Source: Candidatus Edwardsbacteria bacterium (GTDB taxonomy: Bacteria > Edwardsbacteria > AC1 > EtOH8). Taken from it: a stretch of 64,000 nucleotides of DNA. The stretch spans positions 1 to 64,000 of the forward strand of contig JAHJLF010000072.1 in NCBI GenBank assembly GCA_018821925.1, in the 5' to 3' direction. A program made the translations under genes and the position numbers. The notes beneath the pieces are model-generated. The model worked only from the letters and a program-made list of their open reading frames with translations, was not told the origin of the DNA and searched no databases. Positions 1 through 64,000 of the stretch are shown here, in pieces; positions within the stretch are counted from its first letter, which is position 1; every line of letters starts with the position of its first letter.

Positions 1-1442
1 CGTTGTTGCTGTTTGTTGCGTCAAACATAACGGCGGCTGATTTCACAGTCATTGACGATAAGTTCAATTCATATTATTATGATCTTGAATTGCGGGGCTT
101 GGTCGAGCCGGCGAGTTTGTACGGCCCGCTGACCTACCGCCAATATCAATCAATCCCCGATTCGACCAGGGAAACATCAATCTCACATTACCGGGAGCTG
201 GGGCTGCCGTTTTCCGGCAGTGAACAAATGCGCCTTTTCGGCCAAGTTGAGGCCCAGCTTCTTAAAAACAAAAATAAATTATCAACCGTCGGCGAGTTTC
301 ATGGCGGAATGCTGCTGGGCTCCGGACGGTGGTCATCCGCCGCCGTATATGAAGGAATATCGGGTGACGATCTTTCTTCAAATTATTACGGGTATCAGTG
401 GCGCGGAGTCAAGGCCAAGACCGGCCAGGTTTACGTAAGGTGGTCGGGCGATAAAAGCTTTTTCCAGATCGGCAAGGACCAGATTAACTGCGGGCTGGGG
501 CTGACGCTCTCGGGCCGGGATCCTTACGAGAATATTCAGGGGGGTGTGACCCTGGGGGATCACTTGAAACTTTACGGTTTTGTCGGCAAACTTGACGGCT
601 GGCTTAAGGACAGCGTTTTTGTCAACCGTTATCTGGCCGGGCATCGGGCCGAGATATCTTTTCCCCCATTTCAATTGGGATTCAATGAATATGTGATCTA
701 TGGCGGGCCGGGACGGAATGTGGAACTATATTATCTTATTCCCTTATATCTTTACCAGGGAGAGCAGATCAACCGCCAGTTTGACGATAACGTCATCTGG
801 AATGCCGATTTTAAAATCGTAAAACCTCCTTTCAGATTATCCGGAGAGGTGACCATTGATGATTTTCAGATAGAAAGGAAAACCGCCGGAGACCAGGAAC
901 CAACCGAAGCCGGATTTGGCCTACAGGCCGATTGGGCGGTTATATCCAGCCCCTGTTTTGTCACCACATCGCTTTCCTACCGGATGATCACCGGATGGAC
1001 ATACAATCAATCCAAGGATTGGAACCGTTTCTTGTTTGAATCCCAGCCGATCGGTTCCGAAGAAGGAAACGATTTCGACCGGTTGTCATGGAAATTAACT
1101 GCGAATTCTTCGGCCTGGATCGGCTCGGCCGAAGTATTTTATAAACGAAAGGGTCAGGGAAGCATCGAGGATCCATGGACTGAACCCTGGGCTCATGATT
1201 CAACCTGGCACGAGACCTTTCCCACCGGAGTGGTGGAGAAGACATTAGGCTGCCAGATTAACCTGGAATGGCAGACGACGGTAATTAAAATTTTGAATCA
1301 AAACCGGCTAATGAATGTCTTCGGATTATGGAGATATGAAAACAGCCAAAACTATGATAATATCTCCGGGCAAAACCGCAGTCAATGGTTGGCCGGGTTG
1401 GGACTGGGATTCAGTTTTTCGCAGGGAATAATCAATTTTTAA
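1..1442 (+). CDS. Wzi-like capsule-assembly outer-membrane barrel, 5' truncated
   Basis: The reading frame is open from the left edge, so the true start lies outside the window. The first residues visible (LLLFVASNITAA) look like the end of a signal peptide, with the mature protein starting near DFTVIDD. About 479 residues remain. The N-terminal stretch around YYDLELRGLVEPASLYG and the alternating polar/aromatic segments ending in GLGFSFSQGIINF resemble the Wzi family, outer-membrane beta barrels that anchor or assemble capsule. The gene lies just before a glycosyltransferase and a polyprenyl sugar-phosphate transferase, which fits a role in surface polysaccharide. Family assignment is by overall resemblance; another outer-membrane porin family is possible. 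Confidence 0.6.
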   Translation, partial: LLLFVASNITAADFTVIDDKFNSYYYDLELRGLVEPASLYGPLTYRQYQSIPDSTRETSISHYRELGLPFSGSEQMRLFGQVEAQLLKNKNKLSTVGEFHGGMLLGSGRWSSAAVYEGISGDDLSSNYYGYQWRGVKAKTGQVYVRWSGDKSFFQIGKDQINCGLGLTLSGRDPYENIQGGVTLGDHLKLYGFVGKLDGWLKDSVFVNRYLAGHRAEISFPPFQLGFNEYVIYGGPGRNVELYYLIPLYLYQGEQINRQFDDNVIWNADFKIVKPPFRLSGEVTIDDFQIERKTAGDQEPTEAGFGLQADWAVISSPCFVTTSLSYRMITGWTYNQSKDWNRFLFESQPIGSEEGNDFDRLSWKLTANSSAWIGSAEVFYKRKGQGSIEDPWTEPWAHDSTWHETFPTGVVEKTLGCQINLEWQTTVIKILNQNRLMNVFGLWRYENSQNYDNISGQNRSQWLAGLGLGFSFSQGIINF

Positions 1443-1502
1443 ACGGGCACTGATTCGTCTTTATAATGCCATAACCGTGTAATAGGTTTAAGTAAGCTTT
1501 TT

Positions 1503-2639
1503 ATGGATAGCAATCTGAAAAACACTAAAATTGCCATTGTCCACGATTATCTGAACCAATACGGCGGAGCCGAGAGGGTTCTGGAATCGTTGCACGGGCT
1601 TTTCCCGGAGGCTCCGATCTATACCCTGCTGCATGATCCCGATATGCTGCCAGGCCATTTCCGTGGCTGGGATATCCGCCCGTCCTTTCTCAACCGATTA
1701 CCAGGGCACCGGCGCCACTATCAAAAACTATTGGCTTTATTCCCACTGGCGGTGGAAAGCTTCGATCTAAATGATTACGACATAGTTATCTCCAGTTCCA
1801 ATGCTTGGGCCAAGGGGGCTATAACCACTAGCCGAACATTCCATCTTTGTTATGTACATACGCCCATGCGTTTTGTATGGGATTGGTATCATTATATTTC
1901 TCATGAACATAATGCCGTTACCAATCTCTTTCTGATCCCGTTTTTAAGCAGGATCCGCCTATGGGACGAATGCAGTTGCCAACGTCCGGATTTTTATGTT
2001 TCAAATTCAATGGAAGTGCAAAGGAGGATTGCCAAGTATTACCGGCGCCACTCTACGGTGGTTTATCCGCCGGTTAAAACCGATTTTTTCATTCCGCCGG
2101 AGGACAGCGCTATTGGCGATTACTTCCTGGTAGTGTCCAGGCTCAAGCCGCATAAAAGGATAGATCTAGCGGTAAAAGCATTCAACCAACTTAAGCTGAA
2201 ACTTATAATAGTCGGAGACGGCGGCGAATACAACCGGCTAAAATGCTTGGCCGGCCCGAACATCAATTTTGCCGGCAGGGTATCGGATGACCAGCTGCTG
2301 AAGTACTACCAGGGTTGCCGGGCCTTGATATTTCCCGCCTTGGAGGATTTCGGCATTGCCCCGGTAGAGGCCCAGGCCTGCGGACGCCCGGTTATAGCCT
2401 ATGGGAAAGGCGGCAGCGAAGAAACCATCGTGGATGGCAGGACGGGTATATTATTTCAGCAACAAACACCTGAGAGCTTGATTTCAGCGGTTACCGGTTT
2501 TAACCAGTTCCAATTTGAAAGCAAGACCGTAAGAAAACAGGCGGAGACTTTTGACCAAAAAATATTCGAGCAGAAATTCATCAGAATCTTAAGCGATCAA
2601 TATAAGGCATTCCTTCAACAGAGGCAGGGAGACCGATGA
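1503..2639 (+). CDS. Glycosyltransferase family 4
   Basis: 378-residue GT-B fold glycosyltransferase. The N-terminal acceptor domain opens with KIAIVHDYLNQYGGAERVLE, the GGAER loop typical of GT4. The C-terminal nucleotide-sugar domain has VSRLKPHKRIDLAVKAF and, near residues 280-290, the EDFGIAPVE (E-x7-E) signature followed by ACGRPVIAYGKGG. Such enzymes transfer a sugar from an NDP-sugar to a growing polyprenyl-linked glycan at the inner face of the membrane. The stop overlaps the start of the next gene (ATGA), so the two are translationally coupled. Sugar specificity cannot be read. No clear Shine-Dalgarno precedes the ATG. Confidence 0.9.
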   Translation: MDSNLKNTKIAIVHDYLNQYGGAERVLESLHGLFPEAPIYTLLHDPDMLPGHFRGWDIRPSFLNRLPGHRRHYQKLLALFPLAVESFDLNDYDIVISSSNAWAKGAITTSRTFHLCYVHTPMRFVWDWYHYISHEHNAVTNLFLIPFLSRIRLWDECSCQRPDFYVSNSMEVQRRIAKYYRRHSTVVYPPVKTDFFIPPEDSAIGDYFLVVSRLKPHKRIDLAVKAFNQLKLKLIIVGDGGEYNRLKCLAGPNINFAGRVSDDQLLKYYQGCRALIFPALEDFGIAPVEAQACGRPVIAYGKGGSEETIVDGRTGILFQQQTPESLISAVTGFNQFQFESKTVRKQAETFDQKIFEQKFIRILSDQYKAFLQQRQGDR

Positions 2640-4045
2640 GAAAATATTGGGCCGCAATATATTCCTGGATTATATTAGCCAGCGATTTAATATTAGGCTG
2701 GACTGCCGCCAATATTTTATGGACCCTGTGGTTTGTAAAATGGGGCCCCGGGCAGGGTCCGCAGCCGCTGGAGATGGAACATAAGGTAGCTTTGGTGGTT
2801 TTTCTGTTGCTCTCGGTGCTGCTGCACGGTGGGTATCGCCACACCTATAAAATGAATCGGCTGGAACAAATATTGAACATATATAAATCTTCACTTATAA
2901 GTCTGGTTTTCATTATAGTGGTGGTTTTTTTAATAAAAGGTTATCGGTATTCCAGGGGATTTATTGTTTTATATTATACGGCTGCGCCGTTCCTGCTCTC
3001 TTTGGGCAGAGTATTGTTTTTTGTATTCAGTGAAGAGCTTATGAAGCGCGGCTGGGGTATAAAAAATGCAATCATTATCGGCAGTGGGAAAACAGCCAAA
3101 GCCGTTTTTGACCATCTGATAACCAACCGGGCCTACGGATACAAGATAATAGGATTTTTGGTGGAGAACGAAAAGGATCTGCAATTCAAATACGGAGGGG
3201 TGAAGGCCATCGGCCTTCACCGGGATTGCGATATAGCCGTCAAAAGAAATAAAGTTGAGGAGATATTCATCCCGGGTCTGACCACTAAACTGGCCGATTA
3301 CAGCGACCTGATCGATCTCTGCCGCAACCATAAAATGGAGGTCAGCATAATTTCCCACCACTATGACCTATTGGCTAAGGTGGCCGGGATATATGATGTA
3401 GCCGGGGTGGCCATTGTGACCCAGCACGGGACCTTTTATAGCCGGTTTTACCCCTATGTCAAAAGGGCCATGGACGTTTCCCTTTCGACCCTGGCCCTGG
3501 CTGTGTTCAGCCCGGTGATGTTGGCAATCGCCCTGCTAATCAAACTCAACTCCCCGGGGCCGGTTTTCTTCAGGCAGACCCGGGTGGGAAGGAATAGCAT
3601 CCTCTACCCGTTGTTAAAATTCCGAACCATGCATAAGGATGCCGAAAAGGTAAAGGTGAACCTGCATCAGCATAACGAGGCCGATGGTCCGATATTCAAG
3701 ATCAAGGAGGACCCCCGGATCACCAGGGTGGGACGCTGGCTGAGGCGCCTGAGCCTGGACGAGCTTCCCCAGCTGATCAACGTATTCAAGGGGGATATGA
3801 GCCTGGTGGGACCGCGACCCCCATTGCCCTCGGAGGTGGAGAAATACCAGGATTGGCATAAATACAGACTACAGGGGCAACAGGGGATGACCGGGCTGTG
3901 GCAGGTTTCCGGCCGGAGCGAATTGTCCTTCGAAGAGATGGTGCTGTTGGACATTTACTACCTGGAGCACTGGTCGCCCATGATGGATCTGGAGATACTG
4001 ATCAAAACCATTCCGGCGGTGATCACCGCCAAAGGGGCCTACTAA
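2636..4045 (+). CDS. Polyprenyl glycosylphosphotransferase (WbaP/WcaJ type)
   Basis: 469 residues, the usual length for an initiating exopolysaccharide transferase. Four N-terminal membrane segments (to about residue 130) precede a Rossmann-like domain with NAIIIGSGKTAKAVF. A further membrane hairpin (RAMDVSLSTLALAVFSPVML) is followed by the catalytic bacterial sugar transferase domain, with FRQTRVGRN, LKFRTMHKDA, RRLSLDELPQLINVFKGDMS and VGPRPPLPSE. The enzyme moves a sugar-1-phosphate from a UDP-sugar onto undecaprenyl phosphate, the first step of surface glycan synthesis. It overlaps the upstream GT4 gene by four bases. The sugar, glucose or galactose, is not determinable by eye. Confidence 0.92.
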   Translation: MRKYWAAIYSWIILASDLILGWTAANILWTLWFVKWGPGQGPQPLEMEHKVALVVFLLLSVLLHGGYRHTYKMNRLEQILNIYKSSLISLVFIIVVVFLIKGYRYSRGFIVLYYTAAPFLLSLGRVLFFVFSEELMKRGWGIKNAIIIGSGKTAKAVFDHLITNRAYGYKIIGFLVENEKDLQFKYGGVKAIGLHRDCDIAVKRNKVEEIFIPGLTTKLADYSDLIDLCRNHKMEVSIISHHYDLLAKVAGIYDVAGVAIVTQHGTFYSRFYPYVKRAMDVSLSTLALAVFSPVMLAIALLIKLNSPGPVFFRQTRVGRNSILYPLLKFRTMHKDAEKVKVNLHQHNEADGPIFKIKEDPRITRVGRWLRRLSLDELPQLINVFKGDMSLVGPRPPLPSEVEKYQDWHKYRLQGQQGMTGLWQVSGRSELSFEEMVLLDIYYLEHWSPMMDLEILIKTIPAVITAKGAY

Positions 4046-4084
4046 GATTACAGATATGGGATAATAGATTTTAGGGAATTATAA

Positions 4085-5272
4085 ATGGAAAATACCGGGA
4101 ATAAAAAGATATCGCCCAGCGTGGTCCGGCTGGGGTGGGTCAGCCTGCTGACCGACGCCTCCTCGGAGATGCTATATCCGTTGATCCCCATTTTTCTGAC
4201 CACTGTGCTTAATGCCCCGATGGCGGCCCTGGGCCTGATCGAAGGGCTGGCCGAGAGCGCTGCCAGCATTCTGAAGATATTCTCGGGCTGGTGGTCGGAC
4301 CGGATCGGAAAACGCCGGCCCTTCGTGATTGGCGGCTATTCGCTGTCGGCCCTGTCCAAGCCGCTGATGATCTTCGCCCTGACGGCCGGCTGGCCGCTGG
4401 TTCTTCTACTGCGGGTGATGGATCGCACCGGCAAGGGCTTCAGGTCATCGGCCCGGGACGCCCTGATCGCCGACCACACCCCGGACTGTTTGCGGGGCCG
4501 GGCCTTCGGACTGCACCGGGCCATGGATTCCCTGGGAGCGGTGCTGGGCCCGCTGGCGGCCCTGTTCTTCATGAGCCGGCTGGGGGAGGGTGCCGCGGCC
4601 TACCGGACGGTCTTTTTATGGGCCTTCGTCCCGGCAGTGCTGGGGGTATTTCTGCTGTTCACCGTCCGGGACAAACCATTTGTCAGCCGCTATATAAAAC
4701 CCAAGTTCCAGTGGAAGGCCTTCAACCAGGATTTCAAGATATTCATTTTCATCAACCTGATCTTCGCCATCGGCAACTCATCGGATGTTTTTCTGATCGT
4801 CCGGGCCAAGGAGCTGTTCTCAACCAATCCGGTGGTGATGTCGCTGCTGGCCTACATGCTGTACAATCTGACCTATTCCCTGGGTTCCTACCCGGCCGGG
4901 ATGCTGGCCGACCGGATAGGTTCACGCAAGGTATTCACCCTGGGGCTGTTGGTCTTCGGGCTGGTCTATCTGGGCTTCGCCTTCAATCACAGCCCGCATA
5001 TGCTGTGGGTATTGTTCGCGGTCTACGGATTATATACCGCCCTGACCGACGGGGTGGGCAAGGCCTATGCCTCCAAGCTGGTGCAGGAGGAGCTGCGGGC
5101 CACCGGAATGGGGGTGTACCACATGTCCACCGGGCTGGCCAGTTTTGTTGCCAGCACCATCGCCGGGCTGTTGTGGCAGACCCTGGGGTTCAGGTCCACA
5201 TTCATCTTCGGAGCGGCCGCCGCCCTGCTGGCGGTGATCATGTTCGTATTTTTAATCAAAGGGAAGAAATAA
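4085..5272 (+). CDS. Major facilitator superfamily transporter
   Basis: 395 residues, almost wholly hydrophobic, with about twelve membrane segments. The start VVRLGWVSLLTDASSEMLYP and the loop SGWWSDRIGKRRPFVIGGYS, a variant of the MFS motif A between segments 2 and 3, are typical of a bacterial MFS subgroup of unknown substrate. A second motif-A-like loop, GMLADRIGSRKVF, occurs in the second half, as expected from the internal duplication. The stop codon abuts the ATG of the LolD-like ATPase, so the two are probably cotranscribed. Export of a glycan precursor or lipid is possible from context but is a guess. Confidence 0.85.
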   Translation: MENTGNKKISPSVVRLGWVSLLTDASSEMLYPLIPIFLTTVLNAPMAALGLIEGLAESAASILKIFSGWWSDRIGKRRPFVIGGYSLSALSKPLMIFALTAGWPLVLLLRVMDRTGKGFRSSARDALIADHTPDCLRGRAFGLHRAMDSLGAVLGPLAALFFMSRLGEGAAAYRTVFLWAFVPAVLGVFLLFTVRDKPFVSRYIKPKFQWKAFNQDFKIFIFINLIFAIGNSSDVFLIVRAKELFSTNPVVMSLLAYMLYNLTYSLGSYPAGMLADRIGSRKVFTLGLLVFGLVYLGFAFNHSPHMLWVLFAVYGLYTALTDGVGKAYASKLVQEELRATGMGVYHMSTGLASFVASTIAGLLWQTLGFRSTFIFGAAAALLAVIMFVFLIKGKK

Positions 5273-5950
5273 ATGACGGCAGTGATAGATGCCATAAATG
5301 TGAATCGGATATTCCAGGCCCCCAAAGGCGACCTTAAGGTATTATCCGAATTATCCTTCTCCATCGAAAAAGGCGGAACCGCCTCCATTGTGGGGGCCTC
5401 GGGCTCCGGCAAATCCACCCTGCTGCATATCCTGGGGTGTCTGGACCGGCCCACCGCGGGGAAGGTTATGCTGGGCGGGCAGGATACCTCGCTGTTGTCC
5501 GATCACGATCTGGCAGGGGCCAGAAATAAAAGCATCGGCTTCGTCTTCCAATTCCACCATCTGCTACCGGAGTTCACCGCGGTCGAGAACGTGGCCCTGC
5601 CCCTGCTGGTCGGCGGTATGGAAAAAAATGAATCGTTTGCTCTGGCCGAGAAGCTGATGGATGAGGTGGGCCTCAAAGAGAGGTGTCTGCACCGGCCCTC
5701 GGAGCTTTCGGGCGGGGAACAGCAGCGGGTGGCGGTGGCCCGGGCCCTGGCCAATTCGCCGGAGGTCATCCTGGCCGACGAGCCCACCGGCAACCTGGAC
5801 AGCCGGTCCGGAGGATCGGTGGCCGACCTGCTATGGCGGATGAACCAAGAAAAGAATATCGCACTGGTCCTGGTGACCCATAATAACGAACTGGCCGGGC
5901 GGGCCGAACGGATAATGGAACTTAAGGATGGACGATTATGGCCGAAGTAA
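5273..5950 (+). CDS. lolD: LolD-like ABC transporter ATP-binding protein
   Basis: 225-residue ATPase with Walker A GASGSGKS near residues 41-48, Q-loop region FVFQFHHLLPEFTAVENV, signature LSGGEQQR, Walker B VILADEPTGNLD and the switch histidine in LVLVTHNNE. The HHLLPEFTAVENVALPLL stretch is typical of LolD, which powers extraction of lipoproteins from the inner membrane with LolC/LolE. It starts directly after the previous stop and overlaps lptB by 13 bases. No LolC/E-type permease is in the window, so the partner must be elsewhere; a MacB- or FtsE-like role is the alternative. Confidence 0.82.
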   Translation: MTAVIDAINVNRIFQAPKGDLKVLSELSFSIEKGGTASIVGASGSGKSTLLHILGCLDRPTAGKVMLGGQDTSLLSDHDLAGARNKSIGFVFQFHHLLPEFTAVENVALPLLVGGMEKNESFALAEKLMDEVGLKERCLHRPSELSGGEQQRVAVARALANSPEVILADEPTGNLDSRSGGSVADLLWRMNQEKNIALVLVTHNNELAGRAERIMELKDGRLWPK

Positions 5951-6675
5951 ATAACCGAACACTGAAAATAAAGAACATCTACAAAAGCTACCGCAAGCAC
6001 CGGGCGGTGAACGGCATCTCCATCGAGATCAACCAGGGGGAGATAGTGGGGCTGCTGGGGCCTAACGGGGCCGGCAAGACCACCACCTTCAACGTCATCA
6101 CCGGACTGATCAAGCCCGACGAAGGTTCGGTGCACCTGGACGAAACCGACATTACTGACATGCCGATGTACCAGCGGGCCCGGCACGGCCTGGGCTACCT
6201 GACCCAGGAATCTTCGGTGTTCCGCAAGCTGACGGTGGCCGAGAATATCATGGCCATCCTGGAGATGATGCCTTTAAGCGATCAGCAGAGGCAGGATCGC
6301 CTGAAGAACCTGCTGCAGGAGCTGAGCATCACCCATCTGGCCGACAAGAAGGCCCATTCCATTTCAGGCGGGGAGCGGCGCCGGGTGGAGGTGACCCGGG
6401 CCCTGGTCACCAACCCGGCCTTTCTGCTGCTGGACGAGCCGTTCACCGGGATAGATCCCATCGCCCGGGCCGACATCCAGCAGGTGGTGATCAAACTAAA
6501 AGAACGCGGCATCGGCGTTCTGTTGACCGATCACAACGTCCGGGAGACCCTGGAGATCACCGACCGGGCCTATGTGGTCTACGAGGGCCAAATATTCGCC
6601 TCGGGCACGCCCCAGGAGATCGTGGATCACGCCGGGGCCCGGGAGAAATTCTTGGGGAATAAGTTCACCCTGTGA
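5938..6675 (+). CDS. lptB: LptB-like lipopolysaccharide export ATPase
   Basis: 245-residue cytoplasmic ATPase. Walker A GPNGAGKTT, signature ISGGERRRVEV, Walker B FLLLDEPFTGIDP and the H-loop LLTDHNVRETL are intact. The stretch GYLTQESSVFRKLTVAENI is close to the characteristic region of LptB, which drives LPS from the inner to the outer membrane with LptF/LptG. The start overlaps the end of the LolD-like gene. LptF/G/C/A are absent nearby. Presence of LptB implies a Gram-negative envelope with LPS-like lipid. Confidence 0.88.
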   Translation: MAEVNNRTLKIKNIYKSYRKHRAVNGISIEINQGEIVGLLGPNGAGKTTTFNVITGLIKPDEGSVHLDETDITDMPMYQRARHGLGYLTQESSVFRKLTVAENIMAILEMMPLSDQQRQDRLKNLLQELSITHLADKKAHSISGGERRRVEVTRALVTNPAFLLLDEPFTGIDPIARADIQQVVIKLKERGIGVLLTDHNVRETLEITDRAYVVYEGQIFASGTPQEIVDHAGAREKFLGNKFTL

Positions 6676-6723
6676 GGGCGGATCAGTATTTAATAAGCCA
6701 GATAATCATATAAGGGAAAAGTC

Positions 6724-7662
6724 ATGGATAAAAATGCCAAGATCTATGTGGCCGGACATGCCGGGCTGGTAGGATCGGCCATGCTGAAGCAGTTGAAAGA
6801 AAAAGGCTATCACAATATCATTCTGCGTGAGATGAACCAGCTGAACCTGCGGGATCAGTCGGCGGTAGGTGAATTTTTCAAAGCCGAAAAACCGGAGTAT
6901 GTCTTTCTGGCGGCGGCCCTGGTGGGCGGCATCCATGCCAATAACACCTATCCGGCCGATTTCATCTACGATAACCTGCTGATAGAGTGCAACGTCATCA
7001 ATGCCTCATACCTCAACGGGGTCAAAAAACTGCTGTTCCTGGGCTCCTCCTGCATCTATCCCCGGGAATGCCCCCAGCCCATGAAGGAGGAATACCTGCT
7101 GACCGGCCCGCTGGAACCCACCAACGAGCCCTACGCGGTGGCCAAGATCGCCGGGATCAAGATGTGCCAGGCTTACAACAAACAGTACGGCACCAAATTC
7201 ATCTCGGTGATGCCCACCAATCTTTACGGCCCCAACGACAATTACCATCCTCTCAATTCGCATGTCCTGCCGGCCCTGATCCGCCGCTTCCACGAGGCCC
7301 GGGAGGAGGGTCGGCCCTATGTGGAGGCCTGGGGCACCGGCTCGCCCCGCCGGGAGTTCTACTACTCCGAGGATATGGCGGCGGCCTGCATCTTTCTGAT
7401 GGAAACCTATGACGGCGGCGAAATTGTCAACATCGGCTGCGGACAGGATATGACCATCAGGGAGCTGACCGCACTGGTGGCCAAAACTGTCGACTATAAG
7501 GGCCAGATCCGCTGGGATGAATCCAAGCCCGACGGCACCCCCCGGAAATTGCTGGACGTCAGCCGACTGCACGGTTTGGGCTGGACCAAACACACCCCGC
7601 TGGAGGAGGGCCTCAAGCTGGCCTACCGTGATTTTCTGGAGAACCCCCAGATCAGAAAATAA
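6724..7662 (+). CDS. fcl: GDP-L-fucose synthase
   Basis: 312-residue extended short-chain dehydrogenase. It has the NADP-binding loop [17 protein letters not shown] near the N-terminus, a [16 protein letters not shown] segment containing the catalytic Ser/Cys region, and [16 protein letters not shown] with the YxxxK pair. [15 protein letters not shown] and [13 protein letters not shown] are also family hallmarks. It converts GDP-4-keto-6-deoxymannose to GDP-L-fucose, a nucleotide sugar for surface glycans, in keeping with the upstream glycosyltransferase genes. The partner GDP-mannose dehydratase (gmd) is not in the window. Start is supported by AGGGAAA eight bases upstream. Confidence 0.93.
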
Positions 7663-7708
7663 TGACAATGCGTTCAAATTAAAAAAATATAAAGACGGAG
7701 GAACTGTG

Positions 7709-8914
7709 ATGATCAAAGACCTTTCTGCTTTCTATTCCAAGAATGCCCTGAACATGAAGCGCTCCGAGATCCGGGAGCTTCTCAAATACACCCGCAAGCC
7801 GGAGATCATCTCCTTTGCCGGCGGGCTGCCGGATCCCCAGACCTTCCCGCTCAAGGACATCGAGGAGATAGCCTGCCAGGTGCTGAGGGAGAAAGGGAAC
7901 GTGGCCCTGCAGTACGGCCCCACCGAGGGCGAACTGCCGCTGCGCCAGGAGATCGCCAAATGGATGGCGGCGCATAAGGCCGGCATCAATCCCGAGAACA
8001 TCATGATCACCTCGGGTTCGCAACAGGGCCTGGACATCATCGCCAAGGTGTTCATCGATCCGGGCGATCCCATCATCGTGGAACTGCCCAGCTACATCGG
8101 CGGGCTGCAGGCCTTTCAGGCTTACCGGGCCAAGATGATCGGCATCCCCCAGGATAACGACGGGATGAAGGTGGACAAGCTGGAGAAGGTTCTGGCCCGG
8201 ATGGCCAAGAAGAAAAAGAAGCCCAAGTTCATCTACGTGGTGCCGGATTTTCAGAACCCCTCCGGGGTGACTATGTCGCTGGAGCGCCGGAAGAAACTGC
8301 TGGAGCTGGCCTATAAATACGAAGTGCCGATCATAGAGGACAGCCCCTACCGCGACCTGCGGTTCACCGGGAACGATGTGCCGCCCATCTACAGCCTGGA
8401 CACCCAGAACCAGGTGATAGTGCTGGGCACCTTCTCCAAGATATTCTGCCCCGGCCTGCGTCTGGCCTGGCTGATGGCCCCGGCCGCCTGGACCGACCGG
8501 ATGATAGTCTCCAAGCAGAGCATGGACCTGGCCAGCCCCACTTTCAACCAACTGATCGTGGCCGAGTATATGAAGCGCGGGCTGCTGGTAGGACAGGTCG
8601 AGAACATCAAAAAACTGTACGGCAAAAAGCGGGAGGTGATGCTGAAGGCCCTCAAGAAGAACATGCCCAAGGGGGTCAAGTGGACCAAGCCGGAGGGGGG
8701 GCTGTTCCTGTGGGTCAAACTGCCCAAGAACATGAACGCCACCGAATTGTTCATGAAGGCCATCGAGGAGAACGTGGCCTATGTGATAGGCTCGGCCTTC
8801 CACTGCGACGGCAAGGGGCAGAACACCATGCGGCTGAATTTTTCCTACGCTTCGGAGGAACAGATAGCGGAGGGCATTCAGCGGCTGGCCAATATGATCA
8901 GAAAGAATATGTGA
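7709..8914 (+). CDS. PLP-dependent aminotransferase, LysN / 2-aminoadipate type
   Basis: 401-residue fold-type I aminotransferase. The ATG at 7709 is chosen because GGAGG lies seven bases upstream and family similarity begins there (MIKDLSAFYSKNALNMKRSE); the frame is open further upstream only by chance overlap with fcl. Landmarks are ISFAGGLPDPQTFPLKD, YGPTEGELPLRQEIA, VPDFQNPSGVTMSLERR, EDSPYRDLRF and the PLP lysine in LGTFSKIFCPGLRLAW. Relatives act on 2-aminoadipate, aromatic or branched amino acids; the exact substrate is not readable. Confidence 0.87.
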   Translation: MIKDLSAFYSKNALNMKRSEIRELLKYTRKPEIISFAGGLPDPQTFPLKDIEEIACQVLREKGNVALQYGPTEGELPLRQEIAKWMAAHKAGINPENIMITSGSQQGLDIIAKVFIDPGDPIIVELPSYIGGLQAFQAYRAKMIGIPQDNDGMKVDKLEKVLARMAKKKKKPKFIYVVPDFQNPSGVTMSLERRKKLLELAYKYEVPIIEDSPYRDLRFTGNDVPPIYSLDTQNQVIVLGTFSKIFCPGLRLAWLMAPAAWTDRMIVSKQSMDLASPTFNQLIVAEYMKRGLLVGQVENIKKLYGKKREVMLKALKKNMPKGVKWTKPEGGLFLWVKLPKNMNATELFMKAIEENVAYVIGSAFHCDGKGQNTMRLNFSYASEEQIAEGIQRLANMIRKNM

Positions 8915-9262
8915 TCCCGGCATATAAGCATGATGGGTAGACAGTATACAGTAATCAGTAGGGGCGGGGTTTAAACCCGCCGACCTCACCCCCGACCCCT
9001 CTCCTAAAGCATTAGGAGAGGGGCTTTTGTGTCCCCTAAAAAGGGGAGGATATGAGGGGTGTCTTGGTTCGGGCCGTGTACAATACCGTAGGGATATGGT
9101 CGCCATGTCCGGCACCATGCCTACCCGGCAGGAAACATTGGGCCGGCCCCGGCCGGCGGGTTTTCTGTTTGACATATGGGATAATTAATAGTAGAATACT
9201 TATAACATATCATCATTGGGCTTAAGCAATACCATTACTCTAATACTGTAAAGGAGAACAAG
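8915..9262 (+). other. Intergenic region with repeats and a promoter
   Basis: About 350 bases without a gene. It starts with a GACAGTATACAGTAATCAGTA element (about 8939-8960), then a GGCGGGGTTTAAACCCGCC-like hairpin. A C/G-rich palindrome of the dispersed family A follows at 8983-9024 (stem arms 8996-9005 and 9014-9023, followed by CTTTT, so it may also terminate transcription). A G+C-rich stretch and a promoter for the first surface protein complete the region. Confidence 0.6.
9169..9197 (+). promoter_or_regulatory. Sigma70-type promoter for the first YVTN gene
   Basis: TTGACA (9169-9174), a 17-base spacer and TAGAAT (9192-9197, five of six consensus bases) lie about 65 bases before the start codon. 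This is the best promoter match in the window. Confidence 0.65.
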
Positions 9263-11977
9263 ATGAAACACACTTTGTCCGCAGTCATGGCCGTGCTGGG
9301 GGCCTTTTTTATTCTGGCCGTTCCGGCCCAAGCCGACTGGGCCACCACCACCGTGGCGGCGGGGACAAACCCTTCCGCTGTTGCTATTAATCCGGTAACC
9401 AACAAGATTTACGTGGTCAACTGGAGCAGCAACAACGTAACGGTGATAGACGGGGCCACCAATGACACCACCACGGTGGCGGCGTGGGCAAGCCCCTGTG
9501 GCGTGGCTTGCAACCCGGTAACCAACAAGACCTACGTGGCAAATTATGGCAGCAATTGTGTGACGGTGATAGACGGAGCCACCAACAATACCAGCACCGT
9601 GGCTGCGGGAGGCGGCCCCTGGGCCGTGGCTTGCAACCCGGTAACCAACAAGATCTATGTAGCAAACAATGGCAGCAACAACGTAACGGTGATAGATGGC
9701 GCCACCAATGTCGCCACTACCGTGGCGGCAGGGACAAACCCCTATGCCGTAGCGGTAAACCCGGCCACCAACAAGATCTACGTGACCAACGAAGGCAGCA
9801 ACAACGTAACGGTGATAGACGGGGCCACCAACGACACCACTACCGTGGCTGCGGGGACAAACCCCAGGGCCGTGGCTTGCAACCCGGTAACCAATAAGAT
9901 CTACGTGGCCAACTACAGCAGCGACGACGTAACGGTGATCGACGGGGCCACCAATGCCACGGCCACGGTGGTGGAGGGAGAAGGACCCTATGCCGTGGTT
10001 TGCAATCCGGTAACCAACCAGATCTATGTGGCGAATAACAACAGCGCCAATGTAACGGTGATAGACGGGGCCACCAATGGCACCACCGCCGTGGCGACCG
10101 GAACACAGCCCTGGGCCGTGGCTGTGAACCCGGTGACCAACAAGATCTACGTGGCGAATATCGGCAGCAACAACGTAACTGTGATAGACGGGGTCACCAA
10201 TGACACCACAATCGTGGCTGCGGGGACAAGTCCCAATGCTGTGGCTTGCAACCCGGTGACCAACAAGATCTACGTGGCCAACCAAAGCAGCAACAACGTA
10301 ACGGTGATCGACGGAGCCGCCAATGCCACTGCCACGGTGACGGCGGGGACATATCCCTATGCCGTGGCTTGTAACCCGGTTACCAACAAGATCTACGTGG
10401 CCAACTACAGCAGCGACGACGTAACGGTGATCGACGGGGTCACCAATGCCACGGCCACCGTGACGGAGGGAGACGGACCCTATGCCGTGGCTTGCAATCC
10501 GGTAACCAACCAGATCTATGTGGCGAATATCGGCAGCAACAACGTAACGGTGATCGACGGGGCCACCAATGCCGCCACCACCGTGGCTGCGGAAGGAGGA
10601 CCCTATGCCGTGGCTTGTAACCCGGTTACCAACAAGATCTACGTGGCCAACTATTCAAGCAACAACGTCACGGTAATAGACGGGGCCACTAGTGACACGG
10701 CCAGCGTAGCGGCGGGGACAAGTCCCTGTGCCGTGGCTTGCAACCCGGTTACCAACAAGATCTACGTGGGGAATTACAGCGGCGACAGCGTGACGGTGAT
10801 CGACGGGGCCACCAATGCCGCCACTGCCGTAGCGACGGGGACAAGTCCACGTGCAGTGGCTTGCAACCCGGTAACCAACCAGATCTACGTGGCCAACTGG
10901 ACCAGCGCCAACGTAACGGTGATAGACGGGGCCACCAATGCCACCACTACCGTAGCGGCGGGGACCAACCCCATTGCCGTGGCGGCCAACCCGGCAAGCA
11001 ACAAGATCTATGTGGCCAACTATGGTAGCAACAACGTAACGGTGATAGACGGGGCCACCAATGACACCACTATCGTAGAGGCGGGTTCATATCCCTATGC
11101 CGTGGCTTATAACCCGGTAACCAACAAGATATATGTGGCGAATTACAACAGCAATAACGTAACGGTGATCGACGGGGCCACCAATGCCACAACCACCGTG
11201 GTGGCGGGGACAAACCCCATTGCCGTGGCTTGCAACCCTGCAAGCAACATGATCTACGTGGCGAATTATTACAGCAACGACGTAACGGTGATAGACGAGG
11301 CCCCTGTTTACGATACCGGGGTGCGGGCGGTGATTACTCCGCTGGCAAATAACAGCACCTACCTGTCCCAGCCCACCCTGACCGGCAGGGCCGTCAACCG
11401 CTGGGCTACCAACAGGACCGACATGATGGGCGTCATCAACGATTGCCTGCCCTGTCCTAATTCCTGGCAATGGTCGGCGGGCCCGTTCGACAGCACCTCC
11501 TCGGACTCCATCAGCTTCAATTTCAACTGGGGGGATTCGCTGGTATGGGGGGAGAACTTTGTCACCTTCGTTCCGCTGGAGATGCAGGCCGCCACCACCA
11601 ACAACCTGGGGCTGGGCACTCCCTTTTCCGGTAACAGGCTGGTCTATCCGGTCTACCGGATAGACTCGACCGCCTACGGGGTGGCCGGCCAACCGGAGAA
11701 TATCGGACAGCCTTTGGCATTCAGGCTGGAACAGAACTGGCCCAACCCCATGAAGGATCAGACAACCATCAGGTATCAACTTTCCAAGTCAGCAGCAGTC
11801 AAGGTGGAAATATATAACATAACAGGCCAGAGGGTGAAGATCCTGGTTGAGGGGACACAGCCGGCCGGGCATCATACGGTGCAATGGAAGGCCGCCGGAG
11901 TGGCCTCCGGGGTGTATTTCTGCCGATTGCAGGCCGGGGACTTCAGCGCGACTAGGAAACTGCTGATAGTCAGGTAA
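9263..11977 (+). CDS. Secreted YVTN beta-propeller protein with T9SS-like tail
   Basis: 904 residues. Signal peptide residues 1-24 (cleavage after AQA). Residues 25-682 are sixteen consecutive units of 41 residues (the first is 43), each with a version of NPVTNKIYVANxGSNNVTVI, the YVTN propeller blade. A homologous domain shared with the next gene follows (residues 683-800, with WGENFVTFVPL and TTNNLGLGT), then a C-terminal domain with EQNWPNPMKDQTTIRYQL and the end ATRKLLIVR, the T9SS type A-like sorting fold. Likely displayed on the cell surface. Eleven blades carry Cys in AVACNP, unlike the neighbour. Blades are nearly identical, suggesting recent expansion or homogenisation. Start supported by GGAGA. 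Confidence 0.88.
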   Translation: MKHTLSAVMAVLGAFFILAVPAQADWATTTVAAGTNPSAVAINPVTNKIYVVNWSSNNVTVIDGATNDTTTVAAWASPCGVACNPVTNKTYVANYGSNCVTVIDGATNNTSTVAAGGGPWAVACNPVTNKIYVANNGSNNVTVIDGATNVATTVAAGTNPYAVAVNPATNKIYVTNEGSNNVTVIDGATNDTTTVAAGTNPRAVACNPVTNKIYVANYSSDDVTVIDGATNATATVVEGEGPYAVVCNPVTNQIYVANNNSANVTVIDGATNGTTAVATGTQPWAVAVNPVTNKIYVANIGSNNVTVIDGVTNDTTIVAAGTSPNAVACNPVTNKIYVANQSSNNVTVIDGAANATATVTAGTYPYAVACNPVTNKIYVANYSSDDVTVIDGVTNATATVTEGDGPYAVACNPVTNQIYVANIGSNNVTVIDGATNAATTVAAEGGPYAVACNPVTNKIYVANYSSNNVTVIDGATSDTASVAAGTSPCAVACNPVTNKIYVGNYSGDSVTVIDGATNAATAVATGTSPRAVACNPVTNQIYVANWTSANVTVIDGATNATTTVAAGTNPIAVAANPASNKIYVANYGSNNVTVIDGATNDTTIVEAGSYPYAVAYNPVTNKIYVANYNSNNVTVIDGATNATTTVVAGTNPIAVACNPASNMIYVANYYSNDVTVIDEAPVYDTGVRAVITPLANNSTYLSQPTLTGRAVNRWATNRTDMMGVINDCLPCPNSWQWSAGPFDSTSSDSISFNFNWGDSLVWGENFVTFVPLEMQAATTNNLGLGTPFSGNRLVYPVYRIDSTAYGVAGQPENIGQPLAFRLEQNWPNPMKDQTTIRYQLSKSAAVKVEIYNITGQRVKILVEGTQPAGHHTVQWKAAGVASGVYFCRLQAGDFSATRKLLIVR
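9335..11308 (+). repeat. Tandem 123-bp coding repeats, sixteen copies
   Basis: Direct tandem units of 123 bases (first 129) encoding propeller blades. The core GTAACGGTGATAGACGGGGC recurs with few changes. High DNA-level identity makes copy-number change and assembly collapse plausible here. Confidence 0.9.
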
Positions 11978-11994
11978 GCCCCTTTCATTGGCAT

Positions 11995-12020
11995 AAGGGC
12001 CGCCCTTTAGGGCGGCCCTT
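11995..12020 (+). terminator. Perfect hairpin after the first YVTN gene
   Basis: Eleven-base-pair perfect stem (AAGGGCCGCCC / GGGCGGCCCTT) with a TTTA loop, 17 bases after the stop. There is no clear T-run, so termination is likely but not classic. Confidence 0.6.
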
Positions 12021-12142
12021 ATGACTACATTCATGAAATTCATATTGCTTTATTGGGTGTTTTAAGATAACATCAATATGGGGTTTGGATCATAAACCGC
12101 TATCGGCGCTTTCTCTGAAAACTTAATTCACAAGGAATAGAC

Positions 12143-15100
12143 ATGAAAAGAATGCTTATCACGGCAATAGCCTTGCTGGCAATGCTTCTGGGCGGAGCGG
12201 CAACCTGCCGGGCCGATTGGGCCACCGCCACCGTATCTGCCGGCTCCTGGCCGGTGGCCGCGGCAGTGAACCCGGTAACCAACAAGATCTACGTGGCCAA
12301 CCGCTATGCCGACAGCGTCACCGTAATCGACGGGGCCACCCTGTCTTCGACCAGGGTGGCGGTGGGCCAGTACCCCAGGGCCCTGGCGGTCAATCCATAC
12401 ACCAACAGGATATACGTGGCCAACTATGACGGCGGCACGGTGACTGTAATAGACGGGGCCACCCATTCCACTGTTACCGTGGCGGCCGGAACCAATCCCA
12501 TGGCAATTGCGGTGAATCCCATGACCAATAAGATCTACGTGGCCAACGAGGGCAGCGCCAATATCACCGTGATCGACGGGACCAATAATTCCGCAGTGAA
12601 CGTGACGGGAAGAGACGTGCCCTGCGCCATAGCCGTGAACCCAGTGACCGACATGATCTACGTGGCCAACGCCGGCAGCCACTATCTGACGGAGCTGGCC
12701 GGCATCGATAATTGGACGGAGAGCATCAGCATAGCGCCCAGCGGAACCTACACCTTTGCCGTGGCGGTGAACCCCTCCACCAACATGGTCTATGCCACCA
12801 GGGGCGACGGCCTGGTGGTGGAAGTGAACGGGGACGGCCATGACACCAGCTTCGTGTTGATTGATGGAGACGGCGGGGCCCTGGCGGTGAATCCGGTGAC
12901 CAACAAGATCTACGCGGCCAATTATAATGACAACAGCGTAACGGTCATAGACGGGGCAACCCATGCCACAACCAGAGTGGCCCTGGGGTCACCTCCGCAG
13001 GCCATAGCGGTGAACCCGGTGACCAACAAAATCTACACCGCCAACGACACCGGCGACAGCGTGACGGTGATCGACGGGGCCACCAATGCCATAACCAACA
13101 TTTCCACCGGGAATCTTACCTGGCCCCAGGCCATCGTGGTCAACCCGGCCACCAACAAGATCTACAGCATCAACCACATGGGCGACAACCTGACGGTGAT
13201 CGACGGAGGCGATTACGATACAGCCACGGTAGCCGCGGGTTCCATTCCCTTTGGCGCGGAGGTGAACCCAGTAAGCAACAAGATCTACCTGGCCAACACT
13301 AACAGCGACAACGTCACGGTGATCGACGGTGCCACCAACGACACCAATGTCGTTGCGACAGGCGATACCCCCTGGGCGGTGGCGGTCAACCCGGTGACAA
13401 ATAAGGTCTACGTGGCCAATTACTATGGCAATAACGTGACCGTGATAGACGGCGTCACCAACGGCACCACCACGGTGGCTGTCAGGACAACCCCCCGGGC
13501 GGTGGCGGTCAACCCGGTGACAAATAAGGTCTATGTGGCCAACGGCAATAACTCCAGCGTCACGGTGATAGACGGCGCCACCAACGACACCGCCACGGTG
13601 ACCACCGGATCAGTTCCCTATGCCGTGGCGGTGAATCCGGCCACCAACCGGATCTACGTGGCCAACTACGGGAACGCCAGCGTCACGGTAATAGATGGGG
13701 CTACCAACAACACCGCCACCGTGGCTGCGGGAGCCAGCCCCCGGGCAGTGGCGGTGAACCCGTTGACCAACAAGATCTACGTGGCCAACACCAACAGCGA
13801 CAACGTCACGGTGATCGACGGCGCCACCAACGACACCGCCATCGTGGTTGTGGGCACGAATCCCTATGCCGTGGCGGTGAATCCGGCCACCAACCAGATC
13901 TACGTGGCCAATAACGGCAGCGACAACGTAACGGTGATCGACGGCGCCACCAATGGAACAACCACAGTGGCTGCGGGGGCAACTCCCCGTGACGTGAAAG
14001 TGAATCCGGTGACCAACAAGATCTACGTGGCCAATGGTGGCAGCGACAATGTAACGGTGATCGACGGCGCCACCAATGCCACTCACACGATCGCCGCCGG
14101 GAACTCCCCCATAGTCCTGGTGGTGAATAAGGTGACCAACAAGGCATATGTGGCCAATAATAGCGGCAGTAACCTGACGGTGATCGATGCGGTTAGGGAG
14201 TGGGACACCGGCATAACGGCAGCCGTTGACAGCAGCATCAATCACCGCAGCTATGCCCATCGGCCATATATCACAGGCACGGCCTCGGTGAACTGGCCGC
14301 CCAACTGGATCACTTTAGATCACGTGCTGGACAAATGGATGACCGGGCAGGAGGCCTGGCACCAGGCTTCGGTGAACGGATCCGGTAAGACCGTCGACTG
14401 GACTTACAACTGGAGCGGCGACTCCCTGCTGTGGGGCGAGAATTATATCAATATCGTGCCTTTGTCGCAAAGCGGCACCACCAACAACCTGGGCCTGGGC
14501 ACGGCCATGACGGGGAATGTGCTGACATACCCAATCTATTACCTGGACAATGTTCCGCCGACCATCGCCTGGTGGGACAGTCTGGCGGATGATACTGATT
14601 CAACCGGTGGTTACGGTCCATACCAGGTGAAAGCTGTCATCAGGGATTTCTCCGGCATTTCCACGGCCTTTCTGCATTACGACGGAGACAGCGTGGCCAT
14701 GAATAGGACCACAGCCGATAGCTTCTCCGCCAGCATCCCGGCCCAGATACTGGCCGCGGGAGACAGCCTGATCGTCACCTATTCGGTCAGCGCTAGGGAT
14801 CATGCTCACGATTTTAACAGAGTTCAGAGCTCGCCAAGGGCGATTTGGCTATACAATTTTATGGGAGTGGCGGGAAGGCCGGCATCATCGCTTCCGACTT
14901 CGTATGTCCTGAACAATGCCTATCCCAACCCGTCGAGGGGGCAGACGGTATTCAAGTACCAACTGCCCAGGCAGTCCGATGTCCAGCTTCAGGTATACAA
15001 CGTGGCCGGGCAGCTGATAAAGACCTTCCGGGAGGGCAGCAAGCCGGCCGGGTATCACCAGATAAGCTGGAACGGCAATACCCTGCCCAACGGCATTTAC

Positions 15101-15160
15101 TTCTACCGCCTGCAGGCGGTAGACTTCAGCGCGACAAAGAAACTGCTGATAGTCAGGTAA
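12143..15160 (+). CDS. Second secreted YVTN beta-propeller protein with T9SS-like tail
   Basis: 1005 residues, paralogue of the preceding gene. Signal peptide residues 1-24 (cleavage after CRA). Residues 25-686 again make exactly sixteen blades, mostly 41 residues, with three inner or edge units of 43. Blades 4-6 and 8 have drifted most (for example VVEVNGDGH instead of VTVIDGATN), while blades 9-15 are nearly uniform. Then comes the shared post-propeller domain (WGENYINIVPL, TTNNLGLGT), an extra Ig-like insert (PPTIAWWDSL to about SPRAIWLYNF) not found in the first paralogue, and a tail with NNAYPNPSRGQTVFKYQL ending ATKKLLIVR. Likely surface-anchored after T9SS-type export. Start supported by AAGGAA. 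Confidence 0.88.
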   Translation: MKRMLITAIALLAMLLGGAATCRADWATATVSAGSWPVAAAVNPVTNKIYVANRYADSVTVIDGATLSSTRVAVGQYPRALAVNPYTNRIYVANYDGGTVTVIDGATHSTVTVAAGTNPMAIAVNPMTNKIYVANEGSANITVIDGTNNSAVNVTGRDVPCAIAVNPVTDMIYVANAGSHYLTELAGIDNWTESISIAPSGTYTFAVAVNPSTNMVYATRGDGLVVEVNGDGHDTSFVLIDGDGGALAVNPVTNKIYAANYNDNSVTVIDGATHATTRVALGSPPQAIAVNPVTNKIYTANDTGDSVTVIDGATNAITNISTGNLTWPQAIVVNPATNKIYSINHMGDNLTVIDGGDYDTATVAAGSIPFGAEVNPVSNKIYLANTNSDNVTVIDGATNDTNVVATGDTPWAVAVNPVTNKVYVANYYGNNVTVIDGVTNGTTTVAVRTTPRAVAVNPVTNKVYVANGNNSSVTVIDGATNDTATVTTGSVPYAVAVNPATNRIYVANYGNASVTVIDGATNNTATVAAGASPRAVAVNPLTNKIYVANTNSDNVTVIDGATNDTAIVVVGTNPYAVAVNPATNQIYVANNGSDNVTVIDGATNGTTTVAAGATPRDVKVNPVTNKIYVANGGSDNVTVIDGATNATHTIAAGNSPIVLVVNKVTNKAYVANNSGSNLTVIDAVREWDTGITAAVDSSINHRSYAHRPYITGTASVNWPPNWITLDHVLDKWMTGQEAWHQASVNGSGKTVDWTYNWSGDSLLWGENYINIVPLSQSGTTNNLGLGTAMTGNVLTYPIYYLDNVPPTIAWWDSLADDTDSTGGYGPYQVKAVIRDFSGISTAFLHYDGDSVAMNRTTADSFSASIPAQILAAGDSLIVTYSVSARDHAHDFNRVQSSPRAIWLYNFMGVAGRPASSLPTSYVLNNAYPNPSRGQTVFKYQLPRQSDVQLQVYNVAGQLIKTFREGSKPAGYHQISWNGNTLPNGIYFYRLQAVDFSATKKLLIVR
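12215..14200 (+). repeat. Tandem blade repeats of the second YVTN gene
   Basis: Sixteen coding units of about 123-129 bases. The 3' half (from about 13240) is markedly more uniform than the 5' half, as if repeats spread from one side. Confidence 0.85.
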
Positions 15161-15185
15161 TCTAGGACTAAGGTAGTTTAAGTGA

Positions 15186-15212
15186 AAAAGCCCCGCCAAA
15201 GGCGGGGCTTTT
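15186..15212 (+). terminator. Rho-independent terminator
   Basis: Twelve-base-pair stem AAAAGCCCCGCC / GGCGGGGCTTTT with an AAA loop, 25 bases after the second YVTN stop. The right arm ends in TTTT. Confidence 0.85.
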
Positions 15213-15595
15213 CATATTGATATTCGGGGCAAAATATTTGCTGCACTTTGGTGTTGCAGTCCGGGCATAATTATTGTAACATTAACGCAGGTTAAATAAT
15301 AAAAGCCGGTTTGCGTATTCGGTATACAGTATTCAGTAGACGGCAACATTGTAAAAATAAGAAATCTTATTGCCTTGGTGTCTTGGTGGTTAAACTCCGG
15401 CAAAGTTTAAAAGCCTCGGTGTCTCTGTGCCTCTGTGGTTAAAATTCTGGATTCCCGACTTCTCGGGAATGACAATGGTGGATTCTTCGGCTTGGCAAGC
15501 AAGGGGCCGGGCTCAGAATGACGTCCGTATTTAAAGCTAAAAATATAAAGTCTTAGTGTCTTGGTGGCAAAAATTATAAATTAGTAAAGAATATT
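15213..15595 (+). other. Intergenic region made of dispersed repeats
   Basis: About 380 bases without a gene. It holds a TATTCGGTATACAGTATTC element (about 15318-15344), several copies of the CTTGGTGTCTTGGTGGTTAA family (15367-15440 and 15551-15571), and a palindrome GGATTCCCGA...TCGGGAATGAC (15449-15473). No promoter was recognised. Confidence 0.6.
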
Positions 15596-16906
15596 ATGCC
15601 GGCAAAGGATCAATCCAAACGGGCCTGGGTGGTCTCGGTGGACATGGGCTACGGCCACCAGCGGGCCGCCTACCCCCTGAACGAGATCGCCAACGAACGG
15701 GTGATCACCGCCAACAACGACCAGATCATCTCGGAGCGGGAGCGGGGGATCTGGCAGTGGAGCCGAATCGGCTATGAGACGGTCTCCCGGCTGAAGACCA
15801 TCCCCTGGATCGGCAAGTTCATCTTCGGGGCCTACGACAGCCTGCAGTCCATCGCGCCGTTCTACCCCTTCAAGGTGGATGCCCGGCCCAATCTGACCGT
15901 GCTCCGGGTGAAGGGGCTGATCAAGCGCTGGGGATTGTGCAGCAGCCTGATCGATTACGTCAAAAAAGAACCACTGCCATTGGTCACCACCCATTTCATC
16001 CCGGCCCTGGCGGCCGACTACCTGGGGCTGGAGAACGTCTACTGCATAGTCACCGATACCGACATCAATCGGGTGTGGGCAATTGACAAGCCCGCCCAGA
16101 CCAGGATCAAATACCTGACCCCATCGCGCCATGCCACCATCCGGCTACGGCAGTATGGGGTGCCCGAGAACCGGATCATCATGACCGGTTTCCCCCTGCC
16201 CCGGGAGAATATCGGGGGTCGGGACCAGAAGATCCTGAAAAAAGATCTGGCCGAGCGCCTGCCAAATCTGGATCCCCACAAAAAGTTCATCACTGTCTAC
16301 GACGAGACGCTGAAGAAATTTTTGGGCGAATCAAGGGCCAAGAGCAACCATCCCCTGACCCTGTGTTATCTGGTGGGCGGGGCCGGGGCCCAGACCGAGA
16401 TCGGCATCACCATCGTCAAGGCCCTGCAGAAGAAGATCTGCGCCGGCAAGATCAGGGTCAACCTGGTGGCCGGCACCCGGCTGGACACGGCCGCCTACTT
16501 CAATAAGGAATTAAAGGCCCTGGGCATCGATCCCCGGACCAACTCGGGGGTCAAGGTGATCTACGCTTTGGACAAGCGGGCCTACTTTTCCATCATCAAC
16601 CGGGAGCTGAGGACCACCGACATACTGTGGACCAAGCCCTCGGAGATGTCGTTCTACACCGCCCTGGGCCTGCCGGTGATCATCGCCCCGCCGGTGGGGG
16701 CCCACGAGAAATTCAATCAGCAGTGGCTGGAGCACATCGGCTCGGGCTTCGTCCAGGAGGATCCCCGCTACGTGGACCAGTGGCTGTATTACGTGCTGGA
16801 GAGCGGAAAATACGCCGAGGCCGCCTGGCATGGCTTCATGAATGCGCCCAGTATGGGGACCTACAACATCGAGGATGCTATGTTCGGCAAGCCGGGGGAA
16901 CAGTAG
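15596..16906 (+). CDS. GT-B-like (MGDG synthase / GT28-like) protein, function unknown
   Basis: 436 residues. The N-terminus has VVSVDMGYGHQRAAYPL, reminiscent of the glycine-rich GGGH loop of processive diacylglycerol glycosyltransferases. The middle has VTTHFIPALAADYL and VYCIVTDTDINRVWA, a pattern seen in that group. The C-terminus has LCYLVGGAGAQTEI and TKPSEMSFYTALGLPVIIAP, which resembles the sugar-nucleotide binding signature of GT-B enzymes. It probably transfers a sugar to a lipid or other acceptor, but it is not a standard MGDG synthase and no acceptor can be named. No Shine-Dalgarno is visible before the ATG. It precedes glycogen phosphorylase, separated by a repeat-rich gap. Confidence 0.6.
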   Translation: MPAKDQSKRAWVVSVDMGYGHQRAAYPLNEIANERVITANNDQIISERERGIWQWSRIGYETVSRLKTIPWIGKFIFGAYDSLQSIAPFYPFKVDARPNLTVLRVKGLIKRWGLCSSLIDYVKKEPLPLVTTHFIPALAADYLGLENVYCIVTDTDINRVWAIDKPAQTRIKYLTPSRHATIRLRQYGVPENRIIMTGFPLPRENIGGRDQKILKKDLAERLPNLDPHKKFITVYDETLKKFLGESRAKSNHPLTLCYLVGGAGAQTEIGITIVKALQKKICAGKIRVNLVAGTRLDTAAYFNKELKALGIDPRTNSGVKVIYALDKRAYFSIINRELRTTDILWTKPSEMSFYTALGLPVIIAPPVGAHEKFNQQWLEHIGSGFVQEDPRYVDQWLYYVLESGKYAEAAWHGFMNAPSMGTYNIEDAMFGKPGEQ

Positions 16907-17028
16907 CTCTCTTTTTTCTCACACCAAGACGCTAAGACACCAAGTTATTGTCGGGTCTCTTCCCCTTAGTGCCTCCGTGTCTTTGTGTGATGTTTATAAA
17001 AATCAATATTCAATAATATCAAACTGAT
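16907..17028 (+). repeat. Dispersed repeat of the CACCAAGACGCTAAGACACC family
   Basis: The gap carries CACACCAAGACGCTAAGACA (from 16920) and CTTAGTGCCTCCGTGTCTTT (to about 16990), the inverted counterpart of the elements at 15367-15440. It forms no gene. Confidence 0.6.
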
Positions 17029-19509
<2,481 letters not shown>

Positions 19510-19607
19510 GCGATGGTTATTAGTTGCTGGTTATTACTACTTGGAGCAGTTATTAGTAGACCGAGGCAAAGGCCGTGAACGGCCTAAGGTTGGTACAGTA
19601 CGTGCTC

Positions 19608-19674
19608 TTAACCCAGCCCTTAAAGGCTGGGTTAAGGAGACCCATTGAAGATAATCAAGGCCATTCATGGCCTT
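19608..19674 (+). terminator. Two hairpins after glgP
   Basis: First hairpin: TTAACCCAGCC (19608-19618) with GGCTGGGTTAA (19625-19635). Second: AAGGCCA (19657-19663) with TGGCCTT (19668-19674), followed by a T-rich stretch. Either could end glgP transcription; the first resembles the region's many palindromes. Confidence 0.5.
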
Positions 19675-19752
19675 ATGTTTTCTATTATATGCTCCGAGTA
19701 ATAATTGTCGGCGTTTAAATCTATCATCACCAAATATATGGAAGGACTTTTT

Positions 19753-21537
19753 ATGGCAGGGCAGGAATTAAAGTGGAACCTCAACGACATCGTGGCCAAG
19801 GGAAAATTCAACGAAACGTATTCCGGGATCGAAAAGGATATCACCGGGATGGCGGAGCAGCTAAAGCTGCTCAAGCCGCAGATGTCCCTGGCCGAATTCA
19901 AGCAGGTCATAGAATTCCGCGAGGATTTGAAGACCAGATTGTCCAAGATCTCTTCTTACGGCGAGCTGTGGGAGAACGCCGACCTGAAGTCGCAGGACGC
20001 CAAATTGTACAAATCGCGCACCCAGGACTTGAGCATCAAACTGTCCGATGCTATTCTTCCCCTGGAGCACTGGCTTAAAGGGCTGACGGTGGAGGGAATG
20101 GAGAAACTGGACGACTTCAACGCCAACCGGCTATTCGCCGAACTGCCGGATTTGGAATACGTATTCAACTATAACCGGGCGGCCGCCAAACACACCTTAA
20201 GCCAGGGCGAGGAGAGGCTCATCACCCGCAAGAGCGTCACCGGTTCCCAGGCCCTGGTGGATATGTACAACCTGATCACCGACAGCTTCGAGTATAAATT
20301 CCAGCCCAAAGGCCAGAAGGCAAAAACATTCAAGGTCCAGGGGCAGGTGCGCAATTACTACTACAGCGCCAAGGCGGCGGAGCGGGAGGCGGCCTATAAA
20401 GCCGTCTTTAAACCCTACCATGACAACGAGGATAAGCTGTTCGTCATCTACCGGGCGTTAGTCAAGGATTGGGACAACGACGCCAAACTGAGGAATTTTC
20501 CCAGTCCCGTTTCGGTACGCAACTTCAACAACCGGGTGCCGGATAAGGCCATCAATACCCTGCTGGAGGTATGCCAGAAGAACGTTGGGATCTACCAGGA
20601 TCTCTTCCGCTATAAGGCCAAACTGCTGAAGATGAAGAAGCTCCGTCGCTACGATCCGTATGCCCCGCTGGAGGCGCCCAAGTCCAAAATGCCCCTGCCC
20701 GAGGCCAAAAAGCTGGTGCTGGAGATCTTCCGCGACTTCGCGCCGGGCTTTGCCGACAAGGCCGAGTCCATCTTCAAGGCCGATCATATCGACAGCCATC
20801 CCCGGCCAGCCAAGGACACCGGGGCCTTCTGCGCCGATATCGCTCCGGGAACAACCCCTTATATTTTGCTGAACTACACCGGCAATAATTCCTCGGTGTC
20901 CACCCTGGCCCACGAGCTGGGGCACGGGGTTCACGATCTGTACGCCCAGGGGCACTACTTCAGCTCGTCGCACACCACCCTGCCGCTGGCCGAGACGGCC
21001 TCCACCATCTCCGAGTTGATGGTGTTTGAAAAACTTTTGGGCCAGGCCAGGTCCGACAAGGAGCGCCGGGCCATGCTGCTGGAGAAGCTGGGCGACTCCT
21101 ATGCCACCGTCATCCGCCAGGCATATTTCGTGATGTTCGAGAATCAGGCCCATAAAAGGATCACCGAAGGAATCAAGTCCGACCAGCTGAGCGACCTGTA
21201 TATCAAGCAGCTGCGCTCCCAGCTGGGCTCGGCGGTGGAGGTGGCCGAGGAATTCCGCAGCGAGTGGGCCTACATTCCGCACATCTTCCAGACCCCGTTC
21301 TACTGCTACGCCTACAACTTCGGGGAACTTTTAGCCCTGGCCCTGTTCGCCCGTTACAAGGACGAGGGCAAACCCTTCGTTCCCAAGATCGAGAAGATCC
21401 TGGCCTACGGCGGATCCCAGAGTCCGGACCAGATCATCAAGGAGGTGGGCATGGATATGTCCTCGCCGGAATTCTGGCAGGGCAGCTTCGAGGTGGTCAA
21501 GACCTGGCTGAGCGAACTGAAGAGACTGTCAAAATAA
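19753..21537 (+). CDS. M3 family oligoendopeptidase (PepF-like)
   Basis: 594 residues. The ATG at 19753 is preferred over upstream in-frame starts because GGAAGGA lies six bases before it. The zinc motif HELGH sits near residue 387 in STLAHELGHGVHDLYA, with a downstream glutamate in AETASTISELMVFE as third ligand, and the C-terminal YCYAYNFGELLALALF typical of M3B peptidases. It cleaves short peptides in the cytoplasm. Length fits the family. Nothing about the context specialises the role. Confidence 0.93.
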   Translation: MAGQELKWNLNDIVAKGKFNETYSGIEKDITGMAEQLKLLKPQMSLAEFKQVIEFREDLKTRLSKISSYGELWENADLKSQDAKLYKSRTQDLSIKLSDAILPLEHWLKGLTVEGMEKLDDFNANRLFAELPDLEYVFNYNRAAAKHTLSQGEERLITRKSVTGSQALVDMYNLITDSFEYKFQPKGQKAKTFKVQGQVRNYYYSAKAAEREAAYKAVFKPYHDNEDKLFVIYRALVKDWDNDAKLRNFPSPVSVRNFNNRVPDKAINTLLEVCQKNVGIYQDLFRYKAKLLKMKKLRRYDPYAPLEAPKSKMPLPEAKKLVLEIFRDFAPGFADKAESIFKADHIDSHPRPAKDTGAFCADIAPGTTPYILLNYTGNNSSVSTLAHELGHGVHDLYAQGHYFSSSHTTLPLAETASTISELMVFEKLLGQARSDKERRAMLLEKLGDSYATVIRQAYFVMFENQAHKRITEGIKSDQLSDLYIKQLRSQLGSAVEVAEEFRSEWAYIPHIFQTPFYCYAYNFGELLALALFARYKDEGKPFVPKIEKILAYGGSQSPDQIIKEVGMDMSSPEFWQGSFEVVKTWLSELKRLSK

Positions 21538-21545
21538 TAAACCCC

Positions 21546-21576
21546 AAAGGGCTGCCGGCATCCGGCAGCCCTTTTT
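21546..21576 (+). terminator. Rho-independent terminator after pepF
   Basis: Stem AAAGGGCTGCCGG (21546-21558) with CCGGCAGCCCTTT (21562-21574), loop CAT, then T's. Confidence 0.85.
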
Positions 21577-21784
21577 AGTTTCGCTGAAAATAATGTCACA
21601 CTGAGATTATTCCGTGCCCCGCAGGTTGAAGTGTACGCATATGAGCGCGTCGGCATCTTGGTTTGACCTCACCCCATCCCTCTCCTAAGGCATTAGGAGA
21701 GGGAGATGATGATTTTTGTATTGCAGAAATACGCAATTTGTAGTAATATGAAAAAATGATAATTTACTATTCTGTCGTTGGTTG
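21577..21784 (+). other. Gap with a family A palindrome
   Basis: Part of a 481-base stretch (21538-22018) without an intact gene. It holds a copy of the dispersed palindrome at 21665-21706 (CCCTCTCCTAAGGCATTAGG followed by AGAGGG) and then A+T-rich sequence leading into the livH remnant. Confidence 0.55.
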
Positions 21785-21944
21785 ATGTTTCTACAGCAAC
21801 TGATAAACGGCCTGACGGTGGGCTCCATCTATGCCCTGATAGTCCTGGGCTTTTAAGCCAGTGGGGGCTCAATTCCCGGGCGGCGGTCGGGTGCTGCTGC
21901 TGAGGCCGCAGGGGATACCGGGGAACAAGACGGATAGGATCTGA
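21785..21944 (+). pseudogene. livH: livH remnant (branched-chain amino acid ABC permease), middle deleted
   Basis: ATG at 21785 opens MFLQQLINGLTVGSIYALIV followed by LGF and a stop at 21854-21856, a close match to the extreme N-terminus of LivH permeases. In another frame, 21891-21944 reads VLLLRPQGIPGNKTDRI-stop, the LivH-type C-terminus (RPQG motif). The roughly 250 residues normally between are missing, leaving about 35 unexplained bases. Both ends in correct order argue for an internal deletion, not a random match. It is not functional. Together with the livM and livG remnants it marks a lost Liv operon. Confidence 0.8.
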
Positions 21945-22018
21945 AAACGAAAGTCGGGCATCAGTGTGTTAAACGATTCGGTGGCACTATAGTAATTTAA
22001 TTGCATTTGGTAAAAAAT

Positions 22019-23569
22019 ATGAAAATACTATTGGCTGGACCAGGCACTGGAAAAACAACAAAAATAAAAAGCATTATAACTGAACAATATGATGGTTGTA
22101 AAAATATTGTAGTACTCTCTTTTACCAATGCTACGGTAAAAGATTTAAATACCAAATTCTCAAAGTGTGAAAATGTTACGTGTATGACACTTCACAGTTT
22201 TGCCTTAAAGTATAATCATCTACCTGAGTTGCATATTCTAATAAAAGAAGAACAAAACATATTAAAATGGATAGCTGGAAAACTGAAAATAGACTTTGAT
22301 ACTATTTGTGAAATTCTTCATTGTATAACTTTTAATAAAATGATACTCGCGTGTTTGGCTTTTATAAAAAGCAACTCGGCATATTTTGTAGATAAATTAG
22401 GCAAACTTGATCTTTTGGTTGTAGACGAATTCCAGGATTTTAACCCCGTCGAACAAAATTTTGTGCTTCAATTATCAAAGATTGCTTCCGAAACTATTAT
22501 ATTGGGTGACGATGACCAATCCATATACGGGTTTAAAGATGCTGACCCGGATGGAATTATTTCTTTGTACAAAAATGAAAATGTAGAAAAAATCCAGCAC
22601 GAGAATTTATGTTATCGCTGTCCAGATAACGTTGTTGATTATGCTGTACGCTTAATAAAAATAAACAAAAACAGAATCCCCAAAAAATGGTTAAAAACAA
22701 GCAAGGGCGGACTTGTAAATATCGTACAACATATAACGCAAGAAGAATCGGACGATTATATTTTGGATAAAATAAAAACAATATGTCGTAGTGATCTGAA
22801 TGCAAGTATTTTATTATTAAGTGCTGTTGGTTTTTCAGTTGATGCACTTAAAAATAAATTGATAGATAAAGGCATTGAGTTCGTTGATTTTTGGCATAAT
22901 GACCTTGATGAAGAAAAATTAGTATATATTTGGTGGCTTAACCTATTTTATGGAGATAAGAAAACATTATTTTTATTATTGCTGCTAAAACATTACAAAG
23001 CTTTACAAAAAAAGAAAAATCTTACTTATTTTAAAGATAAAATAGAAAAGGATTTCGACGTGACCGCCATATTATCTGAGACAAGAAAGTTTAACGAATT
23101 GCCCAGCAATATAGCTAGACATATAACTGCACCACCAAATTTTGATACTTTGGCAAAAGAGTTACCGGTTTTTGAACGATTTCGTGAATATCTTAATTTA
23201 AATGACCTGCCAAATTCTGTAAAAACCATTACTAAAAGAATGCGTAACCCCATAGAATTTATCGATAATAAAGTAAATATTATGTCTATTCATAAATCAA
23301 AAGGGCTAGAAGCAGATTATGTTATTATAAATGGGTTGATAACAGGAATTCTGCCAAATGAAACGAAAGGCGTTGATACGATAGAAGCACAACGAAGATT
23401 ATTGTTTGTGGGTATTACACGGGCAAAAAAGGAATTAGATCTAATTTCAACTGTGGAATGGGAAGCAAAAGACGCGCATAAAGTTGATTTTAAAGAATTT
23501 CGTTTCAATTACAAAAGAAAGAAATATAATGCAAAAACATCTAAGTTTATCGAGGAAATATCTTTATAG
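22019..23569 (+). CDS. UvrD/Rep-like superfamily 1 helicase, A+T-rich
   Basis: 516 residues from the ATG at 22019; a TTG six codons earlier is less likely. SF1A motifs in order: Walker A AGPGTGKTT (residues 6-14), DEExx-like VVDEFQDF near 135-142, motif III LGDDDQSIYGFKD near 162-174, motif V SIHKSKGLEADYVI near 423, motif VI GITRAKKELDL near 464. It should be an ATP-driven 3'-5' DNA helicase. It is shorter than UvrD/PcrA and near the size of the helicase subunits of some defence systems such as Gabija GajB, but no nuclease partner adjoins. Base composition is strikingly A+T-rich against the neighbours, and it lies between livH and livM remnants, so it is likely acquired. No Shine-Dalgarno seen. 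Confidence 0.85.
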   Translation: MKILLAGPGTGKTTKIKSIITEQYDGCKNIVVLSFTNATVKDLNTKFSKCENVTCMTLHSFALKYNHLPELHILIKEEQNILKWIAGKLKIDFDTICEILHCITFNKMILACLAFIKSNSAYFVDKLGKLDLLVVDEFQDFNPVEQNFVLQLSKIASETIILGDDDQSIYGFKDADPDGIISLYKNENVEKIQHENLCYRCPDNVVDYAVRLIKINKNRIPKKWLKTSKGGLVNIVQHITQEESDDYILDKIKTICRSDLNASILLLSAVGFSVDALKNKLIDKGIEFVDFWHNDLDEEKLVYIWWLNLFYGDKKTLFLLLLLKHYKALQKKKNLTYFKDKIEKDFDVTAILSETRKFNELPSNIARHITAPPNFDTLAKELPVFERFREYLNLNDLPNSVKTITKRMRNPIEFIDNKVNIMSIHKSKGLEADYVIINGLITGILPNETKGVDTIEAQRRLLFVGITRAKKELDLISTVEWEAKDAHKVDFKEFRFNYKRKKYNAKTSKFIEEISL

Positions 23570-23644
23570 ATCAACTTAGTTAAGTGAAAAACAAACTTAA
23601 AATATTCATCTGGCCTTTTAGTTGAGTGCCATGGTGGCCCCAAG

Positions 23645-23704
23645 ATCTTCCGCCCACAGGGCCTGCTGCCCAGCAAAAGAAGGAGGCTGGAGCTGGAGGA
23701 GTGA
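23645..23704 (+). pseudogene. livM: livM 3' remnant (branched-chain amino acid ABC permease)
   Basis: Frame 23645-23704 reads IFRPQGLLPSKRRRLELEE-stop, the typical end of LivM permeases (FRPQGLxPSRRR). No recognisable LivM sequence lies upstream; the A+T-rich helicase gene ends 75 bases before. The rest of livM appears to have been deleted or replaced. Confidence 0.75.
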
Positions 23705-23774
23705 ACTGACCTGCTGGCACTGAATACCTGTTACCATAGTAAATAGATCAATAATTAAAACTATTGGAGATAAT

Positions 23775-25517
23775 ATGAAAAAAATCGTTATGGTCCTGGT
23801 GCTTCTGGCAGCGGCCATGATCCAGGCCGGCTGGGCGGCCAGGCCGGCCGGGCCCCAGGATAATTTCCGCTTGGTGGTGCTGGCCGACCGCACCGGCGGA
23901 GCCAACCAAAAGGCTTTCGAAATGGTGCTGAAGGATATCGAGCGGATGAAGCCGGACCTGGTGGTGACGGTGGGCGATTTCATCGAGGGCTACAAGGACT
24001 CGGCCGGGACGGTCAAGGACTGGGACCAGACCCTGCCAATGCTAAAAGTGCTCTCCTGCCCGGTGTACCTGACCCCGGGCAACCACGACATCACCACGCC
24101 GGAGGTGCGCAGCATCTTCATCAAAAAGACCGGGCGGAACCCCTATTATTCCTTTGATCACCAGAACAGCCATTTCATAGTCCTGGACAACTCCCTGGTG
24201 GAGACCCTTGATAAAATGGAGCCCGCCCAGATCAGGTGGCTGGAGAAGGACCTGAAAAGCATCAGGAAAAAATCCGGCATCTACGTTTTCATGCACAAGC
24301 CGTTCTGGACGGCCGGGGTGGGGGCCGGAAAACCGGATAAGCTGCATGACTTGTTCAAAAAATACAAAGTGACGGCGGTGTTCACCGGACACTGGCATAA
24401 TTATGCCTCGGAGGTTTACGACGGCGTTCGCTATGTGGTGATGGGCAGCTCCGGGGCGGATATCGGGCCCACCGAGAATGTCAGCCTGGCCGGCTTTTAC
24501 CAGTACCTGTGGGTCACCATCAAGGATGGAAAATTCAGTCCGGCATTGGTAAAGGCCGGGAATAATTATGACCTTGATTACGTCAGTCTGAAGGAGGAGA
24601 TCTTTGCCCATCAGATACCCGGCAAGGCGGTGTTTATAAATGGATCGGAACTGATAGAAGGCAAGAAATTCTCCTCCCTGGATGCCAAGGTCAGAATCAT
24701 GAACCTTACCGACCAGCCTCTGAAAACCGAGATATTATGGGAGACTGCCAAGAACTGGAAATCCGGCCAGGATAAAATCCCGGTGGAGATAGCCCCCGGC
24801 GACAGCTTCAAGTCCGTTTTCAGGTTCAAAGGCTCCGGAATTCTGTATCCCCTGCCGGTGATGAAAATGTCCTATCCTTTCGGGCGCGATAAGGTTTATA
24901 ACCTGGAGATGACCCCCAGCGTGGCTAGAATATTGGAGTGCCCCAGGGTAAAAAAATCTCCGGCCATCGACGGCCAGTTCGAAAAGAATGAATGGCTGGG
25001 GGCCGGCAAGGTGGCCGATTTCTGCGGCTGGGACGGCAACCCGGCCACGGCCGATCCCACCCAGGTCTACTTTATGCACGATGGCGAGAACCTTTATATC
25101 GCCGCCGTCTGCCGCGACACCGTCATGGCCCAGCTGAAAACCGCCAAGACCGTCCGGGACGATCAGGTGTACAACGACGACTGCATCGGGTTCCTGTTCG
25201 CCGCCAATAAGGATACGGTCTACCAGATGTACGTCAATCCGGTATCCACCGTCTGGGACCAGCTGATAGACAACACCCGCGACGACCTGGATCAGAAATG
25301 GAACGGCGGCTTCCAGGCCAAGGCTCTGGCCGGGGAATCGGAATGGGTGCTGGAGATGAAGGTGCCTTTGAAGGATATCGGCCTGACGGCCCTGGACAAG
25401 AACACCGAATTAAGAATGAACATCCGCCGCAAACAGCAGCGCAACAATCAGTCGGCCCTGTGGATGTACGACTGGTCGTACCAGACCAAGAACTTCGGAG
25501 TGGTAAGGTTCAAATGA
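23775..25517 (+). CDS. Secreted metallophosphoesterase with CBM9-like domain
   Basis: 580 residues. Signal peptide residues 1-21 (MKKIVMVLVLLAAAMIQAGWA). The calcineurin-like domain (about 30-260) has VVTVGDFIEG, LTPGNHDI and FTGHWHNYASE, the GDxx, GNHD and GHxH metal motifs. The first motif, normally DxH, reads LADRTGG, so one metal ligand is not the usual histidine. From about residue 390 a second domain (SPAIDGQFEKNEW, VYFMHDGENLYIAAVCRD, WVLEMKVPL) resembles carbohydrate-binding family 9 / DOMON-like modules. It probably hydrolyses a phosphoester in the periplasm or outside the cell. It follows the livM remnant; GGAG precedes the ATG. Confidence 0.8.
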   Translation: MKKIVMVLVLLAAAMIQAGWAARPAGPQDNFRLVVLADRTGGANQKAFEMVLKDIERMKPDLVVTVGDFIEGYKDSAGTVKDWDQTLPMLKVLSCPVYLTPGNHDITTPEVRSIFIKKTGRNPYYSFDHQNSHFIVLDNSLVETLDKMEPAQIRWLEKDLKSIRKKSGIYVFMHKPFWTAGVGAGKPDKLHDLFKKYKVTAVFTGHWHNYASEVYDGVRYVVMGSSGADIGPTENVSLAGFYQYLWVTIKDGKFSPALVKAGNNYDLDYVSLKEEIFAHQIPGKAVFINGSELIEGKKFSSLDAKVRIMNLTDQPLKTEILWETAKNWKSGQDKIPVEIAPGDSFKSVFRFKGSGILYPLPVMKMSYPFGRDKVYNLEMTPSVARILECPRVKKSPAIDGQFEKNEWLGAGKVADFCGWDGNPATADPTQVYFMHDGENLYIAAVCRDTVMAQLKTAKTVRDDQVYNDDCIGFLFAANKDTVYQMYVNPVSTVWDQLIDNTRDDLDQKWNGGFQAKALAGESEWVLEMKVPLKDIGLTALDKNTELRMNIRRKQQRNNQSALWMYDWSYQTKNFGVVRFK

Positions 25518-25589
25518 TAAAGCCAGGTGCATCATGAATGCTGCTGCCGGCGGGATGTCCGCTTTCCTAAATGAGAAGGGGTTAAAATT

Positions 25590-26159
25590 ATGCTGATCGC
25601 TTTCAATAAACCATACGGGGTGTTGTCGCAGTTCACCTCGGACGATCCCCGCCATGTGACCCTGGCAAAGTTCGGCTTTCCCAAAAACGTCTATCCTCTG
25701 GGCCGGCTGGACGCCGACTCCGAGGGTCTGCTGCTGCTGTCCGACGAGGCCGAGCTGAACGCCAAACTATTGAATCCCATGCAGGGCCACTCCCGCACCT
25801 ACTGGGTCCAGGTGGAGAATATCCCCCAGGAGAAGGATCTTTTAAAACTGCGAAGAGGGGTAACCATAAAGGGGCACGGGACGCTTCCCTGCCAGGTCAG
25901 GATCCTCGACCCTCAGCCCGAAATAGAGGAGAGGGATCCGCCCATCAGAATCCGGAAAAACATTCCCACCTGCTGGCTGGAGATCTCTTTGACCGAGGGC
26001 AAGAACCGCCAGGTGCGCCGGATGACGGCCGCCGTGGGATATCCCACCCTGCGGTTGGTGCGGATAGGTATCGGAAGCTATCGATTGGGCGGTCTTAAAA
26101 CGGGGCAGCGGAAAATTTTGGGACTGGCTGAGCGTAAAATGATCTTTATCAAAGAATGA
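25590..26159 (+). CDS. rluE: Pseudouridine synthase, RluE-like
   Basis: 189 residues. The start LIAFNKPYGVLSQFTSD, catalytic-aspartate loop YPLGRLDADSEGLLLLSDEA, and C-terminal EGKNRQVRRMTAAVGYPTLR are hallmarks of the RsuA/RluB/RluE group. Lack of an S4 domain and the short length favour RluE, which modifies a uridine in 23S rRNA. It lies between the livM and livG remnants and appears intact. Confidence 0.9.
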   Translation: MLIAFNKPYGVLSQFTSDDPRHVTLAKFGFPKNVYPLGRLDADSEGLLLLSDEAELNAKLLNPMQGHSRTYWVQVENIPQEKDLLKLRRGVTIKGHGTLPCQVRILDPQPEIEERDPPIRIRKNIPTCWLEISLTEGKNRQVRRMTAAVGYPTLRLVRIGIGSYRLGGLKTGQRKILGLAERKMIFIKE

Positions 26160-26170
26160 CAGGGTTATAG

Positions 26171-26393
26171 ATGCTTTTAACGGCTCAAAATATTTCTAAA
26201 AGTTTCGGCGGCCTGATGGCCCTACAGGATATCTCATTCGAGATAGGCCGAGGTCAGATACTCGGCTTGATCGGACTCAACGGGGCCGGCAAAACGACGT
26301 TGTTCAACTGCCTGACCGGGGGCTACCGGCCCGCCGGACAAGGTAAGAAACGACCTCCAGGTGATAGAGGCCTATCTGGGAACCCAACAGTGA
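26171..26393 (+). pseudogene. livG: livG remnant (branched-chain amino acid ABC ATPase), middle deleted
   Basis: From ATG 26171 the frame reads LivG N-terminus through Walker A (QNISKSFGGLMALQDISFEI, then GLIGLNGAGKTTLFNCLTGG, YRPAGQ). Near 26338 the match ends. In a different frame 26343-26393 reads VRNDLQVIEAYLGTQQ-stop, the LivG C-terminus. About 170 residues with the signature and Walker B are missing, so it cannot be an active ATPase. The same both-ends-kept pattern as livH suggests internal deletion. Confidence 0.85.
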
Positions 26394-26400
26394 AGATATT

Positions 26401-27552
26401 ATGGAAATAAAATTAAAAAATATAGTTCTGATCGTCATTCTGGCCCTGATCGCCGCCGAGCTGGTCTTCATCATCAAGGGCAACGGGCATCTTAAAATGC
26501 TCCAGAGCCGGAGGGCCAGACTTGAGGAGGCCATAGAGCTATCCAATCAGGGGGTGGCGCTTTCCCGGCAGGAGGAATATTCCGGGGCTCTCAAGCTCCT
26601 GGAAAAAGCCCAGAAGCTGGCTCCGGGAGATTCGCTGATAGGCGAGAATCTGAAGGCGGTCTATTTCAATTTCGGCGTCAGTCAGATTCATCAGGGAAAA
26701 TATCAGGAGGCGCTGGAACTCTCGGGCCGGGGCCTGAGCCTGCTGCCGCAAGAGCCGGCCCTGCTATATGTCAGGGCGGAAGCCTGGTATAGTCTCAGCA
26801 TGAACGATTCCTGTCTTTCCTGCATCGGCAGAGCCTATGATCTGAACCCCAGGGACTCGGTGATAATCAGCCTGTTGGACGACCTGGACAACCGCTGCCG
26901 CCAGGAGGATGGTCTGGAGGCCAGCCAGACCGGGTATTTCGACATCAAGTTCGAGGGCGGGGAGAACCGGGAGATGGCCGACCGGATACTTTTCATGCTG
27001 GAGGGCATTCGCGATAAGCAGGGGGCGCTGTTCGGCTGGCAGGCTCAAAGGAACATCAGCGTAACACTCTACAATAACCAGCAGTTCTCCGACATCACCA
27101 GCCTGGCCTCCTGGGCCGGTGCGGCCTTCGACGGGAAGATAAGGGTGCCGGTCGCCAATTACCTGGAGGATCGGGAAGTGCTGGAGAGGGTGTTGACCCA
27201 CGAGTTCGTCCACGCCCTGCTGTTCGAGATCGGGGGCCGGAAATTTCCCGGGTGGTTCAACGAGGGTCTGGCCCAGTATCAGGAGGGACAACGGGCCGTC
27301 AATCACGTCTACCTTCCGCTATCCCAACTGTCCGGTTCGTTCATGACCCTGGAGCGGGAGGATGCCCAATATGCCTATCGGGCCAGCCTGTCGGCGGTCA
27401 GTTTCCTGATCGAGGATAACGGATGGGATATGGTCCGGCTGTTTTTGGACAAGATGGGGCAGGTCGGGGATTTTAAAAAGGTTTTTAAGGGGTCATTCAA
27501 TCTGTCAGTCGAGCAGTTTGACCAAAAATGGAAGAGGAGCATCGGCAAATAG
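26401..27552 (+). CDS. TPR protein with peptidase MA-like metalloprotease domain
   Basis: 383 residues. An N-terminal membrane anchor (about residues 8-27, IVLIVILALIAAELVFII) is followed by three to four TPR units (about 40-165: NQGVALSRQEEYSGALKLLE, NFGVSQIHQGKYQEALELSG). The C-terminal domain has THEFVHALLFEIGG with HEFVH near residues 267-271 and WFNEGLAQYQEG, an HExxH plus glutamate gluzincin pattern like peptidase MA. Likely a membrane-tethered periplasmic peptidase; substrate unknown. It starts eight bases after the livG remnant stop, where livF would normally begin. Confidence 0.82.
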   Translation: MEIKLKNIVLIVILALIAAELVFIIKGNGHLKMLQSRRARLEEAIELSNQGVALSRQEEYSGALKLLEKAQKLAPGDSLIGENLKAVYFNFGVSQIHQGKYQEALELSGRGLSLLPQEPALLYVRAEAWYSLSMNDSCLSCIGRAYDLNPRDSVIISLLDDLDNRCRQEDGLEASQTGYFDIKFEGGENREMADRILFMLEGIRDKQGALFGWQAQRNISVTLYNNQQFSDITSLASWAGAAFDGKIRVPVANYLEDREVLERVLTHEFVHALLFEIGGRKFPGWFNEGLAQYQEGQRAVNHVYLPLSQLSGSFMTLEREDAQYAYRASLSAVSFLIEDNGWDMVRLFLDKMGQVGDFKKVFKGSFNLSVEQFDQKWKRSIGK

Positions 27553-27845
27553 CAGGAAGCAAGTCATTGCGAGGCGGCATCCATACTGGGCAAGCGAAGC
27601 AATCCATACGAGTATTCAGTATACGGTAGACAGTATTTGGTATAAGGCAATGGATGATAGAGAACGGATGATGGATTTTAGGGAAGCTTTAGCCACAGAG
27701 ACTCAGAGGCACTGAGATTTATAATATACTTTTTATTGCTTGCCAGCCATAGTCCGTTTGCTTTTGTGATGTGCACGTCGATGGACGAAGGCTGGTCATT
27801 CCCGTGAAAACGGGAATCCAGGCCTTTCTTTAACCACCAACGTAA
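27553..27845 (+). repeat. Intergenic repeat cluster
   Basis: About 290 bases with GTATTCAGTATACGGTAGAC (from 27612), GCCACAGAGACTCAGAGGCAC (27691 onward), and a palindrome GTCATTCCCGTGAAAACGGG followed by AATCC (27795-27821). No gene seen. Confidence 0.6.
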
Positions 27846-28811
27846 ATGAAAAAAACAACGATGAACACTGCCAGAAAAACATTTTGGGAAAAATTCTACC
27901 AGAACCAGTACTGTCATGTATCCGATGTTTACGAAAAGCGGGGCGAGGTTCATAAGCTGATCGGCAAATACGATAAGGCGTTGTTTGATTTTAATAGAAT
28001 TTTGAATATCGGGGAAGTATTAAAGAATGAAAATATAAAGGCAAAGGCTTTTAGACAGATTGGAAATGCATACCTGCAAAAAAGTGATTTTAAATTATCT
28101 GAAATATATTATAATAAATCTTTTCAAATTTATACATTGTGTGATGACAAAAAAGGGATGGCCCTGTGCTATCAGCAATTAGGTGAAATAAAACATTTTA
28201 ACGAGAAATATGACGATGCAATAAAATATTATAGCAACGCTGAAGAAATTTATGCAACACTTAATGACGAAGAAGGCAAGCACTCTGTTTTATTGAGCAT
28301 AGCAGATTGTTACCGGAGTTTGCAGCTATTTGACAAAGCTTTACAAATACTCCAGTTGGTTCTTCAATTCTATAGAAAAACCAATAACCAGACGAAATTA
28401 TGCAGATCTATCCAGGTTTTAGGCAAAGTCCATTGTGCTATGGGTGAATATGAGAAAGGGTTTAATTCCTTAAATGAAGTTTATATTCTGGCAAATAAGA
28501 TTGGTGATAATGTCGTAATTATATATTTGCTTTGTGATATTGGTTTGCTCTATTACGGTAATTGTAAATATAATGAGGCATGCGAAATGTTTGAAAAATG
28601 TTTTGAGTTATCACAGAAATATGGGATTAATTATATGATGGCTGTTTCTCTTCTTAATATTGGTGATAGTTATATAAAATTACAAAATTTCGACAAAGCC
28701 CATAATATACTTGAACAAGCCTTGAAAATGGAAATAAATATTGAAGGCATAAAAAACGAAGCAAATCGTCTTATGAATCAAATAAATATTCAAATGAAAG
28801 GAGGTGAATAA
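27846..28811 (+). CDS. TPR repeat protein, A+T-rich
   Basis: 321 residues built almost wholly of tetratricopeptide helices from about residue 25 on, for example AYLQKSDFKLSEIYYNKSFQ, CYQQLGEIKHFNEKYDDAIK and LLNIGDSYIKLQNFDKAHNI. There is no signal peptide or catalytic motif; it is probably a cytoplasmic protein-protein scaffold. The start is uncertain: ATG 27846 or 27861, neither with a good ribosome site. Base composition is clearly more A+T-rich than the flanking genes, so it may have been acquired. It is coupled to the small downstream gene, whose ribosome site lies in its last codons. TPR proteins of this kind can be regulators in peptide-signalling or toxin modules, but nothing here proves that. 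Confidence 0.75.
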   Translation: MKKTTMNTARKTFWEKFYQNQYCHVSDVYEKRGEVHKLIGKYDKALFDFNRILNIGEVLKNENIKAKAFRQIGNAYLQKSDFKLSEIYYNKSFQIYTLCDDKKGMALCYQQLGEIKHFNEKYDDAIKYYSNAEEIYATLNDEEGKHSVLLSIADCYRSLQLFDKALQILQLVLQFYRKTNNQTKLCRSIQVLGKVHCAMGEYEKGFNSLNEVYILANKIGDNVVIIYLLCDIGLLYYGNCKYNEACEMFEKCFELSQKYGINYMMAVSLLNIGDSYIKLQNFDKAHNILEQALKMEINIEGIKNEANRLMNQINIQMKGGE

Positions 28812-28812
28812 A

Positions 28813-29067
28813 ATGATATATTTAGGCATTCGTTTTGCAGGGAATAAATATGTTGTTCATCCTACGACCGAACAGGCTTTTTTAAATTCAAAAGGGAAGA
28901 ACGAGGAAAATATCTGGTACTATACTTCGGAGAAAGCCATCGATGAGTTTGCTATAGCCGGGACATTTGGAACCTATGATGAACAACAGACGGCAAAAGA
29001 TGCAATACTTGCCGTAGATCCAAATGCTCAAAAAGTTTATGTTCCCCCCAAGCCACCAGATTTATAG
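28813..29067 (+). CDS. Small hypothetical protein downstream of TPR protein
   Basis: 84 residues, MIYLGIRFAGNKYVV... ending KVYVPPKPPDL. ATG 28813 is chosen because AAAGGAGGTGA (28797-28807), a full anti-anti-SD match, ends five bases before; the in-frame GTG at 28804 lies inside that site. No membrane segment, signal peptide or known motif was seen. It ends with a Pro-rich tail. It is tightly coupled to the TPR gene and followed by a strong terminator, so the two form a transcription unit. Function unknown. Confidence 0.65.
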   Translation: MIYLGIRFAGNKYVVHPTTEQAFLNSKGKNEENIWYYTSEKAIDEFAIAGTFGTYDEQQTAKDAILAVDPNAQKVYVPPKPPDL

Positions 29068-29075
29068 TAAATATT

Positions 29076-29104
29076 AAGGGCGCCCTGATAAACAGGGCGC
29101 CCTT
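29076..29104 (+). terminator. Rho-independent terminator
   Basis: Twelve-base-pair stem AAGGGCGCCCTG / CAGGGCGCCCTT with an ATAAA loop, then TT, just after the small gene. Confidence 0.85.
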
Positions 29105-29165
29105 TTGGTTAGACAAGTGGTTTTTTAATGCATATACCCACCCTTTCGGCCAATTTAATTTTATC

Positions 29166-29195
29166 TTGACATCATCCACTCTTTAATGATATCCT
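29166..29195 (+). promoter_or_regulatory. Putative promoter of gcvPB
   Basis: TTGACA (29166-29171), an 18-base spacer and TATCCT (29190-29195), about 40 bases before the gcvPB start. Confidence 0.5.
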
Positions 29196-29233
29196 ATGCT
29201 GTTATGCTACAACACATTGTTTAAAGGACTCCC

Positions 29234-30721
29234 ATGATCGAGAAGAGTATTTTTGAACTATCGGCGGCTGGGCGAAAAGGACACCCTTTGCCGGCCTGCG
29301 ATGTGCCCGTTAAGCCCTTGAACAAACTGATCCCCGAGAAATATATCAGAAGCGATCTGTCCGGCCTGCCCCAGGTCTCGGAGATAGATGTGATGCGCCA
29401 CTTCGTCAGGCTGTCCACTCTGAACCACCATGTGGACAAGGGTTTTTACCCGCTGGGCTCCTGCACCATGAAATACAATCCCAAGATTAACGAGGATATG
29501 TCCCGCTTGCCCGGCTTCACCGGACTGCATCCCTTGCAGGATGAGACAGACATACAGGGCGCGTTGAAGCTGATGAACGAACTGGGCGATCAATTGTGCC
29601 GGATCGCCGGGCTGGACGCCATCACTCTGCAGCCGGTGGCCGGGGCCCACGGCGAGCTGACCGCCCTGATGATGATCCGGGCCTATCACACCAAGAACGG
29701 AAATCCCCGCAGCAAGATACTGATCCCCGATTCGGCCCACGGCACCAACCCGGCCTCGGCCACCCTCTGCGGCTACCAGGCAGTCCAGATAAAATCCAAC
29801 GCCCAGGGGCTGTTGGATCCCGAGGATCTGAAAGCCCACCTGGACGGCGAGGTGGCGGCCCTGATGCTGACCAACCCCAACACCCTGGGACTGTTTGAGA
29901 AGAACATCTGCACCCTCACCAAGATGGTGCACGACATAGGCGGGCTGGTGTTCATGGATGGCGCCAACCTCAACGCCCTGATGGGCATCGTCCGGCCCGG
30001 CGACATGGGTATCGACGCCATGCACTTTAACCTGCACAAGACCTTCGCCACGCCCCACGGCGGCGGCGGCCCTGGCGGGGGCGGGGTGGCGGTCAAAAAG
30101 ATACTGGAGCCCTTCCTGCCGTCGCCGGTCATCAAGGGCCGGCAGGAGCCCCAGGAGAGCGAGAAGGGACTCAAGGGTGCAGAGTATTATCTTGACTACA
30201 ATCGTCCCGAAAGCATTGGGAAGGTTCACTCGTTTTTCGGAAACTTCCTGGTAATGGTCAAGGCCTACACTTACCTGCGGATGCTGGGGCCCGAAGGGGT
30301 CAGGGCCGTCTCGGAAAATGCCATCATCAATGCCAATTACATCATGCGGTCTTTAGAAGGCATTTATGATCTGCCCTACAAGGCCCACTGCAAACACGAA
30401 TGCGTCTTCTCCGGAGTCAAGTTCCGTGAGAAGGGCATCAAGACCCTGGATATCGCCAAGCGGCTGCTGGATTACGGCTATCACGCCCCGACCATATATT
30501 TCCCGCTGATCGTGCCCGAGGCCATCATGATCGAGCCCACCGAGACCGAGAGCAAGGAGACGCTGGATGCCTTCATCGACACTATGAAGAAGATAGCAGA
30601 AGAGATAGAGAAAACTCCCGAGATAGTGAAGAGTGCCCCCAACAATACGCCCATCGGCCGGCTGGACGACGTCAAGGCGGTGAAGGAGCCGAAGCTGACG
30701 TGGGGCGGCACCTGTGGTTGA
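29234..30721 (+). CDS. gcvPB: Glycine dehydrogenase (decarboxylating) subunit 2
   Basis: 495 residues, the normal length of the beta half of the split P-protein. KGFYPLGSCTMKYNPKIN, QPVAGAHGELTALMMIRAYH, DSAHGTNPASATLCGY and the PLP lysine in HFNLHKTFATPHGGGGPGGG (lysine near residue 269) are diagnostic. It decarboxylates glycine and hands the aminomethyl group to lipoylated H-protein. gcvPA, gcvH and gcvT are not in the window. A LipM-like lipoate-attachment gene occurs at 41411. AAAGGA precedes the ATG. Confidence 0.96.
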   Translation: MIEKSIFELSAAGRKGHPLPACDVPVKPLNKLIPEKYIRSDLSGLPQVSEIDVMRHFVRLSTLNHHVDKGFYPLGSCTMKYNPKINEDMSRLPGFTGLHPLQDETDIQGALKLMNELGDQLCRIAGLDAITLQPVAGAHGELTALMMIRAYHTKNGNPRSKILIPDSAHGTNPASATLCGYQAVQIKSNAQGLLDPEDLKAHLDGEVAALMLTNPNTLGLFEKNICTLTKMVHDIGGLVFMDGANLNALMGIVRPGDMGIDAMHFNLHKTFATPHGGGGPGGGGVAVKKILEPFLPSPVIKGRQEPQESEKGLKGAEYYLDYNRPESIGKVHSFFGNFLVMVKAYTYLRMLGPEGVRAVSENAIINANYIMRSLEGIYDLPYKAHCKHECVFSGVKFREKGIKTLDIAKRLLDYGYHAPTIYFPLIVPEAIMIEPTETESKETLDAFIDTMKKIAEEIEKTPEIVKSAPNNTPIGRLDDVKAVKEPKLTWGGTCG

Positions 30722-30841
30722 ACCCTCCACTTCGAAAGATTAACGGGGGCCATTCTCAGTGCAGGCTCTGCCCTCCCCCAATGGTAGAGAGTAAATATTT
30801 TTTGGAATGGTTTCAAACTGTTAACAAACGGAGGTGCGGCC

Positions 30842-32287
30842 ATGAAAAAAATCTATTCCTTGATCACGATACTATTTTACATCTTTCTGTCATTGTCGGC
30901 CAACGCCGGCGAGATTTCGTTCGCTCCCTATATAGCCATTCCGACAGGGTCGTATCCCGAAGTGGTTGCGATAGGTGATGTAAATAACGATGGCCGTAAT
31001 GATGTGGTGCTGGGGACATCATACGGCGCAGATACTTTGAATGATTATAAGTTGTTCGTTTTTATCCAAGCTGTTGAAGGCACATTGAATCAGCCAGAAA
31101 TCTATGATGCTGGTTTCGTGACATCAATAGATGTTGGAGATTTAAATAACGACGGTCGCAATGATGTCGTTGTTGGGTTCGATGATTCAATAGGTGTTTT
31201 TTTGCAAGATACAACCTCACAGCTTCAACCGAAAATATGTTATTATTCTGGCAGCGGCGTGAATGGCATTACCACCGGTGATTTCAACAGTGACGGGCTA
31301 AAGGATATTGCTGCCAGTCACTTCGATGATGATTTTATTCGGGTATTCTACCAACAAGCGAGTGGTGTTTTTGACTCGAGCCGGACCTATGCCGCACATT
31401 CGGAATCGTGGCATGGTATTAACGCCGGGGATGTCAACAATGACGGCCGCGACGACGTCTTATTCATGATGGGCCGTTATAATAATAACAATTTCTTGAT
31501 TTTTCTTCAGGATTCAATCGGTCAGTTGGATTCACCGATGAATTATGGGATGGGTGATACAACGGCATGGGGCACGGCCATCGGGGACGTGAACAACGAC
31601 GGTCGCAATGATGTCGTGTTATCCTTTGGGGGAAATATGCCTACTTCTGGGGTGGCGGTATGGACGCAGGATACTCTCAATTCTTTGCAGAATTTACCGA
31701 CATGCTATCCTTGTTATGATTGTGCAGAACCGGTGGGGATAGCCGATTTTGACATGGATGGACGAAATGATGTTGTCGTGGCCAACGGGGGATGGAACGC
31801 GGTAAGCGTTTATTGGCAGAATGAAGCAGGCACACTTGCACCATACGACACCGTTTACGTGCCCTATGCTAGTCATTACCAGTCTCAAGGGCTGTCGTGT
31901 GGTGATATCAACAGTGATGGTAAGCCGGATGTTGTGTTAGCGGATTACAACCATGGATTAGTTGTTCTCTACAACACCAGCACCACCGGGGTTTCTGATT
32001 CGCATTGGGAACCAACAGAGTTTAAAGTTGAAAGTTTAAAGTTGAATGTGGCTGGCAATAAAATAAGTTACCAGTTGCCGCAAGGTGGGGTTGCATCCTT
32101 AAAGATTTATAACTTGCTGGGGCAGGAAGTGCGGACGCTGGTGAACGAGTTTAAAAGTTCCGGAGTTTACAATTTACAGTGGAATGGCCGGGATGCCGGA
32201 AACCGCAAAGTGGCCAGTGGGGTTTACCTGGTCAAACTTGAATCCCAGGGGCAGACGGCAATCGGGAAAATGTTGATAGTACGGTGA
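30842..32287 (+). CDS. Secreted FG-GAP/VCBS seven-bladed protein with T9SS-like tail
   Basis: 481 residues. Signal peptide residues 1-22. Seven FG-GAP-type units follow, each with a calcium-loop such as GDVNNDGRNDVV, GDLNNDGRNDVV, GDFNSDGLKDIA, ADFDMDGRNDVV and GDINSDGKPDVV, which should close a seven-bladed propeller. The tail from about residue 400 (KISYQLPQGGVASLKIYNLL, SGVYLVKLESQG, ending GKMLIVR) is a T9SS type A-like domain. It is likely secreted or surface bound. The linker FKVESLKLNV is encoded by a dispersed AAAGTTGAAAGTTTAAAG-type repeat. GGAGGTG precedes the start. Ligand unknown. Confidence 0.85.
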   Translation: MKKIYSLITILFYIFLSLSANAGEISFAPYIAIPTGSYPEVVAIGDVNNDGRNDVVLGTSYGADTLNDYKLFVFIQAVEGTLNQPEIYDAGFVTSIDVGDLNNDGRNDVVVGFDDSIGVFLQDTTSQLQPKICYYSGSGVNGITTGDFNSDGLKDIAASHFDDDFIRVFYQQASGVFDSSRTYAAHSESWHGINAGDVNNDGRDDVLFMMGRYNNNNFLIFLQDSIGQLDSPMNYGMGDTTAWGTAIGDVNNDGRNDVVLSFGGNMPTSGVAVWTQDTLNSLQNLPTCYPCYDCAEPVGIADFDMDGRNDVVVANGGWNAVSVYWQNEAGTLAPYDTVYVPYASHYQSQGLSCGDINSDGKPDVVLADYNHGLVVLYNTSTTGVSDSHWEPTEFKVESLKLNVAGNKISYQLPQGGVASLKIYNLLGQEVRTLVNEFKSSGVYNLQWNGRDAGNRKVASGVYLVKLESQGQTAIGKMLIVR

Positions 32288-32352
32288 CACACCCCTAACC
32301 CCTCTTGTTAGAGGGGAATAACACACCCCTAACCCCTCTTAATTAGAGGGGA
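32288..32352 (+). repeat. Two direct copies of a family A palindrome
   Basis: CACACCCCTAACCCCTCTTG (from 32288) and CACACCCCTAACCCCTCTTA (from 32322), each closed by TTAGAGGGGA to make a short hairpin. Either may serve as terminator for the FG-GAP gene. Confidence 0.7.
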
Positions 32353-32387
32353 AGTTTAAGCATCAATATTTTGTTATAAAAATCATC

Positions 32388-32786
32388 ATGACAAATTCCT
32401 CCATCTCCGATCTAGGCGAGGTCAGCCCGGAACGGGCCAAAGAACTGCTGGCCAAGATAGCCAACCAGGTGGTCAAACGAAAACTGTCGGTGCCGGCCAT
32501 CATGTTCATCGAGTCGGTAAAGCCATTGTCCTTTGTGGGCAGCCAGGTGCTGATCTTCATGCAGCCCATCGTTCAGGCCTTTTTTAACCGCAAGGAATAC
32601 GACGAATTCGCGGTGCTGATGGAGGATCGGGATAACGTGGAGCTGCTGCTGCAGGAGATCGAACGGCAGGAGGCCGAGTGGCAGGCCCGGGAGAAGGCGG
32701 AGAGAGTAGAAGCTAAGAAACAGAGAAAAGCGGAGGGCAAGAAGACCTGGTGGGAGACGATAAAAAATAAGTTTGGTATAAAGTAG
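32388..32786 (+). CDS. Hypothetical protein with charged C-terminal helix
   Basis: 132 residues. Residues 20-80 form a compact predicted helical region (AKELLAKIANQVVKRKLSVP, GSQVLIFMQPIVQAFFNRKE), and residues 85-125 are a highly charged likely coiled coil (EIERQEAEWQAREKAERVEA). No signal peptide; the short hydrophobic patch is marginal for a membrane anchor. I do not recognise the family. It stands alone between repeat-rich gaps upstream of the MutL-like gene; base composition is like the host. No Shine-Dalgarno seen. Confidence 0.7.
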   Translation: MTNSSISDLGEVSPERAKELLAKIANQVVKRKLSVPAIMFIESVKPLSFVGSQVLIFMQPIVQAFFNRKEYDEFAVLMEDRDNVELLLQEIERQEAEWQAREKAERVEAKKQRKAEGKKTWWETIKNKFGIK

Positions 32787-33016
32787 GAGCGAAAGGCCCT
32801 GCGCCCGAAACCGACCCCTCCCCGCCATTAGCAGGCAGTCCATATAGGCGGGCAGGCCTACCCTCTCCGATGCGGAGAGGGAAACGTGCTAAATAAAAAA
32901 TCTGTGTTTATCCGTGTCCAATTAGGTCCTTGGATTCCTGCCGTTGCAGGAATGACAGGTTAGCCGGTAAAAATAAAAACAAAACATAATCTATGTAACC
33001 CATTAGGAGACTCATA
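32787..33016 (+). repeat. Repeat-rich gap before the MutL-like gene
   Basis: Family A-like palindrome sequence at about 32804-32882 (CCCTCTCCGATGCGGAGAGG core) and a palindrome GGATTCCTGCCGTTGCAGGA followed by ATGAC at 32932-32956. AGGAGA before 33017 is the ribosome site of the next gene. Confidence 0.6.
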
Positions 33017-34837
33017 ATGGCAGTTGATCCCAACAAATTGAAAGTGATCCTGGTCACCGACTGCGGCAGCACCACCACTAAGGCGATCCTGATCGAATAC
33101 AAAAACGGCGAATACCGCCAGACCACCCGGGGCGAAGCGCCCACCACAGTGGAGAAGCCCTTTGAGGATGTGACCAAGGGGGTTCTCAACTCGGTGCGTG
33201 AGCTGGAGGAGCTATCGGGCCGCAAGATCCTCAACGGTGACGACATCATCACCCCGGCCGACGGCATGACCGGCGTGGATATCTATATGTCCACCTCCTC
33301 GGCCGGCGGCGGCCTGCAGATGATGGTGGCCGGAGTGGTCAAATCCATGACCGGCGAATCGGCCGCCCGGGCCGCCCTGGGAGCCGGGGCCATCGTGATG
33401 GACGTGCTGGCCTCCAACGACGGCCGCCTGCCGCACCAGCGGATCGAGCGGATCCGCCACCTGCGTCCGGACATGATCCTTCTGTCCGGCGGCATCGACG
33501 GCGGGACCATTACCCACGTGGCCGAGATGGCCGAGCTGATCGCCGCGGCCGACCCCAAGCCCCGCTTCGGCACCAGCTACCGCCTGCCGGTGATCTATGC
33601 CGGAAACAAGGACGCCCGGGAGATCATCACCAAGACCCTGGAGTCCAAGACCGCCCTGCTGATCAAGGACAACCTGCGGCCGGTGCTGGAGCGCGAGAAC
33701 CTGACCCCGGCCCGCGACGCCATTCACGACGTCTTCATGGAGCACGTAATGGCCCACGCCCCGGGATATAAAAAACTAATGGCCATGGCCCATGAGGTCC
33801 CCATTATGCCCACCCCCGGCGCGGTGGGGCTGATGATCCAATCCCTGGCCAAGGCCGAGCATATTGCCGCCGTGGGGGTCGACATCGGCGGGGCCACCAC
33901 CGATGTCTTCTCGGTGTTCTTCGACAAGGGGACCGACAGCGACGTCTTCAACCGCACCGTCTCGGCCAACCTGGGCATGAGCTACTCCATCTCCAACGTG
34001 CTGGCCGAGGCCGGCATCGCCAACATCATGCGCTGGGTGCCGTTCGAGATGGACGAGGCCGAGGTGCGGAACCGGATCCGCAACAAGATGATCCGGCCCA
34101 CCACCATCCCCCAGACCCAGGAGGAGCTGCAGATAGAGCAGGCCATCTCCCGCGAGGCCCTAAGGCTGGCCTTCGTCCAGCACAAGAGCATGGCGGTGGG
34201 GCTCAAGGGCGTCCAGCAGGAGCGGACCATCTCCGACGCCTTCGAACAGACCGGCTCGGGCGAGACCCTGATCAACATGATGGACCTGAAGATCCTGATC
34301 GGCTCCGGCGGGGTGCTGTCGCATGCCCCGCGCCGGGTGCAGTCGGCCCTGATGATGATCGACGCCTTCCAGCCCGAAGGCATTACCACCATGGCGGTGG
34401 ATTCCATCTTCATGGCCCCGCATCTGGGAATTTTATCAACCGTGCATGCCGCTGCCGCCAACGAGGTCTTTCTTAAAGATTGCCTGGTGCGCCTGGGCTC
34501 CTGCATCTGCCCCACCGGCCACGGCAAGGAGGGCCAGCCATGCCTTACCGTCAAGTTCGCTAAGGCCGACGGCACCAAGGTGGAGGAGAACATCAAAGTG
34601 GGACAGATGAAACATCTAATGCTGGAAGAGAACGTCAAGGCCATGGTGGTTCCGGCCAAGGGCTTCGATATCGGAGCCGGCAAGGGCAAGGAGATGGAGG
34701 TTGCTTTGGAGGGCGGGACAGTGGGGCTTATTATAGACGGCCGGGGCCGGCCGCTGGTCATCCCCGAGGACAAGAAGGAGAGGGTGCGCAAGCTAACCGA
34801 ATGGAACCAGGCCCTGGGGGTCTACCCTAGTAAGTAA
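33017..34837 (+). CDS. MutL/GlmL-family ASKHA ATPase-like protein
   Basis: 606 residues. The first phosphate-binding loop VTDCGSTTTKAILIE sits at residues 13-27, and a second, GVDIGGATTDVFSVF, near 288-302: the actin/Hsp70/sugar-kinase nucleotide site. The family is named after GlmL/MutL, found beside glutamate mutase and thought to act as chaperone or reactivase for it. No glutamate mutase genes occur here. Instead the next genes encode a barrel-sandwich protein and membrane proteins, so the protein may serve another machine. It is probably cotranscribed with the gene at 34921, 83 bases on. AGGAGA precedes the start. Confidence 0.8.
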   Translation: MAVDPNKLKVILVTDCGSTTTKAILIEYKNGEYRQTTRGEAPTTVEKPFEDVTKGVLNSVRELEELSGRKILNGDDIITPADGMTGVDIYMSTSSAGGGLQMMVAGVVKSMTGESAARAALGAGAIVMDVLASNDGRLPHQRIERIRHLRPDMILLSGGIDGGTITHVAEMAELIAAADPKPRFGTSYRLPVIYAGNKDAREIITKTLESKTALLIKDNLRPVLERENLTPARDAIHDVFMEHVMAHAPGYKKLMAMAHEVPIMPTPGAVGLMIQSLAKAEHIAAVGVDIGGATTDVFSVFFDKGTDSDVFNRTVSANLGMSYSISNVLAEAGIANIMRWVPFEMDEAEVRNRIRNKMIRPTTIPQTQEELQIEQAISREALRLAFVQHKSMAVGLKGVQQERTISDAFEQTGSGETLINMMDLKILIGSGGVLSHAPRRVQSALMMIDAFQPEGITTMAVDSIFMAPHLGILSTVHAAAANEVFLKDCLVRLGSCICPTGHGKEGQPCLTVKFAKADGTKVEENIKVGQMKHLMLEENVKAMVVPAKGFDIGAGKGKEMEVALEGGTVGLIIDGRGRPLVIPEDKKERVRKLTEWNQALGVYPSK

Positions 34838-34920
34838 AAAGTTTAAAGTTCAAAGCTTAAAGCTTTTTGTCATTTAAATTAGCAAACAGGAAACCAGAAA
34901 TTCAAAACAGGAAATATACG

Positions 34921-36042
34921 ATGGCACATGCATATACTCCGGGACTGAAGGTAACCGAGAAGACCCTGATCAAAAAAGACCGCCGCCTTCCCCTGAAAGG
35001 CCAGGTGATCGTCAAGAAGGGCGACAAGGTAGGCTCCGACCAGATAGTAGCCAGGACCGAACTGCCGGGCAACGTCCAGCCGGTCAACGTCTCCGGCCTT
35101 TTGGGTCTGCTGGCCGAGGACGTGCCCTCCCACATGCTCAAAAAGATCGGCGACCCGGTGGCCAAGGATGAGACCATCGCCGAGAGCAAGGGATTCTTCG
35201 GGCTGTTCAAGAGCAGCTGCAAAGCCCCGGTGGCCGGGACCCTGGAGTCCGTCTCCAGCATCACCGGGCAGGTGATCCTGCGGGAGCCCCCCATGCCGGT
35301 CCAGATCAAGGCCTACATTGACGGGCAGGTGACCGAGGTCAGCGAGGCCGAGGGGGCCACCGTGGAGGCTTTCGGCAGTTTCATCCAGGGCATCTTCGGA
35401 GTGGGCGGGGAGACCAACGGCGAGATCAAGGTGGTGGCGGCTGATCCCTCCCAGGAGCTGACCATCGAGATGCTGACCCCCGATTGCCAGGGCAAGGTGG
35501 TGGTGGGCGGCTCGCTGATCAAATACGACGCCCTGAAGAAGGCGGCCGAGGTAAGAGTCAAAGCGGTGGTGGTGGGCGGCATTGACGACGCCGATCTGAA
35601 GAAACTGATGGGATACGACATCGGGGTGGCCATCACCGGACATGAGGATGTGGGGCTGACCCTGGTGGTCACCGAGGGCTTCGGCCAGATGAGCATGGCT
35701 GGCAAGACCTTCAAACTTCTGAAGTCCAAAGAGGGGCTAAAGGCCTCGGTCAACGGGGCCACCCAGATCCGGGCCGGCGTGATGCGTCCCGAAGTGATCA
35801 TTCCGCTAAGCAGCCAGGATGTCGGCAGCGAGGCCGTCAAGGAGGCCGGCGGTATGGAGATCGGTAGCGCCATCCGGGTGATCCGCCAGCCCTACTTCGG
35901 CAAGATCGGCAAGGTGTCGGCCCTGCCCCACGAGCTGCAGCAATTGGAATCCGAAAGCCACGCCCGGGTGCTGGAGGTAACTTTCGAGGACGGCGCCAAG
36001 GCGGTGGTCCCCCGGGCCAATGTGGAGCTGATCGAAGACTGA
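34921..36042 (+). CDS. Barrel-sandwich / KOW-like protein partner of MutL-like ATPase
   Basis: 373 residues from ATG 34921, the first ATG in frame, with AGGAAA upstream. Residues 1-150 contain two biotinyl/RnfC-like barrel-sandwich strand patterns (PLKGQVIVKKGDKVGSDQIV and CKAPVAGTLESVSSITGQVI). The middle (GKVVVGGSLIKYDALKKAAE, KAVVVGGIDDADLKKLMGYD) looks like an alpha/beta domain. The C-terminus has IRVIRQPYFGKIGKVSALPH and VLEVTFEDGAKAVVPRANVE, close in pattern to a KOW motif. No signal peptide or membrane segment, so presumably cytoplasmic. Function unknown; the stable pairing with the ASKHA protein suggests a shared complex. Confidence 0.68.
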   Translation: MAHAYTPGLKVTEKTLIKKDRRLPLKGQVIVKKGDKVGSDQIVARTELPGNVQPVNVSGLLGLLAEDVPSHMLKKIGDPVAKDETIAESKGFFGLFKSSCKAPVAGTLESVSSITGQVILREPPMPVQIKAYIDGQVTEVSEAEGATVEAFGSFIQGIFGVGGETNGEIKVVAADPSQELTIEMLTPDCQGKVVVGGSLIKYDALKKAAEVRVKAVVVGGIDDADLKKLMGYDIGVAITGHEDVGLTLVVTEGFGQMSMAGKTFKLLKSKEGLKASVNGATQIRAGVMRPEVIIPLSSQDVGSEAVKEAGGMEIGSAIRVIRQPYFGKIGKVSALPHELQQLESESHARVLEVTFEDGAKAVVPRANVELIED

Positions 36043-36073
36043 TCCGGCTTGATCAGATAAAATTACAATAATG

Positions 36074-36117
36074 AAATCATGTCCGGGGAGATTTACATCG
36101 AACCGGGCATGATTTTT
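36074..36117 (+). terminator. Hairpin with T-run after the barrel-sandwich gene
   Basis: AAATCATGTCCGG (36074-36086) pairs with CCGGGCATGATTT (36103-36115), one G-T pair, loop of 16 bases, then TTTTT overlapping. It would separate the 33017-36042 pair from the membrane genes, at least partly. Confidence 0.65.
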
Positions 36118-36143
36118 CAACCATCATCAGACGAGGGGCCGAT

Positions 36144-37328
36144 ATGCAATTAAAAATCACGATATTGACATTATTGGTGCTGTCCGCCGGGCCATCCTTC
36201 TCAGAAGCTGTTTCCGCTTATGATCCGCCTCCCCAAAATTTTTATGTGGAAAATATAAAAGCGGAGGATGTTCCCAATGATGCCGGGGGTGAACTCAAGG
36301 TAAGCTGGACCCTGCCGGCCGACCAGGGTCCGGAGATATTGGTGCTGCGATTACTGAGGGCCGAGATCCCGGAAGGTCCGTTCTCCCAGATCATCGAAAT
36401 GGCTCCCGGGATCAGCGAGTATTCGGACCAGGGACTGGCTAACGGGAAAAAATATTTTTACCGGATAGATGCGGTCACCGATGCCGGGGTGTTTCCTTCC
36501 CGGGTCAGCGATCCGGCGGTTCCTCGGGCTTCATGGTTCAACTCCCAGCGGGTCAGCCTGCTGATAGCTTTGGCCCTCTTTACCGGATTGGTGCTGTTCT
36601 TCATCTGGCGGGCCAGAAAGGGAGACTCGCTGTTCGTCAGGAAGATAACCGGGCTGTCGGCGGTGGACGAGGCCATCGGCCGGGCCACCGAGATGGGGCG
36701 CCCCATCCTGTATCTGCCATCGGGAGGGCTGTCGGCGGTGTCCGACATCCAGACCCTGGCCAGTCTGGTGATACTGGGCCAGGTGGCCGAGAAGGCCGCC
36801 GAGTATGAGACCCCACTGCTGGTGCCCTGTTCCGATCCCTTGGTGATGACCCTGGCTCAGGAGATCGTCAAGGCCAGCTACATGAACGCCGGACGCCCCG
36901 ACGCCTACCGGGCCGAGAATATCCGCTATTTGACCAACGAGCAGTTCGCCTATACCGCCGGAGTTGACGGCATCATGATTCGTGAGAAACCGGCGGCCAA
37001 TTTCATGATCGGCACTTTTTACGCCGAATCCCTGATCCTGGCCGAGACCGGCTATGCCACCGGGGCCATCCAGATCGCCGGCACCGCCATGATCACCCAG
37101 CTGCCGTTCTTCGTGGCGGCCTGCGATTACACTCTTATCGGCGAGGAGATCTACGCCGCCTCGGCCTACCTGTCAAAGGAGCCGGTGCTGATGGGCACCA
37201 TCAAGGCCCAGGACTGGGGCAAGGCCATCGCCATCGGACTGATTATCATAGGGGTAATCATGGAGACCCTGGCCCTGAAATATCCCCGGCTTCACTTTTT
37301 CGTCAGCCAATGGCTGTCATCGCAGTAA
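36144..37328 (+). CDS. FN3 plus DUF6754-like membrane protein
   Basis: 394 residues. Signal peptide (about residues 1-22), then a fibronectin type III-like domain (about 30-130: LKVSWTLPADQGPEILVLRL, YSDQGLANGKKYFYRIDAVT), a membrane segment (about 135-153, VSLLIALALFTGLVLFFIW), a cytoplasmic alpha/beta domain (about 165-360: VDEAIGRATEMGRPILYLPS, ASLVILGQVAEKAAEYETPL, YAESLILAETGYATGAIQIA) and a last membrane segment (IAIGLIIIGVIMETLALKY). The cytoplasmic part resembles what is called DUF6754; this name is from memory and not checked. Function unknown. It heads a run of membrane-protein genes. Confidence 0.7.
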   Translation: MQLKITILTLLVLSAGPSFSEAVSAYDPPPQNFYVENIKAEDVPNDAGGELKVSWTLPADQGPEILVLRLLRAEIPEGPFSQIIEMAPGISEYSDQGLANGKKYFYRIDAVTDAGVFPSRVSDPAVPRASWFNSQRVSLLIALALFTGLVLFFIWRARKGDSLFVRKITGLSAVDEAIGRATEMGRPILYLPSGGLSAVSDIQTLASLVILGQVAEKAAEYETPLLVPCSDPLVMTLAQEIVKASYMNAGRPDAYRAENIRYLTNEQFAYTAGVDGIMIREKPAANFMIGTFYAESLILAETGYATGAIQIAGTAMITQLPFFVAACDYTLIGEEIYAASAYLSKEPVLMGTIKAQDWGKAIAIGLIIIGVIMETLALKYPRLHFFVSQWLSSQ

Positions 37329-37341
37329 GGAGATCACAAAA

Positions 37342-38003
37342 ATGAAAAAAACACTGCCTTTGATAATTACCTTCCTGGCCGGCTTCTACATGATACTGGC
37401 TTTCTTTGTGCCGCACAAGGCCATCGCGGTGTCGGCCCAGGAGATGCAGTCCTGGGAGATCATCATCGTGGCCTTCACTCTGGTGCTGGGCATCGGCAAC
37501 CTGATCCAGGTGCACGCCGTGAAGATCCACCGCCAAAAAAGCGGCTGGTATTACAGCGTGGTGCTGCTGATCTGCCTGGGGGCCATGATGGTGATCGGGC
37601 TGTTCTGGGGCATCAATGAGGGCACGGTCTACTACTGGCTCTACGATAACGTAATGGCGCCCTTATCGGCCGCCATGTTCTCGTTGCTGGCCTTCTTCAT
37701 CGCCTCGGCCGCCTACCGGCTTTTCGGGCCCGTAACAAAGAGGCCACCCTGCTGCTGGTGGCCGCCACCATCATCATGATCGGACGGGTGCCGCTGGGCA
37801 ACGTGATCTGGCAGCACCTTCCCTGGCTGGGGGCCAAATTTCCCAATGCCCTGGAAGTGCTGACCCAGTGGATAATGGACATCCCCAACGCCGCCGGCCA
37901 GCGGGGCATCAAAATCGGGGCGGCCCTGGGCGCGGTGTCCATGGCCCTGCGGATGCTGTTGGGCATCGAACGGTCATACCTGACCACCGGGGGAGGAAAT
38001 TAA
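37342..38003 (+). CDS. Polytopic membrane protein, split by a one-base frameshift
   Basis: Two overlapping frames make one protein. Frame 1 (from ATG 37342) encodes hydrophobic segments (TLPLIITFLAGFYMILAFFV, IVAFTLVLGIGNLIQVHAVK, VVLLICLGAMMVIGLFWGI, AMFSLLAFFIASAAYR) and then turns into a Pro/Cys/Trp-rich nonsense tail. Frame 2 continues with FRARNKEATLLLVAATIIMI, then GLGAV-like membrane segments to LTTGGGN. One missing G near 37717-37720 (TACCGGCTTTT) accounts for the change; with it the product is about 220 residues with six or so membrane segments. Sequencing error, recent pseudogene or frameshifting are all possible. It lies between the DUF6754-like gene and another membrane gene. Confidence 0.72.
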
Positions 38004-38004
38004 G

Positions 38005-38847
38005 ATGAGATTCAAGGAAACGATGGCCAAGCTCACCCAGCTGGACCGCCGCTGGATATTCCTGGCCATGGGCCTGGTGGTGGCCGCGGCCCTGCTGGTG
38101 GACCTGAAGATGCCGGTGACCGTCTCCCAGGACGTGCGCCGGGCCTACAACCTGATCGACAGCCTGCCGGCCGGGACTCCGGTGCTTTTCTCCTGGGATT
38201 ACGACCCCGGCTCGATGCCCGAACTGTATCCCCTGTCCGATGCCATGCTGCGTCATGCCATGCGCAAGGACCTGAAGGTGGTGATGATGGGGCACTGGGT
38301 CACCGGCATTCCGCTTATCGAAAAACAGATCGCCGAGGTCATCCGGAAGGATTTTCCCGACAAGGTCTACGGCACCGACTACGTCAATCTGGGCTACAAA
38401 TCCGGCCAATATGTGGTGGTGGTCTCCATGGCCCAGAACATCTACGACGCCTTTCCCCAGGATTATTACCGCAACCGGACCGACACCCTGCCGCTGATGA
38501 AAAAAGTGAGGTCGCTTAAAAACGTGGCCGCCATCGTGTCTTTCTCGGCCGGCGACCCCGGCCTGCTGATGTGGATCCAGTTCGCCTGGCAGCGCTTCCG
38601 GGTCCCGGTCACCGGCGGCTGCACCGCGGTGTCGGCCCCGGAGTTCTCGGCCTACCTGCAGTCCAACCAGCTGCAGGGCCTGATGGGAGGCATGCGGGGG
38701 GCGGCCGAATACGAGATGCTGATCGGTCGTTCGGCCAAGGCCACCACCGGGATGTCGGCCCAGAGCCTGGGACATTTCCTGATCATCGCCTTCATCATCA
38801 TCGGCAACATCGCCTATTTTGCCACCCGCAAGAAGGAGGAGAAATAA
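38005..38847 (+). CDS. Hypothetical membrane-anchored protein of the DUF6754 cluster
   Basis: 280 residues with one N-terminal membrane segment (RRWIFLAMGLVVAAALLVDL) and one C-terminal (LGHFLIIAFIIIGNIAYFA), and a large soluble domain between: GTPVLFSWDYDPGSMPELYP, LSDAMLRHAMRKDLKVVMMG, VTGGCTAVSAPEFSAYLQSN. By topology that domain would lie outside the cytoplasm. No known family recognised. The start follows the previous stop by one base and GGGGGAGG lies in the end of that gene. Likely part of the same membrane complex. Confidence 0.68.
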   Translation: MRFKETMAKLTQLDRRWIFLAMGLVVAAALLVDLKMPVTVSQDVRRAYNLIDSLPAGTPVLFSWDYDPGSMPELYPLSDAMLRHAMRKDLKVVMMGHWVTGIPLIEKQIAEVIRKDFPDKVYGTDYVNLGYKSGQYVVVVSMAQNIYDAFPQDYYRNRTDTLPLMKKVRSLKNVAAIVSFSAGDPGLLMWIQFAWQRFRVPVTGGCTAVSAPEFSAYLQSNQLQGLMGGMRGAAEYEMLIGRSAKATTGMSAQSLGHFLIIAFIIIGNIAYFATRKKEEK

Positions 38848-38848
38848 C

Positions 38849-39454
38849 ATGGCAGTATTCGGAACCTGGCTGGCGGCGCTGCTGGTGCTGTGCATCTACA
38901 GCTTTTTATACAAGGACAACCCGCTTTATAAATTCGCCGAGCATGTCTACGTGGGGATCTCGGCCGGTTATTTCGTGGCGGCCGAATACCACAATGTGGT
39001 GCTGCCCAACCTGCTGACGCCCCTGTACCGCGACTTCGCCCACAAGTTCTACCTGATCATCCCCGGGCTGCTGGGGCTGCTGATATTCTTTGCCTTCTCC
39101 CGCAAACTCAACTGGCTGATAAGATTTCCCCTGTCCTTCGTGGTGGGCATCGGGGCCGGCCTTACCGTGATGGCCTTTCTGTCGGCCGATGTCCTGGCCC
39201 AGGTGCAGGCCACCGCCATCCCGTTGAATTCGGTCAACAACATTCTGTTTGTGGGCGGGGTGCTGACCACCCTGGTTTACTTCTTCTTCTCGGCCCAGCA
39301 CAAGGGATTCGTGGGCGGAACCGCCCAGGTGGGGGTGTGGTACCTGATGATCGCCTTCGGGGCGGCCTTCGGCTACACCGTGATGGCCAGGATATCCCTG
39401 CTGATAGGGCAGATGCAATTTCTGCTGGGAAACTGGCTGCATATCCTGAAATAA
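38849..39454 (+). CDS. Polytopic membrane protein of the DUF6754 cluster
   Basis: 201 residues from ATG 38849, with GGAGG nine bases upstream and one base after the previous stop. About six membrane segments (FGTWLAALLVLCIYSFLY, YVGISAGYFVAAEYHNVVL, LIIPGLLGLLIFFAFS, FPLSFVVGIGAGLTVMAFLS, ILFVGGVLTTLVYFFFSA, VWYLMIAFGAAFGYTVMAR). No family recognised. Tight spacing on both sides suggests an obligatory partner of the neighbouring membrane proteins. Confidence 0.7.
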   Translation: MAVFGTWLAALLVLCIYSFLYKDNPLYKFAEHVYVGISAGYFVAAEYHNVVLPNLLTPLYRDFAHKFYLIIPGLLGLLIFFAFSRKLNWLIRFPLSFVVGIGAGLTVMAFLSADVLAQVQATAIPLNSVNNILFVGGVLTTLVYFFFSAQHKGFVGGTAQVGVWYLMIAFGAAFGYTVMARISLLIGQMQFLLGNWLHILK

Positions 39455-39474
39455 AAATATTTTACTCTTGCCGG

Positions 39475-41406
39475 ATGCTAAAATTGGACAATAAATCATA
39501 CACCAATAAATGGAAGCCGATAATCATTGGAGTATTATTTTTACTCATATGGTTCGGGGCTTCTTTTTTTAACGGGCGCTTTACCTGGGGGTTTGATTAC
39601 CTGCAGTATTACCCGCTGTGGTTCCGGCTGGGCTGGGTCCTGGCGGGGATGTCGGCGCTTTTATCGCTTGGCTTTTGGGTCCCGGGACTTCTCATAATAA
39701 ATGACAGATTTGAAAACCGGAAACTCTGGAACCTGGTTCTGCTGGTAGCTGTCATGGGCGGGCTTTTCTGGCTACTGCGCCAGGCCATCCCCCTGCTGGG
39801 CGACGGCTTCCTGCGGGTCCGGGAGATCACCGGCGGCCGGATATTCTCCCTGACCGAACCGCTGACCACCATGGTCCACGGCCTGCTGTTCAATATCCTG
39901 TCCGGGAATGTCAGCGATGCCCCGGCCGCGACCCGGGCCTATGTTGTGATCAGCATTCTGTCCGGCCTGGCGATGGTTTGGCTCTATCACAGGATATCCA
40001 CCCGGTGGTTTGAGAACAGCTATTGGCTTGCCACTGCCCTGCTGCTGGGTTTGGGCTTCAACCAAATATTCTTCGGCTACGTGGAGAGCTACGCTCCTTT
40101 TATGCTGGCGGTCCTGGCCTTCGCCTGGCTGGGCGCCCGGTCCCTGGAGGACGAAGGAGGGGCCCTGCCCCTGGTGCTTTTATTCGGGCTGATCGTGGCC
40201 CTGCATGCCAAGGGGATCTTCCTGCTGCCGGCCTTGGTCTATCTGCTGGCGGCCAAGTGGCCGGAGGTCCGGCAGAGATTGTGGTGGGTTGTTCCTCTGT
40301 CGGCGGCCCTGCCGCTGGCGGTGGTGCTGGCCGGCAGGTGGCTCTCGCCAGATATTCACTGGGAGGCCTCGCTGGGCGAGATCCCCAAAAATCCACTACT
40401 GCCGCTGTGGGACGGAATGCGGGGCTATGGCATCCTTTCCCCCGGGCACTGGATGGACATCTTGAATCAATACCTGCTGACCATCCCCGGAATCATCTTT
40501 TTATTCTCGGCGTTGCTGATTGAACGGGCCAGGGTCAAGCTGGATCGGACAATTATCTTTTTGTCACTACTGGCCATCAGCGGGCTGGCCTTCATCGTCA
40601 TCACTGACCCCAAGCTGGGGGCCGCCCGGGATTGGGACCTGTTTGCCTGGGTGGGCATTCCGGCGGCGGTGTTGGGGCTGCATCTGATGAAGCAAAAGGA
40701 AAATAATAAAAAGATTTTGATGGTTGGCGGGTTTCTGTCTTTATGGCTTCTCCTACCCTGGGTGTTGCTGAATGCCAGTCTGGATCTGTCGATTGAACGA
40801 TATCTGAAAATATTGGGGCAGGATGAAAAATCATCGGCCTACGGCTACGAAAATCTGGCGATATATTACCGTCAGGCCAAGTTAAAGGACAAAGCCGAAT
40901 GGGCCTATAAGCAGGCGGTGGAGAACGCCCCCCACAATCCCCGGATGCTGTACAACTACGGGACCATCCTGGTTCAGAACAGCCGGCCGACCGAGGGGGC
41001 CGAATATTTTAAAAGGGCCCTGGTCCTGAATCCCAACGTTTACTTCTACTGGAACGATTACGGAAGCGTTATGCTGAGGCTGGGGCAGTATCCTCTGGCC
41101 CGGGAGGCTCTGGAGCGCTCGGTGCGGCTGAATGATTCCAGCCCCGATGCCTGGTACAACCTGGGTATTGCCTGTTCGATTCAGCAGGAATGGGCCAGGG
41201 CCGATACCGCTTTTTTGCGGGCGGCCGCTAACGGCTTTAGCGGAGACTGGATTTATGCCTACTGGGGCGAGGTCCAGCTCAACCTGGGGCAGTATCCGTC
41301 AGCCGTTAAAAATCTGAAACAAGCCATTGATGCCGGAATAACCGACAGCCTTACCATCGATTCTTATCATAAGGCCCGGGCCGGAATGGAAGCGGGAATG
41401 AAATAA
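39475..41406 (+). CDS. Membrane protein with C-terminal TPR domain
   Basis: 643 residues from ATG 39475, 20 bases after the previous stop. About ten to twelve membrane segments fill residues 15-450, with loops such as ITGGRIFSLTEPLTTMVHGL and ITDPKLGAARDWDLFAWVGI. Four to five TPR units follow from about residue 460 (YKQAVENAPHNPRMLYNYGT, YFKRALVLNPNVYFYWNDYG, ALERSVRLNDSSPDAWYNLG). The layout resembles GT-C-like membrane enzymes with periplasmic TPRs, but no catalytic motif was recognised. It sits at the end of the membrane cluster and immediately before lipM. Confidence 0.7.
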   Translation: MLKLDNKSYTNKWKPIIIGVLFLLIWFGASFFNGRFTWGFDYLQYYPLWFRLGWVLAGMSALLSLGFWVPGLLIINDRFENRKLWNLVLLVAVMGGLFWLLRQAIPLLGDGFLRVREITGGRIFSLTEPLTTMVHGLLFNILSGNVSDAPAATRAYVVISILSGLAMVWLYHRISTRWFENSYWLATALLLGLGFNQIFFGYVESYAPFMLAVLAFAWLGARSLEDEGGALPLVLLFGLIVALHAKGIFLLPALVYLLAAKWPEVRQRLWWVVPLSAALPLAVVLAGRWLSPDIHWEASLGEIPKNPLLPLWDGMRGYGILSPGHWMDILNQYLLTIPGIIFLFSALLIERARVKLDRTIIFLSLLAISGLAFIVITDPKLGAARDWDLFAWVGIPAAVLGLHLMKQKENNKKILMVGGFLSLWLLLPWVLLNASLDLSIERYLKILGQDEKSSAYGYENLAIYYRQAKLKDKAEWAYKQAVENAPHNPRMLYNYGTILVQNSRPTEGAEYFKRALVLNPNVYFYWNDYGSVMLRLGQYPLAREALERSVRLNDSSPDAWYNLGIACSIQQEWARADTAFLRAAANGFSGDWIYAYWGEVQLNLGQYPSAVKNLKQAIDAGITDSLTIDSYHKARAGMEAGMK

Positions 41407-41410
41407 AAAC

Positions 41411-42187
41411 ATGAGCACGGAAAAAACAAGCTGGCGGTTTCTCAATACCGGCCTGGGCGACGGGGCCTATAACATGGCGCTGGATCAGGCCCTGGTGGAG
41501 TCGGTGGGATCCGGCGCCTCGCTGCCCGTGATCCGGTTCTTCGGGTGGAACCCGCCGGCGGTATCCCTGGGGTACAATCAAAAAATAAAAGACCTGGATA
41601 TCGAAGCCTGCCGCAAGGCCGGCTTTGACATAGTCCGCCGGCCCACCGGGGGCCGGGCGGTGATCCATCAGGACGAATTCACCTACAGCGTCATCGCCCG
41701 GGAGAACGATCCGGTGATCGGCGGGACCATCATGGAGACCTACGGCCGGATCGCCCAGGGCCTTTTGGCGGGCCTGAAAATATTGGGGGTGGCTGCCGAG
41801 ATGGTAAGATCTTCGGCCCCCGATATTCCGGCCACGGCTTCGGCCCTGTGCTTTGCCGCCGCCGGGCGTTACGAGATAACCGCCGGAGGCAAAAAACTCA
41901 TCGGCAGCGCCCAGCGCCGGATGAACGGCGTCATCCTCCAGCAAGGCTCGCTGCTGATGACCTGCGGGCAGGAGCATAAATTTTTCAGCCGGGATCCTAT
42001 GGAGAACCGGGCGGGAACCCTAAGGGAGATCCTGGGGCGGGAGCCGGCTTTCGATGAGGTGGCGGCCGGCATGGAGCAGGGGTTTATGAAGTCTTGGAAT
42101 ATAGAACTGGCGCCTGACTCCCTGACCCAGGACGAGGAAAATACCGCCGGAAGATTAAAACCAGGGCTGATATTTGTCGAAGGATAA
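41411..42187 (+). CDS. lipM: Lipoate/octanoate transferase, LipM type
   Basis: 258 residues. FLNTGLGDGAYNMALDQAL at the start, DIVRRPTGGRAVIHQDEFTY (the RRxTGGxAVxH lipoyl-AMP/octanoyl site), SALCFAAAGRYEITAGGKKL with the candidate catalytic cysteine, and IGSAQRRMNGVILQQGSLLM are all typical of LipM/LplA-like proteins. It would attach octanoate or lipoate to carrier domains such as GcvH, tying in with gcvPB at 29234. Four bases separate it from the preceding stop. A lipoate ligase is the alternative. Confidence 0.85.
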   Translation: MSTEKTSWRFLNTGLGDGAYNMALDQALVESVGSGASLPVIRFFGWNPPAVSLGYNQKIKDLDIEACRKAGFDIVRRPTGGRAVIHQDEFTYSVIARENDPVIGGTIMETYGRIAQGLLAGLKILGVAAEMVRSSAPDIPATASALCFAAAGRYEITAGGKKLIGSAQRRMNGVILQQGSLLMTCGQEHKFFSRDPMENRAGTLREILGREPAFDEVAAGMEQGFMKSWNIELAPDSLTQDEENTAGRLKPGLIFVEG

Positions 42188-42196
42188 AAATTTTTG

Positions 42197-42225
42197 TTGA
42201 CAGATTGGAGATTTTCAATTAGACT
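42197..42225 (+). promoter_or_regulatory. Sigma70-type promoter of the DUF4388 gene
   Basis: TTGACA (42197-42202), 17-base spacer, TAGACT (42220-42225). It lies 60 bases before the start at 42285, which lacks a Shine-Dalgarno. Confidence 0.6.
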
Positions 42226-42284
42226 TAATATCCTAGGTATAAAAGAAGTTACAAAATTTTTCTAATACCCATTATTTTCTATTT

Positions 42285-43154
42285 ATGAGTCTACAAGCCA
42301 ATCTGTCAGATTTCCATCTTACTGAAATAATCTATCTGCTGTTCCACTTCCAGAAGACCGGGGTGATCACCGTCAAGGCCGGAAAGAACTACGGCGAGAT
42401 CTACTTCGACAAGGGGCGGGCGGTGCACGCTGCCTATGGCGATATCAAGGGAAGCGAGGCGGTCTACGGCCTGTGCCTGGAATCATCCGGCGAAGTAAAG
42501 TTCGCCCCCGGGGCCAAGGCCTCCGAGGAGACCATCAAGGACGGAGCCGATGCCCTGTTGCAGGAGGGCGACCGCCGGCGCCTGGAGATGGCCGAGATAT
42601 TAAAGGCCCTCCCCCCGTTCAATACAGTATTGGTAAGGACCGCCCAGGCTCCCGAAGAATCGGCTGTCACCATCCGGCGCAGCGACTGGACCATACTGGC
42701 GTTGGTCAACGGCAAGCGCGACATCCGGGCCATCATCGACGAGAGCAAACTGGGGGTGCTGGAGGTGGTCAAGACCATATCCTGGTTCCTGGCCAAGAAC
42801 CTGGTGGTGGATCCCCACGAAGTGGAGCGCATCCTGCAGGCCAAGGTGGATTTTGTCAATCTGATGCTGGAGGAGTTCGGTGTCAAGGGGACCGGGGTGA
42901 AGCCCTGGATGGAGCTGGCCAAAGCCACCCTGGCGGCCGGCGACAAGAACGGCAATATGGTCCGCCATGTGGAATTTACCGATTTTGTGGTCAAGATAAA
43001 AGACGGCGCCAAAACCGACATCAGCAAGGAAGAGGTGGTCCAGGTATGGGACCAGATCGCCGAGGCCATGCACCAGAAGGGCATCAAGGAATACGGGACG
43101 ATGCTGGCCAAGCACAAATACCAGGCTGTCCAGAAGGCGGCCAAGAGCGGCTAA
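42285..43154 (+). CDS. DUF4388 (PATAN-like) protein with shared C-terminal domain
   Basis: 289 residues. Residues 1-95 match the DUF4388 pattern (SLQANLSDFHLTEIIYLLFH, TGVITVKAGKNYGEIYFDKG, AVHAAYGDIKGSEAVYGLC). Residues 130-180 look like a winged helix (LALVNGKRDIRAIIDESKLG). The C-terminal 100 residues (VDFVNLMLEEFGVKG, KDGAKTDISKEEVVQVWDQI) match the end of the next protein. DUF4388 proteins often accompany MglA-type GTPases and two-component systems in polarity or gene control. Cytoplasmic. First gene of a three-gene set. Confidence 0.8.
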   Translation: MSLQANLSDFHLTEIIYLLFHFQKTGVITVKAGKNYGEIYFDKGRAVHAAYGDIKGSEAVYGLCLESSGEVKFAPGAKASEETIKDGADALLQEGDRRRLEMAEILKALPPFNTVLVRTAQAPEESAVTIRRSDWTILALVNGKRDIRAIIDESKLGVLEVVKTISWFLAKNLVVDPHEVERILQAKVDFVNLMLEEFGVKGTGVKPWMELAKATLAAGDKNGNMVRHVEFTDFVVKIKDGAKTDISKEEVVQVWDQIAEAMHQKGIKEYGTMLAKHKYQAVQKAAKSG

Positions 43155-43188
43155 AGGACAAAATATTTAAAGCGTTGATGGAGAGATT

Positions 43189-43884
43189 ATGGCCAAGGAA
43201 CCAGCTGAGCTGATGGACAGTGTCCTCAAGATGGAGGGCGTGAAATGCAGCGCCGCCGTCTCCAAGGAGGACGGGTCCATAATAAAGGCCTCGGCCGGCG
43301 CCCCGGGAAACCTGGGCGAGGTGGTGGCTTTTATCGGTTCGGCCGCGGAGGTGATCACCGCCAACCTGGATCTGGGCAACCTGAATTCGGTGGTGGCCGA
43401 GGGCGAGGGCCATAAGATGCTGATCATGCCGGTCGGGACGGCCTATCTGGGGGTGCAGCTGGACGGGGCCCAGGTTCCCTGGTGGGCCACCCAGATAAAT
43501 CCCATAGATCTGCTCTCCGAGGACAAGATGGCCGAGATCTCCGAGGCCGAGGAACTGCTGAAACAGAAGATCATCCTGCTGAACATGCTGCTGGAGGAAT
43601 TCGGAGCCAAGGGCGAAAAATCCAACGAGTGGCAGGAGATGCTGGACAAGGAGATCAAGAACATAGATCCCCAGGGCCGGTTGGACAAGATGCTGGAGGC
43701 CGGAGCGGGGCTGGTGACCGCCCGCAGCGGGATCAAGACCGATATCTCCAAGAAGGAGGTGGGGGACGCCTTTGAGAAAATGGTCAACCTGACCTGCAAA
43801 AAGGCCATCGCCTCCATCGGTTTCGTGGAGGTCAAACAGAAGTTCCAGGCCGTGATCTCCCGGCTGGCAGCGGAAAAGAGGTAG
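43189..43884 (+). CDS. Roadblock/LC7-like protein with shared C-terminal domain
   Basis: 231 residues. The N-terminal 95 residues (EGVKCSAAVSKEDGSIIKAS, GEVVAFIGSAAEVITANLD, EGHKMLIMPVGTAYLGVQLD) have the Roadblock/LC7 pattern of MglB-like regulators. From about residue 125 the protein matches the DUF4388 neighbour: ILLNMLLEEFGAKG, then a W, then SGIKTDISKKEVGDAFEKM. So the two carry different input modules on one output or dimer domain. It is 34 bases from the preceding gene and 5 from the next. Likely partner: a Ras-like GTPase, not in the window. Confidence 0.72.
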   Translation: MAKEPAELMDSVLKMEGVKCSAAVSKEDGSIIKASAGAPGNLGEVVAFIGSAAEVITANLDLGNLNSVVAEGEGHKMLIMPVGTAYLGVQLDGAQVPWWATQINPIDLLSEDKMAEISEAEELLKQKIILLNMLLEEFGAKGEKSNEWQEMLDKEIKNIDPQGRLDKMLEAGAGLVTARSGIKTDISKKEVGDAFEKMVNLTCKKAIASIGFVEVKQKFQAVISRLAAEKR

Positions 43885-43889
43885 CGGCT

Positions 43890-44609
43890 ATGGAAGAATT
43901 ACTGATACGATTATCCAGCCTGCCCGGCGTGACCGGGAGCTTTTTCGTGGGCGACGACAGCAGCTTCATCTCCCAGTCGCTCTCCAAGTCGTTCGTCCAG
44001 GAGAACGCCAAGCGAGCGGTGATGGTGCTGGCCCAGACCTTTGAAGCCCTCTCCCAGGTGGCCCAGTTCAAGATCAACCGGATGCTGGTCAACACCGGGG
44101 GCAGCCGGCTGTTCATCCGGCGCAGCGACAAGGGATTTTTGAATCTGCTGACCGATATCACCGCCGATGTCAGCGTGATAGATTCGGCCCTGGACGGGGC
44201 TTTAAAAGAAATGCTGATAATGGCCCAGCAGTCGTCCCAGGCTCCGGCCCCGGCCCCGCCGGCCGTGCCCCAAACGGTGGTGGCTGCCACTCCGGCCAAA
44301 ACCGCTCCGACCCCGCAGGTTGCACCTGCCCCGGCGGCCGCACCGTCCCAGATTCCGGCCCCCAAGCCGCCCACCACGGTGGACGCCGCCATCCTGGAGA
44401 AGATACTGGCCCAGGCCGAGGAGGCCCTGGGCGAGCTGGGCGCCACCATCTACGAGAATCAGCTTTCCGACCACAAGCTGAATACCTCCAAGCTGACCAG
44501 GGACTCGGTGATGAAGTTCTGCTACGCCCTGCAGAAGGACGCCTCCATGATCATCGGGCCTTCGGCCGCCAAGCAGATGGCCGATAAAATGATGATGCTG
44601 CTCAAATAA
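43890..44609 (+). CDS. Roadblock-like protein with Pro/Ala linker
   Basis: 239 residues. The N-terminus (residues 1-115: LSSLPGVTGSFFVGDDSSFI, RAVMVLAQTFEALSQVAQFK, RLFIRRSDKGFLNLLTDITA) fits a divergent Roadblock fold. A Pro/Ala-rich linker (about 120-165) leads to a C-terminal helical domain (LEKILAQAEEALGELGATIY, SKLTRDSVMKFCYALQKDAS), possibly a third, more distant version of the domain ending the two previous proteins. Cytoplasmic. Third gene of the set; AGAGGTAG precedes the start. Confidence 0.68.
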   Translation: MEELLIRLSSLPGVTGSFFVGDDSSFISQSLSKSFVQENAKRAVMVLAQTFEALSQVAQFKINRMLVNTGGSRLFIRRSDKGFLNLLTDITADVSVIDSALDGALKEMLIMAQQSSQAPAPAPPAVPQTVVAATPAKTAPTPQVAPAPAAAPSQIPAPKPPTTVDAAILEKILAQAEEALGELGATIYENQLSDHKLNTSKLTRDSVMKFCYALQKDASMIIGPSAAKQMADKMMMLLK

Positions 44610-44666
44610 AAGCAGAAAGCAGAAATCAGAGATCAGAAAGCAAAAGGCAGAGGGCAAAAGGCAAAA
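44610..44666 (+). repeat. AGCAGAAAGCAGAAATCAGA-type low-complexity repeat
   Basis: Purine-rich stretch built of GCAGAAA, ATCAGA and GGCAAAA words, a further type of dispersed intergenic repeat in this genome. Confidence 0.55.
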
Positions 44667-45022
44667 ATGGTAGATTTGAAAATACGGACCAAAGACTTTG
44701 CGTTACAGATAATCCGGCTAACAGCAAACTGCCTAAAAATAATGTTGCCCAGATACTCGGAAAACAAATGTTGAGGTCAGGCACCTCGGTCGGTGCAAAC
44801 TTTCGCGAAGCCACCAGGTCGCGATCCAAAGAGGAATTTATTTCTAAGGCTAATATTTCGCTCCAAGAACTTGAAGAAACGGGGTATTGGCTGGAACTGA
44901 TTTCAGAAAGCTGCCGGTGTGAACTTGACGAAATCGATGCCGCCGTAAAAGAGAACAACGAACTTACTGCGATATTCGTGACGATAATAAAAAACACAAA
45001 GAGGCTTTTCGCTAAAAAATAA
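44667..45022 (+). pseudogene. Four-helix-bundle (23S rRNA IVS-like) protein with frameshift
   Basis: ATG 44667 begins VDLKIRTKDFALQIIRLTAN, and after a one-base loss near 44729 (GCAAACTGCC where GCAAACCTGCC is expected) the other frame continues LPKNNVAQILGKQMLRSGTS, then VGANFREATRSRSKEEFISK. This is the four-helix-bundle family often found in 23S rRNA intervening sequences or as dispersed single genes. With the missing base restored the product is about 118 residues. An internal ATG at 44768 gives an intact 84-residue piece that lacks the first helix. Sequencing error or recent decay cannot be separated by eye. Confidence 0.75.
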
Positions 45023-45149
45023 ACCAGAATCATTGCTTTTTGAATTATGCTTTCATGTTTATTAAAGGGAGGTTGCCAGGTTCGAAGGCTGATGAACAAT
45101 CAGCGAAATCCCGTTAAAAAATCACCGTAATCAACATTTGGAGGTGAAC

Positions 45150-45530
45150 ATGTTCAAACTGCTCCTCTATGATAACGAGTTCCTGTGGTACGTCACCGTT
45201 ACCAACCTGGTGACCATCGCCGGCAGCATATTATTGTGGATAACCTGCGTGCTGTTCGGGCTGATCGCCCGGAAGTACGAGCTGGTGCTGCGCAAGAAGA
45301 CCGACTGGCAGTACATGATCTTCGCTCCCTCCGGGATCCTGGTCTACGCCGTCATCCAGATCATCGCCTTTGCCAGCCAGGTAAAACTTAACGTCATGCA
45401 GTCCTGGATCGCCTACACCTTTTTCCTGCTGTCCGGACTGCTGTCCCTGCTGGGGGCCATGAAGTTCAAGAAGGTGGTAAGCCCGGTCAAAAAGGTTGCC
45501 CCGGCCCCGGCTGCCAAACCGACGGTTTAA
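45150..45530 (+). CDS. Small membrane protein with Pro/Ala tail
   Basis: 126 residues. ATG 45150 is chosen for the perfect GGAGGTGA (45140-45147) just upstream. Three membrane segments: VTNLVTIAGSILLWITCVLF, WQYMIFAPSGILVYAVIQII, and SWIAYTFFLLSGLLSLLGAM. It ends with a basic then Pro/Ala-rich tail (KVVSPVKKVAPAPAAKPTV), similar in taste to the linker of the Roadblock-like protein upstream. No family recognised. It may be a membrane partner of the DUF4388/Roadblock set. Confidence 0.68.
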   Translation: MFKLLLYDNEFLWYVTVTNLVTIAGSILLWITCVLFGLIARKYELVLRKKTDWQYMIFAPSGILVYAVIQIIAFASQVKLNVMQSWIAYTFFLLSGLLSLLGAMKFKKVVSPVKKVAPAPAAKPTV

Positions 45531-45807
45531 ATTCCTGTAATCTGAACCCGGCTGCTTGCACGATAATCCGTGTCATCCTGAGTATAGCTTCTTGCCTATC
45601 AAATCGAAGGATCAATACCAAATCATCCCTCAGCCAGTCAGGCGAGAATGCATTCTCCTTCCAAAGCCAAGCACCGCGCCAAATTCAGGACAGGCTTTCG
45701 AAAGCAACAAATTTTACCAATCTCAGGACAAGCCTCGGGATGACAGAACACGGACAACCAGATAAAAAATTCCTACGATAAACCAGATTTTTTAGGAGAT
45801 AATCAAT
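45531..45807 (+). repeat. Repeat-like gap
   Basis: About 280 bases without a convincing gene. GTGTCATCCTGAGTATAGCT with CGAAGGATCAATACC further on, and ATCTCAGGACAAGCC, are pieces of a common intergenic repeat type (GTCATCCTGAG ... GAAGGATC). Confidence 0.45.
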
Positions 45808-46146
45808 ATGGAAATATCCATACCGGCCGAACTGCTGTTCGCTGTTGGAGTGGCGCTTTTCTGTATGTCGCTGTTCTTATATGCCAGGATACTAAAGAGG
45901 CTTCTGGCGGTGATCCGAAGGGAATCCGGCATCTGGGTATTGCCCATGGTGGGCGCCGGATTTTTGGCTTTGGGGGCCGTTTTCCACTTCATCCCCCTGG
46001 CCATATATCCGCAATTAGACCCCTCCCGCACCGACCAGCTGATGCAGATCTGCCAGAACCGATCGGCCGAGGCGGCGGGCATATTTTTGGCGGGCCTAAT
46101 ATCCATTCTGGCCGGCTGGATGTACACCCGATGGACCAGCCGGTAG
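45808..46146 (+). CDS. Small membrane protein, three segments
   Basis: 112 residues with membrane segments at about 8-28 (LLFAVGVALFCMSLFLYARI), 42-66 (IWVLPMVGAGFLALGAVFHF) and 90-108 (AAGIFLAGLISILAGWMYTR). A short soluble loop (PQLDPSRTDQLMQICQNR) lies between the last two. No recognised family. TTAGGAG precedes the ATG. It shares size and topology with the gene at 45150, which may make them a pair. Confidence 0.65.
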   Translation: MEISIPAELLFAVGVALFCMSLFLYARILKRLLAVIRRESGIWVLPMVGAGFLALGAVFHFIPLAIYPQLDPSRTDQLMQICQNRSAEAAGIFLAGLISILAGWMYTRWTSR

Positions 46147-46645
46147 CAGTGGGTGGCGGTTTTGTTATTTCAACAGCAACGATTGAAAAAAAGATAAAAA
46201 TTTTATTTAAAAAGGCTTGACTTTTTTAATAAAAAGTGGTAATTTTTCAAATGAGGTCAGTTCCAAGAGATAAATTTTGGAACAGGTTTTCTGTTATGGC
46301 CTTTTTAGTTTAGATACTCAACTTTAGCAAATGTTAATTTTAGGGTGAAGACTGTCCCTTTGTGTCATTCCCGCGCCGCGCCCCGACATAGAGTCGAGGC
46401 TCCGATTTCATCGGGGCCGTGGGCAGGCGGGAATCCATAAAAAACTTGGATTCCTGCTCCCCGCCTTCGCGAGGACAAGTTTCGCAGGAATGACGGGAAG
46501 AATTGTTTATCATACGCAAAGTTTATTAAATAATTGAATTTTCGAAAGGAGGTGAGGGAGTCCCAGAGAGTTTTATTTTAATGCCGGCAAAAATGCCGAA
46601 CCCTAATCAAAGGTAACTAAAATCAAAAAACTCAAGGAGAAAAAC
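46147..46645 (+). promoter_or_regulatory. 500-base leader and repeat region before the Asp-box gene
   Basis: No gene. A weak promoter-like pair TTGACT (46217) and TAATTT (46240) lies first. A compound palindrome spans 46361-46500 (GTCATTCCCGC ... GCAGGAATGAC), with an inner inverted part. AAAGGAGGTGA at 46545-46555 is a perfect ribosome-site match 91 bases ahead of the true start, with no good start codon after it. The gene's own site AAGGAG lies just before 46646. Confidence 0.5.
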
Positions 46646-48751
46646 ATGAAAAAAGGTTTATTGTTATTTGTAGCCGTTTTTGCCTGCTTTGCTTTGACAG
46701 CCTATGCTGCTCCCACCCATCAGGGAATTCCCATTGAGGGCGGCACTACGACAGCGGTCAAGGCAGCTCCCGGCAAGGCCCCGGTAGGCGCCGTTGCCAT
46801 CGGTCCCATGGGCTATGCCGATTCCTGGAGGACCATCGCGGCCGCCCAGGGCAAGAGCATCATCTCCAACGCCGCCGGCACCGACATCCAGGTGCTCTAT
46901 GGCACATACAGCGGCTCGGCCGGAAACCCCTCCAACCTGACCTGGGGCTATTCCGACAACAGCGGGGCCACCTGGAACAACCAGACCATAGTCTCCAACC
47001 GCAACTCCCGGACCTACTCCGGGCTGGCGGTGGACGCCAATTTCACCCCCTACATCGTCTGGCAGGATCGGATCGTCTCCGCTGGCTGGCCCATCTGCCT
47101 GACCTTTGACGAGGGCGGATACACGGCCGGGCTGTGGAGCACCGCCGTCAACCTGACCGACTCCGGCTTCATGTACCTGCCTGGCATGGCCATTCAGGAC
47201 GACGGGGCCGGCAATTTCAACCTGTTCGTTGACGCTTTTCCGCACAGCGCCTTCGGCGGCAATGCCACCCTGCACATGGCCCACAACAAGGCGGCCGACC
47301 TGAGCGCCTGGACCGCCCCCTGGGATTTAAGCGGCTCATGGGGCTGGAAGCCCTGGATGGTTGCTCCCTGGTGGGACGACCAGGATGCGGCCGACTTCAC
47401 CATATCCCCCAGCGGCGATACAATAGTGGCCTTCTGGGAGCAGTGCGAAGACACCATAGTGGGGAACTACCGCCCGGTCTATTCCATCTCCACCGATAAC
47501 GGCGGCACCTGGAGCGCCCCGGCCTTCTTCAATATGGCCGGCACCGACGCCAACGGGCATCCCTATCAGTACACCACCGGCGGCTGGTGGTACCGTTTCG
47601 ACGGCGCCTGGATTGGCGACAAACCATACTTCCTGTACTGCCATAACGCCGGGGTGTGGAATGGGAACGCCCTGTTCATCTATTTCCCGACCGTGGCCGG
47701 CGACTACAGCGCCTGGACCGGGGTGCGCATCTCCGAGATCCCGGGCAACCTGGCCGGGCTGAACGACGGCGACCTGGTGGGTTCCTATGCCGATTACAGC
47801 ACCCTGTCCTATGACGCGGCCGGCAATATCTTTGCCACCTACGTGGGCATGTCCCAGGGGTCCAACGCCTTCGCGGACATCATCGGGGTGGCCTCCACCG
47901 ACGGCGGCAACACCTGGCTGCAGCATGTCTACCTGACCAACGACGGCGCCACCTATGACTACAGCTTCGTGGAAGCGGCCGAGTATGCCGGCGGCGGCAA
48001 TATGCATATCCTGGCCCCGCCTGCTATCATGGACAGCTTGTATTACCTGACTGTTCCCACCGCCACCCTGCTGGCAGCCCCTGCCAGGCCGCGGGAGATC
48101 GACCTTCCCAACCTGCTGTGCGGCTCTGCCGAAGGCGGCGTGGGCGGCCCGATCGATGCGGTGATGGATACCGTCAACAACGACACCATGTATTACTTCT
48201 GGTCTCCGATGATAGGCCTGAACGGCCAATATGAGGTGACCATCTCCAAGACCGCCGACTGGTCGGCCGACAACTACGACCTGGCCTCCCTGCTGGACGT
48301 CAACTACATCCTGGGCGTGGTCGGCATGCCAGAGGCCGGCGTGGTATGGTATTACAAGGTTCGTTCACACTTCGGCGGGGAGACCTCCCCCTGGAGCGCG
48401 GTGTATGACTTCTTCTACAACGGCACCGCCACCAACGTGGTTGACTGGCAGACCCCGTCGGGCATCACCGGCAAGCCGGTCACTGTCACTCAGCCCTTCG
48501 TGCTGAACCAGAACCGGCCCAACCCGGTTAACAACGACACCAAGATATCCTTCAACCTGCCCAAGGCTGGCGAGTACACCCTTAAGGTTTACAACGTGGC
48601 CGGACAGGTGGTCAACAACATCAGCGGACGCGGCCAGGCTGGCAACAACACCGTCAGCTGGAGCAGCCGGAATGTTTCCAACGGCGTCTACTTCTATCAA
48701 TTGAACGCCGCCGGCAGCACCGCCACCAAGAAGATGATCGTAGTCAAGTAA
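46646..48751 (+). CDS. Secreted Asp-box (BNR/sialidase-like) protein with T9SS-like tail
   Basis: 701 residues. Signal peptide residues 1-21 (KKGLLLFVAVFACFALTAYA). Three Asp-boxes are visible: YSDNSGATWN (near 102), ISTDNGGTWSAP (near 282) and ASTDGGNTWLQ (near 418), so a beta propeller of the BNR type is expected. The tail has LNQNRPNPVNNDTKISFNLP, KVYNVAGQVV and ends ATKKMIVVK, a T9SS type A-like domain. No sialidase catalytic Arg/Tyr triad was established, so enzyme activity is not claimed. Likely a surface or released protein. Confidence 0.82.
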   Translation: MKKGLLLFVAVFACFALTAYAAPTHQGIPIEGGTTTAVKAAPGKAPVGAVAIGPMGYADSWRTIAAAQGKSIISNAAGTDIQVLYGTYSGSAGNPSNLTWGYSDNSGATWNNQTIVSNRNSRTYSGLAVDANFTPYIVWQDRIVSAGWPICLTFDEGGYTAGLWSTAVNLTDSGFMYLPGMAIQDDGAGNFNLFVDAFPHSAFGGNATLHMAHNKAADLSAWTAPWDLSGSWGWKPWMVAPWWDDQDAADFTISPSGDTIVAFWEQCEDTIVGNYRPVYSISTDNGGTWSAPAFFNMAGTDANGHPYQYTTGGWWYRFDGAWIGDKPYFLYCHNAGVWNGNALFIYFPTVAGDYSAWTGVRISEIPGNLAGLNDGDLVGSYADYSTLSYDAAGNIFATYVGMSQGSNAFADIIGVASTDGGNTWLQHVYLTNDGATYDYSFVEAAEYAGGGNMHILAPPAIMDSLYYLTVPTATLLAAPARPREIDLPNLLCGSAEGGVGGPIDAVMDTVNNDTMYYFWSPMIGLNGQYEVTISKTADWSADNYDLASLLDVNYILGVVGMPEAGVVWYYKVRSHFGGETSPWSAVYDFFYNGTATNVVDWQTPSGITGKPVTVTQPFVLNQNRPNPVNNDTKISFNLPKAGEYTLKVYNVAGQVVNNISGRGQAGNNTVSWSSRNVSNGVYFYQLNAAGSTATKKMIVVK

Positions 48752-48762
48752 AACCCATGTTT

Positions 48763-48792
48763 AAGTTGGCGGGGCTTTTGCCCCGCCAACTT
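48763..48792 (+). terminator. Rho-independent terminator
   Basis: Perfect thirteen-base-pair stem AAGTTGGCGGGGC / GCCCCGCCAACTT with a TTTT loop and following TT, 11 bases after the stop. Confidence 0.88.
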
Positions 48793-49245
48793 TTAGGCAA
48801 AATGTTTGCCTAAAATTAAGCTACCTGCCGCGTAAATTAGCATAGTGCGTCATAAGTTCCACTACTTTGATTGTTGATTTAAACCCCGTCGCTCGAGGCG
48901 GGGAGATTCCTTGTCATTCGCTCCAACGGCGCATTTCGTTTCATACTATCACTTACCGATGAGCTCAACCGGGCTTGACCCGGAATCCAGGTATTTCCGG
49001 CCGGTAATGGCCGGATCCGAAGATGCCAACCGACGCTTTAGGGCCGAAAAGCCTTAAAACGATAAGCCATAAATAGAACCCAATCCTGCTTTAAATAAAA
49101 CAAAATATAAAATAAAAAAATAAATGAGGAGGTGAAAGTTCGGAAAATATCCTTGTTAAACGGGAATAGGTTAAGCAGTCATTTATACCCCAAGGATTAA
49201 GCAAGAATAAAGCAACAACCATTTTCTGGAGGTAAATTAGAAGTT
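48793..49245 (+). promoter_or_regulatory. Leader region of the first TonB receptor
   Basis: About 450 bases without a gene. It contains palindromic repeat pieces (CCCCGTCGCTCGAGGCGGGG near 48893; CCGGAATCCAGGTATTTCCGG and GGCCGGTAATGGCC near 48980-49015), then A+T-rich sequence. GAGGAGGTGA at 49126-49135 lies 111 bases before the start, echoing the same motif ahead of the gene at 46646. The gene's own GGAGGT is at 49228-49233. Confidence 0.5.
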
Positions 49246-52200
49246 ATGAAAACTCTAAAGATCTTAGTTGCAGTCACGGTCTGCATGGTAATGGCAGGAG
49301 GTTTGTTGTTTGCCGGCACCACCGGAAAGATCGTCGGAACTGTGACGGACTCCGAGACCAAAGAACCGATTCCCGGCGCAGTAGTGGAGCTGCTGGGGAC
49401 CACCATCGGCGCCAATACCGATATGGACGGGCGGTACTTCATAGTCAACGTTCCGGTGGGAACATTCTCCCTGAGGGCCAGGATGATGGGCTATGAGACG
49501 GTGACCATCACCAATGTCAAATCCATCATGGATTTGACAACCACCATCAACTTTAAAATTAAGCCCACCGTGATATTAAGCGAGGGCATCACCGTGACCG
49601 CCCAACGGCAGATGGTCATCCCCGATGCCACCTCCACCTCCCGGGTGGTTTCAACCAAAGAAATAATGGCCATGCCCAACGCCAGCGCCAATAACGTCAT
49701 CGGCAATACCGCCGGGGTGGTCAGCTCCGGAGGCCAGATGAACGTCCGGGGCGGCCGGTCCGATGAAATGGCGATTTTTGTGGACGGCGTTTCGGTGACC
49801 GATGCCCTGACCGGTGCCATGGGCTCCCAGATCAACACTGCGGCCATCGAGGAAGTGATGGTCATCACCGGCGGCTTCAATGCCGAATACGGCGAGGCCA
49901 TGTCCGGGGTGGTCAACGTGGTCACCAAGGAGGGCGGAGATAAGCTAAGCGTATACGGCCGGTTCACCACCGACATGCACATGCTCTCCGATAGCCGCAA
50001 CAACAACAAGGTGGAACTGAGCCTGGGCGGCCCGGCGCCCTACGCCAAGAACCTGGGCTACTTCCTGTCCGGCGAGGTCGGCAACACCGACGATTACCGC
50101 CCGGTCTTCATGCCCGATAAATATTACGAACACGATCCCACCAAGGATTACTTCTGGGCCGATACCATACAGTACAGCAGGGCCGAGTGGGATCCCGCCG
50201 ACAGCGTGGGGCTGATAGGCTGGAAAGGCGATTGGGCCGATTCCAGCGTTTCGGACTGGGATGCCGAGAAGGCCCGCCGGATTGCCCTGGGCTATCAACG
50301 GGGCTGGAAGGAGTACGACGAGAACTATCTGCCCCACAACGACTATAACAGCTATCGCCTGCAGGGCAAGGTGACCTATAAGATCCCGGCCTGGCAGGCC
50401 AAGATCACCCTGGGAGGCTTTGCCAACCGCGATCAGCGGGGCAGCTACACCGCCTCCTTCAAATACTGGTTGGACAGCTATTATTCATATCTGCAGAAAT
50501 CCTACCAGGGCAATGCCAGCTGGCGCCATCAGGTAAGCAGGAACACCTTCTATAATATAACCGTCAACAAATTCTCCACCAGAACCCAGACCGGGGTGCG
50601 CGACACCACCGTCGAGAAGGACCGCAGCTGGTGGGAGGACTATACGTTTCTGAGCGATGCCGATGCCGACGGCGACAGCATGTACGACGCCTACGAGGGC
50701 CAGGCCTATGCCTATGGCATTGATAACCCCTACGGGGTCTCCGGGATCTTCTATACCTTCGGGCTGGCCCGGCTATGGGAGACAACCAAGGCCGAGTATA
50801 TCGGAGGCAAGATCGATGTCACCTCCCAGGTGAACAGATTCAACCAGATGGTGGGAGGCTTGGAGGTAAAACAGCACCATGTCATCCTGAAAAGCAACTC
50901 GCTTCCCTGGGATCCGGTGCCTTTTAAGGATTATTATGATTTCAAGCCCATCACCGGGGCGGCCTATATTCAGGACAAGCTGGAGTTTCAGGGCTTCATC
51001 GTCAATGCCGGCCTACGGCTGGACCTGCTGATGCCCGAATCCCAGAAGAAGCTGAACAATTTCAACCTGACCGACACCGCTTCCTATATAGATGCCGAGA
51101 CCAAGTATAAACTAAGCCCCCGGCTGGGCATCTCCCACCCGGTGTCCGACCGGACCGTAATGCACATCAGCTACGGGCACTTCTTCCAGCAGCCCCAGCT
51201 GCAGTATCTGTACGAATCCCTAAGCGCCAATATTGCCCGGGGCAATACCGTGATGGGAGACCCCGACCTGGGGGCCCAGCGCACCATTGCCTACGAGATA
51301 GGCTTCAACCAGCAGTTAACCAATGATATGGCCGGAGATATTACCGTCTATTATAAGGACATCTTCGACCTGCTGGGCACCCGGATGTTGCAGGACACCA
51401 TTACCGGGCTGAACTATACCTCGTTCTTGAACACGGAATACGGCAATGTTCGGGGTTTTGAGGCCACCCTCAACAAGCGGGCCTCGGCCAACGGTATCTT
51501 CTCCGGCAAGCTGGCCTACTCCCTGATGCTGGCCAAGGGCACTGCCTCCGATCCCTGGGAAGGCTATCTCAACTATATTTACGGGGGCGGGACCGACCCG
51601 GCCACCGGACTGCCGGTGCCCTTCCCCAAGAGCGACGCCTTTTTGGAATACGACCAGCGCCATACCTTCTCGGTATCCACCAACTTTGACTTCGGCGAAA
51701 AATTCGGACCGGCCATCGCCGGCTTCAAACCGCTGGCCAACCTATCCATCAGCCTGCTGAACAACATCGGCAGCGGCATGCCCTATACCATCGTCAACTC
51801 CAAGGGGGTCCAGATCGGCGGGGTCAACGAGGGCCGGATGCCCTGGACCCTCAACACCGACCTGTTGCTTAGCCGCTCGCTGACGGTGGCCGGGATAAAG
51901 ATGTCCATAGATTTCGAGGTTCTGAATCTTTTAAACCGCAAGAATGTCGCCAACGTCTTTGCCGTAACCGGAAACCCGCTGAACGATGGCAGCATCATCA
52001 CCCTCGGCGATTTTACAACCTCTGCCATCCCCTGCAGCGTTTCATATACGGTGGACGGGGCGGGCGACCCGGTGTATGTGCCCAATCCCTATTACAGCAA
52101 GTGGCGGGATATCAACGGGGACGGGGAAGTAGACCAATACGAGAAGTACGTTTCCTACGTGGCGGCCTGGGACGACTATATCACCGACCCCTTCACCGCC

Positions 52201-52272
52201 AACAGGACGCCCAACACCAGGGCCTACGCCGAACCGCGTCGCAGCCGCCTGGCCCTCAGTTTCAGCTTCTAA
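49246..52272 (+). CDS. TonB-dependent receptor with carboxypeptidase-regulatory domain
   Basis: 1008 residues. Signal peptide about 1-24. Residues 27-105 form a CarboxypepD_reg-like domain (GKIVGTVTDSETKEPIPGAV, NTDMDGRYFIVNVPVGTFSL). A plug domain follows (about 115-225: MNVRGGRSDEMAIFVDGVSV, GGFNAEYGEAMSGVVNVVTK), then the outer-membrane barrel, with the expected final aromatic, SRLALSFSF. Such receptors take up bulky ligands with energy from TonB, or act in outer-membrane assembly. The next two genes encode a secreted T9SS-type protein and a PorV-like protein, so a role in secretion or surface assembly is possible. Confidence 0.93.
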   Translation: MKTLKILVAVTVCMVMAGGLLFAGTTGKIVGTVTDSETKEPIPGAVVELLGTTIGANTDMDGRYFIVNVPVGTFSLRARMMGYETVTITNVKSIMDLTTTINFKIKPTVILSEGITVTAQRQMVIPDATSTSRVVSTKEIMAMPNASANNVIGNTAGVVSSGGQMNVRGGRSDEMAIFVDGVSVTDALTGAMGSQINTAAIEEVMVITGGFNAEYGEAMSGVVNVVTKEGGDKLSVYGRFTTDMHMLSDSRNNNKVELSLGGPAPYAKNLGYFLSGEVGNTDDYRPVFMPDKYYEHDPTKDYFWADTIQYSRAEWDPADSVGLIGWKGDWADSSVSDWDAEKARRIALGYQRGWKEYDENYLPHNDYNSYRLQGKVTYKIPAWQAKITLGGFANRDQRGSYTASFKYWLDSYYSYLQKSYQGNASWRHQVSRNTFYNITVNKFSTRTQTGVRDTTVEKDRSWWEDYTFLSDADADGDSMYDAYEGQAYAYGIDNPYGVSGIFYTFGLARLWETTKAEYIGGKIDVTSQVNRFNQMVGGLEVKQHHVILKSNSLPWDPVPFKDYYDFKPITGAAYIQDKLEFQGFIVNAGLRLDLLMPESQKKLNNFNLTDTASYIDAETKYKLSPRLGISHPVSDRTVMHISYGHFFQQPQLQYLYESLSANIARGNTVMGDPDLGAQRTIAYEIGFNQQLTNDMAGDITVYYKDIFDLLGTRMLQDTITGLNYTSFLNTEYGNVRGFEATLNKRASANGIFSGKLAYSLMLAKGTASDPWEGYLNYIYGGGTDPATGLPVPFPKSDAFLEYDQRHTFSVSTNFDFGEKFGPAIAGFKPLANLSISLLNNIGSGMPYTIVNSKGVQIGGVNEGRMPWTLNTDLLLSRSLTVAGIKMSIDFEVLNLLNRKNVANVFAVTGNPLNDGSIITLGDFTTSAIPCSVSYTVDGAGDPVYVPNPYYSKWRDINGDGEVDQYEKYVSYVAAWDDYITDPFTANRTPNTRAYAEPRRSRLALSFSF

Positions 52273-52369
52273 CTTTCAGCCCTGACAAATCGGGCAACCC
52301 CGGGCCCATATCGAAAAGGGCCCGGGATCTGATTCAAATAATTAAATTATTCTTACAGGAGGATAGTCA

Positions 52370-55300
52370 ATGTTCAAACGCATACCCAAGGGTGTTTGGC
52401 TGATCCTGATAGGGCTGGCGGTAACGGCAGTCCTGGCGGGCCCGGCTCTGGCGGCCACCGCTCCGGGAGCCAGGGTTGCACCAAATAAGGGCATGTCCCA
52501 AAAGACCCTAAACACCAACGCCTGGACCATCTACACCACCAACTACGGGCCGTTCGTAAATCCCGGGGTCGGAAGCGGGGGCTTCTGGCGGAACCCGGGC
52601 CACGGCTATATCTACGGCGCCGGCCTGTGGGTGGGGGCGGTGGACGATAACGGCAACAAGGTGGTGGCCTTCGGCTACAATCCTAACTCCGGGGCCTACG
52701 AGTTCGGCCCGGTGGACATGAATGACAACTGGGAGAACTACCTCAGCGACGCCAGCATCCGGGTCTACTTAGCCACCAACCCGGCCGATTATGCGGCCTG
52801 GCCGCTGGTGGAGGGCGGCAAGAAGGTCATCAAATCACGTCAGGACAGCTATGCCCGCTACAGCGACGCCAACCCCCAGTTCACCACCTCGGGCGACAAA
52901 CAGCTTAAAGTGGTGGTGGAGCAGTTCAGCTACGCCTGGAACTACGCCGATAACAACGACCTGGTCTTCTTCTATTTCAAGGTTCACAACAAGAGCGGCA
53001 AGACCTTGAACCAGGTATATGTCGGGCCGGCCAACGACTGCGATATCGGAGACGAGGCCGCTCCCAACGCCAACGACCGGACCGCATTTGATTACACCCG
53101 CAATCTGGCCATCCAGTACCAGACGGTAAACGAGGGCGGCTGGGACAAGACCGGGGTGGTGGGCTTCCGCTATTTTGAAAGCCCCATCAACAACAGCAGT
53201 GACACCATTAAGGTGGTAGACAACCAGTTTCCCCATAGCATAGCTCCGGGGGAACCCCTGGGCATGACCGCCTTCAAGATATTCACCATCGATCAGGATC
53301 CCAAGACCGACGAGGAGCGCTACCTGGAGATGATGGGCATCAACTACTGGGATCTGATCCCCGACGCCTACGATGAATGGGGCGCCGATCCGCCGGGGGA
53401 CAAGCGTTTCCTGATGTCCAGCGGTCCGTTCACTTTGGGCATCGATTCGGTGGTCAGCACCTGCATCGGGGTCATCGCCGCCCTGGATACCGTCAAACTG
53501 AAGCTGGCCTCGGATATCGCCCAGACCATCTACGACAACAATTTCGAGCTGGCCACCCCGCCGGCCGCCCCGGGCCTGACCATTACCTCGGGCGATAAAT
53601 ACGTGGTGATCAGCTGGGACCGCCGGGCCGAGCTAATTCCCGACCCCTATTGGGAGAAGCTGGATACCACCAAAAAATGGTTCACCTATTTTAAGGGCTC
53701 CTGGAAATGGCTGCCGGCTTCCAGCCGGCTGCTGGTGGACTCCCTGGAGATAAAGACCGGCGCCGCCACCACCGCCAAAATCGTCCGAGGGGACACCCTC
53801 GGCGCGGCTCTGGGAACCGACACATTGAATACCAAGTTCAGCGAACGGTCCATGTATAATCAATACGACTTCCAGGGCTATATCGCCTACCGGGCCCGGA
53901 CCGTCTCAGACCTGGCCGACCCCGTCAGGAGGGAGTATGTGGGGACGCTATATACCGATCCCAGTTCGGCCTTCAATGCCACCACCTTAAGCTACGGCGG
54001 CGGCTCGGGCTATTACTACGACAAGATCGACGGCATCAAGGTGATGCGTAATTTCGACGCCAATAATTATTTCACCCCGGACAGCACCATCATGCTGGCC
54101 AAATACGACACCCTGGGGACTGACCGTGGTCTGATCTACAGCCTGCGGGACGATGACGTGATCAACGGGTTCGGGTGGTACTACGGGGTCTCGGCCTACG
54201 ATTACCAGACCAACGTTTACTTCACCCACAAATGCCCCACCACCCTGAGCAGCAACCCCACCGAGAATGCCACCTACGGGGTGGGGCAGAAGCCGATGGT
54301 GGACTATCAGGCGCCGGTGGTCGAATACACCGTTACCGGGGGCTCGAACATCAGGACCGGGGGGACGGTTGACTACGAATATAAACTGGCCCTGACTCCC
54401 AAGAACGTCAACAACGACACCTTCCGGCTGGTCTGGAAGCCGGTCACCAAGACCCTTATCCTGGGGACAAATTATCCGGTGTATCATGCCGATCTGAAGG
54501 ATTGGCGATATGTTACACTTTATGACACTTTGGGAACGGCTATCAAGGATACCCTTATTGATACCACCCTGCAGACCATCAACTTCAGGCCGGCTTACGG
54601 GATGGTGGGCAGCGACCCCTTGGCGAGCTATAACGGCACCTTTGACGACGAGGTCCCGTTCGGGGGGGTGGTGTTCATGCCCCAATACAAGTACGCATGG
54701 ACCCTGGCGGCGGTGGATACGGTGTCGGTCACCGGGGTCTATCCGGCCGACAGCATCTTCGCCCAGGCTTACGGAGCTCTGAACAGCAACTTTACCGCCA
54801 GCCTCAACGCCTGGCAGTGGCGGGGCAGCGACTTCGAGATCCGCTGGCGCGACAGCAGCGGAACGGTGGGCACCAATCCCAGCGGCAGCATTATTACCGC
54901 CACGGTGTGGGATATGACCAACAATATCGAGGTGCCATTGGAGACCGGGGTCACCAAGGCCAACATGACCCAGTCCTCCTGGTGCTTCAACCCCACCGCC
55001 ACCACCTGCACCGGTTACGTTGACAGCATCGGCACCTCACGTTTCGGCATGTACATCTCGGGCATAGTGCTTTACTTCAACCGCCGCAATGGTGGATCAC
55101 TGCGCAATATCTCCACCCTGTGGGACCTGCGGCCGCGCACCGGCGATGTCTGGACCGTATCCTGCTCCGGGCCCGGCAATCCCATGGCGGGCGGAGTGGT
55201 CACCTTCATCACCACCAAGGCCTCCCAGAAGGCGGCCCTTTTGGCCAGCCTGCTGGACAATATCAAGGTGGTCCCCAACCCCTACCTGGTGCGGGCCAGC

Positions 55301-55555
55301 TGGGATGTCAGCAAGAATTATCCCAATATCTACTTCGCCAATCTGCCGGCCAAGTGCACCATCAGGATCTACAACCTGGCCGGGGATCTGATCCGGGTTC
55401 TCAACCACGAATCCACCTTCGACGATAACAACGGCACCGAGAAATGGGACCTGCTGTCCACCTACGACAAGCGGCCCGCCAGCGGAGTGTATATCTATCA
55501 GATAGACGCTCCGGGCATTGGCACCAAGCTTGGTAAATTCGCCGTAATCAAGTAA
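52370..55555 (+). CDS. Large secreted protein with T9SS-like tail
   Basis: 1061 residues. Signal peptide about 1-28 (cleavage near ALA). The N-terminal third (WTIYTTNYGPFVNPGVGSGG, YIYGAGLWVGAVDDNGNKVV) is a pattern I have no family name for. Residues about 400-450 (APGLTITSGDKYVVISWDRR) look FN3-like. The end (KVVPNPYLVRASWDVSKNYP, CTIRIYNLAGDLIRVLNHES, GTKLGKFAVIK) is a T9SS-type C-terminal domain. Probably surface bound or released. AGGAGG precedes the start. It lies between the TonB receptor and PorV-like gene. Confidence 0.8.
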   Translation: MFKRIPKGVWLILIGLAVTAVLAGPALAATAPGARVAPNKGMSQKTLNTNAWTIYTTNYGPFVNPGVGSGGFWRNPGHGYIYGAGLWVGAVDDNGNKVVAFGYNPNSGAYEFGPVDMNDNWENYLSDASIRVYLATNPADYAAWPLVEGGKKVIKSRQDSYARYSDANPQFTTSGDKQLKVVVEQFSYAWNYADNNDLVFFYFKVHNKSGKTLNQVYVGPANDCDIGDEAAPNANDRTAFDYTRNLAIQYQTVNEGGWDKTGVVGFRYFESPINNSSDTIKVVDNQFPHSIAPGEPLGMTAFKIFTIDQDPKTDEERYLEMMGINYWDLIPDAYDEWGADPPGDKRFLMSSGPFTLGIDSVVSTCIGVIAALDTVKLKLASDIAQTIYDNNFELATPPAAPGLTITSGDKYVVISWDRRAELIPDPYWEKLDTTKKWFTYFKGSWKWLPASSRLLVDSLEIKTGAATTAKIVRGDTLGAALGTDTLNTKFSERSMYNQYDFQGYIAYRARTVSDLADPVRREYVGTLYTDPSSAFNATTLSYGGGSGYYYDKIDGIKVMRNFDANNYFTPDSTIMLAKYDTLGTDRGLIYSLRDDDVINGFGWYYGVSAYDYQTNVYFTHKCPTTLSSNPTENATYGVGQKPMVDYQAPVVEYTVTGGSNIRTGGTVDYEYKLALTPKNVNNDTFRLVWKPVTKTLILGTNYPVYHADLKDWRYVTLYDTLGTAIKDTLIDTTLQTINFRPAYGMVGSDPLASYNGTFDDEVPFGGVVFMPQYKYAWTLAAVDTVSVTGVYPADSIFAQAYGALNSNFTASLNAWQWRGSDFEIRWRDSSGTVGTNPSGSIITATVWDMTNNIEVPLETGVTKANMTQSSWCFNPTATTCTGYVDSIGTSRFGMYISGIVLYFNRRNGGSLRNISTLWDLRPRTGDVWTVSCSGPGNPMAGGVVTFITTKASQKAALLASLLDNIKVVPNPYLVRASWDVSKNYPNIYFANLPAKCTIRIYNLAGDLIRVLNHESTFDDNNGTEKWDLLSTYDKRPASGVYIYQIDAPGIGTKLGKFAVIK

Positions 55556-55573
55556 AATGACAAGGAGTAAAAA

Positions 55574-56641
55574 ATGAATAAGATAAAAATCATACTTGTT
55601 TTAGCTCTGGCCTCTCTGGGGTTGGCCTCCCAGAGCTGGGCTCAGCCGGAATATTCCAATGTGGGAAGGGCCGGACTGACCTTTCTGAAGATCGGGATAG
55701 GCTCCAGGGCTATAGGCATGGGCGGCGCTTTTACCGCAGTGTCCAACGACGCTTCGGCCCTCTACTGGAACCCGGCCGGAGTGGCCAAACTGAAAAAGAT
55801 GGAGGGCATCTTCAGCCACACCAACTGGGTGCTGGACATCAATCAGGAATACATCGGGTACGTGGTCCCGGCCGGGCTGATGGGCAATTTCGGTTTCAGC
55901 GCCTCGTTCATGTCGATGGGCGATTTCGAACGGACCACCATCGACGACATCACCACCACCATCCGGGAGGATGACGGCGAGGGGCTTTCCTCCTTCTCGG
56001 CCAACGATCTGGCCCTGGGGGTAACCTACGCCCGCAACATGACCGATAAGTTCAGCGTAGGTGTCACCGCCAAATACGTCAGGGAGAAGATAGCCGAGGT
56101 CTCGGCCGGCGGGATGGCCCTGGATGTGGGCACCTTTTACCTGACCGGTTATAAAACCCTGCGCATCGGGATGGCCATTCTAAACTACGGGCCGGACATC
56201 AAATTCGCCGGCAAGGACCTGCAGGCAGAATGGACCGACACCAGCTGGCCCAGCAATTATACCGGCAACTCTTGGGAGATACTGTCCACGGCCTTCCCCA
56301 TGCCGCTGCAATTCAAAATAGGGGTGGCCTACGACTTCCTGTTCGGACAGCAGCATACCGTCATTACGGCGGCCGACCTGATCCACCCCAACGACGGCAA
56401 CGAGAAGGTGGCGGTGGGGACCGAATACACCTGGAAGAACTCCATAGCCAACCTGTCACTGCGGGCCGGATATCTTTACGATCCGGATTGGTATGAGACC
56501 AAGAGTGCCGCCGACAACATGAGTGCTGGCGTTGGCATCGGCCGCAAGCTGGGAACATCAAAGATCAATGTGGATTATGCCTTTACCAATAAGGGCTATC
56601 TGGAAAATATTCATCGGTTCAGCCTGGGATTGGGCTTTTAA
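55574..56641 (+). CDS. PorV/PorQ family outer-membrane protein
   Basis: 355 residues. Signal peptide 1-23 (to SWA). The start of the mature protein YSNVGRAGLTFLKIGIGSRA, then GMGGAFTAVSNDASALYWNP, is diagnostic of the PorV/PorQ (UPF0164-like) barrel family, FadL-related outer-membrane proteins that in T9SS bacteria shuttle cargo from the translocon. The barrel ends with RFSLGLGF. It follows a cargo-like secreted protein by 18 bases, so may serve that protein. AAGGAG precedes the start. Confidence 0.9.
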   Translation: MNKIKIILVLALASLGLASQSWAQPEYSNVGRAGLTFLKIGIGSRAIGMGGAFTAVSNDASALYWNPAGVAKLKKMEGIFSHTNWVLDINQEYIGYVVPAGLMGNFGFSASFMSMGDFERTTIDDITTTIREDDGEGLSSFSANDLALGVTYARNMTDKFSVGVTAKYVREKIAEVSAGGMALDVGTFYLTGYKTLRIGMAILNYGPDIKFAGKDLQAEWTDTSWPSNYTGNSWEILSTAFPMPLQFKIGVAYDFLFGQQHTVITAADLIHPNDGNEKVAVGTEYTWKNSIANLSLRAGYLYDPDWYETKSAADNMSAGVGIGRKLGTSKINVDYAFTNKGYLENIHRFSLGLGF

Positions 56642-56662
56642 TCAGGTAAACCAGTGAATGCT

Positions 56663-56693
56663 ATAGGGGAAGGATTTAGAATCCTTCCCCTAT
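56663..56693 (+). terminator. Rho-independent terminator after the PorV-like gene
   Basis: Thirteen-base-pair stem ATAGGGGAAGGAT / ATCCTTCCCCTAT with a TTAGA loop, 21 bases after the stop. Confidence 0.8.
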
Positions 56694-56947
56694 TATTAAT
56701 GGGTGCATTTAATAGTTTACATATTTAGCGTAGCGTTCGAGGAATGAATGTTTGGTATGATTTTCCTGTCAAAGTGTCATGCCTGCCCCGCATCACCGTG
56801 CGGGGTAAACTCCAACAGGCATCCAGGCATTTTTCTGGATTCCCGCTTCTGCGGGAATGACATGGTTATTCCTCGCAATGTTGACAAATCAGAATATATG
56901 TAAACAATATACCGCTCGGATTAATAATATTTAAAGCAGAGGGCAGT
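56694..56947 (+). promoter_or_regulatory. Repeat region and promoter of the second TonB receptor
   Basis: Palindromic repeats GCCCCGCATCACCGTGCGGGG (about 56785-56805) and GGATTCCCGCTTCTGCGGGA with ATGAC (56837-56861). TTGACA at 56881-56886, 16 bases, AACAAT at 56903-56908 is a fair promoter; GAGGG precedes the start at 56948. Confidence 0.45.
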
Positions 56948-59656
56948 ATGCGATATCTGCGGCTGTTGGCCGGGTTGATGGCCATTATTTCTGCGGATGT
57001 GGTCCTGGCCGGAAATACCGGAAAGATCGCCGGGCAGGTTACCGATGCCGGAACCGGCCTGTCTTTGTACGGGGCGGTGGTCTCGTTGGTGGGAACCAAT
57101 ATCGGGACATTTACCGATGATGGCGGAAATTATTATTTGATAAATATCCCGCCGGGAAGCTACAGCGTCCGGGTCCAGATGACGGGATATGCATCGCTGA
57201 CCGTGATCGACGTCAAATGCACCCAGGATATTACATCCAAGCTTAATTTAAAATTAAAGGTGGCTCCCATAAAGGCGGAAGGCATCGTGGTAACCGCCGA
57301 ACGGCCGATAGTGGACAAGGAGCTCACCGCCACCAGGCGGACCATCAAGATCGAGGATCTGGTCATGATGCCCTGGGATACCCCGGAGAAGGCGGTGGCC
57401 AGTCAGCCGGGGGTGGTGGTCAGGTCCCAGGAGTTCTACATCCGGGGGGGGCGGTCGGACGAAGTCAGCTACCTGCTGGACGGCATTTCTGTCCGGGACG
57501 CGGTGGAGGGCTATTCCGGCCTGCTGGTCAACAGCAACGCCCTTTCCGACCTTAGCCTGCTGACAGGCATATTCGATGCCCAATACGGGGAAGTAATGTC
57601 CGGCGTCATAAATGCCTCCATTAAGGACGGGGGAAACCCGAAATTCAATTTTTATGCAAATAGCGGCGACCTGTTCAGCCAGCAGTGGGGAAGGGGCTAT
57701 CAAAACTACCAGATGGATTACGGGCGCACGTTATATGACGGCAAAGTTAAAGTTTTCGGTGCAGCCGACCTGGCGCTAACGGACGATTGGCAGCCCCACC
57801 GGGAGCTGGTGCCGAACCAGGGCCGCCAGGATTACTCCGGCCTGATCAAGGCGATATACGCCGCACCTCTGGGAATCAGGCTGACCGCCCTGGGAGCCCA
57901 GTCCCGGAGCCAGTATGGCTATTACGGACACGACTGGTATTTTTTTCCGGGGAGCTACCGGTCAGATTTTCGCAAGGGCCGGCTGGGATCCCTGAACATC
58001 AACCAGTCATTAAGCAACTCCACCTTTTATAATCTTAACCTGGGCTGGTTCTGGAACACCGGAAAGTTCGGGGTGCGGGACACCTTCTGGGACATCGGGC
58101 GCCACTGGTGGGAGGACATCAGATTCTTTGACTACCAGGACAACCAGATATACTATGACGAAAACGGAGTGGCCCATTTCACCGCCGGCTATAATCCCTA
58201 TGGATACGACAGGATGCTGTTCTACCGGTACGGCAGCTACTGGAAATTTCGGGACCGGGCCACCGATCAGCGCTTTGCAAAATTCGATATCACCTCTCAG
58301 GTTAACAACATCCACCAGTTAAAGCTGGGGGCCGATCTCAAGTTCTACCGGATAAACAATTTTTACCTTTATCCCACCGCCAACGGAGTTCCGATATTTG
58401 ACGCATATGAAAAAAAGCCCTCCACCCAGGCAGTCTATCTGCAGGACAAAATAGAATACCAGGGGCTGGTGGTCAACCTTGGTCTGCGTTATGAACGGAT
58501 AGACCCGCAGGTGTCGGCCACCGCTCTGGGGTTATGGGCCCAGGACCTGGATAACATCGATTTAAGTTCCAAGAGCATATACAGCCCCAGAATAGGCCTG
58601 TCTTATATCATCTCACCGGTTACCACCTTTCATCTGGGCTACGGCAAATATTTTCAGCAACCCCAGTTCCAGCATTTCTACCAGTATCTGGGGGCCTATA
58701 ATGCCATCGAGCTCAAGGGGAACATCCTGGGCAACCCGGCGCTGCGGCCCCCCACCACCACCAGCCTGGAGTTCGGCACCGTTACCGAGGTCGGCAAAGA
58801 ATGGAGTTTTGATTTCACCATATATAGCAAGGACATCCGCCACTTGATAGGGGTGGAATATGTCCCCTCTATCCCTGAGGCCTATTACCAGTACCGCAAT
58901 ATAGACAACGCCACTTCCAAGGGTTTTGAGGTGACCCTTAAGAAGCACCTGGGACAGCATTTTACCGGGCTGGTGCAGTACAGTTACGCCAAGGCTGAGG
59001 GCTCCGGCTCCAGCCCCCAGGCAGTATGGGAAAAATACCTGTCCACCGTCAAGGGCGAATCGCTGGGCACCCTGCCCCAGGAATCCATCCCCCTGGACTT
59101 TGACCAGCGCAACAAAGTTTCCCTGGAAGCCTCAATTTTCAGCAAAGAGGCTCAAGGAGCAGGGTTCCTTGACAATTGGGTGAAGTCGGAGAACACCCTC
59201 AACCTGATATTCCAGTACGGCAGCGGACTGCCGTCCACCATCGCCCCGGTGGATACGGTCGCCCGCGACGCAGAATCGCTCAGCGACGACCGCAGCAGCG
59301 CCACCAAACAACTGGACCTGAAATTTTCCAAAAAGATAAAACTTGGCCGACTGGCCGGCTACTTAAGCCTGGAGATACTGAATCTTTTCAACTGGGAGAA
59401 TTTCAATTATTCCTATCAGCGGGAGATCGGTCCCTACGAGATATACACCAGGGACTGGCAGCCCCGCTCACCCACTTCGGATTATTCCTCGGCATCGCCC
59501 TATTACGACCAGGACGGAGACCTGAATCATAATGGGGTCTTTGAAGTATCCGAGCAATGGGACCGGTGGGATTATTTTAACAATCTGTATAATTCCAATC
59601 CGGCCCTAAGTTCCATGCCCCGCCTGATGCGGCTGGGTTTCAGGGTCAGTTTTTAA
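56948..59656 (+). CDS. Second TonB-dependent receptor
   Basis: 902 residues. Signal peptide about 1-21. CarboxypepD_reg-like domain about 24-105 (GKIAGQVTDAGTGLSLYGAV, FTDDGGNYYLINIPPGSYSV). Plug about 110-225 (FYIRGGRSDEVSYLLDGISV, GIFDAQYGEVMSGVINASIK), then a barrel ending MRLGFRVSF. It is a paralogue of the receptor at 49246 and shares the RGGRSDE and YGExMSGVxN motifs with it. Twelve bases downstream begins a PEGA lipoprotein, probably its partner. Substrate not readable. Confidence 0.92.
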   Translation: MRYLRLLAGLMAIISADVVLAGNTGKIAGQVTDAGTGLSLYGAVVSLVGTNIGTFTDDGGNYYLINIPPGSYSVRVQMTGYASLTVIDVKCTQDITSKLNLKLKVAPIKAEGIVVTAERPIVDKELTATRRTIKIEDLVMMPWDTPEKAVASQPGVVVRSQEFYIRGGRSDEVSYLLDGISVRDAVEGYSGLLVNSNALSDLSLLTGIFDAQYGEVMSGVINASIKDGGNPKFNFYANSGDLFSQQWGRGYQNYQMDYGRTLYDGKVKVFGAADLALTDDWQPHRELVPNQGRQDYSGLIKAIYAAPLGIRLTALGAQSRSQYGYYGHDWYFFPGSYRSDFRKGRLGSLNINQSLSNSTFYNLNLGWFWNTGKFGVRDTFWDIGRHWWEDIRFFDYQDNQIYYDENGVAHFTAGYNPYGYDRMLFYRYGSYWKFRDRATDQRFAKFDITSQVNNIHQLKLGADLKFYRINNFYLYPTANGVPIFDAYEKKPSTQAVYLQDKIEYQGLVVNLGLRYERIDPQVSATALGLWAQDLDNIDLSSKSIYSPRIGLSYIISPVTTFHLGYGKYFQQPQFQHFYQYLGAYNAIELKGNILGNPALRPPTTTSLEFGTVTEVGKEWSFDFTIYSKDIRHLIGVEYVPSIPEAYYQYRNIDNATSKGFEVTLKKHLGQHFTGLVQYSYAKAEGSGSSPQAVWEKYLSTVKGESLGTLPQESIPLDFDQRNKVSLEASIFSKEAQGAGFLDNWVKSENTLNLIFQYGSGLPSTIAPVDTVARDAESLSDDRSSATKQLDLKFSKKIKLGRLAGYLSLEILNLFNWENFNYSYQREIGPYEIYTRDWQPRSPTSDYSSASPYYDQDGDLNHNGVFEVSEQWDRWDYFNNLYNSNPALSSMPRLMRLGFRVSF

Positions 59657-59667
59657 GGAGCCGACAG

Positions 59668-60903
59668 ATGAAGATATTAAAATTCCTGGCATTGCCGGCG
59701 GCCATAATTATGGCCGGCAGTTGCAGTCACGATCCGGTCTATCCCTCCATCGGCTCGTTATACGTTTCTACCGACCCGGCGGGGGCAGAGATCCTGATAG
59801 ACGGCCAGACCAAAAACAGATTAACCCCGGCCAAGATAGACGGCATTACGGTAGGCTGGCATACCGTAAGCCTGCGGTATTACCGATGCAAGGAATGGAA
59901 ACAGCAGGTGGAGATCAAACCAGCGCAGACCCGGACTTTGATAATAAAGATGACCAATATCGCTCCTGCTGTCATCCAAACGGTCAACCTTACTTATTTC
60001 GGGGTGGACATGGACTACGCCCCCGAGGCCCGGAAGCTGTTCATTGCCAACAAGTCCAGCTTTTACTTGACCGAGCTGACCCTGGGCGATTCCACCATTA
60101 TCTCCTCGACCGACCGGCTGGTCGGTTCCTGGCAGTATTTGGTGGCTGCCAGTGAAAAGGCAAACCGGATCTACGCCAAGATAACCGGGGACAGCCTGGC
60201 GGTGATGGAGCTTACTTCCGGAACTTTGCTTAAGAAGATCCCACCGCCCCGCCATCTGGGGGTAAAAAACTTGACCTTCTCCCCGGACGGACAATATCTT
60301 TATGCTGTCAACTCGGCCGACAGCAGCATCTTTATCTATCAGACCGGCGCAGACACCATAGTTAAAATCCTAAAACTCAAAGGTGAACCCAATGAAGTGG
60401 TCGGCAACCTGTCAAACGATAATTTATATGTTACTTTTGACAAAGAAAACCGGCTGGCCAGGGTAGACGCCAGCACCGGAGACGAACTGGCCGGCACGGC
60501 TACCGGAACCGATCCCATGGGGCTGTTCTGGGATCTGGATTACCAGAACATCGGAGTCTGCAATTCCGCCAACCGCACCCTGATGCTGGCCGATGCCTTG
60601 GGGCTAGGCGGGCCTACCAGCCCGGTCTTCCCGTATGGTAGCATTGTTTGCGATGCCTGTTACTCGGCCAACGGGACCCACCTATGGGTGCTGCAATCCT
60701 ACCCCCCCAGCACCGGCGGCGACCCCCCGCCTCCCCCCGGTCGGCTGGCTCTGATATATAAACCCACCTGGCAGTTCGTGGGCCATTACGATCTGGGGTT
60801 GATTCCCTTAAAGATCGCGCAATCTCCGGACGGCAGGTTCATTTATGTTTTAAACTATCTGGGCAAAGACGTGAGGGTGTTCAGGACAGACCTGATGAAC
60901 TAA
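59668..60903 (+). CDS. PEGA-domain lipoprotein with beta-propeller-like repeats
   Basis: 411 residues. A lipoprotein signal ends AGSC with Cys19. Residues about 30-95 match PEGA (GSLYVSTDPAGAEILIDGQT, VGWHTVSLRYYRC). The rest has WD/YVTN-like strands (NLTFSPDGQYLYAVNSADSS, NLSNDNLYVTFDKENRLARV, IAQSPDGRFIYVLNYLGKDV) likely folding as a propeller. It would be anchored to a membrane on the periplasmic or surface side. The gene is coupled to the TonB receptor upstream (AAGGAG in the gap) and ends at a strong terminator. It may be a surface ligand-binding partner like SusD-type lipoproteins, though unrelated in sequence. Confidence 0.8.
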   Translation: MKILKFLALPAAIIMAGSCSHDPVYPSIGSLYVSTDPAGAEILIDGQTKNRLTPAKIDGITVGWHTVSLRYYRCKEWKQQVEIKPAQTRTLIIKMTNIAPAVIQTVNLTYFGVDMDYAPEARKLFIANKSSFYLTELTLGDSTIISSTDRLVGSWQYLVAASEKANRIYAKITGDSLAVMELTSGTLLKKIPPPRHLGVKNLTFSPDGQYLYAVNSADSSIFIYQTGADTIVKILKLKGEPNEVVGNLSNDNLYVTFDKENRLARVDASTGDELAGTATGTDPMGLFWDLDYQNIGVCNSANRTLMLADALGLGGPTSPVFPYGSIVCDACYSANGTHLWVLQSYPPSTGGDPPPPPGRLALIYKPTWQFVGHYDLGLIPLKIAQSPDGRFIYVLNYLGKDVRVFRTDLMN

Positions 60904-60940
60904 GTATTGGGAACCATATAGAATGGCTTATATATAGCCA

Positions 60941-60978
60941 AACAAAGCTTTCTCAGAAGCGGGAAAGCTTTGTTTTTT
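60941..60978 (+). terminator. Rho-independent terminator
   Basis: Stem AACAAAGCTTTCTC (60941-60954) with GGGAAAGCTTTGTT (60961-60974), one T-G pair, loop AGAAGC, followed by TTTT. Confidence 0.85.
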
Positions 60979-60992
60979 GCCGGATATTTATA

Positions 60993-61021
60993 TTGACGAC
61001 ACCGGCTATATCTGTTAAACT
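60993..61021 (+). promoter_or_regulatory. Sigma70-type promoter of smc
   Basis: TTGACG (60993-60998), 17 bases, TAAACT (61016-61021), 45 bases ahead of the smc start. Confidence 0.55.
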
Positions 61022-61066
61022 TATTGGTTAAAACAAGTTAATAAAGACAATAAATCAGGGATAAAA

Positions 61067-64000
61067 ATGTATCTATCCAGATTAGAACTGTACGGATTCA
61101 AATCCTTTCCCCAGAAGATAACCCTGGAAATAGGTTCGGGGATAACCTGCATCGTCGGCCCCAACGGTTGCGGCAAGACCAACGTCATCGACGCCATCCG
61201 CTGGTGTCTGGGAGAGCAGAGCACCAAGATGCTGCGCTCCGACAAGATGGAGGATGTGATCTTCAGCGGGGCCCGGGACGAGAAGCCCCTCTCCATGGCC
61301 GAGGTAAGTCTGGTATTCTCCAACGAGGACGGCCATCTGCCGGTAGAATACAATGAGGTGTCGGTCACCCGCCGGCTGTTCCGTTCCGGGGAAAGCGAAT
61401 ACCTGATGAACAACCAGGTCTGCCGCTTAAAAGATATTGTGGATCTTTTTCTGAACACCGGACTGGGGGCCGACAGCTATTCCCTGATAGAATCCAAGAT
61501 GATAGACACCATCCTGTCGGAGGACCCCTCCATCAGGCGCAGCCTGTTCGAGGAAGCGGCCGGGGTGGCCAAGTACCGACTGCAAAAGAGGACTGCCCAG
61601 CGCCGGATGGAGGCCACCACCGAGGACCTGTTGCGCCTGCAGGATATCGTCAGCGAGGTGGAGAAGAGGCTGCGATCATTAAAGCGCCAGGCCAGCAAGG
61701 CCAAGGTCTACGATAAGTTCAACCAGGAGCTGAAGGATATCGACCTGAAGGTGGCGGCCATCGACCGCGACCGGTTGAATGTCCAGGCTCTGGAACTTAA
61801 GGAAAATATATCGCAGTGGCAGGGCGCCCGCAGCGAACTGTCGGCCAAACTGGAGATGCAGGAGGGTGAGATATCATCCGCCAGGGAGGCCCTGGAGTTG
61901 AACGAGGGGAAGATAGAGGAACTGCAGGGGGAGATATCACTCATCAGCGAGCAGTTGCAATTACGCGAGAACAACCAGGCGGTGATCAAGGAAAGGCGTT
62001 CCGGCATTGAGCAATCCATGGAGCGCCGCGAGAAGGAAATAAAACTGCTGATGGCCTCGATAGGCGAACACGAGGGCCAGATCAAAACGGTCCAGGAGAG
62101 CCTACAAATGTCGTCCGGGGATATCGTGGCCAAAACCGAGCAGTTGAAGATAAAGGAATCGGGACTGGCCGGGCTGGAATCGGAGCTTACTTCGGCCAAG
62201 CTGGCCCTGAGTGAAGCCCGGAAAGAATTGTTCGAGTCCCTGAAGCAGGAGGCCGACGGCAAGGAACAGCTGGCCCTGCTGGAGAACCGCTACGGGAACA
62301 CGGTGGCCGAGCAGGACAAGGCCCAAAAGGAGGGACAATCCCTGCGGCGGAAGCTGGAGGAAGGGAATTTGAAACTGACCGAACTCAACGACAGGATGGA
62401 TTCCCAGAAAAAGGCCCTCCAGGTGCTGACCGAGGAAAAGATAAGACTTAAGCAGAAGAGCGGGGAATGGCAGAAACAGCTGTTAAGCGCCAACGACAGC
62501 CTGAGGGAACTGTCTTCAAGCCTTTCCGGCCTGCAGAAAGAAAAGGAACTGCTGTCCGAACTGCAGCAGAAGTATGAGGGATACGGCCAGGGGGCCCAGC
62601 ACCTGCTCTCCCGGCGACAGGATTTCACCGGCAGCATAGCGCCCCTGGCCGAGAGGATAGAAGCGGAACCCGGCTATCAGGCGGCGATAGAGGCCGCTCT
62701 GGCCGAAAAATTGCAATGGCTGGCGGTGGATGATCTGGACAACATCAAAAAAGCCATAGCCATCTTAAAATCCGAAAAAACTGGCAAGGCCACATTGATA
62801 GCCCTTTCGGCACCGGTCGAAAATACCGGCAGCCGGGAGATCTCCGGGCCGGGGATAAGGGGAGCCGCCTTCAAATTCGTCCGCTGCGACCAGAAGATTC
62901 AAAATATCATCAATATTCTGTTGAAGGATGTGGTGATAGTAGAGAATCTGGATAATTTCTGGGAATATTCAAGCAGATATCCCGGGGTGCGCCTGGTCAG
63001 CCTGGACGGGGAGGTGCTGCATTCGGCCGGAGCCATCGAAGCCGGAGAGCTTCCCCAGGGCCAGATAGGGCTGCTGCAGAGGAAGGAGAGGATTGAAAAA
63101 TTAGGCATAGAGATATCCTCTTTTGAAGAAAAAATAAAGCAGGAGATTGGCGGCATCCAGAGCTTGAAGGGCAAGCTGGAGGAGCAGGACAAACAGTTGG
63201 AAAATGTCGACCGGGAAACGGAAAAATACCAGAAGGAGATCACGATCTCGGAGGGCTCCCTGGCCAAGAGCAAATCCTCCCTGGAAATGAACAACCACCG
63301 GTTAAACGAATTGGAGCAACAGTCCCAAGCCCTGCAGGGGAACATCTCCCGCCTGGAATCGGAATTGAACCAGGCCCGGGGATCTTTCCAGGAGATAAGC
63401 GAAAGCAACAAGGACGAAAGCGGTTTGCTGGGGCAGCGGGATCAGGATATGTCGCAGAAGGAGGAGAAGCGCAATCAGGCGGCCCAAGAGGTGAACCGTC
63501 TGAGGATCGCATTGTCCGAGGCCCAGTCGGAAAGGGAACGGTTGCGGCAGGAATCGGCCAATATGGAACAGCGGAAGAACGAGGCGCTGGAGAGGATCCA
63601 AAACTTCCGGGCCGAGGATCAGGCCGGGTATGCCGCCATCGCCGGGCTTCAGGAGGAGGCGGAAAAGCTGAGCATCGAGATCGAAGGAAGCGCGGCTCAC
63701 CGCAAGACATTTCTGGTCAAGCGGGAGGAGATGCAGAGACAGAGCCAGGGCTCGCTCAACCGCCTGAAACAGGCCGAGTCGGTGATGCACCGCAGCCGCC
63801 TGGAGAGCGACGAGCTTCAGAGCAAGCTTTCCCAGGCTCAGATAGAACTGGGCTCGGTGCGGAACGATCTGGACAACATCACCAACCGGCTGAGGAGCGA
63901 ATACGAGGTCGATATCCAGGCCCTGGCGGCCTCCGAAGAAATAAACCTGGAGGAGAGCCGCAGCCGGATCGACGACCTCCGGCATCGCTTGAAGAAACTG
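61067..64000 (+). CDS. smc: Chromosome segregation protein SMC, 3' truncated by window
   Basis: ATG 61067 opens an uninterrupted frame of 978 codons to the right edge. YLSRLELYGFKSFPQKI and Walker A GPNGCGKT (residues 31-38) mark the N-terminal ATPase half; MEDVIFSGARDEKPLSMAEV and LFEEAAGVAKYR are conserved. A long coiled coil follows, then the hinge near residues 505-665 (YGQGAQHLLSRRQDFTGSIA, LVSLDGEVLHSAGAIEAGEL), then the return coil. The C-terminal signature and Walker B lie beyond the window; full length would be about 1150-1200. SMC condenses and segregates chromosomes with ScpA/ScpB. Confidence 0.96.
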   Translation, partial: MYLSRLELYGFKSFPQKITLEIGSGITCIVGPNGCGKTNVIDAIRWCLGEQSTKMLRSDKMEDVIFSGARDEKPLSMAEVSLVFSNEDGHLPVEYNEVSVTRRLFRSGESEYLMNNQVCRLKDIVDLFLNTGLGADSYSLIESKMIDTILSEDPSIRRSLFEEAAGVAKYRLQKRTAQRRMEATTEDLLRLQDIVSEVEKRLRSLKRQASKAKVYDKFNQELKDIDLKVAAIDRDRLNVQALELKENISQWQGARSELSAKLEMQEGEISSAREALELNEGKIEELQGEISLISEQLQLRENNQAVIKERRSGIEQSMERREKEIKLLMASIGEHEGQIKTVQESLQMSSGDIVAKTEQLKIKESGLAGLESELTSAKLALSEARKELFESLKQEADGKEQLALLENRYGNTVAEQDKAQKEGQSLRRKLEEGNLKLTELNDRMDSQKKALQVLTEEKIRLKQKSGEWQKQLLSANDSLRELSSSLSGLQKEKELLSELQQKYEGYGQGAQHLLSRRQDFTGSIAPLAERIEAEPGYQAAIEAALAEKLQWLAVDDLDNIKKAIAILKSEKTGKATLIALSAPVENTGSREISGPGIRGAAFKFVRCDQKIQNIINILLKDVVIVENLDNFWEYSSRYPGVRLVSLDGEVLHSAGAIEAGELPQGQIGLLQRKERIEKLGIEISSFEEKIKQEIGGIQSLKGKLEEQDKQLENVDRETEKYQKEITISEGSLAKSKSSLEMNNHRLNELEQQSQALQGNISRLESELNQARGSFQEISESNKDESGLLGQRDQDMSQKEEKRNQAAQEVNRLRIALSEAQSERERLRQESANMEQRKNEALERIQNFRAEDQAGYAAIAGLQEEAEKLSIEIEGSAAHRKTFLVKREEMQRQSQGSLNRLKQAESVMHRSRLESDELQSKLSQAQIELGSVRNDLDNITNRLRSEYEVDIQALAASEEINLEESRSRIDDLRHRLKKL

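Follow-up and report, generated by a model that had tools for sequence, protein, structure and literature searches.

A candidate membrane system of MutL-like ASKHA, barrel-sandwich and DUF6754 genes in Edwardsbacteria and other phyla

The locus and its question

The 'glutamate mutase L' (MutL) family includes GlmL, described in part of one published account (PMC4682846) as a reactivating chaperone. The locus considered here raises the question of what a protein of this family does when it is encoded beside a soluble barrel-sandwich protein and four membrane proteins. It lies in a window of 64,000 nucleotides, the whole stretch of DNA analysed, from a Candidatus Edwardsbacteria contig. Positions 32388-39454 hold the following consecutive genes, with a hairpin between the third and the fourth:

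32388-32786, plus strand: h132, small cytoplasmic protein upstream of MutL
33017-34837, plus strand: MutL-like ASKHA protein, 606 aa (PF13941 match)
34921-36042, plus strand: BSH, barrel-sandwich/KOW-like soluble protein, 373 aa (16 homologues)
36073-36116, plus strand: terminator-like hairpin in the gap between BSH and the quartet (fold energy against shuffles)
36144-37328, plus strand: DUF6754 protein (PF20539 match and structure model)
37342-38003, plus strand: TM4, polytopic membrane protein, split by a one-base deletion (alignment to an orthologue, L034)
38005-38847, plus strand: M280, predicted TM helix, extracytoplasmic Rossmann-like domain, TM helix (structure model and flanking charge)
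38849-39454, plus strand: M201, polytopic membrane protein (53 sequences aligned)

The six genes from MutL to M201 described in the earlier note were all confirmed at their positions by open reading frames and family matches. That note had overlooked h132, which goes with the MutL-BSH module; its best Pfam E-value is just 0.03, and it precedes MutL in 12 of the 16 copies found elsewhere (loci L042-L121), while one of the remaining four copies sits where its locus begins. The BSH start is placed at ATG 34921, which is common to its homologues, rather than at TTG 34867, where the mechanical reading frame begins. TM4 is not one open frame in the window but two (37342-37779 and 37758-38003), which jointly match the intact 220-aa orthologue L034:11073-11735; the alignment to this orthologue shows the window to be one base short in a G run near 37716, through an error of assembly or a true frameshift.

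The four membrane-protein genes are separated by gaps of 13, 1 and 1 bases, and the spacing between BSH and DUF6754 is 101 bases. The hairpin that had been noticed at 36074 is real: it spans 36073-36116, with a 14-pair outer stem followed by a U run, a fold energy of -22.9 kcal/mol and a z of -5.1, and an equally good fold was found in none of 200 shuffles. The consensus terminator scan, which allows loops of up to 8, does not list it. A search of 32780-39600 against Rfam returned no family.

The membrane quartet

The DUF6754 protein is a clear member of PF20539 (E 2.8e-117, 390.8 bits against a cut-off of 27), a Pfam entry that names the domain alone. Its predicted order is signal peptide, external FN3, TM helix, cytosolic alpha/beta domain and TM helix, and the structure model (pLDDT 88) confirms the FN3 part. 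The flank after its first TM helix is positive in 80 of 80 sequences; positive charge also marks the flank before it, in 66 of 80, though it is smaller there (1.25 vs 3.95). The DUF6754 domain is accordingly predicted to be cytosolic and FN3 to be external. The Foldseek and VIA rows for this model are taken up by FN3 domains and bear little on the cytosolic fold. Within the quartet, conservation is highest in this cytosolic domain, whose mean majority identity of 0.74 is inflated because loci were found by patterns of this very domain and the best kept; FN3 stands at 0.45, the M280 domain at 0.55, TM4 at 0.60 and M201 at 0.61. Residues R166, R180, E183, Q267, R280, E295, E301, D328, E334 and E335 of DUF6754 are invariant.

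M280 has no Pfam family in the window copy and a model with pLDDT 95.9. Its flanks are positive both before TM1 (57 of 61) and after TM2 (78 of 80), and because both ends are positive the domain between them is placed outside. Topology and model predictions thus bear out the suggestion that the FN3 and M280 proteins put soluble domains outside the cytoplasm. The best structural match of M280 is MT0777 (PDB 1kjn; Z 10.2, 138 of 152 residues aligned, rmsd 3.1), ahead of the following rows by roughly one unit, with other Rossmann-like folds from Z 9.0; MT0777 differs in being only 7% identical and in being a 152-residue chain that lacks flanking TM helices. Foldseek gave weak rows for M280, mostly Rossmann-like. 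As modelled, both DUF6754 and M280 hold an alpha/beta domain flanked by two TM helices, the first domain facing the cytosol and the second the outside. Descent as inverted homologues was considered, since by eye helices and strands succeed one another alike in the two models, and was dropped when profiles, whole and trimmed, gave nothing.

TM4 has about six TM helices, with six hydrophobic windows in 58 homologues, and M201 has six to seven, with seven hydrophobic windows in its alignment. Profile comparison found no homology between the two. By sequence, the conserved domains of the quartet have no relative among solved structures, nor do the family libraries searched assign a function to any of its proteins; no ATPase family appeared for the window's quartet proteins in Pfam or NCBIfam, TM4 being scanned as two fragments, even though paralogues of theirs lie in an A/V-type ATPase operon.

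Two polytopic subunits, external domains and a cytosolic ASKHA protein could make an ATP-energised or ATP-gated transporter, in which TM4 and M201 would be the path, M280 and FN3 the outer receptors and MutL-BSH the motor or gate. Several paralogous quartets per genome, as for different substrates, would suit such a machine, as would external parts that are less conserved than the cytosolic domain. However, TM4 and M201 match no solved structure by profile and no transporter family in Pfam above cut-off (TM4 as two fragments), the window's phylum has one MutL-BSH for several quartets, and we know of no ASKHA-driven transporter. On balance a transporter is on the unlikely side.

Clustering and modularity

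Neighbourhoods were compared in the best 80 of 523 confirmed loci (at least 586 stretches were listed), a partial view of the distribution that leans to close relatives. These 80 loci contain 108 full-length DUF6754 copies, 11 of them cut by the locus end; of the 97 that can be tested, 93 have TM4, M280 and M201 after them in this order, counted with at most 900 bases between neighbours, overlapping frames allowed, and profiles built from the same loci. The clustering of the quartet genes is far beyond chance, and the families cluster across phyla, as had been supposed. In the same 80 loci the BSH gene ends 4-222 bases before DUF6754 in 19 of 21 cases.

Some apparent variants of the quartet proved otherwise. 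Frames of about 920-1150 aa in Cloacimonadota, candidates for fusions, are DUF6754 proteins with longer external regions, after which TM4, M280 and M201 mostly follow separately where the stretch reaches; no fusion inside the quartet was seen. The long frame of L114 is a run over a masked stretch, and the second 'DUF6754' in L076 and L085 is an FN3 or cut frame rather than a full member. No relative was found in viral contigs.

Among 50 genomes with DUF6754, BSH is present in 49 (45 with E < 1e-140) and MutL in 48; MutL is missing from G028 and G055, and BSH from G050. All ten genomes of the window's own phylum, Edwardsbacteria, hold DUF6754, MutL and BSH, with 2-5 DUF6754 copies each; DUF6754 is mostly present in several copies per genome. 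In this phylum a quartet directly follows MutL-BSH in four of ten genomes, six have no adjacent quartet, and in nine of ten a quartet follows the C subunit of an A/V-ATPase; further quartets lie in a sarcosine-oxidase-like cluster. The A/V-ATPase-operon copies of G006 and G007 are of the MutL-neighbour type (100/99 in a tree), while those of G003, G004 and G005 are unplaced. Of 36 rows, eight lacked the expected motif and were left out of this tree: one outgroup and seven from the own phylum that had been taken in a wrong frame, including a MutL-neighbour copy (L016). The quartet is gained, lost and exchanged as a whole unit. The earlier proposal of one six-gene unit thus stands as regards clustering, but the genes form two modules, MutL-BSH and the quartet, rather than a fixed set of six. 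In Cloacimonadota, DUF6754 and BSH were each found in 114 of 117 sampled genomes; as each is nearly ubiquitous and every genome has at least one of the two, this phylum hardly tests whether one depends on the other.

The neighbours of the quartet suggest further roles. It might be a general energy-coupling unit, driven or regulated by MutL-BSH, a rotary A/V-ATPase or a flavoprotein dehydrogenase, which we consider unlikely; an interchangeable four-protein module with matching alpha/beta domains, as modelled, on both membrane faces goes with this reading. Another proposal, an envelope machine for energy transduction or secretion that works with TonB/ExbBD or the type IX secretion system, draws on genes for ExbB, ExbD, ExbD, TonB and a TonB-dependent receptor that follow quartets at WOR-3/Stahlbacteria and Fermentibacteria loci, and on TonB receptors, a PorV homologue and a sorting-domain protein within about 20 kb after the window quartet. 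Such groups occur at just 11-13 loci, L061 and L084 not among them, and no quartet protein matches ExbB/TolQ, so that this proposal is decidedly unlikely.

MutL and BSH apart from glutamate mutase

The window MutL belongs to PF13941 (E 3.1e-125, 418.9 bits, cut-off 27). Like the GlmL/MutL of glutamate mutase, it shows the nucleotide stretches of the ASKHA family and matches the Pfam model over its full length, to residue 489. It differs in its additional C-terminal region beyond this point, in its scores, which lie below cut-off for the GlmL equivalog NF040745 (226.6 vs 475) and the subfamily TIGR01319 (158.5 vs 204.05), and in being coupled to BSH or, as paralogues, fused to it. Unfused members aligned from other phyla are 62-68% identical to it. 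The stretches DxGSTTTK and DxGGATTD, which we take to be phosphate-1 and phosphate-2 of ASKHA ATPases, are invariant in all 15 aligned sequences, three of which are fused paralogues. From its sequence MutL is probably an ASKHA-fold nucleotide switch, and presumably uses ATP. The invariance of these stretches bears on another possibility, a signalling or scaffold complex from cytosol to surface that turns over no ATP and in which MutL is structural. PilM-type ASKHA proteins are structural, and DUF4388 and roadblock-like genes follow the window quartet, with related genes in WOR-3/Stahlbacteria loci; yet invariant phosphate stretches speak against a purely structural MutL, and we give such a complex a low probability.

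A further reading is that MutL-BSH is a GlmL-like reactivase of a cobalamin mutase, with incidental membrane-gene neighbours. PF13941 membership agrees with this, and B12-binding proteins are present in all ten own-phylum genomes, eight of which encode a short one (129-153 aa); in G000 and G001 the short protein lies near a weak Met_asp_mut_E-like frame, which is probably a methylmalonyl-CoA mutase. Against it, the E subunit of glutamate mutase was found above cut-off in none of the 10 own-phylum and none of the 50 other genomes (one shared, 59 in total), with three sub-threshold partial matches in each set, in line with the earlier remark that no glutamate mutase genes accompany the locus. 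With this result and the clustering of the families, both refuting conditions set out in the earlier note were checked, and neither overturned its proposal. Furthermore, G006 has MutL and, as its sole B12-domain frames, proteins of 1157 and 472 aa. Together with the low equivalog score and the position of BSH directly before DUF6754, these results make the reading quite improbable.

BSH has homologues that are 52-95% identical, those aligned from other phyla being 52-61% identical to the window's. Weak matches to RnfC_N and Biotin_lipoyl occur in 9 of 17 BSH sequences, to KOW in 3 and to NQRA_N in 1; the window protein lies below the Pfam cut-offs, and its likeness to the barrel-sandwich domains of RnfC and NqrA is a weak RnfC_N similarity at residues 71-115 (22.9 bits vs 25.6). 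No cysteine is found among the invariant or near-invariant columns of the 17 sequences. The hint of an RnfC-type electron-transfer subunit given at the outset finds no support in these results. An Rnf/Nqr-like electron-transfer or ion-pumping complex could also be read from Edwardsbacteria quartets that lie between ferredoxin-like and flavoprotein genes; but the quartet contains no Fe-S or flavin family, the neighbours scanned include no Rnf or Nqr partner, and the match of TM4 to NqrD, obtained with the 5' fragment of the split gene, is at chance level (15.6 against a cut-off of 235 bits, E 0.01). We regard such a complex as very unlikely.

In all 11 regions chosen for their long frames, a BSH-related region is fused to MutL in a protein of 847-1091 aa; one more such fusion (L196) lies directly before a quartet. 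The fused proteins are divergent paralogues from several phyla, the three aligned being 37-44% identical to the window MutL, and most come from genomes in which MutL and BSH are also encoded separately; for these reasons they bear on the window's pair only indirectly. BSH also occurs without an adjacent MutL, at L186, L187, L188 and L191.

A two-part machine

The genes probably constitute one functional system. The overall explanation that we favour, quite possible though short of probable, is that MutL-BSH is an ATP-driven, GlmL-like chaperone pair for the membrane quartet; a chaperone or remodelling mechanism taken by itself, drawn by analogy, is doubtful. The cytosolic part would be MutL as nucleotide switch and BSH as adaptor, with the small h132, and the membrane part would be DUF6754, TM4, M280 and M201. 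MutL-BSH would act as GlmL is said to act on glutamate mutase, yet on a membrane client: BSH may dock the pair on DUF6754, at its highly conserved cytosolic domain, and the pair could then assemble, open or reset the quartet. The quartet itself may be a swappable platform that stands beside different enzymes, such as an A/V-type ATPase or sarcosine-oxidase-like flavoenzymes. We infer a single physical complex, its docking, its ATP use and its function. Counted against this two-part machine are the MutL-BSH pairs with no adjacent quartet, the BSH genes with no adjacent MutL, the genomes where MutL or BSH was not found, the hairpin that lies ahead of the window's quartet, and the mixed neighbours, which suit several functions.

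No description of the MutL-BSH/quartet system was found in the literature searched, where even the name DUF6754 is absent, and the suspicion of an undescribed membrane system is supported to this extent. As far as searched, the four-gene cassette with its MutL-BSH partner is new; the novelty lies in the gene system, whose biochemistry could turn out to be of a known kind. One branch of the 'glutamate mutase L' family would be set apart from glutamate mutase and given a testable partner, BSH. Little-studied and mostly uncultured phyla hold the system almost universally, the Cloacimonadota sampled and the window's own phylum among them, and such conservation across phyla points to a core function of the cell.

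Conservation of the membrane-protein quartet

The earlier note had proposed that six clustered genes (33017-39454) encode a possible undescribed membrane machine. The source genome comprises 2.44 Mb in 95 contigs, and the gene row and its surroundings in the window are as follows.

Gene row and neighbouring genes in the window
29234-30721, glycine dehydrogenase P gene, upstream of h132-MutL
32388-32786, +, h132, small protein in the row upstream of MutL
33017-34837, +, MutL, ASKHA-fold protein of the MutL/GlmL family (PF13941)
34921-36042, +, BSH, barrel-sandwich/KOW-like soluble protein (weak RnfC_N/Biotin_lipoyl, below cut-offs)
36144-37328, +, DUF6754 membrane protein (PF20539)
37342-38003, +, TM4 membrane protein, broken frame, 1 base missing
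38005-38847, +, M280 membrane protein, no Pfam family above cut-off
38849-39454, +, M201 membrane protein, no Pfam family above cut-off
41411-42187, lipoate ligase gene, after the gene row
42285-46146, DUF4388, roadblock-like and two small membrane genes
46646-60903, Type IX sorting-domain protein, two TonB-dependent receptors, PorV homologue and PEGA protein

The window TM4 lacks one base from a G run near 37716, which is either an assembly error or a real frameshift; the orthologue in another stretch (L034) is intact. The interval from BSH to DUF6754 holds a strong hairpin with a U run; the earlier note had placed there a hairpin that may set the first two genes apart from the rest.

The families do cluster in other genomes. 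Scanning a DUF6754 alignment over genome contigs confirmed at least 523 stretches, and the best 80 were kept as loci (L042-L121). According to their titles, these 80 represent about eleven phyla: Edwardsbacteria, Stahlbacteria/WOR-3, Latescibacterota, Zixiibacteriota, Coatesbacteria, Fermentibacteria/Aegiribacteria, Poribacteria, Cloacimonadota, Eisenbacteria, Gemmatimonadota and TA06. Searching the best 80 loci with profiles made from the window proteins gave 108 full-length DUF6754 copies, of which 11 were set aside as having an incomplete set with <2600 bases of locus left. TM4, M280 and M201 follow DUF6754 in the same order and on the same strand in 93 of the remaining 97 copies, the exceptions being in L051, L079, L109 and L114 (the last runs over a masked stretch). 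Triple tandem quartets occur in four loci (L055, L067, L098 and L119).

Topology and folds

DUF6754 consists of a signal peptide, an FN3 domain, a TM segment (134-158), an alpha/beta domain and a second TM segment (347-377; model pLDDT 88.1). The flank after the first TM segment is positive in 80/80 (mean 3.95) and that before it in 66/80 (mean 1.25); because charge is higher after the segment than before, we take the FN3 domain to lie outside and the alpha/beta domain inside. M280 has an alpha/beta domain between two TM segments (model pLDDT 95.9), and its domain is predicted to be extracytoplasmic because both ends are positively charged (57/61 and 78/80). Flanking charge thus agrees with the earlier placement of soluble domains of both proteins outside the cytoplasm. 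TM4 and M201 have six and seven hydrophobic windows, respectively. The highest conservation measured in the quartet is that of the DUF6754 cytosolic domain (0.735 versus 0.449 for its own FN3), a value inflated because the loci were found by that domain's patterns. In Cloacimonadota (L195-L204), a much larger external region brings DUF6754 to about 920-1150 aa, and L201 and L204 carry an additional DUF6754 after M201, without a quartet of its own.

The TM4 fragments, M280 and M201 of the window gave nothing above Pfam cut-offs, and profile searches of solved structures with M280, TM4 and M201 gave no match at E up to 1. The DUF6754 profile matched only FN3 proteins there, the BSH profile gave just four rows (E 0.12-0.39), and the MutL sequence had no match at E up to 0.01. 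Structurally, M280 comes closest to 1kjn (Z 10.2, rmsd 3.1, 7% identity, with 138 residues aligned out of 152 in the chain); other Rossmann-like folds score about one Z unit lower.

MutL and the barrel-sandwich protein

The MutL match covers the whole PF13941 profile, but MutL scores well under the NCBIfam equivalog cut-off for GlmL, the MutL of glutamate mutase (226.6 versus 475 bits), and under that of TIGR01319 (158.5 versus 204). The RnfC-type likeness suggested earlier for BSH did not hold up, since RnfC_N, like Biotin_lipoyl, scored below the Pfam threshold in the window protein; among 17 BSH proteins, RnfC_N was seen in 9, Biotin_lipoyl in 9 and KOW in 3.

In the best 80 loci, the distance from the end of BSH to a following DUF6754 is 4-222 bases for 19 of 21 BSH genes; the other two (L103, L115) lie 759 and 803 bases downstream of a MutL. 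Between MutL and BSH, inspection by eye showed a gene for 240-257 aa whose N-terminus is signal-like in four loci (L050 15813-16553, L059 15692-16414, L103 1726-2499 and L115 6827-7597).

MutL, BSH and DUF6754 each occur in 10/10 genomes of the own phylum (G000-G009). Fifty of 75 loci were chosen for phylum spread, giving genomes that all hold DUF6754 by construction (one, G041, is own-phylum G005). BSH matched in 49 of the 50, with E <1e-140 in 45 and weaker or partial matches only in G010, G038, G042 and G043; it was not found in G050. MutL was above cut-off in 48 (none in G028 and G055). DUF6754 is present in 5/5 genomes of the phylum of G052. In 117 Cloacimonadota genomes sampled regardless of DUF6754, DUF6754 was found in 114 and BSH (E up to 0.001) in 114. 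Because the three genomes without DUF6754 differ from the three without BSH, and none lacks both, these counts show near-universality rather than dependence.

MutL and BSH form a single frame of 847-1091 aa in 11/11 regions, all fetched for their long frame, from Fermentibacteria/Aegiribacteria, Cloacimonadota, Zixiibacteriota, Eisenbacteria and WOR-3 genomes. Three aligned fusions retain BSH as far as the TQIRAG stretch and, at 37-44% identity to the window MutL, are divergent paralogues. In L196 the fused gene is directly upstream of a complete quartet. In two Cloacimonadota stretches without a quartet (L176, L182), the fused gene adjoins permease-like and LysM-like genes, as judged by eye.

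As for a glutamate mutase partner, absent from the row according to the earlier note, PF06368 was not found above cut-off in the 10 own-phylum and 50 other genomes (59 in total, one being shared); three genomes in each set have weak partial hits. B12-binding proteins do occur in 10/10 own-phylum genomes; a cobalamin client of MutL other than glutamate mutase is unlikely. The weak PF06368-like frame adjoining a B12-binding protein in G000 and G001 is probably methylmalonyl-CoA mutase.

Genomic settings of the quartet

Within the own phylum the quartet occurs in several settings, and quartets have been gained, lost and exchanged. In the first, it lies directly 3' of BSH (G000, G001, G003, G004), followed by a TPR gene in G000, G001 and G003; the same TPR gene follows BSH with no quartet in between in G002, G006, G007 and G008. 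No quartet follows BSH within 5.5 kb in G005 or 14.5 kb in G009. In the second, present in 9/10 genomes (none found in G008), it directly follows the C subunit of an A/V-type ATPase operon. An A-subunit-type gene lies downstream in 6 of these 9 stretches (L033, L036, L040, L211-L213); the remaining three stretches stop within 3.7 kb. In the third, two or three tandem quartets are flanked by ferredoxin-like/Pyr_redox and DAO genes, whose nearest NCBIfam families, all below cut-offs, are sarcosine oxidase subunits and glycine oxidase. Comparable redox pairs are found at a distance of about 3.5 kb from a quartet in Cloacimonadota L200 and, divergently oriented, beside the lone DUF6754 of L109.

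Exchange between settings has occurred in G006 and G007. Their ATPase-operon DUF6754 clusters with the MutL-neighbour type (28-row tree, support 100/99), separately from the ATPase-type copies of G000, G001, G002 and G009, and their TM4, M280 and M201 are 75-82% identical to those of the window, versus 40-48% for the ATPase-type quartet of G000.

Other neighbours recur. Glycine cleavage P genes lie <=4 kb upstream of MutL in 9 of 16 copies in the best 80 loci, as well as in the window; the arrangement with h132-MutL spans several phyla (L056, L064, L065, L070, L076, L085, L092, L099, L107). DUF4388/roadblock-like genes, ExbB, ExbD, TonB and receptors are recurrent quartet neighbours, and in WOR-3/Stahlbacteria loci genes related to the window DUF4388/roadblock-like group are again found 3' of quartets. 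Elsewhere in the window (9263-15160), two adjoining long proteins have similar N-terminal 'NPVTNKIYV' repeats, by eye.

A possible mechanism

In the open-licence literature, no paper was found naming DUF6754, MT0777 or DUF1890, a phrase search gave no paper on a conserved cluster, and title matches for PF20539/PF13941 and related terms concern mismatch repair; Edwardsbacteria is named in no title or abstract of the matching papers.

Because they are adjacent and their paralogues are fused, MutL and BSH may act as one unit, and the ASKHA stretches in MutL would imply nucleotide binding. MutL-BSH would probably dock on DUF6754, at its conserved cytosolic face. GlmL has been described as a reactivating chaperone (PMC4682846). 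Of the two leading readings, which differ little in likelihood, a transporter ranks second. The reading we prefer, tentatively, is that MutL-BSH would dock on this face as an ATP-driven chaperone or remodelling switch, with the membrane quartet as its possible target.

Follow-up and report, generated by a model that had tools for sequence, protein, structure and literature searches.

Our analysis points to an ancient conserved unit of genes, A-B-C-M1-M2, whose core (a tailed sensor gene followed by the pair M1-M2) recurs in several distant bacterial lineages. Judged from sequence, we give an even chance to the reading that all five gene products (A, B, C, M1, M2) assemble into a single signalling complex tethered to the membrane. 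Such a membrane-tethered platform is proposed because A and B have a tail in common, the unit is conserved, and a protein with a second kind of tail (here called C-type) is almost always encoded directly before M1-M2, irrespective of the head it carries. The window, that is, the whole stretch of 64,000 nucleotides that was analysed, is contig C72 of a genome of 2.44 Mb in 95 contigs. Protein A shows 94% identity to its closest named relative, Candidatus Edwardsbacteria.

Gene layout and promoter

The earlier note had listed three open reading frames (A, B and C) with a promoter of their own and two small membrane proteins behind them. All of these are present in the window, where they are arranged as follows:

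42197..42225, + strand: promoter-like site TTGACA-17-TAGACT upstream of A, matching 10 of 12 consensus positions
42285..43154, + strand: gene A, 289 aa; DUF4388 at about 1-101, probable winged helix at about 105-175, A/B-type C-terminal domain at about 175-289
42807..43151, + strand: A/B-type C-terminal domain in A
43189..43884, + strand: gene B, 231 aa; Roadblock domain and A/B-type C-terminal domain
43531..43881, + strand: A/B-type C-terminal domain in B
43890..44609, + strand: gene C, 239 aa; tentatively Roadblock-like N-terminus, Pro/Ala linker, C-type C-terminal domain
44373..44606, + strand: C-type C-terminal domain in C; three helices, conserved IGPSxAxxM
45150..45530, + strand: M1, 126 aa; 3-4 predicted membrane helices, conserved ARxYExVLRKxTxWQYxxxAPSGIL
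45808..46146, + strand: M2, 112 aa; about three predicted membrane helices

The equivalent position in another genus (g4) reads TTGACA-17-TACACT, and the -35 TTGACA, the TAnACT and the spacing of 17 nt are kept across the two genera. This supports a real promoter before A, since the spacer and flanks have diverged. Directly upstream of A lies a lipoate-ligase-like gene (window 41411-42187), which is kept in a distant family (L069-L071). The gap between C and M1 amounts to 540 bases in the window and contains the remnant of another gene. At 44667-45001 in this region we find a gene of the 23S rRNA intervening-sequence (S23/IVP) family that is split by a frameshift; intact copies are present in the corresponding region of L072 (2882-3244) and L077 (7504-7893). 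None of the RNA families searched reached its gathering threshold in the window.

Two types of tail and their heads

A and B were said to end in the same C-terminal region, and this similarity is highly significant. Their C-termini share 31% identity over 115 gapless residues (BLASTP E 5e-17), with a z of about 25 against shuffles and a score that was reached by 0 of 500 shuffled sequences; profile-profile comparison yields E-values of 2.7e-23 and 1.2e-21. The A/B-type tail measures roughly 110 residues. The B tail is modelled as a helical pair, then a short helix accompanied by a beta hairpin, and finally a second helical pair with its break at G211; pLDDT is mostly 62-84. For neither this tail nor the C-type tail did searches of Pfam, NCBIfam and PDB sequences give a usable match, and no curated family covers either of them.

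Among the 386 genomes searched, the A/B tail profile finds 13, always with exactly two copies (A and B). These genomes belong only to the Edwardsbacteria family and to a distant family, f31, for which the nearest rank shared with the window is the domain. In a third lineage (G250) the A tail is weak, with an E-value of about 1e-5 when the set searched is small and 1e-3 among 3495 ORFs, and B is a Roadblock-like protein of 121 residues without the tail. It might be argued that the tail was simply copied once in a lineage-specific duplication, the gene order being loosely kept without any joint function. The narrow distribution with two copies each would fit this, but two families far apart both retain the tail in precisely these two genes, A and B, and the linkage of the C-type tail with M1-M2 held out of sample (see below). 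We give duplication alone a slim chance.

The earlier note further suggested that C might be a diverged third carrier of the A/B domain, which was not borne out. Pairwise comparison of the C-termini is at or near chance (z 2.5 for A-C, no similarity for B-C). When the C tail is compared with the A/B tail profiles, E is 0.05-0.14 as long as sequences are few, 0.011 once 17 C-type sequences are included and 0.02 at a depth of 34, so that the significant profile alignment seen for A and B is lacking for C (0.011-0.02 at best). Since neither the pairwise comparisons nor three generations of profiles reached significance, the idea that C carries the A/B tail was dropped; its tail is of a separate kind, the C-type. 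The fold models of B and C do have similar ends, a pair of helices interrupted at a conserved Gly, but this is no more than suggestive. In the model the C tail forms helices at 166-194, 204-222 and 224-236, and a fold search with the C model returned nothing below E 2. A profile of the last 79 residues of C finds C in every Edwardsbacteria and f31 genome, plus G250. Most Edwardsbacteria genomes hold a second C-type copy adjoining a short Roadblock gene (C50:24165 in the genome of the window). This second pair of short Roadblock and C-type tail (G000:C50, L128 6537-7387) is located downstream of membrane-protein genes, including one for a DUF6754 protein.

The heads are of different kinds. A was described as DUF4388 plus a winged helix, and the first part is clear (PF14332, E 4.5e-16; 59.4 bits against a curated cut-off of 25). 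DUF4388 is a domain that we take to correspond to PATAN. The winged helix is probable yet only weakly supported (AspA winged helix profile, E 0.085). An MshEN-like insertion considered in some DUF4388 relatives was unsupported and appears to be the helical insertion of DUF4388 itself. A family-conserved paralog of A (G000:C90, L067 7171-7881) carries DUF4388 and the following region without the tail domain.

The window copy of B matches Pfam Roadblock at E 0.0045 and 17.1 bits, below the 23-bit cut-off, whereas four of its seven orthologs match, the best at 5.5e-5. A fold model of B (mean pLDDT 63.6), built on an alignment of six rows, shows the Roadblock topology (alpha-beta-beta-alpha-beta-beta-beta), and a search with this model places Asgard Roadblock, Thermus MglB and Ragulator subunits at the top (best E 7e-4). 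By its ortholog matches and its fold, B is a Roadblock protein, as proposed. The alignments used for fold prediction are shallow because they were drawn from the sequences of the window, L006 and L007 only. The head of C has no Pfam match and is tentatively Roadblock-like: hhalign gives E 0.006 against MglB-type profiles, where the null lies at about 0.1-0.4, and most of the N-terminal part is modelled below pLDDT 50.

Taken together, DUF4388 combines with the A/B tail in A and with the C-type tail in the clade of G073; Roadblock combines with the A/B tail in B, and a Roadblock-like head with the C-type tail in C, in G111 and on C50 of the window's genome. Both kinds of head, DUF4388 and Roadblock(-like), are thus seen with either tail, which supports a mix-and-match arrangement, the Roadblock-like/C-type combination being provisional because the Roadblock nature of the C head is tentative. 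The idea of interchangeable sensors on a common C-terminal domain stands for A and B, and its principle is wider than claimed in that there are two tail types; C as a third carrier of that domain is not supported.

Conservation of the core with M1 and M2

M1 and M2, for which no curated family was recognised, are conserved together with C. M1 follows C in all ten genomes of the Edwardsbacteria family, in all three f31 genomes and in G111. The complete order lplA-A-B-C-M1-M2 is kept in 3/3 f31 genomes with nearly no spacing from A through M2, even though identities to the window are as low as 32% for A, 21-23% for B, about 25% for C, 38-44% for M1 and 30% for M2. The row in G111 comprises a C-type protein, M1, M2, ExbD and a TonB-dependent receptor. 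Because the order is kept in f31 and G111, we regard M1 and M2 as part of the unit. A-B-C and M1-M2 are found on separate contigs in G250, whose B lacks the tail; this speaks against a single complex, as does the interrupted gap between C and M1 in the window.

Two further genomes, G073 and G344, have a DUF4388 protein with a C-type tail directly before M1-M2 (hhalign probability 95, E 2.9e-8). Upstream of the core they have a histidine kinase, and downstream of it a single CheY-like receiver protein. As an out-of-sample test, fresh relatives of G073 were searched with M1, using a tail profile built beforehand. This yielded 21 new loci, 19 of them with upstream DNA. All 19 testable loci have a gene with a C-type tail directly upstream of M1 and M2 directly downstream. 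The E-values of these tails (1e-5 to 1e-27) were computed on small per-locus sets; in a pooled ORF set, 17/19 also reach E <= 1e-4. When the heads of ten upstream proteins were scanned, nine matched DUF4388 (some weakly), and the remaining one had no recognised head in the available part. Only C-type tails show this linkage with M1-M2; the A/B type does not. From this gene context, a docking or membrane-coupling role is more likely for the C-type tail than the dimer or effector domain suggested in the earlier note.

Downstream of the unit the window holds a TonB-dependent receptor (49246-52272); counting the relatives (L069, L124), a receptor of this kind is seen there in three distant lineages. 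Its neighbours are ExbB/ExbD/TonB in f31 (G039) and ExbD in G111. One could read the unit as a regulatory accessory of TonB-dependent uptake, which senses or controls the neighbouring receptor or Exb system, given that Edwardsbacteria, f31 and G111 all have the receptor after the unit. We consider this very unlikely: the loci examined in the G073 clade have kinase and receiver neighbours instead, and the entire block could have been retained as synteny without a functional reason.

The proposed platform and its relation to known systems

Returning to the membrane-tethered complex, the fixed gene order suggests that the C-type tail would dock on the M1/M2 membrane pair, while the A/B-type tails may join A and B, as a hetero- or homodimer, into the same assembly. 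Based on what PATAN and Roadblock domains do elsewhere, the DUF4388/PATAN and Roadblock heads could be interchangeable modules for protein interaction, each reading a partner in the cytoplasm. This partner would be an MglA-type GTPase where present, and a response regulator or pilus motor elsewhere; the heads would pass their state to, or from, the membrane. The broader reading has a little less than an even chance in our view: a C-type tail that docks exchangeable PATAN/Roadblock heads on M1-M2 would constitute a widespread, undescribed platform, with or without a small GTPase, to which Edwardsbacteria and relatives would have added another type of tail, present on both heads through duplication.

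A different explanation is that A-B-C regulate an MglA-type GTPase encoded at a distance, either as GAP or co-GAP in the manner of MglB/RomY or as a Ragulator-like scaffold, with M1/M2 only placing them at the membrane. B is indeed a Roadblock protein, and there are known examples of small GTPases under the control of heteromeric Roadblock complexes (PMC9481161). The genome of the window also encodes three MglA paralogs with the TVPGQ motif (contigs C9, C38 and C51), of which the one on C38 has no adjacent Roadblock gene. However, the two on C9 and C51 already have their own, and the A-B-C-M1-M2 unit is without any GTPase gene, also within a few genes. The link to MglA drawn in the earlier note is only indirect and not established: paralogs exist elsewhere in the genome, but none beside A-B-C. 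MglA is present in all four lineages with a Roadblock-type B/C (one copy in f31 and in G111, four in G250). This is weak support, since 147 of the 386 genomes (38%) have MglA and co-occurrence consequently says little; as proof of a link it was rejected. G073 and G344 have no MglA at E <= 1e-8 in spite of having the tail-M1-M2 core, which suggests that the core does not need MglA. We regard regulation of a distant MglA as possible, though rather unlikely.

Two observations concern the MglA genes themselves. The gene on C38 (L064 7281-7871) is situated between glycogen-synthase-like and recG-like genes and is a candidate partner of B/C. C51 (G000:C51, L066 1611-8017) holds a cluster in which an MglA gene lies together with several matches to Roadblock, one to DUF4388 and a DnaA-like ATPase.

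The unit might also be a type IV pilus regulator, with A touching PilB/PilT through its PATAN head and M1/M2 serving as an accessory of the pilus base. PATAN regulators are reported to bind, and act on, the pilus motor PilB1 in cyanobacteria (PMC7690835), and T2SSE-family ATPases occur in 8/8 checked core genomes, with 11 matches in the genome of the window. Nevertheless, these ATPases are nearly universal (13/14 controls) and no pilus gene adjoins the unit in the scanned loci, which makes this option quite unlikely.

The heads of the preferred platform are of known kinds, whereas the tail-M1-M2 core appears to be undescribed in the searchable literature and databases. Nothing combining DUF4388 and Roadblock was found in the open literature searched; among the papers listed for Roadblock and PATAN, the one of relevance is PMC4316618. 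The eukaryotic Ragulator (LAMTOR) likewise combines a membrane anchor with several Roadblock(-like) subunits, but this is an analogy only: there is no homology beyond the Roadblock fold and the anchor is unrelated. Actinobacterial conservons (CvnA-B-C-D) resemble the proposed complex in being membrane-associated with a Roadblock protein, and a histidine kinase lies near the core in G073 and G344. In contrast, the unit lacks the CvnD GTPase and DUF742, Edwardsbacteria have M1/M2 rather than a kinase anchor, and the conservon gene set (histidine kinase, Roadblock, DUF742, GTPase) was not found in the window or in the loci of relatives. The cyanobacterial PATAN-receiver regulators PixE, PixG and LsiR likewise use a PATAN/DUF4388 head as a signalling interaction module, but A has a probable winged helix and a tail in place of a fused receiver domain.

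Finally, the MglB/MglC/RomY regulators of MglA in Myxococcus and Thermus are comparable through the Roadblock fold of B and because PATAN genes are sometimes neighbours of MglA/MglB genes (PMC4316618). The unit differs from them by the missing adjacent GTPase gene, the extra C-terminal domain, the two membrane proteins and the presence of its core in two genomes without MglA, suggesting that such signalling is separable from the GTPase. The swapping of heads and tails offers a natural experiment on how these complexes are assembled. PATAN and Roadblock genes have been noted beside those of MglA-type GTPases, but how their products would be physically connected to the membrane had not been defined; the tail-M1-M2 core provides a concrete candidate for the anchor.
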